From NCBI RefSeq assembly GCF_000002425.4, contig NC_037257.1:17488206-17552205 (forward strand): a stretch of DNA of 64,000 nt. Direction: 5' to 3'. Below are positions 1 to 64,000 of this stretch, in pieces. Origin of the DNA: Physcomitrium patens. Its lineage: Eukaryota; Streptophyta; Bryopsida; Funariales; Funariaceae. Position numbers and translations under genes: made by a program. How positions within the stretch are numbered: the first letter of the stretch is position 1; every line of letters starts with the position of its first letter. Below the pieces are notes generated by a model. That model did no database searches. It was not told where the DNA came from and worked only from the letters and a program-made list of their open reading frames with translations.

Positions 1-1559
1 CATTTTTTTACCTATAATAGATTTTATAAATAATAAAAAATATACCATCTTGATAAAATAATCTACTATTACATATATAGAATCATACAAATATGAAATT
101 GAAAGATTTGTAATAAAATCCATAGAAAAAAAAAGTCATGGTTGTTTTGGAATAAATAATAGCTAGAAAAGTCTATAAAGTTGATGTTGAAGAGTTTTTT
201 ATCTTGAATAAATATTACATGATTGTATAAAGTCTTAAATTACCTTTCATTATTGAGGCCACTAAAAATCTCTTGATATTAGCTCCAAAGTCTTATGGAT
301 TTAAAAATATTTGGTTGTTGAAAAGTCATGAAGAGCTTAAAAAATATGTAATTATACTTTGCTTTGTAGAATATATAATTTTCCTTTGAAATAGAATAGA
401 TTATTCTTAAACTCAAACTTGGAAGTATCATGAGACTTGGAAGAATTATTCTTGATATCATAAATAAGAAGATCAGAGGATACACTTAATTGAATTTTCT
501 TGACAAAGGTTGAATCAACAATCAATGTTGATTTTATTGCTCAAAGATGAAAATGCTCTAGTTTGAAGACGATTGTTCTTTATTGATCAAAAGCTACATC
601 TCTTTCTTTTGGTACAAGATAAGAATGTCTAGAAAAGGCATTTGACAAATCTTCTTGTTTTTGAATCAATAAATAATCTTAAAATCAAATTTTTATTAAA
701 ATTATGTTCTAACAGGCTTGGCAATGATTCAAAATATGTATTGATATGAAGTATTTAAGATTCTTGTGATCTATATGTACAATAAGTAGACTAAAAGTGT
801 CTTTTAAAGAATGATGTCATTCTTGAAATAAATCCATGATTCCAAGAAGTTTTTTATTATGAAACTTATAATTAATCTTAATTGTTGAAATTTTTTTGGA
901 ATGAAAAGTTACTTATTGGAACTTATCATTTGCTCCTATTTGTCACAAAATGGCACCTATGGCAAAATATAATACATTTTTTTTCATAAAAAATGCCTTC
1001 AAAAAGTTGATGGAATACAAGATTGGTGCATAAATAAATATTGTCTTCAAGGCTTCAAAAGATGCTTCAGCTTCTTTGCTCTATTCAAGTTTGTCTTTAC
1101 ATATTAAGTATGTAAAAAGGGCTAAAATTTCAAATTTTTTTTTAATGAAGATCCAATAATAATTGGCAAACCTTAAAAAGCATTATATATCTTTGACTAT
1201 TTTTGAGAACTTTCAATCTATAATAATTTGAACCTTTTAAGGATCTATTATAAGACTATTATTTGAAATGATGTATTCTAAAAAAGCAACTTGAGTAATG
1301 TCAAATACACACTTTTCTATCTTGACACATAAACCTATACCTCTTGGTTTTTATGACACATGACAAATATAAAGTTTATATTCTTTTGTATTTTTAAATT
1401 AGATCAAGTTGTTGTCTAAATAATAGATAACAAAATCATTAAGAAATTCACAAAAAATATCATTCATTAGATATTAAAAAGTAGTTGGTATATCCATGAA
1501 TCAAAAAGGTATGATATTATATTTGAAATGCCCATATTTGATTCAAAATATAGTTTTTT

Positions 1560-1900
1560 ATTTATCACTTTCTTTAATGTATATCAGATTGTATATTTTT
1601 TATAGATCTATTTTTATATAGATCTTTGCTTGATTTAATTGATTAAAAAGTTTTAAAATCAAGCATAGAGGATATCTATTCTTGATGGTCATCTTGTTGA
1701 GTCTTTGACATTCTATACACATCCATAGAGATTTATCTTTTTTCTTCATAAATAAGATAGAAGTCCCAACTAGAGATTTAAAATGGCTTATGAAGTTTTT
1801 AGCCAAATTTTTATTAATGTATTCCTTAAATGCAGCCAATTTTTTCTATAATAGGCTATAGATTGATCTAAATGGTGGTTGAGCTTTTTCTTAAAGATTA
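1560..1900 (-). pseudogene. E1 reverse transcriptase fragment
   Basis: An open stretch at 1600-1839 keeps the finger/palm start of a Ty3 reverse transcriptase. It has a [11 protein letters not shown] block, then FMKKKDKSLWMCIECQRLN (family form [17 protein letters not shown]), then RYPL and KIDL. D carries the same order intact ([39 protein letters not shown]). The relic lacks the catalytic part in this frame, and the flanks are full of stops, so it is not functional. Confidence 0.8.
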
Positions 1901-2205
1901 ATAGAACAATCATTAGAATAATTCTCTAGAAGAATATCTACATTTGTTTTTTTAAAAACATCTTGATAATCTTTGTATTAGCTTAGAATATCACTTAAAA
2001 TCTTTTTTCCATCAATAATAGGTGTGGCACATATAACAAAATTTGATCCTACTTTTGCAACATATATAAAAGTTTTTGCACCTATCAATAAAGGTTTTGA
2101 TGTATCGATCTTATGGATTTTTACTTGCCAAGTAAAATCTTCAGCTAAATTATGGAAAAAATCAAAGTTATAAGAAATCTAATATATTTAAAGATTTTTT
2201 TTTAA

Positions 2206-2481
2206 TCATGATAATCCTAAAATAATTAAACTAAACAAAGATCTCATCACATTAAATATTATTAAATTAATATGACTATTAGTTGCTACTTCTACAAGAA
2301 TAGTTTCACATATAACATCTTTAAAAGATAATAAATAATCGTCTATTACTTCTACATGTACAAGTTTGATTTTCTTAACTAAGGATATATCTTGTCTTTT
2401 GGCAAAGTCTTTATCTATAAAATAAATTGAGGCTCTTGAATCCAACAAGGTAAGACTTTGTAATTTTTTGGTCCTAAACAA
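2206..2481 (-). pseudogene. E1 retropepsin-like protease fragment
   Basis: A 91-residue open stretch matches the aspartic protease of D: LTLLDSRAS, then DFAKR, then HVEVID, then a final IILGLS block that corresponds to the ILGL flap/C-terminal motif of retropepsins. The catalytic triad reads D-S-R rather than D-S-G, as it does in D. A stop follows the ILGLS motif, and the zinc-knuckle relic lies just upstream on the minus strand. Clearly part of E1 and inactive. Confidence 0.8.
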
Positions 2482-3309
2482 ACTTCTATTGTAAAATAAG
2501 ATGATGGATCTAAAGAGAGAATAGGACCTTTATTAGAAATTGCATAAGATTTGAGCCGTATAGTTCCTATTGTAGTTAAAGAGACTTATTTTCTAATACA
2601 TCATCTCCTTCAACAACCATATTCTTTATTTTGTAATTGTGTTGCTTCTTTGGAAAATATTGGAGAATGTGCTTAGGTTCTTTATAATATAGGCACAAAT
2701 CTTTTTTACAACAAAAAGTCTTTTTTTGCTTAGTAAGAGATTTAAAACATACCATATTTACATCACGGCATCAATCCTTTTAAATCATCTTTTATAAATC
2801 AAATGTCTAAAAAATTATCAATTATAATAAAATTTCTTAATTTAAATTATATAATTTAAATTATCAATTCATATTTAAATTTCTTTAGAAATCTTATAAT
2901 TTTAGGTGACAATCATTTTTATCTTATTAAGATATTTAATTATTAGTAATTAAACTTATAAAAATTTAAAAAGATTAAAATTTTATTTAATTATAGTAAA
3001 AAAGAATAATATACTATTAAAATAAGAATATTTTCTTTAAAAAAATACATGATTTATGGCTCCAATTAGATATAATCAAATAGTATCTTTCATTCAAATG
3101 AATTCTACTACTTCATATTCTTAATAATATGTAAAAGTTATCATGTCTTCTTCATTAGATTTAAGCATGTAATGACTTTTTAGAAAGCTATTCAATCCAT
3201 ACATATACACATCAAATTTTATTTCTTAAATTATGTTATAATATATTTTATGAATAAAAAAAGCTAATGATCATATTAACATAAGGCAATTGATTCTTTT
3301 TTATCCAAA

Positions 3310-3665
3310 AATTCACTCCGTCTTTATACTAATTCATCTTTGAGAGAATGAAAGCTTTTTGAAAAACTAACAAAAAAAAATACTATTCAAAATCTCTAAA
3401 CAAAATACTAAAAATACTATAAAAAATTTACCAAAAGAAATCCTAAAGAAGACCTTGAAAAGCAACTAGCTCTCCATGTTTTCTAAAACGTACTCCATCT
3501 TTGTCCTAATTCTCTTTAAAGCAAGTAAGAGCTTTTTGAAAAACTAACAAAAAGAAAAAATATTCCTCAAAAGTTTCTAAATAAAATACTAAGAATACTT
3601 TGAAAAAACCTCTAAAGAATAGCTGGCTATATCTAAGGAAAGAAATTCCAAGCAAAGAAAAAGAG
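3310..3665. repeat. Diverged tandem duplication, period about 177 bp
   Basis: Two adjacent copies share the order 'actcc(g/a)tcttt', then 'agctttttgaaaaactaac', then 'aaatactaa(a/g)aatact'. The anchor agctttttgaaaaactaac begins at 3353 and again at 3530. The copies differ by many substitutions and small indels, so the duplication is old. Its parent sequence is unknown. Confidence 0.75.
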
Positions 3666-3929
3666 AATGATCCAAAAGTCAACACAAGCCAATGTCTCTT
3701 TTGAGCCATTTAATTGACTCATTTTGATATTTAGTATAAAAAAATATACTTATTGTGCTTAAGTAACAAATTTTATGAGCTAATATTAAAATTTTAGAAA
3801 TAAAGTTAAAATTGATTGCTAGTAGTAGACATGTAGTGTAAGACAGAGTTTAATAAGAAAAAACTATAAAGACTATATTTTTTTAGTTAGCTAGTAGTAT
3901 AAGAATTACAAAGGAAGTACTCTTGGTGT

Positions 3930-3930
<1 letters not shown>

Positions 3931-3965
<35 letters not shown>

Positions 3966-3971
3966 AGAGAA
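3931..3971. repeat. Poly(A) tract followed by a GA repeat
   Basis: An uninterrupted run of 32 A followed by a short GA repeat. It could be a microsatellite or an old retroposed tail. No LINE or SINE body was recognised upstream, so I leave it as simple sequence. Confidence 0.9.
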
Positions 3972-4126
3972 AATTTAGGGAGGTTTAATTATGATAGAAT
4001 TGAAGATTTTTTCCAAATTCAACAAATCTAAGTGACAAAGTGATTCTTCTAATTTATGGAAGCCTTTCAAATGAAATGGAGGCATCAAATGCAATATGTG
4101 GCATGAAGAAAACAAGATCAGCACCC

Positions 4127-4268
4127 TTTTTGTAGATGTATATGCATGGATTTTAAAATCTTTGGAATATTTATGAGGCCAAAGGAGCTATCTACTACAA
4201 TGAAGTATGTTTTAAAATCCAAAGACCATCATTTACTATTCTAAATCCATGCATACACATCTACAAAG
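4127..4268. repeat. MITE-like inverted repeat
   Basis: The left arm starting at 4127 (tttgtagatgtatatgcatg, then gatttt) is matched by the reverse complement of the right arm ending at 4268 (aaatccatgcatacacatct, then acaaag), with one or two mismatches over about 26 bp. A second, inner pair (ggattttaaaatctttgg near 4148 and ttttaaaatccaaag near 4210) is also inverted. The 140-bp unit could fold into a long hairpin and resembles a miniature inverted-repeat element. I could not identify a clear target duplication or family. Confidence 0.55.
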
Positions 4269-5511
4269 TTCATTACAAGATTTAAAATCAGATATAAAAT
4301 TATGATTATGAATTAAGGCCAAAATTCGGCATGGCTTTGCCTTTCACCAAAAAAAAAGAGAGAGATGGCTTAAAGAACCAAGATACTTTTATACAATTGA
4401 GTCGTGTCTTGTAGAAGGGTGACTACATTTTTACCCTTGATTTCTAAGATCTCTAATATATATCTACCACCTTCATTTATCTAAGAGCTAATTTCGTTAC
4501 CAAGGCTGATGGCTCTTGTAAGTGGACAAAGAAAGTACCTTTTGATAAATCTAATTTCAATATTGTATTCAAAGCACATTTATATGCTAAGATAAACTTT
4601 TCACATGCCTCAATCCATGCTCATTTGCAATTTTTATGAAATTTTTTACAAGGATTTTGGCAAACTTTGTAAAATTCTTCAAAATTAGAATTTCATTGCT
4701 CTACTTGTATTTTCAAGGAGAGGATTTTGATCTTATTTATTTTACTCTATAGAATAAATTTGGTGCCACAATTGCATTTAAAAGACTTCTATTAATTAGA
4801 AGAACCACTATGCTACTTAAATTTATTGAATTTAGAAGAAATCTCAACTATCATTGCTAAACTTAATTAGATCTTTTAGAATATTATAAATCTTACTTAT
4901 TCTAAATCATATGAAATGATTGTAGATAAATTCATAGGCTTTTAGTCAATCTTCATAGTAGTGACTAATAACCTTTAAATTATTAAAATTAACTAAATTA
5001 TTATTTTAATTTTTTAACTCTTATTACTTTGGTCCTAATTAACTTAACTCAAGGAATCAAGATATAATTTATATCACCAAAGGTTAAAATCCTAAAAATT
5101 TTATAAAACTAAATTCTACTTATATAAATTCTAATCTAACATGCTCAATTAACATAAAATAAGAAAATAATAAAAATTTAAATTTTAAAGCATAATTGAG
5201 AGTTCTTACATGCACACCTTCATATTCTTTTATAAATAGATCAATATAATATTAAAGATCATGATAGAAATTTAGCTTCTTGCAAAGAAAAATAAGAAAA
5301 TAAACTAAGAGAAGATCATCCATAATGACTTGACATAAGAATTATGATTTCTCCAACAAGATTTTTATTCATGTAGCACCATCAATCCATTTTTTATAGA
5401 ATATATCATCAAATATGAGAGCTATTTTATAAAGTTTTAATGTCTATCATCTTGGTTATTAATATAAAAAAAAATTAAAAATTAAAGATGATGCTTGATT
5501 TAAGCAATAAC
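4269..5511. other. AT-rich flank of element A, no gene seen
   Basis: About 1.2 kb between the MITE-like repeat and the 3' LTR of A. Part of it (4480-4930) keeps slightly higher complexity and may be an old decayed coding relic, but no frame is open for long and I recognise no motif. It represents the sequence into which A inserted. Confidence 0.5.
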
Positions 5512-5864
5512 TGTCACAAATATAGAATACTAACTGGAAACAAGAAACTTAAGAAGAATTGGCAAGAATTAGATTAATCAAATGAGTACAAGAACAACAC
5601 TAGAGAAGTGAGCTAGAGCTTTAAGAGGTGTGTTGTCGAGACTGAGGATCCCCTCAATCTCAGCTCCTATATATACTACCAGCTAAGAAGCTTCTCAAGT
5701 AGCTTCTACAAATTAGGAAGCTTCTCAAGCAGCTTCTATGAATTAGAAAGCTTCTCAAGTAGCTTCCATAATCTATGAAGCTTCTCAAGCAGCTTCCACA
5801 AACTACAAAGCTTCTCTAGAACCTTCTAGAATCTTCTACAACTTTTTAGTTTATGTCCTTGACA
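5512..5864 (-). repeat. A 3' LTR (353 bp)
   Basis: Read on the minus strand it begins TGTCAAGGACATAAAC (at 5864) and ends TATTTGTGACA (at 5512), giving TGTCA/TGACA terminal inverted repeats. It contains a heat-shock-element cluster, four copies of a 33-bp unit built around gaagctgcttgagaagctt, and a TATA box (tatatata) followed about 33 bp later by cagtctcgacaac, the likely RNA start. The copy at 44190-44490 matches it closely apart from the number of 33-bp units. Confidence 0.9.
5819..5836. promoter_or_regulatory. Heat-shock element cluster in A 3' LTR
   Basis: The plus strand shows GAAccTTCtaGAAtcTTC, four alternating 5-bp units in perfect phase, with a fifth degenerate unit just before. 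Alternating nGAAn/nTTCn blocks are the binding site of heat-shock transcription factors. In the LTR orientation it lies in U3 upstream of the TATA box, where a promoter element should be. The same cluster is at 44196-44213. Confidence 0.75.
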
Positions 5865-5882
5865 TCACCTCCTTCCCTTTAG
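5865..5882 (-). other. A polypurine tract
   Basis: On the minus strand the bases just before the 3' LTR are aaagggaaggaggtga, a purine run touching the TGTCA start. This is the expected primer for plus-strand synthesis. D has aaaagaggaggtga in the same place. Confidence 0.8.
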
Positions 5883-5916
5883 CTTTGAGGTCTCTAAGAA
5901 GCACTCTTATTGCGAG

Positions 5917-6240
5917 TCAGTACCATCGTAAGAAGTTAAAAATTTGTTGCATAGTGTCTGCAATATATTCTAATTGTTGTTCGCTCTGCAAGTAGTTCAT
6001 TGATCCTTGTAACCAACAATAGTGTCCTACGCCTTCAATTTTTGACCAGGCATGACCTTTCATGTCTTCATTGTGAAAATGCCCTGCAAATACTCCTTCA
6101 GGAAGATAATCGTAGGCAAATTCTACCTCAAACACAATCACTAGCAAACTCTTATTATGTATCCTCTGTCGTCTTCATGGTACATGCGGTCCTTCATCTT
6201 AGGGTCGTCTTTGTGAAATATTCGGTTGAGAAGACATAAT
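5917..6240 (-). pseudogene. Extra reading frame between chromodomain and 3' LTR of A
   Basis: A 76-residue open stretch (5917-6147) has recognisable blocks AYDYLPEGVFAGHFHNED, HAWSKIEGVGHYCWLQGSMN and a C-terminal FNFLRWY. D has the same sequence at 55030-55266 with PEGVFAR, HNEDTKVHAWSEVEGVGYYR, WLQGSMNHL and IFLRWY. A short upstream segment (MK...YH.DDRGY in another frame) is also shared. I do not recognise the product. It is tryptophan- and aromatic-rich with no predicted membrane segment, which argues against an envelope. It may be a domain of this lineage beyond the chromodomain, or simply conserved 3' untranslated DNA. Confidence 0.5.
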
Positions 6241-6429
6241 TGGTATGGTATCTATCTCTTAGCTATTCATATCATACCAAAAAAAATATAAGCACTAAAC
6301 ATAGAAGAATGGGCTCAGGTTACAGATTTATAGTCTCTAATTATGTCTTTTAGAGGTTCCTTCTCTCCCTTCTTTATAAGGCCAAGGATTAAGAGGCTTC
6401 AAGGAGAAGAAACTTCACTGAAAAACTTT

Positions 6430-7760
6430 CATCGAAAGAGCTTAGGTTTTTGAGGATAGCGTCGATGAAACTCATGTACTTTTTGTAACACATTGGTAAG
6501 ATTTTTTGCTAGTTTCTATATGAATTCATTGATATCATAGCCACTCCAATGCACTAGGTAGTCCAATTTCTACCACTTATGCCACAAATTTAGTATCTTT
6601 TCTACCTCATATTCTTCGTGGTTCTCAATTTCAATATTAGGTGGCAGACATTACACTCTTCCAAAAAAAGATGACTGTCGATAAGATTCCAACAAAGAAA
6701 CATGAAAGACTAGGTATACTTTCATAGCAGCCGATAACCCCAGATGGTACGCCACTAGATTGATTTGCTTTTGGATGACAAATGGTCTCAATCTCCGATA
6801 GTCCAACTTATCACATAACTGCTTGGTTTTGATATTTTGTCGAAGCAGCCATACTTTATCTCCAATTTTGAAAGTAGGTGCCTGATTCTGAAATTTGTTT
6901 GCGAACGCCTTATAAGCTTCATGAGCAATTTGTAATTGAAGTTTCAACATAGTTTGAAGCTCCGATAGTTGTTTCACAAATCTTTCAGTTGTTGGGTTGT
7001 TATTGGTTGACGAACTCAAAAAATCAAGCTTTGGATGATACCCATAGTTGGAAAAGAATGGTGTTTGTTGAGTCAACGCATGAAGGGTGTTATTATATGC
7101 AAACTCGACTAATGATAGATATGCAGTCCAATCATCTTGTTGATAGTTGATGATGCATCGTTCATATTGCTCCAAAGTTTGATTCACTCGTTCCGTTTGG
7201 CCCTCAGTTTGAGGATGGAAAGCTAAAGAAAGCTTGATATCCACCTTCAATAGCTCAAAGAGAGATTTCCAGAACTTTGATACAAATTAGATTCTTCGAT
7301 CTGACATGATATCATTTGATAAACCATGATATCAATGCAAATTATTAACAAAGAGCCTTACTATGTCTTCGCTTGATGATATTTTCTTGTAAGGAACAAA
7401 GTGTGTAATCTTTGTAAGCCGATCTACCGCAACAAAGATACTATCAAATGAATTCGATGGTGGCAAGTCCATAATGAAGTCCATGGAAACTGAAGACCAT
7501 GGCCGACGTGGAATAGGCAATGGCTAAAGAAGACCATAAGAACGATGTCAAAGATTCTTAGATCTTGAACAAATATCATAGAGAAGAGATAAAATCCTTG
7601 ACATCCTTCCACATTTGGGGCCACCAAAAATCTTGAGAAATAAGTTTCAAGGTCTTATTGAATCCAAAATGTCTTGCAACTGAAAAATCGTGTCGAGATT
7701 AAAGAACTCGGAGTTGTGTTGGTCTCTTTGGAATATACAATCGTTCCTCAAAGTATAAAA
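6430..7760 (-). pseudogene. A integrase and chromodomain
   Basis: From high to low: a zinc-binding region with a WPQMW-like relic near 7600-7740, a core beginning [15 protein letters not shown] with VDRLTK (7332-7520), and then a 199-residue open stretch (6651-7250). That stretch carries the third core block (FHPQTEGQTERVNQTLEQ, with the catalytic E), AYNNTLHA, a GDKVWLL module and the RPFVI block. Downstream, about 6430-6655, a decayed chromodomain is visible (EEYEVEKIL, LDYLVHWSGYD). Stops and frameshifts occur between the blocks (for example near 7260-7330 and in the chromodomain), so it is inactive. Confidence 0.85.
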
Positions 7761-7899
7761 GATCTCCTTCTACCTTGAACTTGTCATTATTTACACATTG
7801 CATAATATAGAGGGCTACAGAATCTCCAATAGTGGCAATACATACCTGGTTGAGGAAGTCAGCATCAATTGGCACTATAGCAGAGCAAAGCCTGAATTG

Positions 7900-9300
7900 T
7901 TTCGACTTCAACAATGTTATATACTATTGATCAAACGCTGCTTCTCCAACCTTCGGCACTAGATATAAACTCCTTGATAATGCATTGGATAGTCCTTCTT
8001 GCTTCCCAAACTGATAAGTAATAACAAAATCAAACCTGGATAGCAATATATTCTATCAAGTTTGATGATGATTCACAATCTGAGCCGACATGAAGTATTC
8101 TAAATTCTTGTGATTTGTATATACTGTTATTATATGCATAGCTCCTTCAAGAAAGTAGCACCACTCTTCGAAAGAATCCACTATAGCAAGAAGTTCTTTA
8201 TTGTGGATCTCATAGTTGATCTCGACAGTAGAAAACTTTTGAGAGTAGAATGCAATTGGATGAAGCTTCTCATCTGCACCTATCTACAAAAGTATAGCTC
8301 CCATAGCAAAATTTGGAGCATCGATTTGTAAATAGAAGGCCTTTTGCAAAGTCCGGATGTACCAAGTTTGGAGCCATAGTAAATGCCGTCTTAAGATTTT
8401 GAATTACTTTTTCTGCTAGAGGTCCCCATTCGAGTTTGTCTTTACATATCAATCAAGTGAATGAAGCAACAACTTGAGAATAATTCTTGATGAAGATTCA
8501 ATAGAAGTTAGCAAAGCCAAAAAAGCATTGTACATCTCTAATTGTCTTTGAGACTTTCCATGATACAATTGCTTCCACCTTTTTAGGATCCATCTTCAAA
8601 CCTTTTGTAGTTGCAATGAATTCCAAAAATTCCATCTCAGTTTGATTAAACAAGTACTTCTCCAATTTGGCATAAAGTCTTCGCTCGCGGAGTTTTTCAA
8701 GGACTAGACAAACATGATTTTCATGCTCTTTTATGTTTTGGAAAAATATCAAAATATCATCTAGATAGATGATAACAAAATTGTCAATGTGCTCTTGAAA
8801 GTTGTCATTCATCATGTGTTGAAAGACTGCCAGAGCATTGGTAAGACCGAAAGGCATGACATTATATTCAAAATGGCCATACCTTATATGAAAAGCTGTC
8901 TTCTATTCGTCTCCTTCCTTGATTCATATGAGGTTGTAAGCTCTCCTTAGATCAATCTTTGTAAAGATCCTTGTATGCCCAAGTTATTCTAGAAGACCTG
9001 ATATCAAGGGTAATGGATAACAATTCTTCTTTGTCACCTTATTGAAACCTCGATAATCCACGCACATCTATAGTGAGCCATCTTTCTTCTTCACAAATAA
9101 GATTGGTGCCCCAACTGGCAACTTTGAATGATAAATGAAGTTCTTGGCTAGATTCTTATCAATGTACTTTTGCAACTCTGCTAACTTCGTTTACGACAAA
9201 TTGTAGATTGGACCAAAAGGTGGTTGTCCTCCTTCCTACAAGTCTATGGCACAATCGTATAGTCGATGCTCCGGAGCAAGTCGATATTCTTCTTTTGAAA
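7900..9300 (-). pseudogene. A reverse transcriptase and RNase H
   Basis: The best preserved part is 8498-8857: [28 protein letters not shown] (Y-L-D-D catalytic box), then LEKYLF, EFLEFIATTKGLKMDPKKVE and FFGFANFY. The N-terminal palm lies at 8858-9250 in broken frames. RNase H relics follow at 7930-8450, with a motif matching D's HPVAFYSRKF and a NYEIHDKELLAI block seen as fragments. Many stops separate the pieces. Confidence 0.85.
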
Positions 9301-9354
9301 CACATCTTCAAAATCCTTATATTGCTCCAGTATACTTGCTATCGAAATCTTCTT

Positions 9355-9790
9355 TCAATTAGTTAAAGTTGCATAAATGACAAACGGTGTGTCTTCCTTG
9401 GAAGATATTAGAAAAGTTCTTGCTCCAATAAATAATGGTTTTTTGATTTGAGATCTTCTAACAAGCTTACTTTCGGGATGTTCTATAGGAAATGTCATCT
9501 TTCGTAACCTCCAATCTATAGATGGGTTATGCATTTGTAACCAAGAAAGACCAAGAATAATAGAATTTGATGGGATTTTAATAATATTAAAAATAAAATA
9601 ACTACTATGGTCTTTAAACATCACCTCTATAGGTTCTGATTCATGAATGAAACTACCAGACAATAAAGGTAGTCCATCTATTACTTCTACGTGAACGGAT
9701 TTAGATTTTTGTATTAGAGGAATCTCATGACTCTTAGCAAAGTCTTCGTCTAAAAACCAAACAGATGCTTCAAAATCTAATAACGCTAAG
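9355..9790 (-). pseudogene. A protease
   Basis: The 102-residue open stretch 9355-9663 starts [20 protein letters not shown] and contains [17 protein letters not shown], colinear with D. The active-site block lies upstream at about 9720-9790 and reads DFEAS (family form DSGAS), so the catalytic triad is lost. Confidence 0.8.
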
Positions 9791-10652
9791 ATTTTTAGTT
9801 TTTGAGGGCCAAAAGATAAACGAATGATAAAGCAATGGGCAGGCTAAGCGAAAAGAGAGAAACTTGATTATCATTGTGGTATTGAATTGTCCAGGTGCAG
9901 AGTCCCTATTGTGGTTGGGCATTCTCATTTTCTTGAATAAATGCGCCTCTAGTCCTGACAATACATCAATTTTGCTTCTTGAGGCAGTTTTCAACTCTAT
10001 GGCCTTTTTCATCTCAATACAAGTATAGTCCTTTCTCTATACGCTATTTTTTTTCTTCTAGAGTTAGGGATTTGACTAGTACCGCATCAATTTGCAAGTC
10101 TTCCACCTCTGGATGTGAATTCAGACTACTTGCTAACATAGTTGGAGCGTAGTGAACCATATATTGTCTTCAGCGTTGGACTTGGTGACGTTCGAATAGG
10201 TGATTATTATACTTCACAACTTGACTAATGGCTTTGTTGAGCATTCACAAATCAGGAAGAGATAATAACAAATTCTTCATGTCATCTTTCAAGCTCCAAT
10301 AAAATTGACTCATCAATGCTTCCTCGACCCAATTGATGTTGCATACTAATTGTCTAAAATCTAATGAGTAGACTGACGCAGAGCGTGCTCGTTATCTTAG
10401 TAATCGAATCTTTGTTGTAGCCCATTGAGCTTGGTCATATTTGCCAAATGCTTTCGCAAATGCTTCCAAAAAAGTTTCAAAGTTATTCAAAATTAATGAT
10501 CTTTCTCAAACAAAGGACCAAACCATGATAGAACTCGCTCCGTGAACAAAGTTCCAATGAGTCCAATATGTGACTCCTCCATTAGATAGCAATCGGGTTG
10601 TAAAGCTGTTATCAATCTAATTTGATAGACAAAACCTTGAAATTTGGAACGC
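9791..10652 (-). pseudogene. A gag, C-terminal two thirds
   Basis: Decayed gag colinear with D 50580-51300: the QIRLIT, LTGQALSWF and AFGEHNKVRWAT segments can be traced through several frames, followed by the linker and the degenerate zinc knuckle near 9880-10000. The frame is interrupted at 10652 by the insertion of B; the N-terminal part resumes at 43902. Confidence 0.75.
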
Positions 10653-10805
10653 TTTCGGGTTGAAACATGATAATATGGTGAAAATATAAATGAAAAAGAT
10701 TTATTAATATTTAATCATCTTGGATGTTAGAAACAGTGGCCAATTCCAGTGCCAATATTCAGGGGCCAGCTAATGTCACCCCATTGCAAGCTGTACCACC
10801 GACGT
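10653..10805 (+). repeat. B 5' LTR, first segment
   Basis: The segment starts TTTCGGGTTGAAACATGAT and is colinear with the start of the 3' LTR at 35832 (TATCGTATTGTAATATGAC). Both continue into aaatataaatgaaaaagatt and cttggatgttagaaac. The TG start has decayed in both. I1 inserted at 10805/10806; the LTR resumes at 19362. Confidence 0.85.
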
Positions 10806-12055
10806 TGTCGTACTGTAATCACTTACAGTATGTAAAAATTAGTGAAAACATGTAATATGTTTATAAGTCTTAATGTGAGTTAGAATAGTTAGTATGTTAA
10901 TTTAAAATGAATTGAAATAAGAAAAATTATTTAGAAGTTAATCTAGTTTGATTATAGAGTTTATATTATATAGGATTTAGATAGTTAGTATAAAGATTAA
11001 GGGAAGGGAGGAGTTAAAAGATGAAAATATAACTAGAAGGAGGCTTATTGGGAAGGATGAAAGTAAGGTATGGTTGGATGAAGGCAAGGGGTGAAGAACT
11101 TCATCCCTATTGGTCGAATACCATGCCCAATGGGCTTTGAGGAGGCTGTCCGAGGCCATATTAGGAATTAGGGTTCCTCTTTCGAGGCATTCGAGCTTTT
11201 GAGGCTAGGGTCAGAAGGTTTAGGGTTTTGGGTATAATTTGGATGAAGATTTTGTGTGATTTCGAGTTTTTATGGAAAAGATATGAATGTTCAAAGATAA
11301 GGTGTCAATTTCGTACCTACTGTCACTTCTTTTGGGCATCACATACGAATACGGAGAGCAACAGAAGATCGGCGACTGGACTTGAAGGGAGCATTTTCTC
11401 GGCTACACATTCTACTTACTGTATAGTGAATTCTAAGATTGGGTGAAGGAGTTATGAGGCGTTGAAGACAGCACTTGTAATTTGAAGGCAGTAAGTATAT
11501 CGTTTTGTTGCTAGTTATGGGTGAAGCCATATCTTGAGTTTCTGGACGAATTTTTGGCTCAAAATTTCCACAAGTGTGTATAATTGGGTTAAAAAGCTTT
11601 AAATCAAAGTTTCATAGTATTTGAATAATTACTTTGTGAGATATGAAAGAAGTTGTACACGGGTGTAAAAAAGCTAGGGTTTGAAGCTACAGTTAGAGTT
11701 TTCAAGATATCACAAGATCCAAGACGAATTTACGGTTGAATTTTGGTGTGGTAGTTGCCAAAGATATATCAGTACTCCATGTAAAATTTGGAGTTGTTTA
11801 GACGGTTAGATCGTAAGTTATGAGCTGTTGAACTTCGGGAAAAATTCCTCATAAGGATATATAAGTTTTTTATAACACCTTATCAAGTATTTTGGTGTTC
11901 TTTGGATTTTAAGGCTTGTATATTGATGTAATTGCTCCAAAGGAGAGGAGTTTATATATATAAAATTGTTACCCTTATATTTCAAACTTGATTGAGTATT
12001 TAGTGACAACCAGAAGCCCAGCGCTTTCTTGAGGCAAACTCTCTCTACTCCGACA
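10806..12055 (+). repeat. I1 5' LTR (1250 bp)
   Basis: Starts TGTCGTACTGTAATCAC and ends CTCTCTACTCCGACA. Differences seen against the 3' copy: C/T near 10820, G/A near 10832, A/G near 11971 and one base in the ctactccgaca end. Small frames inside it are duplicated in the other LTR and show no protein features. Confidence 0.95.
11953..11964 (+). promoter_or_regulatory. Candidate TATA box of I1 LTR
   Basis: The run tatatatataaa lies about 90 bp before the LTR end, with no other strong TATA run in the second half of the LTR. It is a plausible core promoter. The identical copy is near 19261. Confidence 0.45.
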
Positions 12056-12059
12056 TATT

Positions 12060-12077
12060 TGGTGCTTCCACTGAGAG
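12060..12077 (+). other. I1 primer binding site
   Basis: Four bases after the LTR end the sequence reads TGGTGCTTCCACTGAGAG. It begins with TGG, complementary to the CCA end of a tRNA, and resembles the TGGTGCTTTCATTGAGAG type I associate with plant Ty3 elements. I cannot name the tRNA with confidence. Confidence 0.7.
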
Positions 12078-12111
12078 AGCCTTAAGGCACTAAAATTTTC
12101 AATAAGTTAGA

Positions 12112-14523
12112 ATGGGGGATCAAATTCCAGGGTTTGGATTACCAAGTGGAGTAGGTGCTCATGATTTATTCAGGGCATTTGCTCAATTTATGGAAGAAAG
12201 GCAACAGGTGCATGGGGAGGATAAGAATACCACCAAAGCTTTACAAGTAGTGGTGGATAAGGTTGAGAGGTTTGATGGGAGGAACATCACTAAGTTCCTC
12301 AGGGTTTATACATGTGAAATGGAAGTGCATCAGGTTTCAGAAGTAAAGATGATTTCTACCTTTGATTTGGCAGTGGTACCAGAAATCAGAGAGAGGGTGT
12401 AAGAGTTGCATACTGAGACTATATCATGGAAGAAATTTGAAGAACTCTTGAAAGATGAATTTTTTGAGGAGGATTCAGAAAGAATGACAAAACAAACTTT
12501 TTTGGATTGGATTGAGTAAAGGCCAGGGAATCAAATGGCTCCCAATGAATTAATCAGGGAATTTGAGGCTAAGTTTGGATACTTACCACGACAAGAGAGG
12601 CAGCTTTTGGAAACAAGGAAGAGTGGATTGTTTTTACAAGCAGCTGATGAACATTTGGAGGATAAGCTACTCTTTTATCTAGCAGACAAGACATCTGAGA
12701 GTGGTTTTACTAATGATTGGAAGCTAGTAAAAGAGACAGTGGGGCTTTTGGCTAGGCAACAAAAGATTAAGACTCGTGGATTATTACTAAGGTTGGAGCC
12801 AATGCCTGCATCTCAAAATCTAATGCCACCTCAAAACGGAATCAAGACTGTTAAGGATGGTACTCTTGAAGACCTAATTAAGGGCATACAGGACTTGAAG
12901 GTGGAAATGACTGAATTGAAGAAATCCCAGATGTCAAGCTCATCAAAGACAATTGAAGGCTCAAAGAGATTTATAGAAAGATGTATGTGGTGTGACAATC
13001 CATACCATAAGCGTGGTGAGTGTGATAGCTATAAGGCTGCAATCAAGGATGGTATTGTGTATTTCAAAGAGGGCAGGATAAGACTCAGAGGGTCAGATGA
13101 GCCTCTAAAGACTAATTTTGGGAAGGGTGGCATGAAAAAATTAGTAGAGGAGCAAACATCAAAGAATAGTACCATAAAAGGGGAAGGAGCTGAGTCTTAT
13201 TCTATTACAGTTGAACAAAAGGGAGTTAAGGCTGTTTCTTTGCCTACTAAAGGAATCATGATGAGGGGAGCTGAAGCTATCAGAAAGAAAACTGGGTGGA
13301 ATGATCCAGTTGATGCTATTAGCATTAAAGCATATTTGTGTGGAGACAAGCATGATGATGATATGCATGATGCTATGGTTGAGGAAAAAAGAGATAAAAC
13401 TATTCATGAAGAGGATGTTATTGAGCCTGAAAACAAGAGGAGGTCTCGAAGAAATAAAGAAGCTTCTAAGGAGCAAAAAACTGAGAAGGTATCTTCTTCT
13501 ACTCATCCTGGTAGTGCACCATTACCAAAAGAGTGGTGGGAGAAGGGCAAAGAAAAGGAGAAAGATACAAGCAAACCTAAAGGTAAAACTCCTGCTTATA
13601 AACTTCAATCTGAGATTGAATCATCTACAGATATGAAGAGTATTTTAGAGGAGAAGATCTTGAATGCAAAGATTGAATTCACTCTAAGAGAGGCTCTAGG
13701 CATAGCCAAGAAGGATTTTCATGAATTAATCATCAATGTGATAAAGAAGAAGAGGCAAATGACAGCAGAAGCTATTATGGTAGAGGCATTGGATACTCGG
13801 GTAAGTGTGGATGAAGAAGAAGAGATAGGACAGGTATTTACACAATTTGCAATGCCTGAAACTAGAAATAAGGTTGATATGGAAAACAAGGTTTCATTTA
13901 AACATGTTGAAGGTAAAAGAGAGCATCAAGTGGAATGCACACCTTTGGGATTTACAGGGATAAGGAAGGATGCACAAGAAGCAAGTGTTAATACTTGCTT
14001 CAAATGTGAAAATGAGGGAAGAGAGAGTAGTAGTTATTCAGTTCCTTATTGGACTAGAGCTACTACAGAAACATATGTAAGATTGGGGGACTTTAAAGAT
14101 CCAATTTTGGCCTTGGTTGATCATGGATCTGAAATCAACATCATGTCAAGGAAGATATATGAGAAGAATAAGTGGCCAATTGATATCAACCATGGTTGGG
14201 TAATCAGAGCTGCAAACAATCAACAAGGTGATTTACATGGAGCTTGTCCAGCTGTAAAGACTAGAATTGGAGATGTAGAAGTGGAGCAAAATTTCTTTGT
14301 GCAAAACTCTGCTACATATCCTGTAATACTTGGTCAACCTTGTATTACAGCTGCTAGAATGGAGACTAGAGTCTTGAATGATGGTTCACATTATGCCAGA
14401 ATTCGGAGTTGGGATGGGAGAAAAGCTGGGCAATTTATTACTGTGAAACCTATCCATGAGAGACAGAGAGAACAATTAAGAAGGATGCCCTTGGAGCCAG
14501 GAAATAACTTTGTGGATTTCTAA
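12112..14523 (+). pseudogene. I1 gag-protease, one frame with two in-frame stops
   Basis: A single frame from ATG 12112 to the stop at 14521, broken by TAA codons at 12400 and 12517; each is one C-to-T change from CAA. The N-terminal part has the capsid-like block VERFDGRNITKFLR, shared with B and I2. Numbered from the ATG at 12535, a zinc knuckle C-x2-C-x4-H-x4-C lies at residues 150-163. A lysine-rich linker follows, then the protease with ALVDHGSEIN (D529-H530-G531) and a YPVILGQPCITAARMET block near the end. The D-H-G triad in place of D-[ST]-G occurs in all three family members. The last 662 residues are open. Confidence 0.9.
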
Positions 14524-14549
14524 AAAGCACCCTTGTAAGATGGAGGCAC

Positions 14550-17500
14550 ATGGGTGCAAATGATTCATCTACAAACCCCAGTGTAGATAGTATGAGTTTT
14601 GGATTTTTGAACTTATCTAGTAATGGATTTGTGAGTGTTCAAAAGGTTAAAGATTTAGATTCTATAAATAAAAAAAGGGTAAAGAAACAAGAGAAGAACT
14701 TAAAAAGAGTGGGTTTAGTTTCAAGTGATGAAGCCATAGTTGGAGTAATAGAAGAAATAGGTTTGGAAGATGATTTGGTAAAGGTTTTGGAGAATCTGGC
14801 TATAAACATAGATGGAGATGCTATAGTAGAAATATATTCAAGAAGGACTTATGAAGGATTAGAAAGGATGGTAGCAAATGGTGGACTTGCTACAAACTAT
14901 GGGTTGAAGCATGAGGCTAGAGTACAAACTAAATATAAAACTGTGGCAAGAAAGGTAAAGCCTGTAGCTATACAATTACCAGTTGATAATATGGAGCATA
15001 TTAAACAAGCAGTTATGGAGCCAAGTCTAAGAGAGAGGCGTCGAATTGGACATCAATTTACACAAGAATCATTAGCTAAGTTGAAGATTGGAGGGGGTGA
15101 CTTCTTAACATCAACGGAGGAAGATATGTTTCAAGAAATGCTTATTAGACATGGTAAGGCATTTGCCTTAACTCCTGATGAAATTGGATGTGTGGATCCT
15201 AGTATTATAGTACCTATAGTAATCTTTACAGTGCCACATGTTCTATGGGATTTAAAGCCTATACCTATGCCTAGAGCTTTACTTCCAAAATTAATAGAAT
15301 TATTAAAAGAGAAGGTGAAGATGGGTATTTTGGAACCTTCAATTGCTCCCTATTCTAATAGATGGTTCACAGTACCCAAGAAGTCAGGGGCATTAAGGTT
15401 TATTCAGGATATGCAACCTGCAAATAGGGTGACTATTCGAAATATAGGATCAGGTCCCATAGTAGACGAAGTGGCTGAACAATTTGCAGGTCATGCCATT
15501 TATTCTATTGGAGACTTATATTCTGGATATGACCAATTTCAAATGGCTAAAGAGAGTAGAGATTTAACTACTATGAAGACTCCTTTGGGTTTAATGAAGA
15601 TGTGTACGCTACCTCAAGGTGCAACCAACTCATTGGCTCATATGCAAAATGCTATGAACCAAATATTAAAAGAATTTGTACCTGAGAAAACCATTCTATT
15701 TCTAGATGATATACCTATAAAAGGAGATAAAGAAGAAGACAAGGATGAGACTATGGAGGTTGAAGGTTGTAGAAAGTTTGTGAAGAAACATATTGAAGAT
15801 GTGGCTCAGATATTGGAGAGATTGGAGTCAGTTAATCTCACGTTATCTTTGGAGAAATCAAGCTTTGGAGTTGATGAGATTCTAGTGGTGGGGCACATGT
15901 GTGGCAGGTATGGTAGGAAACCAAACCCTGATAAGATTGATGCTATATCTAGAATTAAGGCTTGTAAAAATGTTACAGAAGCCAGAAGGTTTTTAGGAGC
16001 ATGTGTATTCTATCACATTTGGGTGCCACACTTTGCCCATATCTCAGAGCCACTATATAAGTTATTAAGGAAGGGTAAGAAATTTGTATGGGAAGAAGAA
16101 CAAGAAACAACTATGAAAAATCTAAAAAAAATGTTGAGTTCACCACCTGTGCTTAAACAAGTGGATTATCAATGTGAAAGACCAGTAGATGTAACAGTGG
16201 ATACAAGCCCTATAGCAATTGGATGGGCTATTGGACAAAATGATGTAGAGGGAAGAAGATTTGCTATAAGGTTTCGAGCTAGGGTTCTTAGAAAGAGACA
16301 AAGGGCTTATCCACAAGTTAAAAGAGAGCTTTGGGGAGCGCTTACAGCATTAAAGGCTGAGAGGAATTATTTGATTGGAGCAAGTATGGTTTTGGAAAAA
16401 GATTGTTTGCCATTACTTGGAATGATAATTAACTGTACTACTCCAGATATTGCCATGCTAAGATGGATAGCCTATATAAGGACATTAAACCCTGTTTTGG
16501 TACATATTACTGGTAAAGAGAACTTGGTGGCAGATATGTTGTCCAGAGCTAGATATACATTTGAAGAAGAGATGATGGCATATGAAAGAGGTGAAGATGA
16601 AGAAGAGAAGAATTATGGAAGTTCATTTGCTACTGGTGGAATAGATTTTGGTGACAAGGTTCAAAATTTCTATGAAGGTACGTATGAAGGTAAGTTGAAG
16701 GATATTGGAATTTATTTAAGCACAATGAAAAAACAAGAAGGGTGGATGGATAAAACCTTCAAAGATATTAGACACCAATCCTATGGTTATATACTCAGGG
16801 ATGGATTTCTATGGAAGAGGCCAAAAAGAGGTGACAAAATCCCATTGAGAGTTACAGGAGATCTTGAAACTAAAATTAAGATTTTAAGAGAATATCATGA
16901 TACACTTTGGGCAGGACATAGAGGAGTTTGGGCCACATATACTAAGATCAAAGAAAGGTATTGGTGGAAGGGTTTATACAAAGATGTAGAAGACTTTGTG
17001 AGTTCATGCACAGAGTGCCAACTACAATCTAAGGTTAGGTATAGAGATGGATTACATCCTACTTATGCACCTTCTATACATTTTCAATGGGTAATTGATT
17101 TGGTAGCTATGCCTTCAGGATTATGGGATATGAAATATTTGGTTTTAGCAAGAGAAGAGTTATCAAACTATGTTGAAGGAAAGGCTTTGAGAACCAAGAC
17201 CACGGAAGCAATATGCAGGTTTATATTAGAAGACATCTTCAACAGATATGGCTATATTGGAAGAATGAGAGCTGATAGAAGAGAATTGGATGCCATAGAA
17301 GCAAGAGATTTTTTCAAAAGGTATGGAGTTCAATTGAAGTTGACTACTTCTTATAATCCTGAAGCCAATGGAAAGAGTGAAAGAGGTCATCCTCCAATCA
17401 TTTATGCATTGGTTAAGGCATGTAAGGGTAAATCAATTCAATGGCCTAAACTGCTTCTATTTGCTTTATGGGCTGATAGAACTACTCATAGTACTGTCAT

Positions 17501-18068
17501 TGGTTATATGCCTATGGAATTAATGCTAGGACAAAAACCTATAATGCATGCTGAAGCAACCTATCCTACATGGATGTTTTTGTCTTGGGAAGATAACATT
17601 AATAGAGAAAGGTTATTAGAGCTTCGAATCCAACAGTTAAGAAGATTACTTGAGGACCTACAAATTGCAGCTGAGAGGTTAAAAAAAGCAAGATTGAAAA
17701 ATAAAGAGAGGTTTGATAAGACTCATAGGTTAAGGCCTAAACCTATAGAGATTGGAGATTGGGTTCTAGTTTTTGATAGCAGCCTTGAGCATCAACATAG
17801 TACTGTAAAGAAATTTGCAAAAAAATGGTTTGGACCATATGTGGTGGTTATAGTCCATGATAATGCCACATATACCTTATGTGAGTTAGATGGAGCTATC
17901 ATTAGAATTCCAATAGCAGGGAAGAGGGTGAAGGCTTTCAAAAGAAGAGATGGGCGGTTTCAAATAGAAGATCTTGAAGAATTCTTATGTCAATATTTGG
18001 ACCAAGAACATGAAGAAGAAGACTCTATGAGTGATTCCAAGAAGTCTCAAAAGGATGAAGAAGAGTAG
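14550..18068 (+). CDS. I1 pol: reverse transcriptase, RNase H, integrase (1172 aa, intact)
   Basis: The frame is open from 14508, overlapping the gag-protease end by 16 bases in the -1 frame; 14550 is the first ATG. Residues 225-450 are reverse transcriptase, with GDLYSGYDQF (D322), LPQGATNS and the catalytic box F384-L-D-D387 in place of Y-x-D-D. RNase H follows with D551, E593 and D662. Integrase has a zinc site H783, H790, C820, C823 and a core D850, D909, E944. The second core block reads ADRREL where I2 has DRGEL. A WFGPY module sits at 1093-1097, then an acidic tail; there is no chromodomain. The sequence resembles basidiomycete Ty3 elements as I remember them (DD.P.KG after the catalytic box). 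Confidence 0.95.
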   Translation: MGANDSSTNPSVDSMSFGFLNLSSNGFVSVQKVKDLDSINKKRVKKQEKNLKRVGLVSSDEAIVGVIEEIGLEDDLVKVLENLAINIDGDAIVEIYSRRTYEGLERMVANGGLATNYGLKHEARVQTKYKTVARKVKPVAIQLPVDNMEHIKQAVMEPSLRERRRIGHQFTQESLAKLKIGGGDFLTSTEEDMFQEMLIRHGKAFALTPDEIGCVDPSIIVPIVIFTVPHVLWDLKPIPMPRALLPKLIELLKEKVKMGILEPSIAPYSNRWFTVPKKSGALRFIQDMQPANRVTIRNIGSGPIVDEVAEQFAGHAIYSIGDLYSGYDQFQMAKESRDLTTMKTPLGLMKMCTLPQGATNSLAHMQNAMNQILKEFVPEKTILFLDDIPIKGDKEEDKDETMEVEGCRKFVKKHIEDVAQILERLESVNLTLSLEKSSFGVDEILVVGHMCGRYGRKPNPDKIDAISRIKACKNVTEARRFLGACVFYHIWVPHFAHISEPLYKLLRKGKKFVWEEEQETTMKNLKKMLSSPPVLKQVDYQCERPVDVTVDTSPIAIGWAIGQNDVEGRRFAIRFRARVLRKRQRAYPQVKRELWGALTALKAERNYLIGASMVLEKDCLPLLGMIINCTTPDIAMLRWIAYIRTLNPVLVHITGKENLVADMLSRARYTFEEEMMAYERGEDEEEKNYGSSFATGGIDFGDKVQNFYEGTYEGKLKDIGIYLSTMKKQEGWMDKTFKDIRHQSYGYILRDGFLWKRPKRGDKIPLRVTGDLETKIKILREYHDTLWAGHRGVWATYTKIKERYWWKGLYKDVEDFVSSCTECQLQSKVRYRDGLHPTYAPSIHFQWVIDLVAMPSGLWDMKYLVLAREELSNYVEGKALRTKTTEAICRFILEDIFNRYGYIGRMRADRRELDAIEARDFFKRYGVQLKLTTSYNPEANGKSERGHPPIIYALVKACKGKSIQWPKLLLFALWADRTTHSTVIGYMPMELMLGQKPIMHAEATYPTWMFLSWEDNINRERLLELRIQQLRRLLEDLQIAAERLKKARLKNKERFDKTHRLRPKPIEIGDWVLVFDSSLEHQHSTVKKFAKKWFGPYVVVIVHDNATYTLCELDGAIIRIPIAGKRVKAFKRRDGRFQIEDLEEFLCQYLDQEHEEEDSMSDSKKSQKDEEE

Positions 18069-18097
18069 TATGTGGCACATACCTGAGGATGTGCAGG

Positions 18098-18112
18098 TTT
18101 GGAGGAGGTGGA
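18098..18112 (+). other. I1 polypurine tract
   Basis: The run ttggaggaggtgga touches the 3' LTR start TGTCG. I2 (cagagggggtgga) and B (aaaagaggtgga) have the matching tract, all ending in gtgga. Confidence 0.85.
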
Positions 18113-19361
18113 TGTCGTACTGTAATTACTTACAGTATATAAAAATTAGTGAAAACATGTAATATGTTTATAAGTCTTAATGTGAGTTAGAATAGTTAGT
18201 ATGTTAATTTAAAATGAATTGAAATAAGAAAAATTATTTAGAAGTTAATCTAGTTTGATTATAGAGTTTATATTATATAGGATTTAGATAGTTAGTATAA
18301 AGATTAAGGGAAGGGAGGAGTTAAAAGATGAAAATATAACTAGAAGGAGGCTTATTGGGAAGGATGAAAGTAAGGTATGGTTGGATGAAGGCAAGGGGTG
18401 AAGAACTTCATCCCTATTGGTCGAATACCATGCCCAATGGGCTTTGAGGAGGCTGTCCGAGGCCATATTAGGAATTAGGGTTCCTCTTTCGAGGCATTCG
18501 AGCTTTTGAGGCTAGGGTCAGAAGGTTTAGGGTTTTGGGTATAATTTGGATGAAGATTTTGTGTGATTTCGAGTTTTTATGGAAAAGATATGAATGTTCA
18601 AAGATAAGGTGTCAATTTCGTACCTACTGTCACTTCTTTTGGGCATCACATACGAATACGGAGAGCAACAGAAGATCGGCGACTGGACTTGAAGGGAGCA
18701 TTTTCTCGGCTACACATTCTACTTACTGTATAGTGAATTCTAAGATTGGGTGAAGGAGTTATGAGGCGTTGAAGACAGCACTTGTAATTTGAAGGCAGTA
18801 AGTATATCGTTTTGTTGCTAGTTATGGGTGAAGCCATATCTTGAGTTTCTGGACGAATTTTTGGCTCAAAATTTCCACAAGTGTGTATAATTGGGTTAAA
18901 AAGCTTTAAATCAAAGTTTCATAGTATTTGAATAATTACTTTGTGAGATATGAAAGAAGTTGTACACGGGTGTAAAAAAGCTAGGGTTTGAAGCTACAGT
19001 TAGAGTTTTCAAGATATCACAAGATCCAAGACGAATTTACGGTTGAATTTTGGTGTGGTAGTTGCCAAAGATATATCAGTACTCCATGTAAAATTTGGAG
19101 TTGTTTAGACGGTTAGATCGTAAGTTATGAGCTGTTGAACTTCGGGAAAAATTCCTCATAAGGATATATAAGTTTTTTATAACACCTTATCAAGTATTTT
19201 GGTGTTCTTTGGATTTTAAGGCTTGTATATTGATGTAATTGCTCCAAAGGAGAGGAGTTTATATATATAAAATTGTTGCCCTTATATTTCAAACTTGATT
19301 GAGTATTTAGTGACAACCAGAAGCCCAGCGCTTTCTTGAGGCAAACTCTCTCTACCCGACA
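18113..19361 (+). repeat. I1 3' LTR (1249 bp)
   Basis: Colinear with 10806-12055 and almost identical. Starts TGTCGTACTGTAATTAC and ends CTCTCTACCCGACA, followed by the target duplication ACGT. Confidence 0.95.
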
Positions 19362-21161
19362 ACGTGTCAACATCGTATGCTCCACCAACGTTATCGAATC
19401 AAGTATCTTTCATACCAACGGGACAACCAAGATCATTTTCTAACCCTACATGGAACAAGCTTAGTAGGTACATACCGGTGGAGACACCCAATATGCCTAA
19501 TGGAGGTACAAGAAGACCACTTCGTTGTTTCCGTTGTAGACAGATTAGTCATTATGCTAGTGAATGTCTCAATCCCAGAGCTAGTGATAATTATGCGCCA
19601 GTGTGTGGGAATAGTAAACAATCAGGGCATACTTATCAGCAATGTCATGCTCCATTCAATTCAATAATCGAGATCAGTAGATCCAAAGCCAAAGAAAAAT
19701 TAAAGAAATAAATCAAGGTCCTCAAGATTCTCCGATTAATCAGGTGGAATGTGTCTAAGCCGTTCTTACCAAGAGTCTGCAAAAAGATAAAAAAGACCAA
19801 TTTAATATTCGAGTGAGTCTGATGTGAAGGGCCAACTTGACCCAATTACGGGGACATCCAATTCAGGTCTTGTTATGGGCCTCTTACCCAGTATGAGACC
19901 TGACTCAGTTGGGCAACCCAATGAGGTCTCGAATACAAAGGCTTCAGTTCTATTTCAAGTTGTTCCATTCTTTATGCCGTTCGGGAGAAACGTCCTTTCT
20001 GTGGAAAAATCCTCTTAGAGGCAAGAATTCCATGGAAGCATGGTATGCTGTTCCAATTCCAAATCCATAGCAAAAGAATAGTGGACCTCATGGAGTTAAA
20101 GGAAAAAAAAGAAAAAAAAGATGGTATTCGGAAATCAAGATTTTTAGAGTCAAAGAGCTAACTTTAAGCTCATTCAAAAGGTGTAAGACTTAGTTTCATA
20201 GCATTTGGAAGGATTTTGCAATCATTGCTCAAAGTCAGTGTTTGTATTGGTGAATTGGATTTTTTTGCAATAAAATTAAGGCTAGTACTCTTGATTGTTT
20301 TGTAAAAATTAAAAAAACATCTGTGCTTGAAATTTTAGAGGTATCTAGATGGTTGAGTATGCCCAGTGCTTGCAAAAATTTGTATTAATCTAACGGTATG
20401 GATAGAGGATATTTGATCATTAGTGTAAAGAGGTATCAAAAGTCGGGATATTGAGGTCGTTTAGAGTTTCTGTAATATCTGGAGATCTATCAGCTAGAAT
20501 AAGGTGAATTTTGATGTGATAAGTCGAGACTTAAAGGCGGAGCTACAAACAAGGTTTGAATGAAAATTAACTGTTGGAAAAGGAGAAATTGCAAGTTAAG
20601 GTTCATCATCAACTTTTTAGGCGGTGGTTAAGGAACATCTCTGTGGATTTATGACGTTTTCTTGCAATCTGTAACTTAGATTGGATTAAAACTTCTTAAA
20701 AATTTAGAAGACTTATAAAGATATTAGCGATAGAAGTTTTATAACAATCGGATGATCAGATTGAGAATTAGAGCTTGTCGAAGCTTGTTGTCTAGGATTA
20801 GGGTTTAAAAATTAAAAAATTAAAAATAAAATAAAATAAAATAATAAATAATAAATAAATAAAATATATATATATATAAAAATATAAATAATAATACTAA
20901 TAATAATAATATTGATAAAAATAAAATAAAATGGAACTAACAAATAATAGAAAAATTTGTGCTTATAATATCTCAAAGTTATTAAAAATAGTGCTTCTAA
21001 GCACTTTGTATTAAAAGTAAGCTTTTACATTGAAATCCAAAATATTTTATATTTAGATGGTTGAAATCCACTAGACTACTCGGATACTTGCAAAACATCA
21101 TTTCATCTTCAACAACCAGATGCCGAGTGTGTTTTCAAGCATAGTAGCATATAATACAAAA
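19362..21161 (+). repeat. B 5' LTR, second segment
   Basis: Continues the LTR of B after I1 and is colinear with 42199-43897. The first 350 bp carry a zinc-knuckle reading frame. From about 19800 the LTR aligns with that of I2 (acccaattacggg, caagttgttccattctttatg, and an end matching aagcacgtaatacgaca, here decayed to atagcatataatacaaaa). A simple AT-rich stretch (20815-20930) is also in the other copy. It ends just before the primer site at 21162. Confidence 0.85.
19364..19711 (+). pseudogene. Double zinc-knuckle reading frame inside the LTR of B
   Basis: A 115-residue open stretch: a proline/serine-rich start (PPTLSNQVSFIPTGQPRSF), then RCFRCRQISHYASEC (a perfect C-x2-C-x4-H-x4-C knuckle). 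After a 16-residue spacer comes VCGNSKQSGHTYQQC, a second knuckle with its second Cys replaced by Ser. Arrays of this type bind nucleic acid in retroelement gag and cellular proteins. The same frame is in the 3' LTR at 42201-42389 (RCRQISHYASECPNP). An ATG-initiated upstream part (10750-10805, and 35903-36072 in the other LTR) lies in a different frame, so at least one indel separates them. I infer an ancestral protein of 150 residues or more. Confidence 0.75.
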
Positions 21162-21185
21162 TAAGTGGTGAACTCGACATAAAAT
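21162..21185 (+). other. B primer binding site
   Basis: The LTR end is followed by TAAGTGGTGAACTCGACATAA, matching TAAGTGGTGATCCCGACGTGA in I2. The TGG at 21166 is the presumed complement of a tRNA CCA end. The tRNA is not identified. Confidence 0.7.
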
Positions 21186-21232
21186 GCTTGAGGTCGGAGG
21201 TATTGGAAGCCGTTTATTTTTATTTTTATTTT

Positions 21233-23618
21233 ATGAAGAACAAGAATAAAAATTTTAAAGGAGCTTTGGGAGAAGCTTCAAGTGGAGCTTCTAGTGGAGT
21301 TTCTTCTAAAGGACAAGGTATGTACATGGGTCCGTCCATTGCTAGCATGTTTCAAGCCTTATCATTATCTATGCAGCAACAGCAAAGCAATGATCTCAAA
21401 GAAGCTTTAGCAACCAAAGCATTGCAAGCAATGGTTAATAAAATTGATCAATTTGATGGAAGGCATATTTCAAAGTATTTACGATGTTATATTTGGAAAA
21501 TGGAATTAAATCCGATTTCTGAGAAGAAGATGGTTGAATTATTTGGACTTGCCTCGATACCGGAAATAAGAGAGCATATTACCTCAATTATGGAGCATTA
21601 TGGAAATTCATGTGTTGTTTTCTCACATGCATTTAAAGACAAATATTTCTTGGAGGATACTGATCGTGTTACTAAGAAATTATTTTTAGAATAGATTGAG
21701 TGGCTTCATAAGAATTTGCAAGCAACAGAGCTACTAAAAGAATTTGAGAGGTAATATTCTCAATTATCAAAGGTAGAAAAATTGACATTAGAGTCGAAGA
21801 TCATTGAATTATTTTTTCAAGCTACTGATAGAGAATTACAAGGGAAATTGGAGTTGCTTCTTGAAGACAAAGAAGAAGAAGAAGGATTGACAACAAAGAG
21901 GAAAAATGTTGAAAATGTGGTGGAATTGCTTGTAAAAAGAGAAAGGAGGAAGGATAGGAATAATATTCCAAAATCAATATAAGCACCTAAAATTCCAGTA
22001 CAAACAATACGACCAACAATGCCTACTATTCAACCTTCAATATCTTTATCAAAAAAATGAGATATGGAGATTGAAGAAATTATACGTGGATTGCGAGATC
22101 TTCAAATCAAATTTACAAGACTTGAAGAAAATACTTCTACAAACAATTTGAAAAATGTTTCAAAACAAGGATATATACAAAGATATATTTGGTGTGATGA
22201 CTCTTCACATACTAGGAAGGATTACAATGAATTTAATAGTATGATGCAGTAAGGAGTTATTTACTGAAAAGATGGAAAAATTGCATTAAAAGATACAGAG
22301 AATCTCCTCTAAACCAATTTTGGCAAAGGAGGTATGAGAGCATTAATTCAAGATTATTTAATAGAACATGGAATAGCAACACAAGAGAGTGAAAGTTATG
22401 GTGCTAGAGTAGATAATGACTTTGGTGGAAGTATAGAAACTAGTGAATTTTGAACTTCTGCCATTTCTACAATGCAAAAAAGGAAAAATACCTCAGGAAG
22501 TGTTATTGAAGACTGAAGCTACAATATGAGATGCGACAGGTTGAGAAGATCTTGTTGACTCTCTTTCAGTTCATGCATATATTGCTAAGAGCCAATATGA
22601 AGCTTTGATGGAAGAAAAGAGATGAGGAAATTTTGATGATATAAGAGAAGAAAATTCTTCTAAGAGGCAGACTCGAGGAAACGAGGCTCGTGAGGCGGTT
22701 TCACAAGAATTGCCTATAAAGGATATTTCAGCATCATTAGAAGAAAAAATAAAGGAGAAAAAAGATAAGGACAAATCAATTGCTTATAAGCTACTTTTTG
22801 ATATTGAAGTGGCAACAAATTTAAAAGGGATGTTGAAAGAACATATATTAAATGCTAAGGTAGAATTCACATTGAAAGAGATTTTGGGAATTGCAAAGAA
22901 GAAATTTCATGATATTATCATTGACAACATTAAGCAAAAGAGGCAATTAATGGACGAAGCTGGAATGAGTCATGCTATTAATGTAAAATTATATAAAGAT
23001 GAAGAAGAGGTTGATAATGATTACAAGCAATCAATAAATAAAAAGAATGGATATAATCAACCAATACGTTTCAAAAATTATAATGATAAGAAAATGGAAG
23101 CTTCAAGCCATTATACTCGAAAATATTATGCAAAGGTAACTATTGAAGTATTGGTGAAAGTAGGAGATATAGAAGAACCAATAGTTGCTTTAGTCGACCA
23201 TGGTTTTGAAACAATTCTTATATCTAAGGATCTTTATAAGAAGCAAAAATGGCCCATTGATACGGAACATGGATGGGTAATATGAGCAGCTAATAACATA
23301 GGAGGCAAATTATATGGAGCTTGTCTAGATGTCAAAATTTGGATTGGAGATGTTGTGACAAAACAACATTTTTTTGTTCAAGATACAATGTCTTATCTAT
23401 TGATTTTATGACAACCTTATATTATGTCAATACATATAGAAATAAAAGTATTTGATGATGGTTTTGCATATGCAAGGGTACGTAGTGAAGATGGAAGGAA
23501 AGTTGTACAATTTCTAATAGTACCTCCTAATCATGAACGAAGTTGAGATAGGTTGAGGGAGAAACCATTGCCAAGGATTGTTGAAGAATTTAAGGATTTT
23601 GAGAAAGTACCACTATAA
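21233..23618 (+). pseudogene. B gag-protease
   Basis: From ATG 21233 it is colinear with the I2 gag-protease (KNKNFKG, MQQQQSNDLKEALATKALQAM, IDQFDGRHISKYLR). Open pieces at 21233-21691, 21782-21982, 22064-22252 and 22710-23285 are separated by stops, nearly all explained by C-to-T or G-to-A. The zinc knuckle reads RYIWCDDSSHTRKDY, with the first and fourth Cys lost. The protease block reads ALVDHGFET, so D-H-G is kept. Confidence 0.9.
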
Positions 23619-23639
23619 AGCGGAATTATGGAGGTACAA

Positions 23640-26600
23640 AAGAGGAGATACTCTTGCAAGATGAAGGTACCTTTGATGCAAGTTTTATTGATATTTTTGA
23701 GAATGGAAATATTATGTATAAGAAAGTTGATGATTTTAAAAGAAAAGAAAGAAAAATATTATATAGTATTGAAAGGGAATTACGTAAGTTAGGGACATTA
23801 GAAGATGATGAGAGGATTTTAGGTATTTATGAAGAAAATAGATTGGAAGATTTTTTGGAATTAATTGCATCTATTAGATTAGGAGATAATGATAAGATTG
23901 TAGAAATTCATTTGAGGGAGGTTTATACTATACTTGAATCTTTTCAAGCACCAGAAGTTATTGTAGAGACAAAGTATAAAAGTATAGATAAAAAAATAAA
24001 ACCTGTTGCCGGACCTTTAACAGAAGATTCTAAACAACAAATAAAAGAAGCATCAAAAGAAGAGAGTTTAAGAGATCCAAAGAAGATTGGACATTAGTTT
24101 ACAAAAGAGACTTTTGAAGAATTGAAGATTGGATGTGATGGTTCTTTATTTCCAATAGAAATTGAATATTTTTAAAAAATGCTTGCGAAATGAGGTAAAT
24201 CATTTGCCTTTGGATCTTGTGAAATAGGATGTATAGATTCTAATGTTGTTGCTCCTATGGTTATCTTTACAGTACCTCATGTACCTTGGAACTTAAGACC
24301 AATTCTTGTAGCGAGGGCACATTTACCTAAATTGGTAGAATTATTGAAAGAAAAGATGCGAATAAAATTTTTGGAGCCTTGTTTTGCTCCATATTCTAAT
24401 CATTGGTTTATGGTGCCTAAGAAAAATGGATCGTTACATTTTATTCAAGATATGCAACTAATGAATGTAATAACTATAAGAAATACAAGTATAGGATCTT
24501 TAGTAGATGAGTTTGTAAAAGCATTTGTGGGAAGGGTAATTATTCAATGGGTGATTTATATTCGAGTTATGATCAATTTTAACTTGTGTATGGGAGTAAA
24601 GATCTAACAACTATGAAAATACCACTTGGATGACTTAAAATGTGTACTCTTCCACAAGATGCTAGTAACTCAGTTGCACATATGATGAATGGGATGAACA
24701 AGGTACTAAGAGACTTCATTCCTGAAAAAACTATATCTTTTCTAGATGATGTTCCTATCAAAGGATGTAAAGAAGGAGAAAAAGATGCAACTTTAGATGA
24801 GAGAGGGTGTCGCAAATATATTGTTGATCGTATATAAGATTGTAAAAAGCTTTTAACTCGACTGTAAGAAGTTCATCTTACACTTTCAGGAGTAAAATCT
24901 ACATTTGGAGTACAAGAAGTTCTTATTGTTGGGTATTTGTGTGGATTTTATGGGAGAAAGCCAGATCTAAGCAAAGTTGATGCAATTAGAAGGATAAAAG
25001 ATTCATGTGACTCTTTAATAGAAGTACGTAGGTTTTTAGGAGCTTGTTTATTTTATCGTATGTGGATTCTTCATTATGTTCATATAGTAGATCCATTTTA
25101 TGAATTATTACATAAGGATTATCGATTTAAATGGAAAAAAAAACATACAAAAATAATGTAGAAGCTAAATGTGTTATTGGTGACACCTCCAATTTTAAGA
25201 AAAATTAATTATGACTGTAATAGATATATAATTCTTACTGTGGATATTAGTCCTATTGCTATTAGATGGACTGTGGATTAAGATGATTCAAGTGGAAATA
25301 GATTTGCAGTTCGATATAGAGCTAAAGTTTTAAGTACTGGTTAACATGAATATTCGCAAGTCAAAAGAGAACTTTGGAGAGTTATTTTGGATGTAAAAGC
25401 TGAAAGAGATTATTTGATTGGTGCAATAGTAGTAGTTGAAATAGATTACTTGCCATTGCTTGGAATGATTACTTATTGTTCAATGTTAGATATTGCAATG
25501 TTAAGATGGATTGCTTATATTAAGTCATTAAATCCGAAATTTAAGCATGTTATTGGAAATGACAATTTAGTAGCAGACATGCTCTCTCGAGCAAGATATG
25601 AAAGAGAAGACAAAATGATTGCAGACATTGATGATGTTGAATCAAAATTCTATTTAGTACCAAATATTACCAAAGAAGACAAGCTATTTCTTGAAGAATT
25701 TTATGAAGGAGAATTATTTGTTATTGGTCATTACTTGAATATCTTGACTAAGCAAGAAAATTGGTCTACAGAAAAATTTAAATAAATAAGAAAAAATGCA
25801 TATGGATTTTTGCTTCCAGAAGGATTCTTATAGAAGAGACCAAAGAAATGAATTGGAATTCCACAAAGAATGATAGGCAATAAGAAAAAGAAACAAAAAT
25901 TATTAAATGGGTTTCATGATAGTTTATATGCAGGACATAGAGGAATTTGGGCTACTTTTGCTAAACTTAAGGAACGATATTAGTGAAAAAATATGTATCG
26001 AGATGTACTCTTATTTGTAGAATCATGTGAAATTTGTCAAGCATAATTTAATATATGACATCGAGATGATTTTTATCCTACATATCTTCTAGCTATTCAT
26101 TTTAAATGGCTTGTTGATTTGATTATTATGCCAACCGAGTTATGGCAAATGACATATTTGGTCTTAGCTTGTGAAAATTTATCAAATCAAGTAGAAGGAA
26201 GAGCATTGAGAACAAAAACTACAGAAGGAATTTGTAGATTTTTGCTTGAAGATGTTATTTGCTGCTACAGATGTGTATTAAAAATCACTGCAGATCGTGG
26301 AGAATTAAATGTACAAGAAGCTTGTGAATTCTTTAAAAGATGTGGAATTAAACTATCAGTGACTATTGCTTATAATCCAGAAAGAAATATAAAAAGTGAG
26401 CGTGGTCACCCACCGATTGTAAAAGCATTAGTTAAAGCTTGTAATGAGAAGGTTAGAAAATGGCTATGACTTTTGTCATTTGAATTATGGGTTGATCGAA
26501 CAACTTATAGTTCAATAACAAAATATACGTCTATTGAGCTTATGACAGGTCAAAAACCAATTATGCCAATTAAAGAAAAGGTACCTACTTAGAGTATGCT

Positions 26601-26854
26601 ATCATGGGAAGATGGATTGACAAGAAAACTTGTAGCTATTAGAATTCAATAATTAGAGCAAAGATCGAAAGATGTGTAAATCACATTAGAAAGGTTAAAA
26701 AGAGCGAGATTACAAAACAAGGCACGATTTGATAAGTAGCATCGATTGAGGCCTAAAGCAATTGAAGAAGGTGATTGGGTTTTGGTCTATGATAGTAGCT
26801 TGGACAATCAACATAGTACTTTAAAGAAGTTTTTTAAGCAATGGTTTGGACCAT
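23640..26854 (+). pseudogene. B pol, first part
   Basis: Colinear with I2 and I1 pol. Recognisable blocks: reverse transcriptase (VPHVPWNLRPI, PKKNGSLHFIQDMQ, then TLPQDASNSVAHM and SFLDDVPIKG at 24640-24837), RNase H (25200-25600, NLVADMLSRARYE) and integrase (25900-26470, with a TADRGELNVQEA block and SERGHPPIVKALVKAC). At least a dozen stops break it. The frame is cut at 26854 in the WFGP motif by I2 and resumes at 35533 with YVVTTVH. Confidence 0.9.
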
Positions 26855-28200
26855 TGTCGTATTACGTGCTTTCCTGCTCGAGAACGCACCGGGCGTCTGG
26901 CTGTAGAAGGTAGTATGGAGATTTGCCGATAGTCAAGCAGTCTATCAGTTTTTGAGTGCTGGAATATAAACGACCGAAACAATGTACCGTAAATCTATAC
27001 GGATGCTCTTCGACTGCTTGTCGAAGTCTTTTTTTTTTTTTTTTTTTTCCAGCCGATAGGTCTCTAGACGTTACAGAGAACCCCGAACAACCCAAACTGT
27101 TAATCTTCAATACCCCTTTGTACTTACGATCTTGTATCCACTGACTGTCCTATTAGATTAACCCAATAAATTTCATTCACTCCGCATACTCAATCCTATA
27201 GACACCCCTTTAATCCTTCAATCACAGACGTAACTCGATTTTACAAAACAGTCAAGAGTATTCAAACCCACTTCATTTAAAAATCCTGATTCACCATTAC
27301 AACACTGACTTCAGTAGCGATTGCCTCAGTCTTCCCAAAACTCTACGAAGAAGAAAAATCCAAATTCTATGTCTTTCCTTCCCCGACCCGAAGCATGAAG
27401 CTCCTCTCTCTAATTCCCTTGATCTTCCAAAAACCTCCAATGAAAAACCGAACTGGTAACCTTGCAAAAGCTTGAAAACTCGCTCCCCCCCTGATTCCCC
27501 CCGAAAAAAAACCTCCCCCCTCAAAACTATATCCCCCCCTAACCTTATCCTCTGAATTTCTTCAATCTTCCGTCTTAGATCCGGAATTGGCTCCCACCTC
27601 AAGCTTGGATCCGAAATTGGCTCTCGCCGTCAAGCTTTCTCCTCCATTTTTACCTTTAAGAAATCCATTTACTGAAAACAACGTTCCCTGAAATGGCACA
27701 GAGAACAGGACAGCTTGAAACAGAATCGAACCCCGTAATCGGGACCACATTGAGTCGCCCGACCAATTCAGGTCCTATATTGGGAAAGATGCCTGTAGTA
27801 ACCTGGATGTTTCCGTAATTGGGTCAAATTGGTCCTCGCGTCAGATTGGCTAAGACCCGTAGTAAGACCTGGATTTCCCATAATTAGACTGCATTGGGTT
27901 GACCGGCCAATTCAGGTCTCATATTAGATAAGAGGACCTGGATTGGATTATCGAAATTGGATCCAATTGGCTCCTCGAACCCGTCGTGTGAATTGGTCCT
28001 TCTCTTCCTGCTGACTCCCATTATTAGAATCGAATGGAGCATTTCAGTATGCCACGGATGACTGTAACGGAGTGACTGAACCTGACCACTCAGTACTTGT
28101 ACTGGAGTTGGTTGATGCTTCCAATATTCGAGGTTACTGAATATTAATAAAATTCCCCTTTCTTTTTGTTTTCACTGTATACTCGTGTTACAACACGACA
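26855..28200 (-). repeat. I2 3' LTR (1346 bp)
   Basis: Bounded on the plus strand by TGTCGTATTACGTGC and TGTTACAACACGACA. It contains a T tract near 27029-27048 whose length differs from the other LTR. Two frames inside it (27297-27602, 27562-27750 minus) are repeated in the other LTR with one or two residue changes; they have no recognisable domain. Confidence 0.95.
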
Positions 28201-28216
28201 TCCACCCCCTCTGAAC
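28201..28216 (-). other. I2 polypurine tract
   Basis: On the minus strand ttcagagggggtgga touches the TGTCG start of the 3' LTR. Confidence 0.85.
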
Positions 28217-28262
28217 CTATGCATCTTTCGGTATGCACCAATTTACCCAATTGCTGTTTGAT

Positions 28263-31200
28263 TCAGAATATATCCCCTACGTCTTTGTCCAGTTCGTCTT
28301 CGTCACCTTCATTATCCATATCACTTTCATCTTCTTGCTGCGGAATCTCTGTACCTTAATTAAGGTCTTCCATATTCATCTCTGCGTGTCTTCGTTTAAA
28401 TATTTTTACTTGCTTCCCTGCAATTGGTATTTTTAATTTTGTACCATCTAACTCCCGTAATGAGTAAGTCGCATTATCATGAACAGTTGTTATAACATAT
28501 GGTCCAAATCAACGTTTTGAAAATTTCCGCAAAGTACTATGTTGATTATCCAGACTATTGTCATAAACAAGTACTCAGTCATCTTCCTCGATTGCTTTTG
28601 GTCTCAATCGATGTTGCTTATCGAATCGCGCCTTGTTTTGTAACCTTGCTCTTTTTAACCTTTCCAATGCTATCTGGACATCTTCCGTTCTTTGCTCCAA
28701 TTGTCGAATCCTAATAGCCAGAAGTTCTTCTCTTATCAATCCATCTTTCCATGGTAGCATACTCCAAGTAAGTACCTTTTCTTCAATCGGCATAATTGGT
28801 TTTTGACCTGTCATAAGTTCTACTGGCATATATCCTGTCACCGAACTATGTGTTGTTCGATCAGCCTATAATGCAAATGACAAAAGCCGTGGCCACTCTT
28901 TAACCTTCCCATTACAAGCTTTAACCAATGCTTTCACAATCGGCGGGTGACCGCGTTCGCTTTTCGCATTCCCTTCCGGATTATAAGCAGTAGTCAGTGA
29001 TAGTTTAACTCCACATTTTTCAAAGAACTTACGAGCTTCTTGTGCATTTAATTCTCCACGATCTACAGTGATTTTTCCTATGCACCCGTAACGGCAAATG
29101 ACATCTTCAAGCAAAAACCTACAAATCCCCTTTGTAGATTTTGTCCTCAATGCTCTTCCTTCTACTAGATTTGATAAATCTTCACGAGCTAAAACCAAAT
29201 ATCTCATCTGCCATAATCCAACCGGCATAATAACCAAATCAACAACCCATTTAAAATGAATAGCCAGAGGATACGTAGGATGAAGACCATCTCGATGTCG
29301 GATATTAGAATACGATTGACAGATTTCACATGACTCTACAAATGAGAGCACATCTCGATACATATTTTTCCACCAATATCGTTCCTTGAGTTTAGCAAAA
29401 ATAGCCCAGATTCCTCTATGCCCTGCCCATAAACTATCATGAAACTCCTTTAATAATTTTAGTTTTTCTTCCTTTTTGCCTATCACTCGTTGTGGCATCC
29501 TAATTCCTTTCTTCGGTCTCTTCCATAAGAATCCATCTCGAAGTAAAAATCAATATGCTTTTTTTCTTATTTGTTTGAATTTTTTTGTAGACCAATTCCC
29601 CTGCTTAGACAAGGTATTCAAATAATGACCAATATCCAATAATTCTCCTTCATAAGATTCTTCAAGAAATAGCTTGTCTTCTCTGTTGAGATTCGATATT
29701 GAATAGAATTTCAATCCGACATCATCAATGTCTTTAACCATTTCGTCCTCCCTCTCGTATCTTGCTCGAGATAGCATGTCTGCTACTAAATTGTCCTTTC
29801 CAATGATATGCTTAAATTCTGGATTTAGTGACTTAATATAACCAATCCATCTCAACATTGTAATATCTGGCGTTGAACAGTTAATAATCATTCCAAGCAA
29901 TGGCAAGCAATCTGTTTCAATTACTACTACTGCCCCAATCAAATAGTCCTTTTCAGCTTTCATAGCCGAAACGACTCCCCAAAGTTCTCTTTTGACTTGC
30001 GAATATGCACGCTGACGAATACTTAAAACTTTAGCCCTAAATCGAACTGCAAATCTACTCCCATTCGAATCATCTTGACCCACCGTCCATCCAACGGCAA
30101 TTGGACTAGCGTCTACAGTAAGAATCACTGGTCTATTGCACTTATAATCAACCTTCCTCAATATTGGAGGTGACATCAATAATTTCTTCAATCTTTGCAT
30201 TGCCTGAATATGCCTTTCTTTCCATTCAAATCAGTAACCCTTGCGTAACAGTTCATAGAATGGATCCGCTATGTGAGGAAAATGAGGGATCCAGATTCGA
30301 TAAAATACACATGCACCCAAAAACCTGCGAACCTCTGTTAAAGAACCACAATCCTCTTTCATCCTTCCAATTGCATCAACTTTAGTCGGATCTGGTTTTC
30401 TTCCGTAAGATCCACATAAATGTCCAACAATTACAACCTCTCGCACTCCAAATACGGACTTCATACCCGATAATATAAGATGAACTTCTCTAAGCCGAGT
30501 TAAAATCTTTTCACAATCTTGTATATTATCAACAACATATCTGCGACACCCCCTCGTATCTAAAGTTTCATCCTTGTCTCCTTCTCTGCACCCTTTTATA
30601 GGAACATCATCTAGAAAAGGCATAGTCTTTTCCGGAATAAAATCTCTCAATACCTTATTCATCCCATTCATCATATGTGCAACCGAGTTGGTCACGCCTT
30701 GAGGAAGAGTGCACATTCTAACCAATCCAAGCGGTGTCCTCATCGTTGTCATATCTCTACTTCCTTCGGCAAGTTGAAATTGATCATAACCTGAATACAA
30801 ATCACCCATTGAATAGATCGCCCTTCCAGCAAACGCCTCAGCAAATTCATCCACAATAGGTCCAATTCCTGCTTTCCTGACAGTTATAACATTCACCGGC
30901 TGCATATCTTGAATAAACCGCAGTGACCCATTCTTCTTAGGTACCGTAAACCATCAACTAGAATACGGCGCAAATGAAAGTTCTAATATTTTCATCTTTA
31001 TCTTTTCTTTCAATAGTTCAACCAATTTAGGTAAATGTACCCTCGGTACTGAAATCGGTCTTAGATTCCAAGGTACATGCAGTACAGTGAAGATAACCAT
31101 AGGTGTTATAATATTTGGATCCACACACCCAATTTCATGAGATTCGAAGGCAAACGATCTACCTTGTTTAGCCAACATCTTTTTGAAGCAAGTAATTTCC

Positions 31201-31735
31201 TCCGGCAATAAAGAACCATCAGAACCAATCTTCAATTCTTCAAAAGTCTCTTCAGTAAACTGATGTCCAATACTCATTGGATCTCTTAAACTTGCTTCTT
31301 TTGATGCTTCTCCCATTTGTTCTTTAGAACCCTCTGGTAATGGTCCGGCAACAGGCTTTACCTTCTTATCTGCCGTTTTATATCTCGTCTCTACTATGAC
31401 TTCTGGTGCTTGAAAAGATTCAAGCATGGTATAAACCTCTCTCGAATGAATCTCAACAATCTTATCATTATTCCCTAACCTAATAGATGTAATCAATTCC
31501 AATGAATCTTCCAGTCCATTTTCTTCATAAACATCCAAAATCCTCTCATCATCTTGCAATGTACCTATCTTGCGTAATTGTCCTTCAATATCATATAATC
31601 TTTTTCTTTCTTTTCTTTTAAAATCATCAACTTTCTTATACATAATATTTCCATTCTCCAATATACCAATAAAACTCGCATCAAAGGCACCTTCATCTCG
31701 CGAGAGTACCTCCTCTTTTGTACCTCCATAATCTC
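28263..31735 (-). pseudogene. I2 pol with single-base stops
   Basis: One frame from about 31735 (upstream of the first start-like codon at 31661) to a stop at 28263, in the -1 frame relative to gag-protease as in I1. Five stops interrupt it: TGA for CGA before WFTVPKK, TGA for CGA in KGYRFEW, TGA for GGA in AYGFLL, TAG for TGG in FALWADR and TGA for TGG in DDWVLVY. A further TAA near 28355 lies in the acidic tail. Domains are those of I1: PFLDDVPIKG catalytic box, NLVADMLSRA of RNase H, H-H-C-C zinc site, and an integrase core with VDLVIMP, TVDRGELNA and NAKSERGH. No chromodomain. Confidence 0.92.
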
Positions 31736-31738
31736 GCT

Positions 31739-34111
31739 TTACAGTGGTACCTCTCCAAAATCCTTAAATCCTTCAACAATCTTTGGCAATGGTTTCTCCC
31801 TCAACCTATCTCGATTCCGTTCATGGTTAGGAGGTACTGTTAGAAATTGTACAGCTTTCCTCCCATCTTCGCTCCGTACCCTTGCATAAGCAGAACCATC
31901 GTCAAGTACCTTTGTTTCCATCCGTGTTGTCGTGATATAAGGTTGTCCTAAAATCAACGGATAAGACGTTGTATCTTGAACGAAGAAATGTTGCTCCGTC
32001 GCAACATCCCCAATCCGAATTTTGACATCTGGACAAGCTCCATATAATTCGCCTCGTGTGTTATTAGCTGCTCGTATTGCCCATCCATGTTCCATATCAA
32101 TTGGCCATTTTTGCTTCTTATAAAGATCTTTAGACATGAGATTTATTTCAGAACCATGGTCCACCAAAGCAACTATTGGTTCTTCTATATCTCCTACCTT
32201 CACCAATACCTCAGTAGTTGCCCTTGTCCAATGCTTTCGAGTATAATGGCTCAAAGTTTCCATTTCCTTGTCACTAGAATCTTCGAAATGTACTCGCTGA
32301 TTATACCCATTCTTTTTATTTGTTGGTTGCTTGTAACCAATATCAACCTCTTCTTCATCTCTACATATTCTTGCATCAATAGCATGACTCATTCCAGTTT
32401 CGCTCATTAATTGCCTCTTTCGCTTAATGCTGTCAATGATAACATCATGAAACTCCTTCTTTGCAATTCCTAAGACTTCTTTCAATGTGAATTCCACCTT
32501 AGCATTTAATATACGTTCTTCCAACACCCCTTTCAAATTTGTTGCCGCTTCAATGTCAGAAAGTAGCTTATAAGCAATTGATTTGCCCTTATCTTTTGTC
32601 TCCGTTGTTTTTTCTCCCAATGATGCTGAGGTATCCTTTACAGGCAATTCTTGTGAAGCTGCCTCCCAAGCCTTGTCTCCTCGAGTTTACCTCTTAAAAG
32701 AATTTCCTTCTCTAGTATCATCAAAATTTCCTCGTCTTTTTTCTTCCATCAAAGCTTCATGTTGGCTCTTAGCAATATATGCATGAACTGAAAGAGACTC
32801 AACAGGATCCTCCCAACCTGTTCTTCCTCGTATTGTAGCTGCAGTTCTCAATAACGCTTCTCGAGGTAATTTCCCTTCTTGCATTGTAGAAACGACAGAA
32901 GTCCAAAACTCACTAGTTTCCGTACTTCCACCAATTTCATCATCTACTCTAGCACCATAACTTGCACTTTCTCGTACTACTGTTTCATGCTCTTTTAAGT
33001 AATCTTGAACCAATGCTTTCATTCCTCCCTTGCCAAAATTGGTTTGAAGAAGATCCTCCCTATCTTTCAATGCTATCTTCCCATCTTTCCAGCAAATAAT
33101 TTCTTGCCGTATCATATTATTAAATTCATTGCGATCTTTTCTAGTGTGTGAAGCATCATCACACCAAATGCATCTTTGTACATATCCTTGTTTTGAAACA
33201 TTCTTCGAATTGTTTATAGAAGTATTCTCTTCAAGTCTTGCCAATTTGATTTGAAGATCTCGCATTCCTCGTATAATTTCTTCCATACCCATATCTGCTT
33301 TCTTTGACAAGGATGTCGAAGGTTGAACTGTAGGCATTGTCGGTGGTGTTGTACGTACTGGAGCTTTGGGTGCTTGTACTGTTTTCGGAATATAGCTCCT
33401 ATCCTTACTCCTTTCTTTTTTTGTAAGCAACCCCACCGCATCTTCAACGTTCTTCCACTTCGTTGTCAATCCTTCATCTTCTTCTTTGTCTTCAAGAAGG
33501 GGTTCTAATTTCTCTTGCAATTCTCCATCAGTAGCTTGAAGAAATAGATCAACTTTGTTCGGCTCCAATGTCAATTTTTCTACCTTCGATAATTGAGAGT
33601 ACTGCCTCTCAAATTCCCTTAGTAGCTCTGTTGCTTGCAAATTCTTATTGGGCCGTTCAATCCATCCCAGAAACAGCTTCTTAGTGACGCGATCAGCATC
33701 TTCTAAGAAATATTCGTCTTTCAATGCATGTGAAAAATCCTCCCATGAATTCCCACAACGATCCGTAATCGATGTAATGTGGTCCCTTATCTCCGGTATC
33801 GTGGCAAGTCCAAATAGTGCAACCATTTTCTTCTCAGAAACCCGATTTAATTCCATTTCACGAACATAACATCTTAAATACCTTGAAATATTCCTCCCAT
33901 CAAATTGATCAATTTTATTGACCACTGCTTGCAATGCTTTAGTTGCCAAAGATTCCTTTCGATCATTGCTTTGCTGTTGCTGCATTGACAATGAGAAGGC
34001 TTGAAACAAACTAGCAATAGACAGATCCATGTGCATATCTTGTCCTTTAGAAGACTCTCCACCAGAAACTTCTCCCAAAAATCCTTCAAAATTTTTATTT
34101 TCGTTTTCCAT
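31739..34111 (-). pseudogene. I2 gag-protease with one stop
   Basis: A single frame from ATG 34111 to the stop at 31739, interrupted once near 32687 (TAA where B has CAG). The N-terminal 474 residues hold a glutamine run (SMQQQQSND), the NKIDQFDGRNISRYLR block and a zinc knuckle RCIWCDDASHTRKDR whose fourth Cys is Arg. The C-terminal 302 residues hold a basic linker, the protease with VALVDHGSEINLMS and a YPLILGQPYITTTRMET block. Confidence 0.92.
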
Positions 34112-34157
34112 AAAAATAAAGATAAAATCAACCGAAATCCAATACCTTCCACCTCAA

Positions 34158-34182
34158 GCTTTCACGTCGGGATCACCACTTA
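34158..34182 (-). other. I2 primer binding site
   Basis: On the minus strand the 5' LTR end CGACA is followed by TAAGTGGTGATCCCGACGTG. The TGG four bases in fits the CCA end of a tRNA; I do not name it. Confidence 0.75.
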
Positions 34183-35532
34183 TGTCGTATTACGTGCTTT
34201 CTTGCTTGAGAACGCGCCGGGCGTCTGGCTGTAGAAGGTAGTATGGAGATTTGCCGATAGTCAAGTAGTCTATCAGTTTTTGAGTGCTGGAATATAAACG
34301 ACTGCAACAATGTACCGTAAATCTATACCGATGCTCTTCGACTGCTTGTCAAAGTCTTTTTTTTTTTTTTTTTTTTTTTTCCAGCCGATAGGTCTCTAGA
34401 CGTTACAGAGAACCCCGAACAACCCAAACTGTTAATCTTCAATACCCCTTTGTACTTACGATCTTGTATCCACTGACTATCCTATTAGATTAATCCAATA
34501 AATTTCATTCACTCCGCATACTCAATCCTATAGACACCCCTTTAATCCTTCAATCACAGACGTAACTCGATTTTACAAAACAGTCAAGAGTATTCAAACC
34601 CACTTCATTTAAAAATCCCGATTCACCATTACAACACTGACTTCAGCAGCGATTGCCTCAGTCTTCCCAAAACTCTACGAAGAAGAAAAATCCAAATTCT
34701 ATGTCTTTCCTTCCCCGACCCGAAGCATGAAGCTCCTCTCTCTAATTCCCTTGATCTTCCAAAAACTTCCAATGAAAAACCGAACTGGTAACCTTGCAAA
34801 AGCTTGAAAACTCGCTCCCCCCCCGATTCCCCCGGAAAAAAAACCTCCCCCCTCAAAACTATATCCCCCCCTAACCTTATCCTCTGAATTTCTTCAATCT
34901 TCCGTCTTAGATCCGGAATTGGCTCCCACCTCAAGCTTGGATCCGAAATTGGCTCTCGCCGTCAAGCTTTCTTCTCCGTTTTTACCTTTAAGAAATCCAT
35001 TTACTGAAAACAACGTTCCCTGAAACGGCACAGAGAACAGGACAGCTTGAAACAGAATCGAACCCCGTAATCGGGACCACATTGAGTCGCCCGACCAATT
35101 CAGGTCCTATATTGGGAAAGATGCCTGTAGTAACCTGGATGTTCCCGTAATTGGGTCAAATTGGTCCTCGCGTCAGATTGACTAAGACCCGTAGTAAGAC
35201 CTGGATTTCCCATAATTAGACTGCATTGGGTTGACCGGCCAATTCAGGTCTCATATTGGATAAGAGGACCCAGATTGGATTATCGAAATTGGATCCAATT
35301 GGCTCCTCGAACCCGTCGTGTGAATTGGTCCTTTTCTTCCTGCTGACTCCCGTTATTGGAATCGAATGGAGCATTTCAGTATGCCCCGGCTGACTGTAAC
35401 GGAGTGACTGAACCTGACCACTCAGTATTTGTACTGGAGTTGGTTGATGCTCCCAATATTCGAGGTAACTGAATATTAATAAAATTCCCCTTTTTTTTTA
35501 TTTTCACTGTATACTCGTGTTACAACACGACA
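34183..35532 (-). repeat. I2 5' LTR (1350 bp)
   Basis: Colinear with 26855-28200. A longer T tract (about 22 versus 18) and scattered transitions separate the two copies. Confidence 0.95.
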
Positions 35533-35831
35533 CCGTATGTAGTAACAACTGTTCATGTTAATGCAACTTACTCAATGTGGGAGTTAGATGGAAAAGGTTA
35601 AAAATACCAATTATAAAGAAGTGAGTAAAATTATTAAATTAAAGATGTACAAAAATAAATATAAAAGACCTTGGTGAAGACAGATATTCCTCAATAAGAA
35701 GATGAATTTGACTTGGATAGCAAAAGTGATGAAGAGGATCTAGACGAAGACTTTGAGAATATATTATAACTCAAACAACAACTAGATTATTTAGTACATA
35801 TCAGACGATGGACAGGTTCAAAAGAGGTGGA
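35533..35831 (+). pseudogene. B pol, last part, and polypurine tract
   Basis: Continues B pol after I2: YVVTTVHVNATYSMWELDG, a basic segment, then an acidic tail (35690-35770) colinear with that of I2 but with stops. The polypurine tract aaaagaggtgga (35820-35831) touches the decayed 3' LTR start TATCG. Confidence 0.85.
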
Positions 35832-36072
35832 TATCGTATTGTAATATGACTATATGATGAAAATATAAATGAAAAAGATTTATTAATATTTACTCATCTT
35901 GGATGTTAGAAACAATGGCCAATTCCAATGCCAATATTCAGGGGCCAGTTAATATCACTCCATTGCAAGCTGTGCCACCAAATGTGATAATAGCGTATAT
36001 CCACCGCGGTCATCGAATCAAGTATCCTCTATACCAACGGGACAATCAGGATCATTTTCTAACCCTATATGG
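35832..36072 (+). repeat. B 3' LTR, first segment
   Basis: Starts TATCGTATTGTAATATGAC right after the polypurine tract and is colinear with 10653-10805 plus 19362-19454. It includes an ATG-initiated frame (MLETMANSNANIQGPVNIT, from 35903) that corresponds to the N-terminal side of the LTR-embedded zinc-knuckle frame. C1 inserted at 36072/36073. Confidence 0.85.
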
Positions 36073-36376
36073 TATTAAAAAAGCATAATAAGTAAGACAC
36101 AAGTAAGTAGAAATCAGAAAGGTTAGACACAAGAGAAGTGTAGAATGAGATACCTCTCACTTCCAACATCTTTTACTTATATGTAGAAGTTACATCCATT
36201 TTGGTTAGTATTCATCTTACTTTCATCCAACTAAATCTTAGTCGCTACCTATAAACCTAGCCGCCACTTAAAACCCTAGCCACCACCTTCATAACTTTTT
36301 TTCATCCTTTGATCATTAGTAACTTATCTAAGATAATATCTTTTACTTTCTAACTTATCCTCTATTTACTTTAACA
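36073..36376 (-). repeat. C1 3' LTR (304 bp)
   Basis: Read on the minus strand it begins TGTTAAAGTAAATAGAGG (at 36376) and ends CTTTTTTAATA (at 36073, for TAACA). The purine run ccaatagaaaagtgggag just before it (36377-36394) is the polypurine tract. Confidence 0.88.
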
Positions 36377-36387
36377 CTCCCACTTTT

Positions 36388-37803
36388 CTATTGGTCAAAG
36401 GCTAATAAACCTAATCCCTTTGTCAATTTGTAATGTCTATCCCTCACCAATGCTTTTGTGAATAAATCAGCAAGTATGTCTTCTGTTGTACAATATTTCA
36501 TGTCAATTACTCCCATCACAATCTTCTCTCGTATGAAGTGATGTTCAATGTCGATGTGCTTTGTCCTTGAATGATGCTTTGGATTCTTGGCAAAAGCAAG
36601 GCATCCTTGATTGTCACACTTCATTGGAGTTGCTTCCAATTGTACAAGTTCAATGTCTTCTAAAACTTGTCTTAGCTATATTACCTCCATTGTACCATGA
36701 CTTGCTCCCATGTATTCCACCTCCATTTTAGACCTTGCAATTGTTGGTTGTCTCTTATAATTCCATGAAATTGCTCCGACTCCAACAAAGAATATATATC
36801 ACATTGTTGATCTTCTATAATTTGCATCTCCAGCCCAATCCGCATCACAATATCCATGCAATGTAATATTATCATCTCCAAGACATAATTTGAAGTTCAA
36901 AGTGCCTTTTAAGTACTTCAAGATCCTCTTAATGGTCGTCCAATGAATTGGTCCAGCCTTTGACATGTATTGACTCACAACACTCACCACATATGCAAGA
37001 TCCGCCCTTGTATCAACCATTGCATACATAAGTGAGCCTACTGCTGCCTTGTATAGAACATCTTTCATTTCTTCTTCAATTTCAGTAAATTCCTCATCCG
37101 TGAGCTTCATCAACTTCAAATTTGCCTCCAAAGGTGTTCCAATGGACTTGCACTCCTCCATGTTGAACCGTTTCAACACTTCTTCAATGTACTTCTTTTG
37201 GCCCAATGTAATGATCTTCTTAACTCGATCTCCTACAAATTCCATTCCTAAGTAATAATAGAGCTCTTCCAAATCACTCATTTCAAATTCTTTTGCTAAC
37301 TTTACCTTCAATCAATCCATCTTTTTCAAAATATTGGTGAAGATGATCAAATCATCAACATAAAGAATAAAAATCAGTAAGAAGGCTTTTGATTGCATCA
37401 TATACATGGAATGACCAGTCTCACTCCTCAAAAATCCTTCATTCACAAAGAAGGTGTTGATACATTGGTACCATGCCCTTCGTGATTGCTTAAATCCATA
37501 CAAGGATTTCTTCAATTTACACACAAGGTGATGTTTGCCTTCTTCAAAAAATCCTTGAGATTGATCCATGTAGATGTCTTCTTTCAATTCTCCATTTAAA
37601 AAAACCGTCTTCAAATCCATTTGGTACATCTCCAAGTCCATTGCTGCCCTAATTACTACAATGGTTCTAATGGTGGTGAATTTGGCCATAGGAGCAAATG
37701 TCTCATTGAAATCAACACCAACAACTTGTGAATAGCCTCTCACAATCAATCTTGTCTTATACCTCACAACATTATCTATTGCATCTCTTTTTGTTCTAAA
37801 CAC
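36388..37803 (-). pseudogene. C1 reverse transcriptase and RNase H
   Basis: Reverse transcriptase at 37312-37803 has MYQMDLKTVFLNGELKEDIY, LVCKLKKSLYGFKQSRRAWY and FILYVDDLIIF (Y-V-D-D). It continues at 36799-37311 with LYYYLGMEF and VGSLMYAMVDTRADLAYVV. RNase H (36388-36881) retains DNQGCLAFAKNPKHHSRTKH and a C-terminal TEDILADLFTKAL. This is the common plant copia arrangement. Breaks: a stop between 37312 and 37311, and frame changes near 36681-36799. Confidence 0.9.
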
Positions 37804-38055
37804 CTACTTACAACCAATTGAACCTCGATTTGGTGGAATTTGAGTCAATTCCCATGTTCCATTGTCCATGAGTAATTTTTACTCTTCTTCCATAGCATTC
37901 TCCCACTTCATAGCATCTGTAGACTTCATTTCATCACATAAACTCAACGGATCAGCAAGAAATACAACATTGGCATGTTCTTTACTTACTTGAAGAAAAA
38001 TGTGGTCTTTCTACCATTCACTACGTTGTTTTCTATCTTTCAAAGGATATCTCCT

Positions 38056-39100
38056 TTAATTTGAAGAAGATTCAACTTTTTGCACTCCATCGTCACCTCC
38101 AATCTTCTTTTCTTTTGAAGATAGTCTTTTTTCACTCAAAAGTTTATAATCCTCATTACCATCATTATCAACATCTTCATGTTCTTCATTGCTGGTCTTA
38201 GCAATTGTTGAGGCCTTCTTGTCCACCTTCTTTGCCTCTCCATCTTCATTTCCACCTTTAAAACCATCATTATCTTTGTCTTTGTCCTTCTTTACTAAAT
38301 TTGAAGATGTATCCACAAACATACCATTACTCCCATTTTGATACATCTCCAAGTGCTCACAAGCACTCTTATGCTCCAAAAACTCAATATCACGACTTTT
38401 GATGATCTTTTTAGTCTCCAAATACATGAATTGATAAGCCTTTGTACGTTCATAATATCCAACAAACATACATTTTGTACCTTTTGCATCAAATTTTGAT
38501 CTCATATAATTTAGTATTTTTGCATATGCTATGCATCCAAAGATCCTCATGTGAGAAATACAAGGTTTTCTCCTACTCCAAGCTTCTTCCGGCATCATTG
38601 ATGTAAGTGCACTTGTAAGACACCTATTTCTTGTGTATACTGCATTCACCATTGCTTTTATCAAAAATTCATGTCGAAGGTGTTGTACATGAAGCATACT
38701 CCTTGCCATCTCCACAATGGTCTATTGATTTGTTGTAGAGTGTAAGGAGCAGAGGTTTATCTTGCAATATCATGTAACTTTAAGAAATCATTGAATTACG
38801 TTGACATATACTCACCTCCATTGTCTGTATGCAATACCTTGATTTGGCATATACATTGCTTCTCCACAAGTGCCTTAAACTCTTTAAACCTTGTCAAATA
38901 CTCACTTTTTGCTTTGAGGATGAAAATCCATACTTTCCTTGAAAAGTCATCGATGAATGTGACAAAATACCTTGCACCTCCTATTGATGGCATCCTCATA
39001 GGTCCACAAACATCAAAATGGATAATCTCCAATAACTTGGTTGCACATATTGCAATTCCACGTGAAAATGAGGCCCTTTATTTTTTGCCTTGAATACAAC
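38056..39100 (-). pseudogene. C1 integrase
   Basis: The core starts at 38796-39032 with IHFDVCGPMRMPSIGGARYF (first Asp), FVTFIDDFSRKVW and HTDNGGEYMS (second Asp). The following segment (38056-38715) has MARSMLHVQHLRHEFL, NRCLTSAL and FGCIAYAKI, typical of copia integrase ends, then an acidic, lysine-rich linker to reverse transcriptase. A frameshift near 38716-38796 hides the third catalytic residue block. Confidence 0.88.
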
Positions 39101-39230
39101 CTTCACAAGTAAGTATCATAGCATTGTAGCTTATATGACCAAGATTTAAGCCACTCACTATAGATTAGAGATCCTTCATGCTCTTCACATTCAACTGACT
39201 AAGGCGTCATTGCCAAATGCCAAACTTGTC

Positions 39231-39760
39231 TTAATCTTGAGGAAATTCAACAAATGCTGCCACTTCAACTCCATTCACCTTCTTATACTTGATGAAGTAG
39301 ACGTTGCCATCTCTAAAGCCCTTTGCAATATGATCTCCTTTCAATGTCTTCACAAAACATCCATTCTTATCAAATTGCACTTTACAACCATATAAAACAA
39401 GTTTATTCACCAAGAGGAGGTTTTTCTTCATCTTTGGCACATGTAAGACGTCCTTCAATCTGATCCTGTTGGTTTGGCCTTTCACAACAATCTCTATAAT
39501 AATGAAGCCCATTCCAATAGCTTGTACTATGCCATTGTTTCCCATGAGGATATTTCTTGTTGAAATCTCTTCATAAATGTCAAATCTCTACTTGTATGGA
39601 GTCATGTGCTTGGTGGCACTAGAATCAATGATCCACTTGGACATGGCAGCCATGGAAGTACCTTCACTTGCCATGAATGCATAATCATCACCTCCATATT
39701 CATCACGAGCATTGTTTGTACTTTCTCTATCTCCTTTCTTAGTCTTCTAGCAATTTCGAG
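39231..39760 (-). pseudogene. C1 protease end and gag-pre-integrase domain
   Basis: The open stretch 39231-39545 reads GMGFIIIEIVVKGQTNRI, then LKDVLHVPKMKKNLLLVNKL and DKNGCFVKTL, the classic segment between copia protease and integrase. The protease active-site area (WIIDSSATKHM-like) lies near 39600-39660 with a stop. A degenerate zinc knuckle is near 39740-39800. Confidence 0.85.
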
Positions 39761-39824
39761 CAAAGTGAATTAGTTTTCTACAAATGAAGTAAGTTCTCAC
39801 ATTGCCACGTTGATTAGGATGACA

Positions 39825-40463
39825 CTACTTGCCTTGCCTTGAAAAGAGAGCCGAATCCTCACTTTGGAGTTCTTTTTTTTTTCTCTTGGTCACTTCATGG
39901 GCAAGTCTTGTGGTCACATAATCCATTGTGAGTTCTTTTATTTTGATAGATTCCAATGCCACAATGAAGTAGTTGTAGGACTCAAGAACACTCATAAGCA
40001 AGGTCATGATAATATCACTCTCTTCTAAAGGCTTGTCAACAATACCAAGTTGCTGGACAAGGGCCTTTACCTTGTTGACATGAGCCATGAGGTCTTCATC
40101 TTCTTCCATCTTGCAAGTAAAGAATTTCCTCCTTGTGAAGATGATATTGGACAAGTTCTTCCTCTCATATATGTTGCAAAGAGTCTTCCATACTTCTGCT
40201 GGTCTTTTGCAAGAGATGATGTTAGAAAAGTTGGCTTCATCCAAATTGGTGGCAATCATGCCAAAAGCCTTTTTTTCACATCTTGTGAAGTCCTTTCTCT
40301 CTTTAGCATTAGCATGCATGCTTGGAGGCTCTTCACTTTTATCTACAATATCCCAAAGGTCCAAAGATGCCAACAAAAGCTCCATTTTGACCTTCCAATG
40401 GTAGAAATTGTCACCTCTAAACTTCTCAATCACTCTCAAACCTTCATCTTTACTTGAAGCCAT
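39825..40463 (-). CDS. C1 gag (212 aa open frame)
   Basis: Starts at ATG 40463 with MASSKDEGLRVIEKFRGDNF, then YHWKVKMELLL and DLWDIV, the start of the copia gag (UBN2-type) fold. VWKTLCNIYERKNLSN and a helical C-terminal half follow. The frame ends at 39825 just before the zinc knuckle, where a stop interrupts the polyprotein. The nucleocapsid part is thus not joined and the element is probably inactive. Confidence 0.85.
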   Translation of the reverse strand: MASSKDEGLRVIEKFRGDNFYHWKVKMELLLASLDLWDIVDKSEEPPSMHANAKERKDFTRCEKKAFGMIATNLDEANFSNIISCKRPAEVWKTLCNIYERKNLSNIIFTRRKFFTCKMEEDEDLMAHVNKVKALVQQLGIVDKPLEESDIIMTLLMSVLESYNYFIVALESIKIKELTMDYVTTRLAHEVTKRKKKELQSEDSALFSRQGK

Positions 40464-40945
40464 GTCTTAAAAGAGGTCTATCAAAAAATATCAAGAAAAA
40501 GAGTCTCTATGTGCTTAAAATCACTAAAACAATTTTGTACTAGCAAAATCTCGAAATGCCCTCTTGTGAATAAATGAATGTTTCTTCACTCCAAACACTC
40601 CCAAATCAACTTTTGAAGCTTCTAACAAGTATGTGAACTCCAATCAATCTCACCATCAACTTCTTCTACTCATAAAACTCACTTTTTTATTACAAAATCA
40701 AAGACACTATCAAGATCTTTGTATAAGGTCTTAATCACTTAATCCTAGGAGTTAAGAACCTTCAAATTGATGTAAGAGATCTATAAGGCCCAAATCAGAA
40801 CCTCCATAAGTCTAAAGACCAGATTAGATCATACAATCTCTAACATCAACAAATACCATAAGATCTATTCCTCACAAGAACAACAACCAACAAATGACTT
40901 CAACTTACTTGAATAGCACAACAAAGTATGTATGGATCCATAACC

Positions 40946-40996
40946 TATTGAAGAAACATAATAAGCAAGACAGAAGTAAATAGAAATCAAAAATGT
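40946..40996 (-). repeat. C1 5' LTR, inner fragment
   Basis: Matches the first 50 bp of the 3' LTR on the plus strand (cataataag, aagtaaatagaaatc). It is cut at about 40997 by the solo LTR S. Comparison with 36073-36376 shows that about 180 bp of the copia LTR are missing at this junction. Confidence 0.75.
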
Positions 40997-41949
40997 TTAG
41001 TATGAAACCTTGGAAAAAGATAGAAACCTAAGGATGCAAATCTAAACTAGTAGGAAGCTAATTGGGAGGGATGAAAGCAAGGCATGGTCGGATGAAGGCA
41101 AGGAATGGGGAACTTCATCCCTATTGGTCGAATACCATGCCCAATGGACTTTGAGGAGGCTGCCCACGACCTTAAGAAGGGTTTCGGCGACTTCAAAGAA
41201 GGCATTTAGAGATTAGAAGCTAGGATTGTAAAGTTTAGGATTTGGAGAACAATTTGTGTACAAAAATTAGAGGATTTGGAGTTAGGATGAAAAAGTAATA
41301 ACCGTTTGAAGTTAAGGTGTTTATTTAAGACATACTATTACTCTTCTGAGAGTACGAGGAGTTTACAGCAGCTTTTGAAGATCGGAAGGTGCGACTGGAA
41401 CGGTGATTTCAAGGCCAACATCTTTCACAAAAGAATTATTGTTTTTGGAGTTTATATGAAGGAGTTGTAAGGAGATGAAGGCGACGCTTCCAAAACAAAA
41501 GCAGTAAGTAAGCGGGTTTGTTTGTAGTAATGGTTGAAGCCATAACTTGAGTTTTCGGACAAATTTTTGGCTCAAACTTTTTGGAGAATGTAAAATTTTG
41601 TATTAAGAAGCTATACATACAAATTTCGTGGCATTTGAGCTTATATTTTGTGAGATGTGAATAAAATTGCACGTGGATGTATAAAGACAAGGGTTTGAAG
41701 CGGCTATTAGGGATTTCAAGATATCTCAAGATCTGCAATGAATTTGTGGTTGAAAATGTTTTTAAAAGTTAATAAGAATACATCAGTACCTCATGTAAAA
41801 TTAGAGTTTGTTTGGACGGTCGGATTAAGAGATATGAGGTGTTGAAGTTCGGAAAAATCTCTACATAAGAATAAACAAGGATTTAGAAGATTTTATCATA
41901 TTTTGGACGTTGTAGGTTACTTGAGGATTGTGTATTTGGTGTAATTACT

Positions 41950-41999
<50 letters not shown>

Positions 42000-42090
42000 T
42001 AGGGCTTCTTTTATTTTCAAGCTTGATTGAATAATTAGTGATAGCCAGAAGCACAGCGTTTTCTTAAGGCAAACTCTCTCTACCCCGACA
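40997..42090 (+). mobile_element. S: 5'-truncated solo LTR of the I1 family
   Basis: Colinear with the I1 LTR from its position of about 185 onward (ttagtat, cttcatccctattggtcgaa, taccatgcccaatgg, aaactctctctac) and ends CCCCGACA. It is clearly older than I1 (many substitutions, AT repeat expansion at 41951-41995). The first 185 bp are missing together with about 180 bp of the surrounding copia LTR, consistent with one deletion across the left junction. No internal region is present. Confidence 0.85.
41951..41995. repeat. AT dinucleotide repeat
   Basis: About 22 AT units, at the place where the I1 LTR has its short tatatata TATA-like run; apparently an expansion of that run. Confidence 0.95.
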
Positions 42091-42198
42091 CCACCACCTT
42101 GATTACTTTCTTTCATCCTTTTGCTACCCTTTGACTATTAGCAATTTATTTAAGATAATATCTTTTACCTTCTAACTTATCCTCCATTTACTTTAACA
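42091..42198 (-). repeat. C1 5' LTR, outer fragment
   Basis: Matches 36263-36376 (ccaccacctt, cttttaccttctaacttatc, ctttaaca). It ends at 42198 beside the presumed target duplication. Confidence 0.8.
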
Positions 42199-43616
42199 CA
42201 TTGAACAAGCCTAGTAGGTATATATCGGTGGAGACACCTAATATGCTTGATGGGGGTGCAAGAAGACCACTTTGTTGTTTTCGTTGCAGACAGATTAGTC
42301 ATTATGCTAGTGAATGTCCCAATCCCAGAGCCACTGACAATTATGCGCCAGTGTGTGGGAATAGCAAGCAATTGGGGCATACTTATTAGCAATATAATTC
42401 TCTGTTCAATTTCAATAATCGGGATCAACAGATCCAAAGCCAAAGGGAAATTGAAGAGATAAATTGAGGTCCTCAAGATTCTCCGATAAATCAAGTGGAA
42501 TGTGTCCAAGCCGTTCTTACCAAGAATCCGCAAAAGGAGAAAGGACCAATTCAATATTCAGGTGAGTCTGATGTAAAGGGCCAATTTGATCTAATTACGG
42601 GGACATCCAATCCAAGTCCTGTTACGAGCCTCTTACACCAGTATGAGACCTAACTCGGTTGGGCAATCCAATGAGGTCCCGAATACAGAGGCTTCAGTTT
42701 CATTTCAAGTTATTCCATTCTCTATGCCGTTTCGGAAGAAACATCCTTTCTGTGGAAAGATCCTTTTAGAGGTAGGAATTCTATGGAAGCGCGGTATGCT
42801 GTTCCAATTCCGAGTCCATGGCGGAAGAATAGAGGACCTCACGAAGTTAAAGGAAAAGAAAGAAAAAAGAAGTAGGCATTCGAAGATCAGAATTTTTAGG
42901 ATCAGAGAGCTAGCTTCAAGCTCCTTCGAAAGATATAAGACTTAGTTTCATAGGATTTGGGAGGATTTTCCAATCATTGCTCAAATTGGATTTTTTTGCA
43001 ATAAAGTTAAGGCTAGTACTCTTGATTGTTTTGTGAAAATTAGAAAAATATCTGTAATTGAAATTTTAGAGGTATCTAGATGGTTGAGTATGCCAAGTGC
43101 TTACAAAAATTTGTATTAATCTAACGATACGGATAGAGGATATTTGATCATTAGTATAAAGAGGTATCAAAAATTGGCATATTGAGGTCGTTTAGAGTTT
43201 CTGTAATATCTAGAGATCTATCAGTTAGAATAAGGTGAATTTTGATGTGGTAAGTCGGGACTTAAAGGCAGAGCTACAAACAAGGTTTGAATGAGAATTA
43301 ACAGTTGGAGAAAGAAAAATTGCAAGTCAAGGTTCATCATCAACTTTCTAGGCGGCGGTTAAGGAACATCTGTGTGGATTTACGACGTTTTCTTGCAATC
43401 TGTAAGTTAGATTGAATTAAAACTTCTTAAACATTTAGAAGACTTGTAAAGACACTAACGGTAGAAGTTTTACAACAATCGGATGATCAGATTGAGAATT
43501 ACAGCTTATCGAAGCTCGCTGTCTAAGGTTAGGATTTAAAAATTAAAAAATTAAAAATAAAATAAAATAAAATAAAATAAAACACAAATAGAAGAAAAAT
43601 AAAAAATATATATATA

Positions 43617-43647
<31 letters not shown>

Positions 43648-43897
43648 TTGATAAAAATAAAATAAAATAAAATTAATAAATAATAGAAAAATTTATGCTT
43701 ATAATATCTCAAAGTTATTAAAAATAGTATTTTTAAGCACTTTGTATTGGGAGTAAGCTTTTACATTGAAATCTGAAATATTTTGTATTTAGATGGTTGA
43801 AATCCACTAGACTACTCGGATACTTGCAAAACATCATTTTATCTTCCACAGCCAAACGCACGATACATTTTCAAGCAAGATAGCACGTAATACAACA
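42199..43897 (+). repeat. B 3' LTR, second segment, with zinc-knuckle frame
   Basis: Colinear with 19446-21161. At 42201-42640 it carries the second copy of the LTR-embedded frame: CFRCRQISHYASECPNP, NYAPVCGNSKQLGHTY, a stop (TAG for CAG), then NNRDQQIQSQREIEEIN. After another stop a coding-like stretch (QVECVQAVLTKNPQKEKG) runs to about 42640. The remainder matches the I2 LTR. A simple AT/AAT stretch is at 43555-43680. Ends gtaatacaaca at 43897. Confidence 0.85.
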
Positions 43898-43901
43898 ACA
43901 T

Positions 43902-44179
43902 ATACTATCAAACTTGCCTGGAATGCTAATTTGGGACTCTTTTCATTGTAAGACCAATGGTCCTTGTTGAACTAGAGGCAAAGCTGCTTCTCTTGGTACT
44001 AAAGTTTGAGGTTGATGAATCCTTGATTGTGCCATCCCGAATGCTTTATCATCATCAAGTCTTGTAATGATTCCTTCAATCTTTGCAATTCTCTGTGATA
44101 ACATAGCAAGAGCATTCATAATGGCGTCCAACTTGGACTCCGAACTTTCAATCATATTAATATCTTGACCTCCGGCCAT
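43902..44179 (-). pseudogene. A gag, N-terminal part
   Basis: ATG 44179 opens MAGGQDINMIESSESKLDAI, then MNALAMLSQRIAKIEG, matching MVGGQDISMTKSSESKLDAI of D. A stop (TAA) follows VLQ at 43943. The matching sequence then continues as PGKFDS to 43902, where B is inserted; it resumes at 10652. The gag start is separated from its own LTR by an inversion breakpoint at about 44189. Confidence 0.85.
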
Positions 44180-44189
44180 TCTCAGAGAA

Positions 44190-44490
44190 GTTGTAGAAGA
44201 TTCTAGAAGGTTCTAGAGAAGCTTTGTAATTTGTGGAAGCTGCTTGAGAAGCTCCCTAGTTTGTGGAAGTTGCTTGAGAAGCTTCATAGATTGTGGAAGC
44301 TGCTTGAGAAGCTTTTTAACTCATAGTATATATCGGAGCTAAGACTAAGCGGATCCTCAATCTTGACAATACACCTCTTGGAGCTGTAGCTCACCTCTCT
44401 AGTATTCTTCTTGTACTCATCTAATTAATTTAGTTCTTGCCAATTCTTCTTAAGTTTCTTGTTTCCAGTCAATATTCTATATTCGTGATA
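44190..44490 (+). repeat. A 5' LTR in inverted orientation
   Basis: A plus-oriented LTR, lacking its first 23 bases, nearly the same as the A 3' LTR: ttgtagaagattctagaagg, three 33-bp units, TATA (tatatat), then caatcttgacaatac, ending gtgata. For a minus-strand element it should be reverse complemented. Heat-shock element GAAgaTTCtaGAAggTTC at 44196-44213. Confidence 0.8.
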
Positions 44491-44755
44491 ATTTGTCGAG
44501 AGTGCACTCATCTTTCATATCAGAGTTAGTTCCTTCTTGTTAGAGTATAGATTATCCCTCTACTTGAATTTACTGGCATTTTAGAAGTCGTGGATTACAC
44601 TCCTCTAAACTGATATTTTTTCTATTATAATATTAGAGTCTTATCTTTCTTGGAGAGAGTGGATTACCCCTCTTCTTGAAGATTCTAAGGCATTTTAGAG
44701 GTTACGGAGTACTCTCCTCTAAACCAATATTGCCTTCTTGTAGAGTGATTTCATA
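44491..44755 (+). other. A leader in inverted orientation: primer site and two hairpins
   Basis: Directly after the LTR comes atttgtcgagagtg (44491-44504), complementary to the predicted RNA start. At 44518-44526 tatcagagt resembles the initiator-Met primer site. Two imperfect repeats follow, each with a hairpin (44580-44609 and 44694-44723; arms tttagagg/cctctaaa). Colinear with D 49997-50255. It ends about 10 bases before where the gag ATG should follow. Confidence 0.75.
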
Positions 44756-44764
44756 TATATTTTT

Positions 44765-45084
44765 TAACTAAGAATTATATAGCAATATTCTATAGGACCT
44801 CTAATACATGTTTACTTTGTAAGACATGTATTTTAACTTGTAAGGCAAGTTTTTTAAATGTGTGCAATATAAATAGCTTATTCTATAAGCTACTAACACA
44901 TGTGACATGTGATTAATTTATGACCAAGTTTTTAACCTATTGATCAATTATAAACAAGTCAAAATTATATTTATAAAGCTTTTAGGAAGATTTTTTAAAA
45001 GATATTATGAAATTAATCTATTTTTATCTATTAATATCTAATTATATAGGTAACTATTAAAATAAGTATGTATGTCTGTGATAT
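44765..45084 (-). repeat. E2 3' LTR
   Basis: The pair is shown by shared sequence: 'atattctata(g/a)gacctctaatacatg', 'ttattcta(t/g)aagctactaa', 'accaagt(t/a)tttaa' and 'aaaagatat' recur in the same order at 49580-49604, 55707-55800 and 57030-57140. The left edge is uncertain by about 15 bp, and it touches the inverted leader of A. Confidence 0.65.
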
Positions 45085-45239
45085 AATCATTTCTTCTAGG
45101 CTTTGATAAAGGATTTGCCAAATCTTTTACTGTAAGTTTATCAACTTTTGAAAAGTCAAAAGCATTAAGTCTTAAATAATAACTATAATTAATAAAAACA
45201 ATATTTATTGAGTAGAAGAATATATCAAATTATTATACA

Positions 45240-47990
45240 CAAACTTTATTAATAAAAAAAGAATTATTCAATCATCTTAATAATTGTTGATGATACATCT
45301 CAAATATTGCTCAAGAACTTGATTCATCCATTTTGTTTGCTTATCAATTTGAAGATGAAAAACTAAAGAGAGTTTTATATCTATCTTTAAAAACTTGAAA
45401 AAGATTTCCTAAAATTTTGATACAAATTGAGTCTCTCTATTCAATATAATGTCCTATGATAATCCATGATATCAGTAGATATTATCAAGAAAAAGCTAAA
45501 TTATTTCTTCACTTATGATAGATTTTTTACATAGTATAAAATATGGCATCTTGATAAAATGATCTATTATGACAAATATAAAATCATATGAACTTGAGAC
45601 TATAAGATCTATGATAAAATCTATAAAAACAAAAGACCATGGTTGTTTTAGAATAGGTAATGGTTGAAGAAGTCTATAAGATTGATGACAAGGAATTTTG
45701 AATCTTGAACAAATATTACATGATCGTAAAAAGTTTTTAACTACCTTCTATATTTGAAGCGACCAAAAATCTCTAAATATTAGCTCTATAATCTTGTTCT
45801 ATTCAAAATATTTAACTATTGGAAAGTCATGACAAGCTTGAAGAATATGTAATTATATTTTACCTTTTGAAATATATAATAGTTTTTTAAAATAGAATAG
45901 ATTCTTCTTAAATTCAAACTTATAAGCATCATAGGATTTTAAAAAATTATTCTTAATATTGTGAATAAGAAGATCAGAGGATGTATTTAATTGGACTTAC
46001 TTAAAAAAAGGTCGATTTAATAATCAATGTTAATTTTTTTACTCAAAGGTGAAAATACTTTGACTTTAAGAGAATCATTTTTTGTTGATGAAAAGATGCA
46101 TTTTTTTCTTTTGATGTAAGATAAGAATATCTAGATTGGGCATTTGACAAACCTTATTGTTTTTTGGATCAATAAGTGATCTTGAAATCATATCTTGATA
46201 AAGACATACTCCAATGAACTTAGAAATAATTCAAAACATGTGCCAACATGAAGTATTTAAGGTTCTTATCATCTATTTATATAGTGATTGGACTTGAGTC
46301 ACCTTCTAGATAATGCCACCATTTTTAAAATAAATCCACAAAAATAAAAAATTTCTTTATTGAAGACCTCATAGTTAATCTTAACTGCTAAAAAATTCTT
46401 AGAATGGAAAGCTATTAAGTAGAGCTTATCATCTACTTCTATTTATAATAAAAGAGCACGTGTAGCAAAGTTTAGTATATCTATTTCGATAAAAAAATGC
46501 CTTAGAAAAATTGACCTGGTACAAAGTTGGAGTAGAAATAAATATTGCCTTCAAGGTTTTAAAAGATGTTTGAGCTTTATTGTTCTATTCAAGTTTATCT
46601 TTACATATCACATATGTAAAAAAATCCACAAGTTAAAAAAAATTCTTGATAAAGATCTTATAATAATCAATAAATTTCAAAAAATATAATACATCTCTAA
46701 ATATTTTTGTGGTCTTTCAATCTATGATAGTCTGGACTTTCTTAGAATCCATCTTAAGACTATTGTTTGAGATGATATATCCTAAGAAGTCAACTGAAAT
46801 AGTGTAAAATATATACTTTTTTTATTTTGATATATAATCATATATTTCATAGTTTTTGTAACTCATTTTAAACATGAATTTCATATTCTTTTATATTTTT
46901 AGAATAGATTAAGATATCATCTAAAAAATTGACAAAAAAATCATCAAAAAACTCACAAAAGACATCATTTATTAGATGTTAAAAAACAATTGATACTTTT
47001 GTGAATCCAAAAAGCATGACATTATATTCAAAATATCCATACATAATTCAAAATATTATTTTCTATTCATCTCCTTTTTTTAATGCATATTAGGTTGTAT
47101 GTTCTTTTTAAATCTATTTTTATATAGATCTTTGCTTGATTCAATTAATCAAGAAGTCCTAAAATCAAAGATAGAAGATATCTATTCTTCATGGTAATCT
47201 TGTTGAGTCTTTTATAGTCCATATTCATTTGTAAAGGTCCAATTTTTTTCTTTACAAATAAAATAAGAGTTTCAATTGAACATTTAGAATGGTGTGTGAA
47301 GTTTTTGCTCAATCTCTCACTAATGTACTCTTTGAGTATAGCCAATTCATTTTGTGATAGGCTATAGATTGTGTTGAATGGTGGTTGAGCTTCTTCTTAA
47401 AGATTGATGGAATAATTATAATAACAATGCCCTATAAGAATATTTGTAATTTTTTTCAAAAACATCTTAATAATCTTTGTGTTGGCTTAAAATATCACTT
47501 AAAATCTTTTTTCTATCAATAATAGGTGTGGCATCTATAGCATAAGTTGACTCTTCTTTTGTACTATACATAAAAGTTTTTGCACCTATCAATAATGATT
47601 TTGATGTATTGATCTTATGGATTTCTAATTTCTAAGTAAAATCTTAGATTAAATTATGGAAAAAATCAAGATTACAAAAAATCTAGTCTATTTAGAGATT
47701 ATTCTTTTTTAATCATAAAAATCCTAAAATAATTGCATTAAAAAGAGATCTAATCACATTAAATATGACTAAACTAATACAACCACTAGTTACTACTTTT
47801 ATAAGAATATTTTGAAGTATAACATCTCCAAAAGAGAATGAAAAATCATCTATTACTTCTACATGTATAATTTTGGTTTTCTTAATTAATTATATATCTT
47901 ATTTTTTAAGAAAGTCTTTATTTATAAAATAAGTTGAGGCTCTCAAATCTAATAAGGTTAAAAATTTGTGATTTTTTGGTTCTAAAAAAT
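45240..47990 (-). pseudogene. E2 pol relic
   Basis: Colinear with A 7100-9790. A 66-residue open stretch at 47145-47345 keeps the reverse transcriptase start (LKEYISERLSKNFTHHSK, LFVKKK, MDYKRLNKITMKNRYLL). The protease active site, near 47930-47945, reads D-L-R-A-S. No catalytic box survives in frame. Confidence 0.75.
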
Positions 47991-48079
47991 CTTCTATTTT
48001 AAAAAAAGATGAAGGATCTAAGAAGAAAATATGACCTTTATTAAAAATTATATAGGCTTTTAGCTACACAATTCTTATT

Positions 48080-49123
48080 ATAGTTGGAAAAACTTGTTTT
48101 CTGACTCATCATCTTCTTTGGCAACTATGCTCTTTATTTTATGATTATATTGTTTCTTTAAATAATATTGAGCAGTATGTGTGGATTTTCTATAATATAG
48201 GTATAGACCTTTTTGATAATAATAAGTCTCTTCTTACTCAATGAGAGATTTAAAATATACTATGTCAATTTACATATGTATTAGTCTAGACAAGTAAGTT
48301 TCTAAAAAATTAGAAGGTATTACTATGACTTAACTTGTACTTTCCCAAACAAATCTTTATTCTTGGTATCTTTCAAAAAATTGATTGTCACATGCAATGG
48401 CTTAAGCAATAAATTGCTTTAATGAATTTACTTTCAAAATTATTTATAAAAGATCTTTAATATTATCTTTTAATCTATATTAAAATTACTTGATAAAGGC
48501 TTTTTCATTCCAATCTACATCATAAGAAATATTTTAGAATTAAATAGCATATATGGTGGTTGAATGTGATTCTTATTGTAGTGATATGAACTTTGTTAAT
48601 ACTACCTTTTCTTGATTATTTTTTTCAAATATAGCCATAAATACTTCCAAGAATAAATTCAAATCATAAAATAATCGTCAATATTTCCTATCAAAGGAGT
48701 AAACAAAGATGGAGTACTTTTTAATAGGAGATCATTTATAAATCCAATTGTATATTAGAAAGAATGCAACCTTAAATAGAGCCTAACTTATTGTAAAAAT
48801 CCTTGAAATCTTGTTCCATCAAAATTCTTAGATATACTAATCCTTGCTTTCCTTATACTTATAGAAAGAAGACTTCTTGAATTTGGTTATGAAGTTGATC
48901 TACTTGTTTTCTTCAACTACAAAATTTTTTGGCATAGATTTTGGACTTCTTTCATATATGTAAGAATAGTATTTCTACGATTTATATTAAAAATATATGA
49001 GATTTTTATTCTTAGATAGTTGAAAAACTTGTAAAGTGCTACAATAGTAGCAAATCTATTCTCACTTCCATTAATTATAGCATTCATAATCTTTTCTTCC
49101 ATAGATAATTCAAATAAATTCAA
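48080..49123 (-). pseudogene. E2 gag relic
   Basis: Colinear with D gag. The N-terminal open stretch (48917-49123) reads NLFELSMEEKIMNAIINGSE, matching the SSESKLDAIMNALA start of D and A. The zinc-knuckle area is at 48110-48240 with its cysteines mostly lost. Confidence 0.65.
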
Positions 49124-49624
49124 AAAGTTAACTTAAAAGAGAACAATCTGTAATCTTTAATATCAAATAAAAAATTTTATAAAAAAAGATAATCTACTAT
49201 CTTTAAGAAAAAAATTAATATTAAAAAAATAAAATATTTTTTCAAAGGTGGATAATTAATAACCTTTAAAATATAATAATAGAAGTGAAATAATCTACTT
49301 ACTTCCAAAACAAGATAAGAAAAATAAGTTAGTACTCTTATCAAACTATCAAGGATATAAATCTCAAAGAACTAAAAGATCAATAAACTTTTGTGTCACT
49401 CAAAAGAACTAAAAAATCACTCAAAGATGATATAATATTAAATTAAAATAGCTACTGTTAAAGACAAGAACACTAGAAAGACTTAAAAGAAGACTAAGGA
49501 CTAAAAAGGTATTAACCAGAGTAAAGAAGGCTTTACTCTTGCCTCTATTTGTACTCTCTAATTAGAAGTTATTTGAAAATATTCTATAAGACCTCTAATA
49601 CATGTGTTAGGGACATAATCCTTA

Positions 49625-49786
49625 GAACCTTCTAGAGACAAGTTTCTAGAACCTTCTAGAAGCAAGTCTTTGGAACCTTCTAGAAGCTTTTTAGTTGGTA
49701 GAAGATATTAGGGACATAGTCCTTAGAACCTTCTAGAGATAAGTTTCTAGAACCTTCTAGAAGCAAGTCTCCGGAACCTTCTAGAA
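49625..49786. promoter_or_regulatory. Six heat-shock elements in D 5' LTR
   Basis: Perfect or near-perfect alternating GAA/TTC units at 49625-49637 (GAAccTTCtaGAg), 49644-49661 (TTCtaGAAccTTCtaGAA), 49673-49685 (GAAccTTCtaGAA), and again at 49726-49738, 49745-49762 and 49774-49786. They lie 50-210 bp upstream of the TATA box. The 3' LTR has the same set with a few decayed bases. Known heat-shock factors bind three or more such units. Confidence 0.8.
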
Positions 49787-49832
49787 GCTTCCTAGTTGGT
49801 AGAAGTTGCTTGAGAAGCTTCCTAAATAGAAG

Positions 49833-49840
49833 TATATATT
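49833..49840 (+). promoter_or_regulatory. TATA box of D LTR
   Basis: tatatatt, about 200 bp after the LTR start and downstream of the heat-shock elements. The complement of the primer-site candidate lies 34 bases downstream, where an RNA start is expected. Confidence 0.65.
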
Positions 49841-49996
49841 GGAATCGAAGGTACAGAGTTCTTCAGTCTCGACAACACATCTCTTGGAGTTCTAGCTCAC
49901 CTCTCTGGTGTTGTTCTCATCTGATTAATCTTGTTCTTCATATTTCTTCTTGAACTTCTTATTAAATCTCGAGTCTTTATTTTTGTGTCCGTGATA

Positions 49997-50010
49997 GTTT
50001 ATCGAGATTG
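49997..50010 (+). other. Candidate self-priming site of D
   Basis: The bases directly after the LTR, gtttatcgagattg, are the reverse complement of caatctcga(t/c)aa in the R region (49867-49876 and the 3' LTR copy), 11 of 12 matching. Tf1 of fission yeast primes reverse transcription from its own RNA 5' end in this way. A second candidate, tatcagagc (50024-50032), resembles the initiator-Met tRNA site but lies 27 bases from the LTR. Confidence 0.6.
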
Positions 50011-50088
50011 CATTCACCTCAGATATCAGAGCTAGTTTCTTCTTTATTAGAGTGTGCATTACCCCTCTGCTTGGAAGTGTACTAGTAT

Positions 50089-50232
50089 TTTAGAGGTTGC
50101 GGATTACCCTCCTTTAAACTCATACTTCATTTGTTACAATATTGGAGTCTTATTCTTCTTGGAGAGAGTGGATTACCCCTTTTCTTGAAGCTCTTAAGGC
50201 ATTTTAGAGGTTGCGGAGTACCCTCCTCTAAA
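50089..50232 (+). other. Two leader hairpins of D
   Basis: Arms tttagagg (50089-50096) and cctttaaa (50111-50118), then tttagagg (50203-50210) and cctctaaa (50225-50232), each with a 14-base loop containing ttgcgga(t/g)tacc. The two lie in a 114-bp imperfect tandem repeat. The same pair exists in A. Leader hairpins of retroelements often serve packaging or dimerisation; here that is inference. Confidence 0.6.
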
Positions 50233-50277
50233 CCAATATTGTCTTCTTATAGAGTCATTCCTGTCCTTCTCTTAGAA

Positions 50278-51240
50278 TGGTCGGGGGCCAAGACATTAGT
50301 ATGACGAAAAGTTCAGAGTCCAAGTTGGATGCTATCATGAATGCCCTCGCTATGTTATTGCAAAGAACTACAGAGATTGAAGGAGTCGTGGCAAGGCTTC
50401 ATAATGATGGAGCATCTGGGATGGCACAATCTAGGTTGCACCAGCCTCAAACTTCTACACTTGGAGAAGCAACTTTACCTTAGGTTCGACAAGCACCGCT
50501 GGTTCTATAACATAAGGGACCCCGAGTTAGCCTTCCGGACAAGTTTGATAGTACGCATTCCAAGTTTCAAGGATTCGTCAACCAAATCAGGTTAATAACA
50601 ACTTTATAGCCCAAACGCTATCCAACGGAGGAGTCACGTGTTGAGCTTGTTGGAACCTTACTTACAGGACAAGCTCTATCATGGTTTGCTCCTTTGTTTG
50701 AGAAACGATCGTCCATACTAAATAACTTTGAAACCTTTTTAGAGGCATTTGCGGAAGCATTTGGTGAACACAACAAGGTTCGATGGGCTACAACAAAGAT
50801 CCGGTCACTACGACAAGGGATGCATTCTACATCAGTCTATGCATCGGACTTAAGGCAATTAGCATGCGACATCAATTGGGATGAAGAAGCGTTGATGAGT
50901 CAAGTCTATTGGGATTTAAGGGATGATGTGAAGGATTTACTGTTATCTCTTCTTGATCCACAAACGCTCAATGAAGCTATTAGCCAAGTTGTGAACTGCA
51001 ATAACCGCCTATTCTAACGCCGCCAAGACCAACATTCAAGACAACATATGATTCGCCACGCCCTAACTATATCGGCAAGTAGTGTGAATTCACATTCAGA
51101 GGTAGAAGACATGCAAATTGATGCGGTACGTGTCAAATCTCTTACTCTACAAGAAAAAAAAGTAATGTATGGAGGAAGGTCTATGCTTGTATTGCGGTGA
51201 AGAAGGCCACAAAGTTGGAAACTGTCCCAAGAAGCAAAAT
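50278..51240 (+). pseudogene. D gag and zinc knuckle
   Basis: ATG 50278 opens MVGGQDISMTKSSESKLDAI. Stops TAG (50481), TAA (about 50508) and TAG (about 50608) each fit CAG/CAA decay; the frame continues through PDKFDSTHSKFQGFVNQIR, LTGQALSWFAPLFEKRSS and AFGEHNKVRWATTKIRSLRQ to 51017. A knuckle CLYCGEEGHKVGNC (C-x2-C-x4-H-x4-C) follows at 51186-51230 in another frame, implying an indel near 51160. Confidence 0.9.
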
Positions 51241-51308
51241 CGACGTATTATCAAGACTAGGGGCACGTTTATTCAAGAAAATAAGGATGCCCAGCCACAA
51301 TAGGAACC

Positions 51309-52790
51309 GTGCGGCTGGACAGTGAAATATCGCAAAAACAACCAGGTTCCTTTCTTTCTGCTCAACCTGCCCTTTGTTTTACAATGCCTTTACTTATTGG
51401 CCCTCACAAACTGAGAACCTTAGCATTATTAGATTCAAGAGCATCTGCTTGTTTCTTAGACGAAGAATTTGCAAAGCGTCATAAGATCCCTTTAGTACAA
51501 AAATCCCAACCTGTTCACGTTGAGGTCATAGATGGACGACCTTTATTGTCTGGTAGTGTCACCCATGAATCAGAACCTATAGAAGTGACGTTTAAGGACC
51601 ATAGTAGTCATATTATTTTCAATATTATTAGAATCCCATCAAATCCTATTATTCTTGGTCTTTCCTGGTTGAAAAAGCATAATCCATCCATAGATTGGAA
51701 GTTGCGAAAGATGACCTTTCCCACAAAACCACCCAAGAGCAAGCCTAGTAGAAAACCTCAAATAGAGAAATCCTTATTTATTGGAGCAAGAGCGTTTATA
51801 AGATTGTCTAAGGGAGGCACACCGTTTGTCATTTATGCGGCTCCAACTACCGGAGAGAAGATCTCGACAATAAGTATATCGGAGCAATATAAGGATTTTA
51901 AAGACGTATTTCAAAAGAAAAATGCCGACATGCTACCGGAACACAGACCATATGATTGCGCCATAGACTTACAGGAAGGAGCACAACCGCCTTTCGGCCC
52001 AATCTACAATCTATCGCAGATGGAGTTGGCGGAGTTGTTGAAGTACATCGACGAGAATGTAGCCAAGAACTTCATCCGTCATTCAAAATTGTCAGCTGGA
52101 GCACCCATCTTATTTGTAAAGAAGAAAGATGGCTCGTTGCGGATGTGCGTGGACTATCGAGGCATCAACAAGGTAACAAAGAAGAATCGTTACCCGTTCT
52201 CTTTGATTTTTGGTCTCTTAGAACAACTTGGACGTGCAAGGATCTTTACAAAAATTGATCTAAGGGGAGCTTACAACCTCGTATAAATCAAGGAAGGAGA
52301 TGAGTGGAAGACAGCGTTCCATACAAGGTATGGCCATTTTGAATATAATGTCATGCCCTTTGGTCTTACCAATGCTCCAGCGATCTTTCAACATATGATG
52401 AATGATATTTTTTGAGAGTACCTTGACGATTTTGTTGTCATCTATTTGGATGATATTTTGATATTCTCCAAAAATGAGGAAGAGCATGAAAAGCAGGTTC
52501 GTTTGGTCTTGGAGAAACTATGCGAGCAAGGATTATATGCCAAGTTGGAAAAGTATTTATTTCACCAAATAGAGATGGAGTTTTTGGGGTTCGTTGCGAC
52601 TACAGAATGCTTGAAGATGGATCCCAAGAAGGTGGAAGCAATCGTGTCTTGGGAGGTTCCGAAGATGGTGAGAGACATACAATGCTTTCTTGGCTTTGCC
52701 AACTTCTATCGAATCTTCATCAAGAATTACTCTCAAGTTACTGCTCCTCTCACTCGATTGACATTTAAGGATAAGCTGGGATAGGGACGT
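51309..52790 (+). pseudogene. D protease and reverse transcriptase
   Basis: A 325-residue open stretch (51309-52286) holds the protease ([36 protein letters not shown]) and the start of reverse transcriptase. After a TAA (for CAA) the frame goes on with [20 protein letters not shown], a TGA (for CGA), then FVVIYLDDILIF (Y-L-D-D) and LGFANFYRIFIKNYS to 52784. The protease triad is D-S-R, shared with E1 and nearly with E2, where D-S-G is expected. Confidence 0.93.
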
Positions 52791-53501
52791 CTAGCGGAGA
52801 AGGCGTTTCAGGACCTAAAAATCGCATTAACTACGGCTCCAATCTTGATACATCCAGACTTTACAAAGGCCTTTTATTTAAAAACTAATGCTTCGGATTT
52901 TGCTTTGAAAGCTGTACTTTCACAAATGAGAGAAGACAAGAATCTCCATCCGGTTGCATTCTATTCTCGAAAGTTCTCTCCTACTGATATCAATTATGAG
53001 ATCCATGATAAGGAACTTCTTGCTATAGTGGATTCTTTCCAAGAATGGCATCATTTTCTTGAAGGAGCTGCACACCCACTGACCGTATACATAGATCACA
53101 AGAATTTGGAGTATTTCATGTCGATTCAAGTTTTAAATCGACGTCAAGCTCGGTGGAGTATGTTACTTTTTAGGTTCGATTTTGTTATCACTTATCGACC
53201 TGAAAAGCAGCAAGGACTATCTGATACCTTATCGAGGAGATTGTATCTTATACCAAAGGCTGGAGAAGCAGCATTTGATCAACAATGTACGATGTTGTTG
53301 AAGCCAGAGCAATTTCAGCTTTGCGATACTATTGTGCCAATTGATGCTGACTTCTTGAATCAGGTACGTGCCGTAACCATTAAAGATTCAATAGCCATTA
53401 ATATCAAGCAGCATGCCAATGACGACAAATTCAAGGTGGAGGGAGATTTTTTATACTTTGAGGAGCGGTTGTATATTCCAAAAGGACTAGCACGACTGTG
53501 A
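52791..53501 (+). pseudogene. D RNase H
   Basis: Starts after a TAG (for TGG). It has [72 protein letters not shown] and GLSDTLSR. The first catalytic Asp is replaced: KTNASDF where most relatives have TDASDF. A linker to integrase ends at 53501 with TGA (for CGA). Confidence 0.9.
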
Positions 53502-54776
53502 ATTCTTCAATCTTGCCACAATTTTCCAAGTGCGGGACATTTTGGATTCAACAAGACTTTGGAGCTTATTTCTCAAGATTTTTGGTGGCCCCAAATGTGG
53601 AAGGATGTGAAAGATTTTGTCCTCTCCTGTAACATCTGTTCAAGATTCAAGAATCCTCGGCATCGCCCTTATGGACTCCTACAGCCATTGTCGATTCCAC
53701 GTCGACCATGGTCTTTAATTTCCATGGACTTCATCACGTACCTTCCATCATCGAACTCATTTGACATCATTTTTATCGTGGTAGATCGGCTTACAAAGAT
53801 GGTGCACTTTGTTCTTTACAAGAAGACATCGTCCACTGAGGTCACAGCAAGGCTCTTTCTTGATAATGTATATTGATATCATGGACTACCAGATGATATT
53901 GTATTATATTGAGGAACCTAGTTCATATCAAAGTTTTGGAGATCTCTCTTTGAGATACTGAAGGTAGATATCAAGCTTTCTTCGACTTTTCATCCTCAAA
54001 CTGACGACCAAACAGAATGGATGAACCAAATCTTGAAATAATACTTACGATGCAGCATCAACTATCAGCAAGACGATTGGACCACATATCTGCTGCTAGC
54101 CAAGTTTGCATATAACAACACCCTCCATGCGTCGACTCAATACACACCATTCTTTTTCAACTATGGGTATCATCCGAAGCTTGATTTATTGAGTCCGTCA
54201 ACAAATAACAATCCAGCAGCTGAAGGATTTGCAAAACAACTATCAGAACTTCAAACTACATTGAAGCTTCAATTACAATCCGCTCAAGAATCCTACAAGG
54301 CGTTTGTTGATAGATTTCGAAATGAAGCACTTACTTTCAAAATTGGAGATAAAACATGGCTTCTTCGACGGAATATCAAGACCAAGCGACCATGTTATAA
54401 GTTGGACTATCAAAGATTGGGACCATTTATCATCTAGAAGCAAATCAATCCAGTGGCGTACAGTCTGGAATTACCGGCTTTTATGAAGATACATCCAGTC
54501 TTTCATGTTTCTTTGTTGGAGCCTTATCGAGAGTCATCTTTTCCTGGAAGAGTACAATGTCCGCCACCTAGTATTGAGATCGAGAACCACGAAGAATACG
54601 AGGTTGAAAAGGTACTAGATTCACGGCGAAGGTGGAGCAAGTTGGAGTATCTTGTTCATTGGTGCGGCTACGACATTAATGAGCGAACGTGGGAGCCAGC
54701 TGAAAATCTTGCTAATGTGCCTCAAAAGGTACAGGAGTTTCATCAACAACATCCTCATAGACCTAAGCCAATTTGA
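53502..54776 (+). pseudogene. D integrase and chromodomain
   Basis: Zinc-site region (HFGFNKTLELISQDFWWPQM, CNICSRFKNPRH), core start (SMDFITYLPSSNSFDIIF), VDRLTKMVHF, then stops and small changes at 53877-54040 over the second and third core blocks. The GDKTWLLRRNIKTK module and LGPFI follow. After a TAG (for CAG) come [12 protein letters not shown] and the chromodomain [32 protein letters not shown] (54590-54706), with the aromatic cage positions Y, W, Y/W present. Chromodomains of such elements direct integration to histone-marked chromatin. Confidence 0.92.
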
Positions 54777-55029
54777 CGATAGCTTCCTTCTGAAGCTTAC
54801 TCACCCAAGAATATAAGAAAGGGAGAGAGCACCACTAAAATTCGTAGTTGATGTAGTTATTTTCTCCAAGATAAAATAGAATTTTTTCAATAGCCATAAT
54901 TTGGTCTTCTGATATGGATAGCTAAGAAATAGATACTATACCAGTCAGATTATTTCAACCAACTAGCTCATGAAGGCGACCCCGAGATGAAGAACTGCCT
55001 ATACCATGACGACGACAGAGGATACCGAG

Positions 55030-55314
55030 TAACCGATCACTAGTGATTGTATTTGAGTCCAAGCTTGCTTATGATGGTCAGCCAGAAGGCGTGTTTGCAA
55101 GATAATTTCATAATGAGGACACAAAAGTTCATGCTTGGTCAGAAGTTGAAGGAGTGGGCTACTACCGTTGGCTTCAAGGATCGATGAACCACTTACCTCG
55201 TGAACAACAGTTGGAGTTCATAGCAGACATTATGCGATAGATCTTCATTTTCTTACGTTGGTACTGATCAACAACATTACTTCTTAGAGACCTCGAAGCT
55301 AAAAGAGGAGGTGA
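55030..55314 (+). pseudogene. D extra frame downstream of chromodomain, and polypurine tract
   Basis: The counterpart of the A frame at 5917-6240: VIVFESKLAYDGQPEGVFAR, a TAA, FHNEDTKVHAWSEVEGVGYY, WLQGSMNHLPREQQLEFIAD, a TAG (for CAG), IFIFLRWY, then TGA. An in-frame TGA upstream is shared with A, so the start is unclear. The polypurine tract aaaagaggaggtga is at 55301-55314. Product not recognised. Confidence 0.5.
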
Positions 55315-55706
55315 TATTAGGGACATAATCCTTAGAACCTTCTAGAGACAAGTTTCTAGAACCTTCTAGAAGCAAGTCTTTGGAACCTTCTAGAAGCTTC
55401 TTAGTTGATAGAAGATATTAAGGACATAGTCCTTAAAACCTTCTAGAGATAAGTTTCTAGAACCTTCTAGAAGCAAGTCTCTGGAACCTTTTAGAAGCTT
55501 CTTAGTTAGTAGAAGTTGCTTAAGAAGCTTTCTAAATAGAAGTATATATTGGAATCGAGGCTGAAGAGTTCTTCAATCTCGACAACACATCTCTTGGAGC
55601 TCTAGCTCACCTCTCTGGTGTTGTTCTCATATGATTAATCTAGTTCTTGCCAGTTCTTCTTGAACTTCTTGTTAGATCTCGAGTCTGTATTTCTGTGTCC
55701 GTGACA
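55315..55706 (+). repeat. D 3' LTR
   Basis: Begins TATTAGGGACATAATCC (TG decayed to TA), ends GTGTCCGTGACA. It has the same internal duplication and heat-shock elements as the 5' copy; the third element of the second unit has decayed (ccttttag). Confidence 0.92.
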
Positions 55707-55805
55707 ACATGTTGACTTTTTTAGATACATGTCTTAACTTGCAATGCAAGTTATTTTATATGCACTACATAGTTAGTTTATTCTAGAAGCTACTAATATG
55801 TATGA

Positions 55806-57020
55806 CACATTATCATAATGAACTTAATTTAAATGCATCAAAGTTTTTTGGAGTAAAATTAACTTTATTTATAGGAAAGAAGGAATATAATGCTAATATA
55901 TTTATAAATTAGAATGAGATTTAGAATAGAAGATTGTTGGCTTAAATGGATTATTTAAGCTTTGAAAGTATTATCTTTTAAGGTAGATATCCGACTCTAT
56001 AGTAATTAAAGGTGGATATTGGAAGAAGATTATGATAGGAATTTTGGTATTAAGTGGGATTTTTTATGTTCTTTTTATTTAGATAGGAGTATGTTAGAAG
56101 GAGACCATTATAATTTGAAATAGAAAGTTTCAAAATTGGTATGGATTTTTCAATGTCACTTCCTAATTTTTTATTTTTTTATATTAAGATTTAGAAGAAA
56201 ACTAGATCTTGTTGTTAATTTTTCAACAAGTTTTAGCATATAAGAAGAAGAGTTGTGATGAGAGAAATTCATGCAAATTTATGGGATGGAGGTTATTGGA
56301 ATTTTTGGGCAATGGAATTTAAAATTGGTTTGGAATTTTTTATGCCATTTACTAGATATTTTTTCATTTTTTTTTATATATTTTAATTAAAATTAGATTT
56401 CATTGTTAGATTTCCAACAAGCTTTAGTATAAAAAAAGAAGAGCTATGACAAGAAAGATCCATACAAGTTTGTTAGAGGAGGATCATCGGAGTTTTTGGG
56501 TTGCAAAATTCAAGACCAATTTAGAATATTCTATGCCATTTCTTACATTTTTATCTTTTTGTTTTCAAATTTTTGAAAAGAATAGCATCTTATTGTTAGA
56601 TTTTTAATGAGATTTACTACACAAGAAGAAGAGTTGTGACAAGAGAGATCCAAGTTAATTTGTAGAAAGAGATTTTGATAGCAACAGCTATAGCAAGCAG
56701 CTAACTTTTCTTCAAAATTTTGTTATTTGACTTTGAAAATTTGAAGTTTATAATTAAAGTTAAGCTCAATGAGCTAAACTTTTTTTAGATTGGATTAGTA
56801 ATAAATGAATTCTAGATATTTTAGTCAAAAGAAATTTGAGTTTAAGATTAAAGTTAGAAGTTGGGTGCATCTTGGCACAAGAAAGAAATTAATTTAAATT
56901 TTTTACTCAATCTTTGAACTACCTTTTTATATTTAAGTTCACTTGGGTAACATTCTACTTCTTACAATCCACTTGCAATCAAGGATCTCATGTTCTTCTA
57001 AAAAAAGCTTATCTTTTGAC
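55806..57020. repeat. Block inserted in the E2 LTR, with a 190-bp tandem repeat
   Basis: This 1.2-kb block is absent from the E2 3' LTR. Inside it, about 56110-56680, three diverged units of 190-191 bp are anchored by gaagaagagttgtgatgag (56251 phase), gaagagctatgacaag (56442) and gaagaagagttgtgacaag (56632). Each unit also holds a 'tttttcaacaagttttag'-type segment and a 'ggaatttttgg' segment. No coding capacity seen. The origin of the block is unknown. Confidence 0.65.
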
Positions 57021-57230
57021 AATATAGCTAACTTGTAGACCAAGTATTTAATCTATCAATTAACTATAAATACATGTAAAGTCAAAAGAGTGTCTTTGAA
57101 GCTTCTAAAAAGCTTTTTTAAAAGATATGATAAAATTAATTTACTATTGCCTACTTCTATTTAAATATATAGTTAATTATTAAAATAAAAATTATATATA
57201 TATGATAAATATATATATAAATATTAGCTT

Positions 57231-57879
57231 GTATTATAAATTTTTAATATCCAATAATAAAAAATCTTTTTTAAAGTAATTTTTTATGAATTCTAGCCAC
57301 TTCTTAAGCTAATGTAAAGCATAAAAATTATAAAATATTATTTAAATTTTAAAAGATTTTTTTTTAGTACTTAATTTTTACTTAAATAATAGAAATAATT
57401 TTCTTATAATAAGAAAGAGACTATATAATGTGCAATGCATTTGAATTTATTATGTGGCATGTTAAATAGAAATATTTTTAAAAAAAATAAAATTTTAAGA
57501 TAGAATATAGTCAATCTAATTTAAAAGATAATAAATATATTTAATATAAATTATCATCTAAAATAGATAGATGTAGATGCTAAGAATATATGCAAGATAA
57601 TGCACTTATGATATTATTAGATTTATCTTAAAGTTATTTTTTAATACATCAAATTTAACAACTTTACATATTTTTTTTATTGATATTGATAGCATTATGA
57701 AACTTATTGATGTATAAAGTTTGGTAAACTCCATTTTGATAAATAGGCATTCTAATGGTCTTTTGGATATTAATAAGAAATGTGCTACTTTAGATAATTA
57801 ATAGCATAAGCAATATAAGATGTGGGAGAGATTAAAGCATATTGTAATAGATAGCTATATTCATTAGTATATTTATTTA
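57231..57879. other. AT-rich stretch without a gene
   Basis: Very AT-rich sequence with no open frame or element recognised between two E-type LTR fragments. Confidence 0.6.
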
Positions 57880-58165
57880 GATAAGTAGAACTAAATAGAA
57901 GTAAATAGAATTAGATAAATTATTGATATCTTCTTAGAAAGCTTCTTAAAAGCTTTATGAACTTTATACATGTTTATAAGTAATTGATAGATTAATAACT
58001 TAGCCAATTAGTTGGCCACATGTTATACACTTAGCTACTTGTATTATAAATTAGTCATGTAGAATATACGTTAAAAAAATTTCCTACAAAACAGATAAGT
58101 GTCCCACAAGTTAAACATATGTCATATGGCTTATAAGACATTGCCACATACTTCTTAAGAGTGAA
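57880..58165 (+). repeat. Inverted E-type LTR fragment
   Basis: The reverse complement of this stretch matches the E2 LTR ('cttaaaagcttta', 'ttataagtaattgatagatt', 'cacatgtt'), so it is an LTR of the same family in the opposite direction. No internal region is attached. Confidence 0.6.
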
Positions 58166-60186
58166 GTCTTCATCACTCTTGTTAAAGTCTTTTTTATAAT
58201 ACATCTTTATTCAAGGCTTTCTAGTCTTTTTGTATTTAGCAATAATCATTATAGTTTCAGCTTCATATCTATTTTTTAATTATCTATTCTTTTTTCAATA
58301 ATATAAGAGCATATTGTTATTTTTAAAATATTATTATAATTCATGTTCCTAATACAAGTTGTGTTTAGATAGAATAAATTTTTAATTGTCTTAAAAATAA
58401 GAAAAAAAATATTATTATATAATATATTATTTAAAAATATAATTATGATCTTAAAATAATTAAAAGAATGCATTATTGTATTATGTAAAGATTAGGATGG
58501 AAATGCATTGAGTATCTAGTTGTGAAAGGATTTGATTTTATCTTATAGTTGGATTTAAAATCCAAAAAAATAATACATAAGGTGTTTAAAAATATTTTCT
58601 TGGAAATCTTGAAAAATAATATGATCACTCTCTATTCAACTTCAAATAAACCTCAAACAATTGTAAATAAAATGTATTTTTTATGATTTTGAAAAATCCT
58701 TAAAAAAAACTTAAATTATCTTCAAAGAAATTTATTTTAAAAATTATAAAAAAAAATTATAAGAAATTATAAAGAAATTCTAATAAAATTCTAATAGAAT
58801 ATTAGTTGAATCCTAATTTAATTTTGATATGATTCTTTAAAAATCCTTAAAATACTTAAAATCCTAACAAAATCTCAAGTAAATTCTAATAATTTTTTAA
58901 TAAATTTTATATCAAATTTTAAACCTCAATAAATATTATATTAACTAATGATCTTGAATCAAATTTTATATATATATAATAAATATAATAAAATAATTAA
59001 GAAAATCAAACCTTTTAATTGAAAAAAAAAAATGCTTCTAATCTATTTGAATATTGGCTTTTATTTTCTCTAATTTCAATATTAACCTTTTAACATACAT
59101 ATCTCCTAATTAAACCATTAACTTTTTAAAAAAGTTGCATGAATATTAGAAACTAAGTCAAAAATTAGCATACATTAAAAAAATCCAATTAAATCAACAA
59201 ACTATTGATAATTGTAGAAACTCTCATCAATCTTCAAATTTTAATTTTTAAGATTCTAATTCACATGAATTTTAATTAATTTTGATTTAATTGTCTATTT
59301 AAGCTTAATTTGATAATATAAATCTAGAAAAAATATTTTTATAAACCAAAAAATAATTATTATATAGATATTTTATCAAATTTACTTAATTCACTTAAAT
59401 GAAAAATAATAATTAATATAAAATAACATCAACCAAAATAACTTTTATTTTATAAAGCTCTCAAAAAATCATTATGCATTCAAATTCTTTAAACAAATGA
59501 TCATAAAAAAACTTATCAAGTTTATTTTTAAACCATATTCTTTTATCAAAAAAAGAAATCCTACATTTGTGATAGGTATATGATTTTTTGCCTCAAGATT
59601 TAATTTTAACTATGGTTCATAACCAACTGTCTTTACGTATCAATCTATAGTTTTTTTAGATATTTTCTATTAAAAGATATTCTTTATTTTTATCTAAATA
59701 TTTCTAAAATATCATTTTACTAATCTAATTTTTTTTTAATTTCTTATTACAAAATAAAGAAGAATTCTTTTTATCAAAATATATTATTAATACTAAATTA
59801 CTTTTATTTCTTTTCAAACTTTTATCTATATTTTTAAAATAATTTATTAATATATTTTAAAATAATTTATTTTTTAATATAATACTTTATTTTATTTTCA
59901 TCCAAAAGTTGTATTATATTACAATTATCTGAGTGGGCAAAAGATGCTAAAAGACTTTTTAATGAATTAATGGCATTAAAATCTAGAGTTTATTGGCGCA
60001 TAGTAATTTTGGACTTATAGATGCAAGTAAAAGTGAGTAGGTAGCTATTAACATTACTTGATGCAATATTGTAGTCAATCATTTGTAAAGTTTTCTTAAT
60101 TCAAGTTAGGATTATTGTAGTTAAAGTTTAAAGCATGGTTATTAGAGAATAGCTTTAGATAGTATACTAACCAAAAGAATATTTTA

Positions 60187-60231
<45 letters not shown>

Positions 60232-60660
60232 GAAATATATAACTAAAGAAAATTAGGCATAAAGACTTATTACCTATAGTTTGGATTTACATTTTTCTTA
60301 AATAATCCTATTGTCTAAATTTTGGTACTTTAAATGTAAATTAATACACAATTTAACAATTTAGAATTTCAATTAAATACTATTTTGAGTATGATAGGCT
60401 TATTTATTATCTTCAAATATTGCTTGATTATTATATTTTTCATTAAATGTCACTCTACAAACAATAAAATTAATCAATCTTTTAGACTAACAAATTATTG
60501 TTCTAGTGCAAAATGTCAACATTTTTTTTTCAACAAATCTTTTAATGATTTCAAATTTTTATAGCTAATTTATCTATTTTTTATCATTTTAATATCAAGT
60601 TTCATAATACAATAAATTTTGCAAAGAATCAAATTTCTAAAACTTCTAATGAGACTCATT
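58166..60660. other. AT-rich intergenic DNA, no gene seen
   Basis: About 2.5 kb with no recognisable domain, no long frame and no clear element. Contains an AT dinucleotide run at 60191-60228. Confidence 0.6.
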
Positions 60661-61130
60661 AGAAGATCTTCTTATAGGATTGCATTAAATGAATTGAGAA
60701 TTTTTTTTATTGCCTATGCTCCTTTGGATACTATAGAAAGCTAGGTTGTATCATTAAAGGAGTCATATCTTCTATGTAAATGTCTTGTATTCCTCCAACT
60801 ACAATGCCTTTGGTGATGTTGGCATACAATGTGTTGTGATGTTTGTGCTTCATTAAAACCTAATGGTTCAAAGGTAAAACCATGGGGGGGGGGATCAGCT
60901 AGTAAATATGAAAATATGTTTCTATTTGATAGTATATCAAACACCCAAGGCTTTGATCATCCTCAAAACAAGCTTCAAACCAATTACCATGCTCGTCTAG
61001 TGTATTCCATTTGACCAAAACCACAATTCCAACAATGAACTAATATGATACAACTATTTTTTGCCTCTTTTCTTTTTCTTTTACTTTGTTACACTTTCTT
61101 ATTAGTTCAAATGCATTATACATGAGTATT
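60661..61130. other. Possible decayed exon or unknown low-copy sequence
   Basis: A plus-strand frame at 60829-61014 (61 residues, ending YHARLVYSI) follows a stop three codons upstream and includes a run of ten G (60884-60893). An overlapping minus frame is open as well. I recognise neither. Nothing shows a promoter or a credible splice pair. Confidence 0.25.
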
Positions 61131-62400
61131 AATTGGTTTTGGGGTGGCAAGATCCAAAAAGTCCTCAAATCTGTTTGAGCAGTCCAGTCCATATCAGAGT
61201 GGCCATTAACACATGTGGCAAGTTATGGTTGCTGATGCAGCGGGCCAGTGATGATTTGATTTCAGACAACCAACACATGCACATTTCTCGTGCTGCTCAT
61301 TACTCCCCCCTTCCACACGCAGAGGCAGGCATCAGAAAACACCTGGGAAACAGGAGCTTGACAGACCCACAACACTGAACTAACAAGAGGATGGACAATA
61401 AATAAATGTGACAAATATAATAAAATACACTCACAATGGAGGCAAAAGCTCAGGTAGAATCTTACTCAAAAACCTGGCACCAACTAGAGACAAACGTGGC
61501 AGAGCCTTGCCCTGCCATAAAGCCTGCGGGCTGTGCTCTGCTACCTCTTCAGCATCATAGCTCTCCTAATTCTTCTACTTCTTCTTCTACTTCTTCTTGT
61601 AATTGTTATTACTAGTATTATTATTATACTATTATTATGGCTTTCATACAAGCACAATATCAAGGCAAGTTAGGGATGTAGACATATCTGATTTTGTGAT
61701 CAGAAGGGTCCAGATCCGCCTTGACAAGAGTGGTGTACATACTACCACTGAGCTTATTAAATCCAGCCTTCCTTCTCTCCTCCAGAGAAGGCAAGTGGGG
61801 AAATCTGCAGCCTGGTCAGACTCTCCTCCATGTGGGTCAGCATGTATCACTCCTCTCAGTCACACTCTGCTTCAAAACGACAAAATATAATTAAAAAAAG
61901 GAAACTAAAAGGAATGGGAACTAAAATAAACCAAAAAACTTACCCCAGTGATCCTCCATACCTCCCCCCATACCTCCCTCGTTGTACCGACCCACCCATC
62001 AACCCATTTACCAATCCATTTACCAACCCATTTACCAATCCATTTACCAACCCACCCATTTACCAGGTAAGAAAAAAAAACATTTTCTTCCAGTGTGAGT
62101 GGCCCTGTCTTCTAACTGCACTTCTAAATGCCTCTGCATTGCTTTACTTTTGACCGAGGATTCCAGCGTGCGTTTGTTACCCAATTGTTTTGTTGGTGTT
62201 CTAACACTAGGGAGCATCAAACAAGGTGAGCTGATCGGTGAATGTTTCTCTTCTCTTTTTTTTTCTTTAAAAAAAAGGAGGTTAGTGATGCATGGTTATT
62301 ATGAATTCTACAAGAGAGTACTATTTGTTGGGGGAGAAGGTGGAAGAAAGTGCACAATCTGTGGAAAATATTAATGGAGGCGCATTGAGTTATGTGAAGT
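61131..62400. other. GC-richer, low-copy-looking island without a clear gene
   Basis: The composition shifts to mixed sequence with CpG, unlike the AT-rich flanks, and no retroelement similarity is seen. Frames of 60-107 residues on both strands (for example 61133-61378, 61830-62153 plus) are short, overlap one another and have no motif. It includes a CTT/TAT-rich pyrimidine stretch (61570-61640) and a 12-bp minisatellite (61992-62066). It could be a gene-flanking region. Confidence 0.4.
61992..62066. repeat. 12-bp minisatellite
   Basis: Five to six units alternating ccatttaccaat and cccatttaccaa, bounded by cccacccat on both sides. Confidence 0.9.
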
Positions 62401-63257
62401 TTTTCTTCCAATTTTGTTCTAATTTCAAAATTAGTAAGCGGTGAAACAATTATTTTAGTGAAATGAAATCTATTTCCACCAATAACATCAATTACTTAAT
62501 CACTATTTTCATATTAGTCCACAATTATTTTATTATTTTGTTATTTATTTTTTTTGGAGAGGTTTTCTAAATTATATTTTATATGTTTATTCTATTGTGT
62601 TGATTGCAAGAATGATGACGAAAATGATATAATGAGTCCTATATGCTATATGCAAGATAAATCATCTCCTCAATACTTTTAAATTAATTAATCCTAATGC
62701 TAATAAATTTTGCATTTAAAAATATAATTTAATTAATATATGATTATGTTTGTCAAATCATATGTTTTGATAGTGGTCTACCATATCACACACACACACA
62801 CACACATATATATATGTATATATATATATATATATATATGTTAGTGACCAAACATATCTCAAAATAAAGGCGTTTATGTTTTTTATTTTATTCTCAGTAT
62901 AGGAACCAACCATCTAAGAAAGTCAAATAAAGAACCTAATTTTCTTATTCTTCTTCTTCATGTTATTATTAATAATGTGATGAGTGAAACAGCTCCCTCA
63001 TCATCATGGAGTTCATTTACTCCCCATTATTCTGCACAGAATGTGCGACTGAGGCTTTTAGCATTTATACATGGAAAGCAGTCTTATCAACAATCAATAT
63101 CAATCCATCAAACATACAGAAAACCTGACAAATTGTTACAACATTTTTGAACTCTCGTTTATTTATAGAAAGTCAATCAAGTTATTTTATTGAAAAAAAA
63201 ACTCTTCTGTAATTCATGGATTGAACTTCCTGAATTATCAAAAAGATATGAGACTTA

Positions 63258-63296
<39 letters not shown>

Positions 63297-63473
63297 GTTA
63301 GTTCTACAAAGATCTGTGTGCTTGCTACAAACTTAAAGTAACAACTTGGAGATTGGGAGAGGCTATTGGCTCAAATACTATGAAACATCTTGTCTTCATG
63401 ATCTTCTTCTTCTTCCATCCAGTGTAGAAGCTCCTAGAAGCACCCACATGATAAGACGGTAAAGATAGAGCAT

Positions 63474-63508
<35 letters not shown>

Positions 63509-64000
63509 CAGATTCCAGAACATACTTTTTTCTGTTTTTTTTTTGAAAGAGTTTAATTTAATTTAATTTTTAAAAAATGGGGGGAGGGGGCAGAATGGAG
63601 GGATAAAACCTTTATTAAAAGACAAAAACAAAAACAAAAAATCCTCATCTTTTTGGTTTTTTCTTTGTTTTGTATCACTTGTCTTTCTGACAATTCTCAG
63701 GAATCAAATGTTCAGGACTGGAAAAGGGTTCGCAGACTGAGGATTGTTGATCACTTAAAAAAAACATCCATGCACAATCTAACAAAATAAAGTAAGAAAA
63801 AGCACAAGAAAAAGAACAAAATTGTTCATGCCCTAACAGCAAACATAGGCAATATGGTGCTTGTTTACAAAGTAATGTTTATCCTCATTCTAACCAACAC
63901 TCCTCCAATTCTATGCAACTTTTTATTGCCATTTTATTGTCCTCCATCCAACTCCCACTCTCAATGCACACTTTTTAAAGCTTTTTGTTTATCACACTAT
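62401..64000. other. AT-rich DNA with microsatellites, no gene seen
   Basis: Simple repeats: CA then TA at 62786-62839, TA at 63263-63294, AT at 63475-63504. No open frame of interest and no element recognised to the window end. Confidence 0.7.

What the first reader, a model, noticed from the sequence alone, without database searches (positions are those of the whole stretch)
19364..19711. A double zinc-knuckle reading frame lies inside the LTR of B
B's LTR boundaries are fixed on both sides: the 3' LTR starts right after the polypurine tract (35832), the 5' LTR starts in A's gag (10653), and both end before the primer site or A flank. The frame encoding C-x2-C-x4-H-x4-C twice (19364-19711) is in the 5' LTR, and its copy (42201-42640) is in the 3' LTR. 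LTRs normally carry no protein of this kind. The related I2 LTR keeps sequence on either side of the frame (cactccgttacagtcagcc; catactgaaatgctccattc) but lacks about 400 bp between, as if it lost the frame. Because U3 is copied to both ends, a captured gene would be duplicated in every insertion.
Basis: partly seen in the sequence, partly recalled or inferred. Interest (0 to 1): 0.88.

Follow-up and report, generated by a model that had tools for sequence, protein, structure and literature searches.

The report
Foreign gag fragment inside retrotransposon LTR

Summary
The frame really lies in both LTRs of element B. Self-alignment, a 4-bp target duplication and the empty site in a second A copy place B at 10653-43897. 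Its LTRs are about 1.95 kb, split by nested elements C (5') and D (3'). The frame is as diverged between the LTRs (87.8%) as the LTR part it lies in (89.1%), so it came with them.

No sign of a host gene: it is a roughly 430-bp sense fragment of gag (nucleocapsid plus linker) from another LTR-retrotransposon lineage (36 protein homologs; three longer ones run into a protease-like region). I2's LTR keeps collinear scraps (0 of 1000 shuffles as good); C's LTR shows none. So it probably entered on the B+I2 stem. One protein from another contig (P0001) shows the same gag-LTR join; a search for more found none.

"Double knuckle, open from the ATG" fails. Only knuckle 1 is canonical; knuckle 2 has Ser for a Cys in both LTRs; the ATG at 35915 is out of frame by the same offset in both; a shared TAA closes the frame upstream. 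These lesions probably predate the insertion, so I read it as a propagated passenger (0.8). A working U3-encoded protein stays possible (0.06). The host genome search did not complete.

The parts
10653..10805 (+). B 5' LTR, first part (ends with one copy of C's target site)
   Evidence: alignment to the 3' LTR; left end by comparison with the second A copy
10806..19361 (+). element C, inserted in B's 5' LTR; target duplication ACGT on both sides
   Evidence: LTRs 10806-12055 and 18113-19361, 99.68% identical; flanks
19366..21161 (+). B 5' LTR, second part
   Evidence: end read from the sequence by likeness to I2's LTR end
19376..19800 (+). gag nucleocapsid-linker fragment, 5' LTR copy
   Evidence: protein matches of 19298-20095, most within 19376-19800
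19526..19567 (+). knuckle 1, ligands complete, Ser for the usual Gly
19604..19645 (+). knuckle 2, Ser for the second Cys
10771..10773 (+). TAA in the phase of the knuckle frame, shared with the 3' LTR
35832..36072 (+). B 3' LTR, first part
35915..35917 (+). ATG proposed as start; out of frame with the knuckles
35950..35952 (+). TAA in the knuckle frame, shared with the 5' LTR
36073..42197 (-). copia-type element D in B's 3' LTR (limits approximate), holding a C-like solo LTR at about 41003-42091
42198..43897 (+). B 3' LTR, second part
42198..42550 (+). gag nucleocapsid-linker fragment, 3' LTR copy, two in-frame stops
42276..42317 (+). knuckle 1, 3' copy
27975..28062 (-). stretch of an I2 LTR that keeps collinear scraps of the frame

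Best explanation
The frame is a fragment of about 430 bp of gag (nucleocapsid knuckles plus the linker towards the protease) from a different LTR-retrotransposon lineage. It entered, in sense orientation, the LTR of an ancestor of B and I2, probably after that line split from C (inferred from three elements). Because the U3 of the 3' LTR is the template for the U3 of both LTRs of the next copy (established knowledge of reverse transcription; that the fragment is in U3 is inferred from its place, about 160-590 bp from the LTR start), one event in a parent's 3' LTR is passed to both ends of its descendants. The likely route, inferred and not shown, is a template switch between two co-packaged RNAs, which would give a sense piece without LTR ends; a truncated insertion or repair filler in a 3' LTR is the alternative. 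I2 later lost the core by deletion. In B's parent the fragment was probably already not a two-knuckle gene: no in-frame ATG before the inner Met at 19493, Ser for a zinc-binding Cys in knuckle 2, Ser for the usual Gly in knuckle 1. It most likely travelled as a passenger.
For: LTR limits, target duplications and nesting. Frame 19448-19800 is 308 of 351 columns identical between LTRs (87.75%), against 1504 of 1688 (89.1%) over 19448-21159. Homologs: 11 of 67 candidates, 36 of 581. P0012 and P0014 show further knuckles; P0021, P0033 and P0034 run on into a shared conserved region, which in P0034 matches element C's protease stretch at 24% over 85 residues, E 6e-05 for one comparison, with two Pfam protease models below cut-off (E 0.052, 0.14). 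I2 scraps: 0 of 1000 shuffles as good against either copy. C's two LTRs and the C-like solo LTR are at chance. Pol pieces: B-I2 79.1%, C-I2 67.3%, C-B 65.8%. P0001, from another contig, joins the gag part to a tail that scores 120 against B's LTR frames, against at most 54 in 500 shuffles, 29 for C's LTR, 43 for I2's, and 25-32 for six gag relatives. Shared lesions.
Against: No stop shared by both LTRs lies in the knuckle frame from 19448 to 19900, about 150 codons, while the other two + frames have 2 and 14. Between B and P0001 the frame is better kept than the LTR tail, 67 of 95 against 46 of 90 residues, Fisher p 0.010; the tail figure adds two local matches that overlap by 8 residues, so this is rough. 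A search with P0001 itself found 9 proteins, all seen before, so the join is seen in one outside protein only. With whole I2 LTRs and a cruder shuffle, 10 and 1 of 200 shuffles reach the score against the 3' copy, 0 and 0 against the 5' copy. Only three elements bear on the date of entry. The template-switch route rests on orientation and lack of LTR ends alone. Two LTRs can in principle share a lesion by parallel change.
Confidence: 0.8

Rival explanations
1. U3-encoded accessory protein: the LTR encodes a working nucleocapsid-like RNA-binding protein, made from a transcript that starts before or is spliced into the 3' LTR, as in mouse mammary tumour virus; it would chaperone or package element RNA, or interfere with a competitor.
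For: No shared stop over about 150 codons. Knuckle 1 keeps its four ligands in both LTRs and in P0001, whose knuckle 2 is complete too. P0001 is open through gag part and LTR tail for 240 aa. Frame better conserved than tail between B and P0001.
Against: Out-of-frame ATG, upstream TAA, Cys to Ser in knuckle 2 and Gly to Ser in knuckle 1 are shared by both LTRs. P0001 reads its LTR tail in frames other than the gag frame. I2 inserted without the core. The related element C has a gag knuckle of its own (12982-13023).
Confidence: 0.06
2. The fragment is kept for its DNA or RNA, for example as part of the U3 promoter or as an RNA signal, not for a protein.
For: It seems to have lasted through the B-I2 split and is joined to the same LTR tail in P0001, while its protein signals are damaged.
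Against: I2 lacks most of it and still inserted later, with LTRs 97.3% identical. No promoter or RNA signal was tested.
Confidence: 0.1
3. A separate element inserted independently in each LTR, or the LTR limits are wrong and the frame belongs to gag of a neighbouring element of the nest.
For: The window is a deep nest in which both LTRs are interrupted by other elements.
Against: The interruptions differ (C at 10806-19361, D at about 36073-42197), while the frame and the sequence on both sides of it align between the LTRs at one level of identity. The knuckle at 51184 in the second A copy is another sequence. Of 36 homologs 32 have matches in the window at E 1e-3, all within 19298-20095 or 42144-42831.
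Confidence: 0.02

Closest known systems
Superantigen (Sag) frame in the LTR of mouse mammary tumour virus
   Same: A protein frame lies inside the LTR; the LTR is called exceptionally long, about 1.3 kb, for that reason (PMC3026287, passages only).
   Different: [quoted passage not shown] Here the frame is gag-derived, has no in-frame ATG before an inner Met, and has a damaged knuckle; expression is unknown.
Additional ORFs of plant LTR retrotransposons
   Same: Coding sequence beyond gag-pol in an LTR retrotransposon.
   Different: The review describes them in the internal region, most often between pol and the 3' LTR, and says of the antisense ones that they lack likeness to other transposable elements (PMC7264820, text parts 1 and 2 of 3). 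Here the frame is inside the LTR and comes from another element's gag.
ORF0 of the rice Retrosat2 family
   Same: Long LTRs and an extra frame of unclear origin.
   Different: ORF0 lies upstream of the gag-pol frame; LTRs exceed 3.2 kb (PMC3485330, abstract and passages).
gag nucleocapsid of the P0012/P0021/P0033/P0034 lineage (unnamed sources)
   Same: The sequence family of the fragment.
   Different: There it is part of a longer gag frame, in three proteins followed by a protease-like region; here two knuckles and the linker stand inside an LTR.

Membership tests
Retrotransposon gag nucleocapsid (CCHC) | sequence homology to gag nucleocapsid proteins | tested here: met
   11 and then 36 homologs. 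Pfam zf-CCHC is below cut-off for the window frame and above it in 4 of 9 homologs and 3 of 4 longer ones
Retrotransposon gag nucleocapsid (CCHC) | complete C-x2-C-x4-H-x4-C in each knuckle | tested here: not met
   knuckle 1 met in both LTRs, knuckle 2 in neither
Retrotransposon gag nucleocapsid (CCHC) | lies in a gag frame, with capsid upstream and protease downstream | tested here: not met
   LTR sequence on both sides
LTR-encoded accessory gene (MMTV Sag type) | frame within the LTR, present in both LTRs | tested here: met
LTR-encoded accessory gene (MMTV Sag type) | intact frame with its own start in the parent element | tested here: not met
   ATG out of frame and TAA upstream in both LTRs; an inner Met at 19493 remains, so a shorter product is not excluded
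LTR-encoded accessory gene (MMTV Sag type) | purifying selection across separate insertions | not tested
   needs other copies; the genome search did not complete. The two LTRs of one insertion (11 synonymous, 15 nonsynonymous differences in 69 codons; null mean 6.9 synonymous, 0.05 of simulations at 11 or more) do not bear on the family
LTR-encoded accessory gene (MMTV Sag type) | expressed transcript and protein | not testable with these tools
   no expression data
Captured host gene | closest relative is a cellular gene | tested here: not met
   the homologs whose longer sequence was seen look like gag; no cellular gene recognised among 36, but the sources carry no names

The most novel reading that the evidence does not exclude
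An LTR-retrotransposon family carries in its LTR a nucleocapsid-like protein taken from a rival element's gag, made from the 3' LTR and acting in trans on RNA packaging. B is a decayed member; P0001, with all ligands of both knuckles, is a less decayed one.
Probability: 0.06. Interest if true: 0.8.

Novelty: new variant of a known kind. Interest (0 to 1): 0.36.

Why it matters
It shows how a piece of one retrotransposon's gag can become a lasting part of another's LTR and be carried at both ends of later insertions, a simple route to long LTRs with coding-like content. If young copies kept the frame under selection, it would be a retrotransposon counterpart of the MMTV LTR gene. As it stands it is mainly a caution: an open frame inside an LTR can be foreign DNA on its way to decay.

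Tried and rejected
The genome search on the window's own assembly was asked 14 times with the same request and never answered, so all LTR copies of the genome remain unexamined and the host is not identified. A viral-contig scan with alignment A3 matched 35 stretches, none of which encodes a relative. A search with P0001 for more gag-LTR joins gave 9 proteins, all known from the two earlier searches. Pfam gave sub-threshold knuckle scores for the window frame. The PDB search gave weak nucleocapsid matches at best (E 0.081). NCBIfam gave nothing useful. The synonymous/nonsynonymous count between B's two LTRs was set aside, because the two ends of one insertion say nothing about selection on the family.

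Paper searches: 9 were answered. Searches found 0 papers. Searches listed 20 of 42, 20 of 44, 11 of 11, 3 of 3, 15 of 30 and 12 of 80, on mouse mammary tumour virus, listed 10 of 12. I saw titles and abstract beginnings, and opened three papers (PMC7264820, PMC3026287, PMC3485330). No listed title or abstract beginning described a gag fragment inside an LTR; this is weak evidence of absence.

Rejected: independent insertion in each LTR; A's gag as the source (another knuckle); capture of a host gene; the ATG at 35915 as the start.

Full report
What is there. The window is a nest of LTR retrotransposons, ordered here from self-alignment, reading and target duplications. Element A is split by B. 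B's 5' LTR runs 10653-10805, is interrupted by element C (10806-19361; LTRs 99.68% identical; ACGT on both sides) and goes on at 19366-21161. B's internal region is interrupted by I2 on the minus strand (26855-35532; LTRs 97.26%; CCAT/CCGT). B's 3' LTR starts at 35832, is interrupted by a copia-type element D (about 36073-42197, which holds a C-like solo LTR) and ends at 43897. B's own duplication is ACGC/ACAT, and the second copy of A shows the empty site with ATGC. The LTR is about 1.95 kb.

The frame. In the 5' LTR it is open for 115 codons from 19364. In the 3' LTR, cut by D, it resumes at 42198-42201 and holds two in-frame stops before 42623. Over 19448-21159 the LTRs agree in 1504 of 1688 ungapped columns (89.1%; 153 transitions, 31 transversions); over the frame part 19448-19800 in 308 of 351 (87.75%). 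So the frame came with the LTRs and was not added to each later.

Knuckles. A six-frame scan of the window gave 4 stop-free canonical CCHC matches: 12982 (C's gag), 51184 (second A copy), 19526 and 42276 (one in each B LTR). The second B knuckle, 19604, appears only if Ser is allowed for the second Cys. The 3' copy has Ser, a stop, and Tyr for the last Cys. The Gly before the His of knuckle 1 is Ser in both LTRs. By my count on the tree alignment, that place is Gly in 22 of 30 rows (the others are B's two, P0001, P0003, P0005, P0015, P0020 and P0028, which starts there), and the second Cys of knuckle 2 is Cys in 20 of the 29 rows that cover it. Decayed copies are thus common among the homologs too.

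Start. The ATG at 35915 is in another frame than the knuckles in the 3' LTR, where nothing lies between. The offset is the same in the 5' LTR, where the ATG is GTG. A TAA at the same place in both closes the knuckle frame upstream (10771-10773; 35950-35952). The first Met in frame is at 19493. On the other side, from 19448 to 19900 no stop shared by both LTRs lies in the knuckle frame, against 2 and 14 in the other two + frames (phases by the 3' copy, codons with gaps left out). The parent probably had a fairly long open stretch without a normal start.

What it comes from. A profile of the two copies found 11 proteins among 67 candidates (E 7.6e-44 to 1.2e-19); a wider profile found 36 among 581. 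They look like gag nucleocapsids, several with further knuckles (P0012, P0014). P0021, P0033 and P0034 run through a linker into a shared conserved region. In P0034 it matches the protease stretch of element C (24% over 85 residues) and, below cut-off, two Pfam aspartic-protease models; I take it for a protease on that moderate evidence. Of the 36 proteins, 32 have matches in the window at E 1e-3 and 4 have none (P0030, P0032, P0035, P0036). All matches lie within 19298-20095 or 42144-42831, that is in B's fragment and LTR tail, with short extensions into the edges of C or D. The sources name no organisms.

A second case. P0001 (240 aa, contig of 1292 bases) is 71% identical to the 5' frame over 95 residues and then goes on with a tail that matches B's LTR downstream of the frame, in other reading frames. 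The tail scores 120 against B's LTR frames, against at most 54 in 500 shuffled tails, 29 for C's LTR, 43 for I2's and 25-32 for six gag relatives. So the join of this gag part to this LTR exists elsewhere. A search with P0001 itself brought 9 proteins, all seen before, so it remains the one outside case. In a tree of 30 rows, B's two copies, P0001 and P0020 group with support 90/81, which is under the program's mark for a firm group.

When it came in. I2's LTR matches B's in blocks of about 68-79% identity. Between the shared start and the shared tail, an 88-base stretch matches the frame with score 36 (5' copy) and 28 (3' copy); 0 of 1000 dinucleotide shuffles were as good in either case. With whole I2 LTRs and a cruder shuffle, 0 and 0 of 200 reach the score against the 5' copy, and 10 and 1 of 200 against the 3' copy; C's two LTRs and the C-like LTR are at chance. 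Pol pieces give B-I2 79.1%, C-I2 67.3%, C-B 65.8%. The simplest history is entry on the B+I2 stem and deletion in I2; it rests on three elements.

How it most likely works. Shown: identity, place, presence at both ends, presence at the time of insertion, and damage shared by both LTRs. Inferred: entry by a template switch between co-packaged RNAs (sense, no LTR ends), spread because U3 is copied to both ends, and passenger status because of the shared damage. Results that pull the other way: openness over about 150 codons, and better conservation of frame than tail between B and P0001 (67 of 95 against 46 of 90, p 0.010). The latter may reflect selection in gag before entry, and the tail figure adds two local matches with 8 residues in common.

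Compared with what is known. MMTV shows that an LTR can encode a protein (PMC3026287, passages). Additional ORFs reviewed in plant elements lie in internal regions (PMC7264820, parts 1 and 2 of 3). Retrosat2's extra ORF0 lies upstream of gag-pol (PMC3485330, abstract and passages). A gag piece of one lineage inside another's LTR is, to me, a variant of chimeric and nested elements; the searches told under Tried and rejected listed no description of one, which is weak evidence.

None of these changes the odds.

Noticed in passing
10806-19361: Element C looks young and nearly intact: LTRs 99.68% identical, a 662-codon frame with DUF4100 and a CCHC knuckle, and a 1172-codon pol frame, inside the old LTR of B.
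   Followed up: partly
41003-42091: A C-like solo LTR (88% over 133 bp and 73% over 605 bp to C's LTR) lies within copia element D, which lies within B's 3' LTR, which lies within A.
   Followed up: partly
10649-43901: B, C and I2 all show 4-bp target duplications; 5 bp is what I recall as usual for Ty3-type elements.
   Followed up: partly
19448-21159 against 42198-43895: The LTRs differ by 153 transitions and 31 transversions, a bias I associate (recalled) with methylated, silenced DNA.
   Followed up: no
27748-27977 (-): I2's LTR holds a degenerate direct repeat (72% over 93 columns); one unit also resembles B's LTR at about 19877-19929.
   Followed up: no
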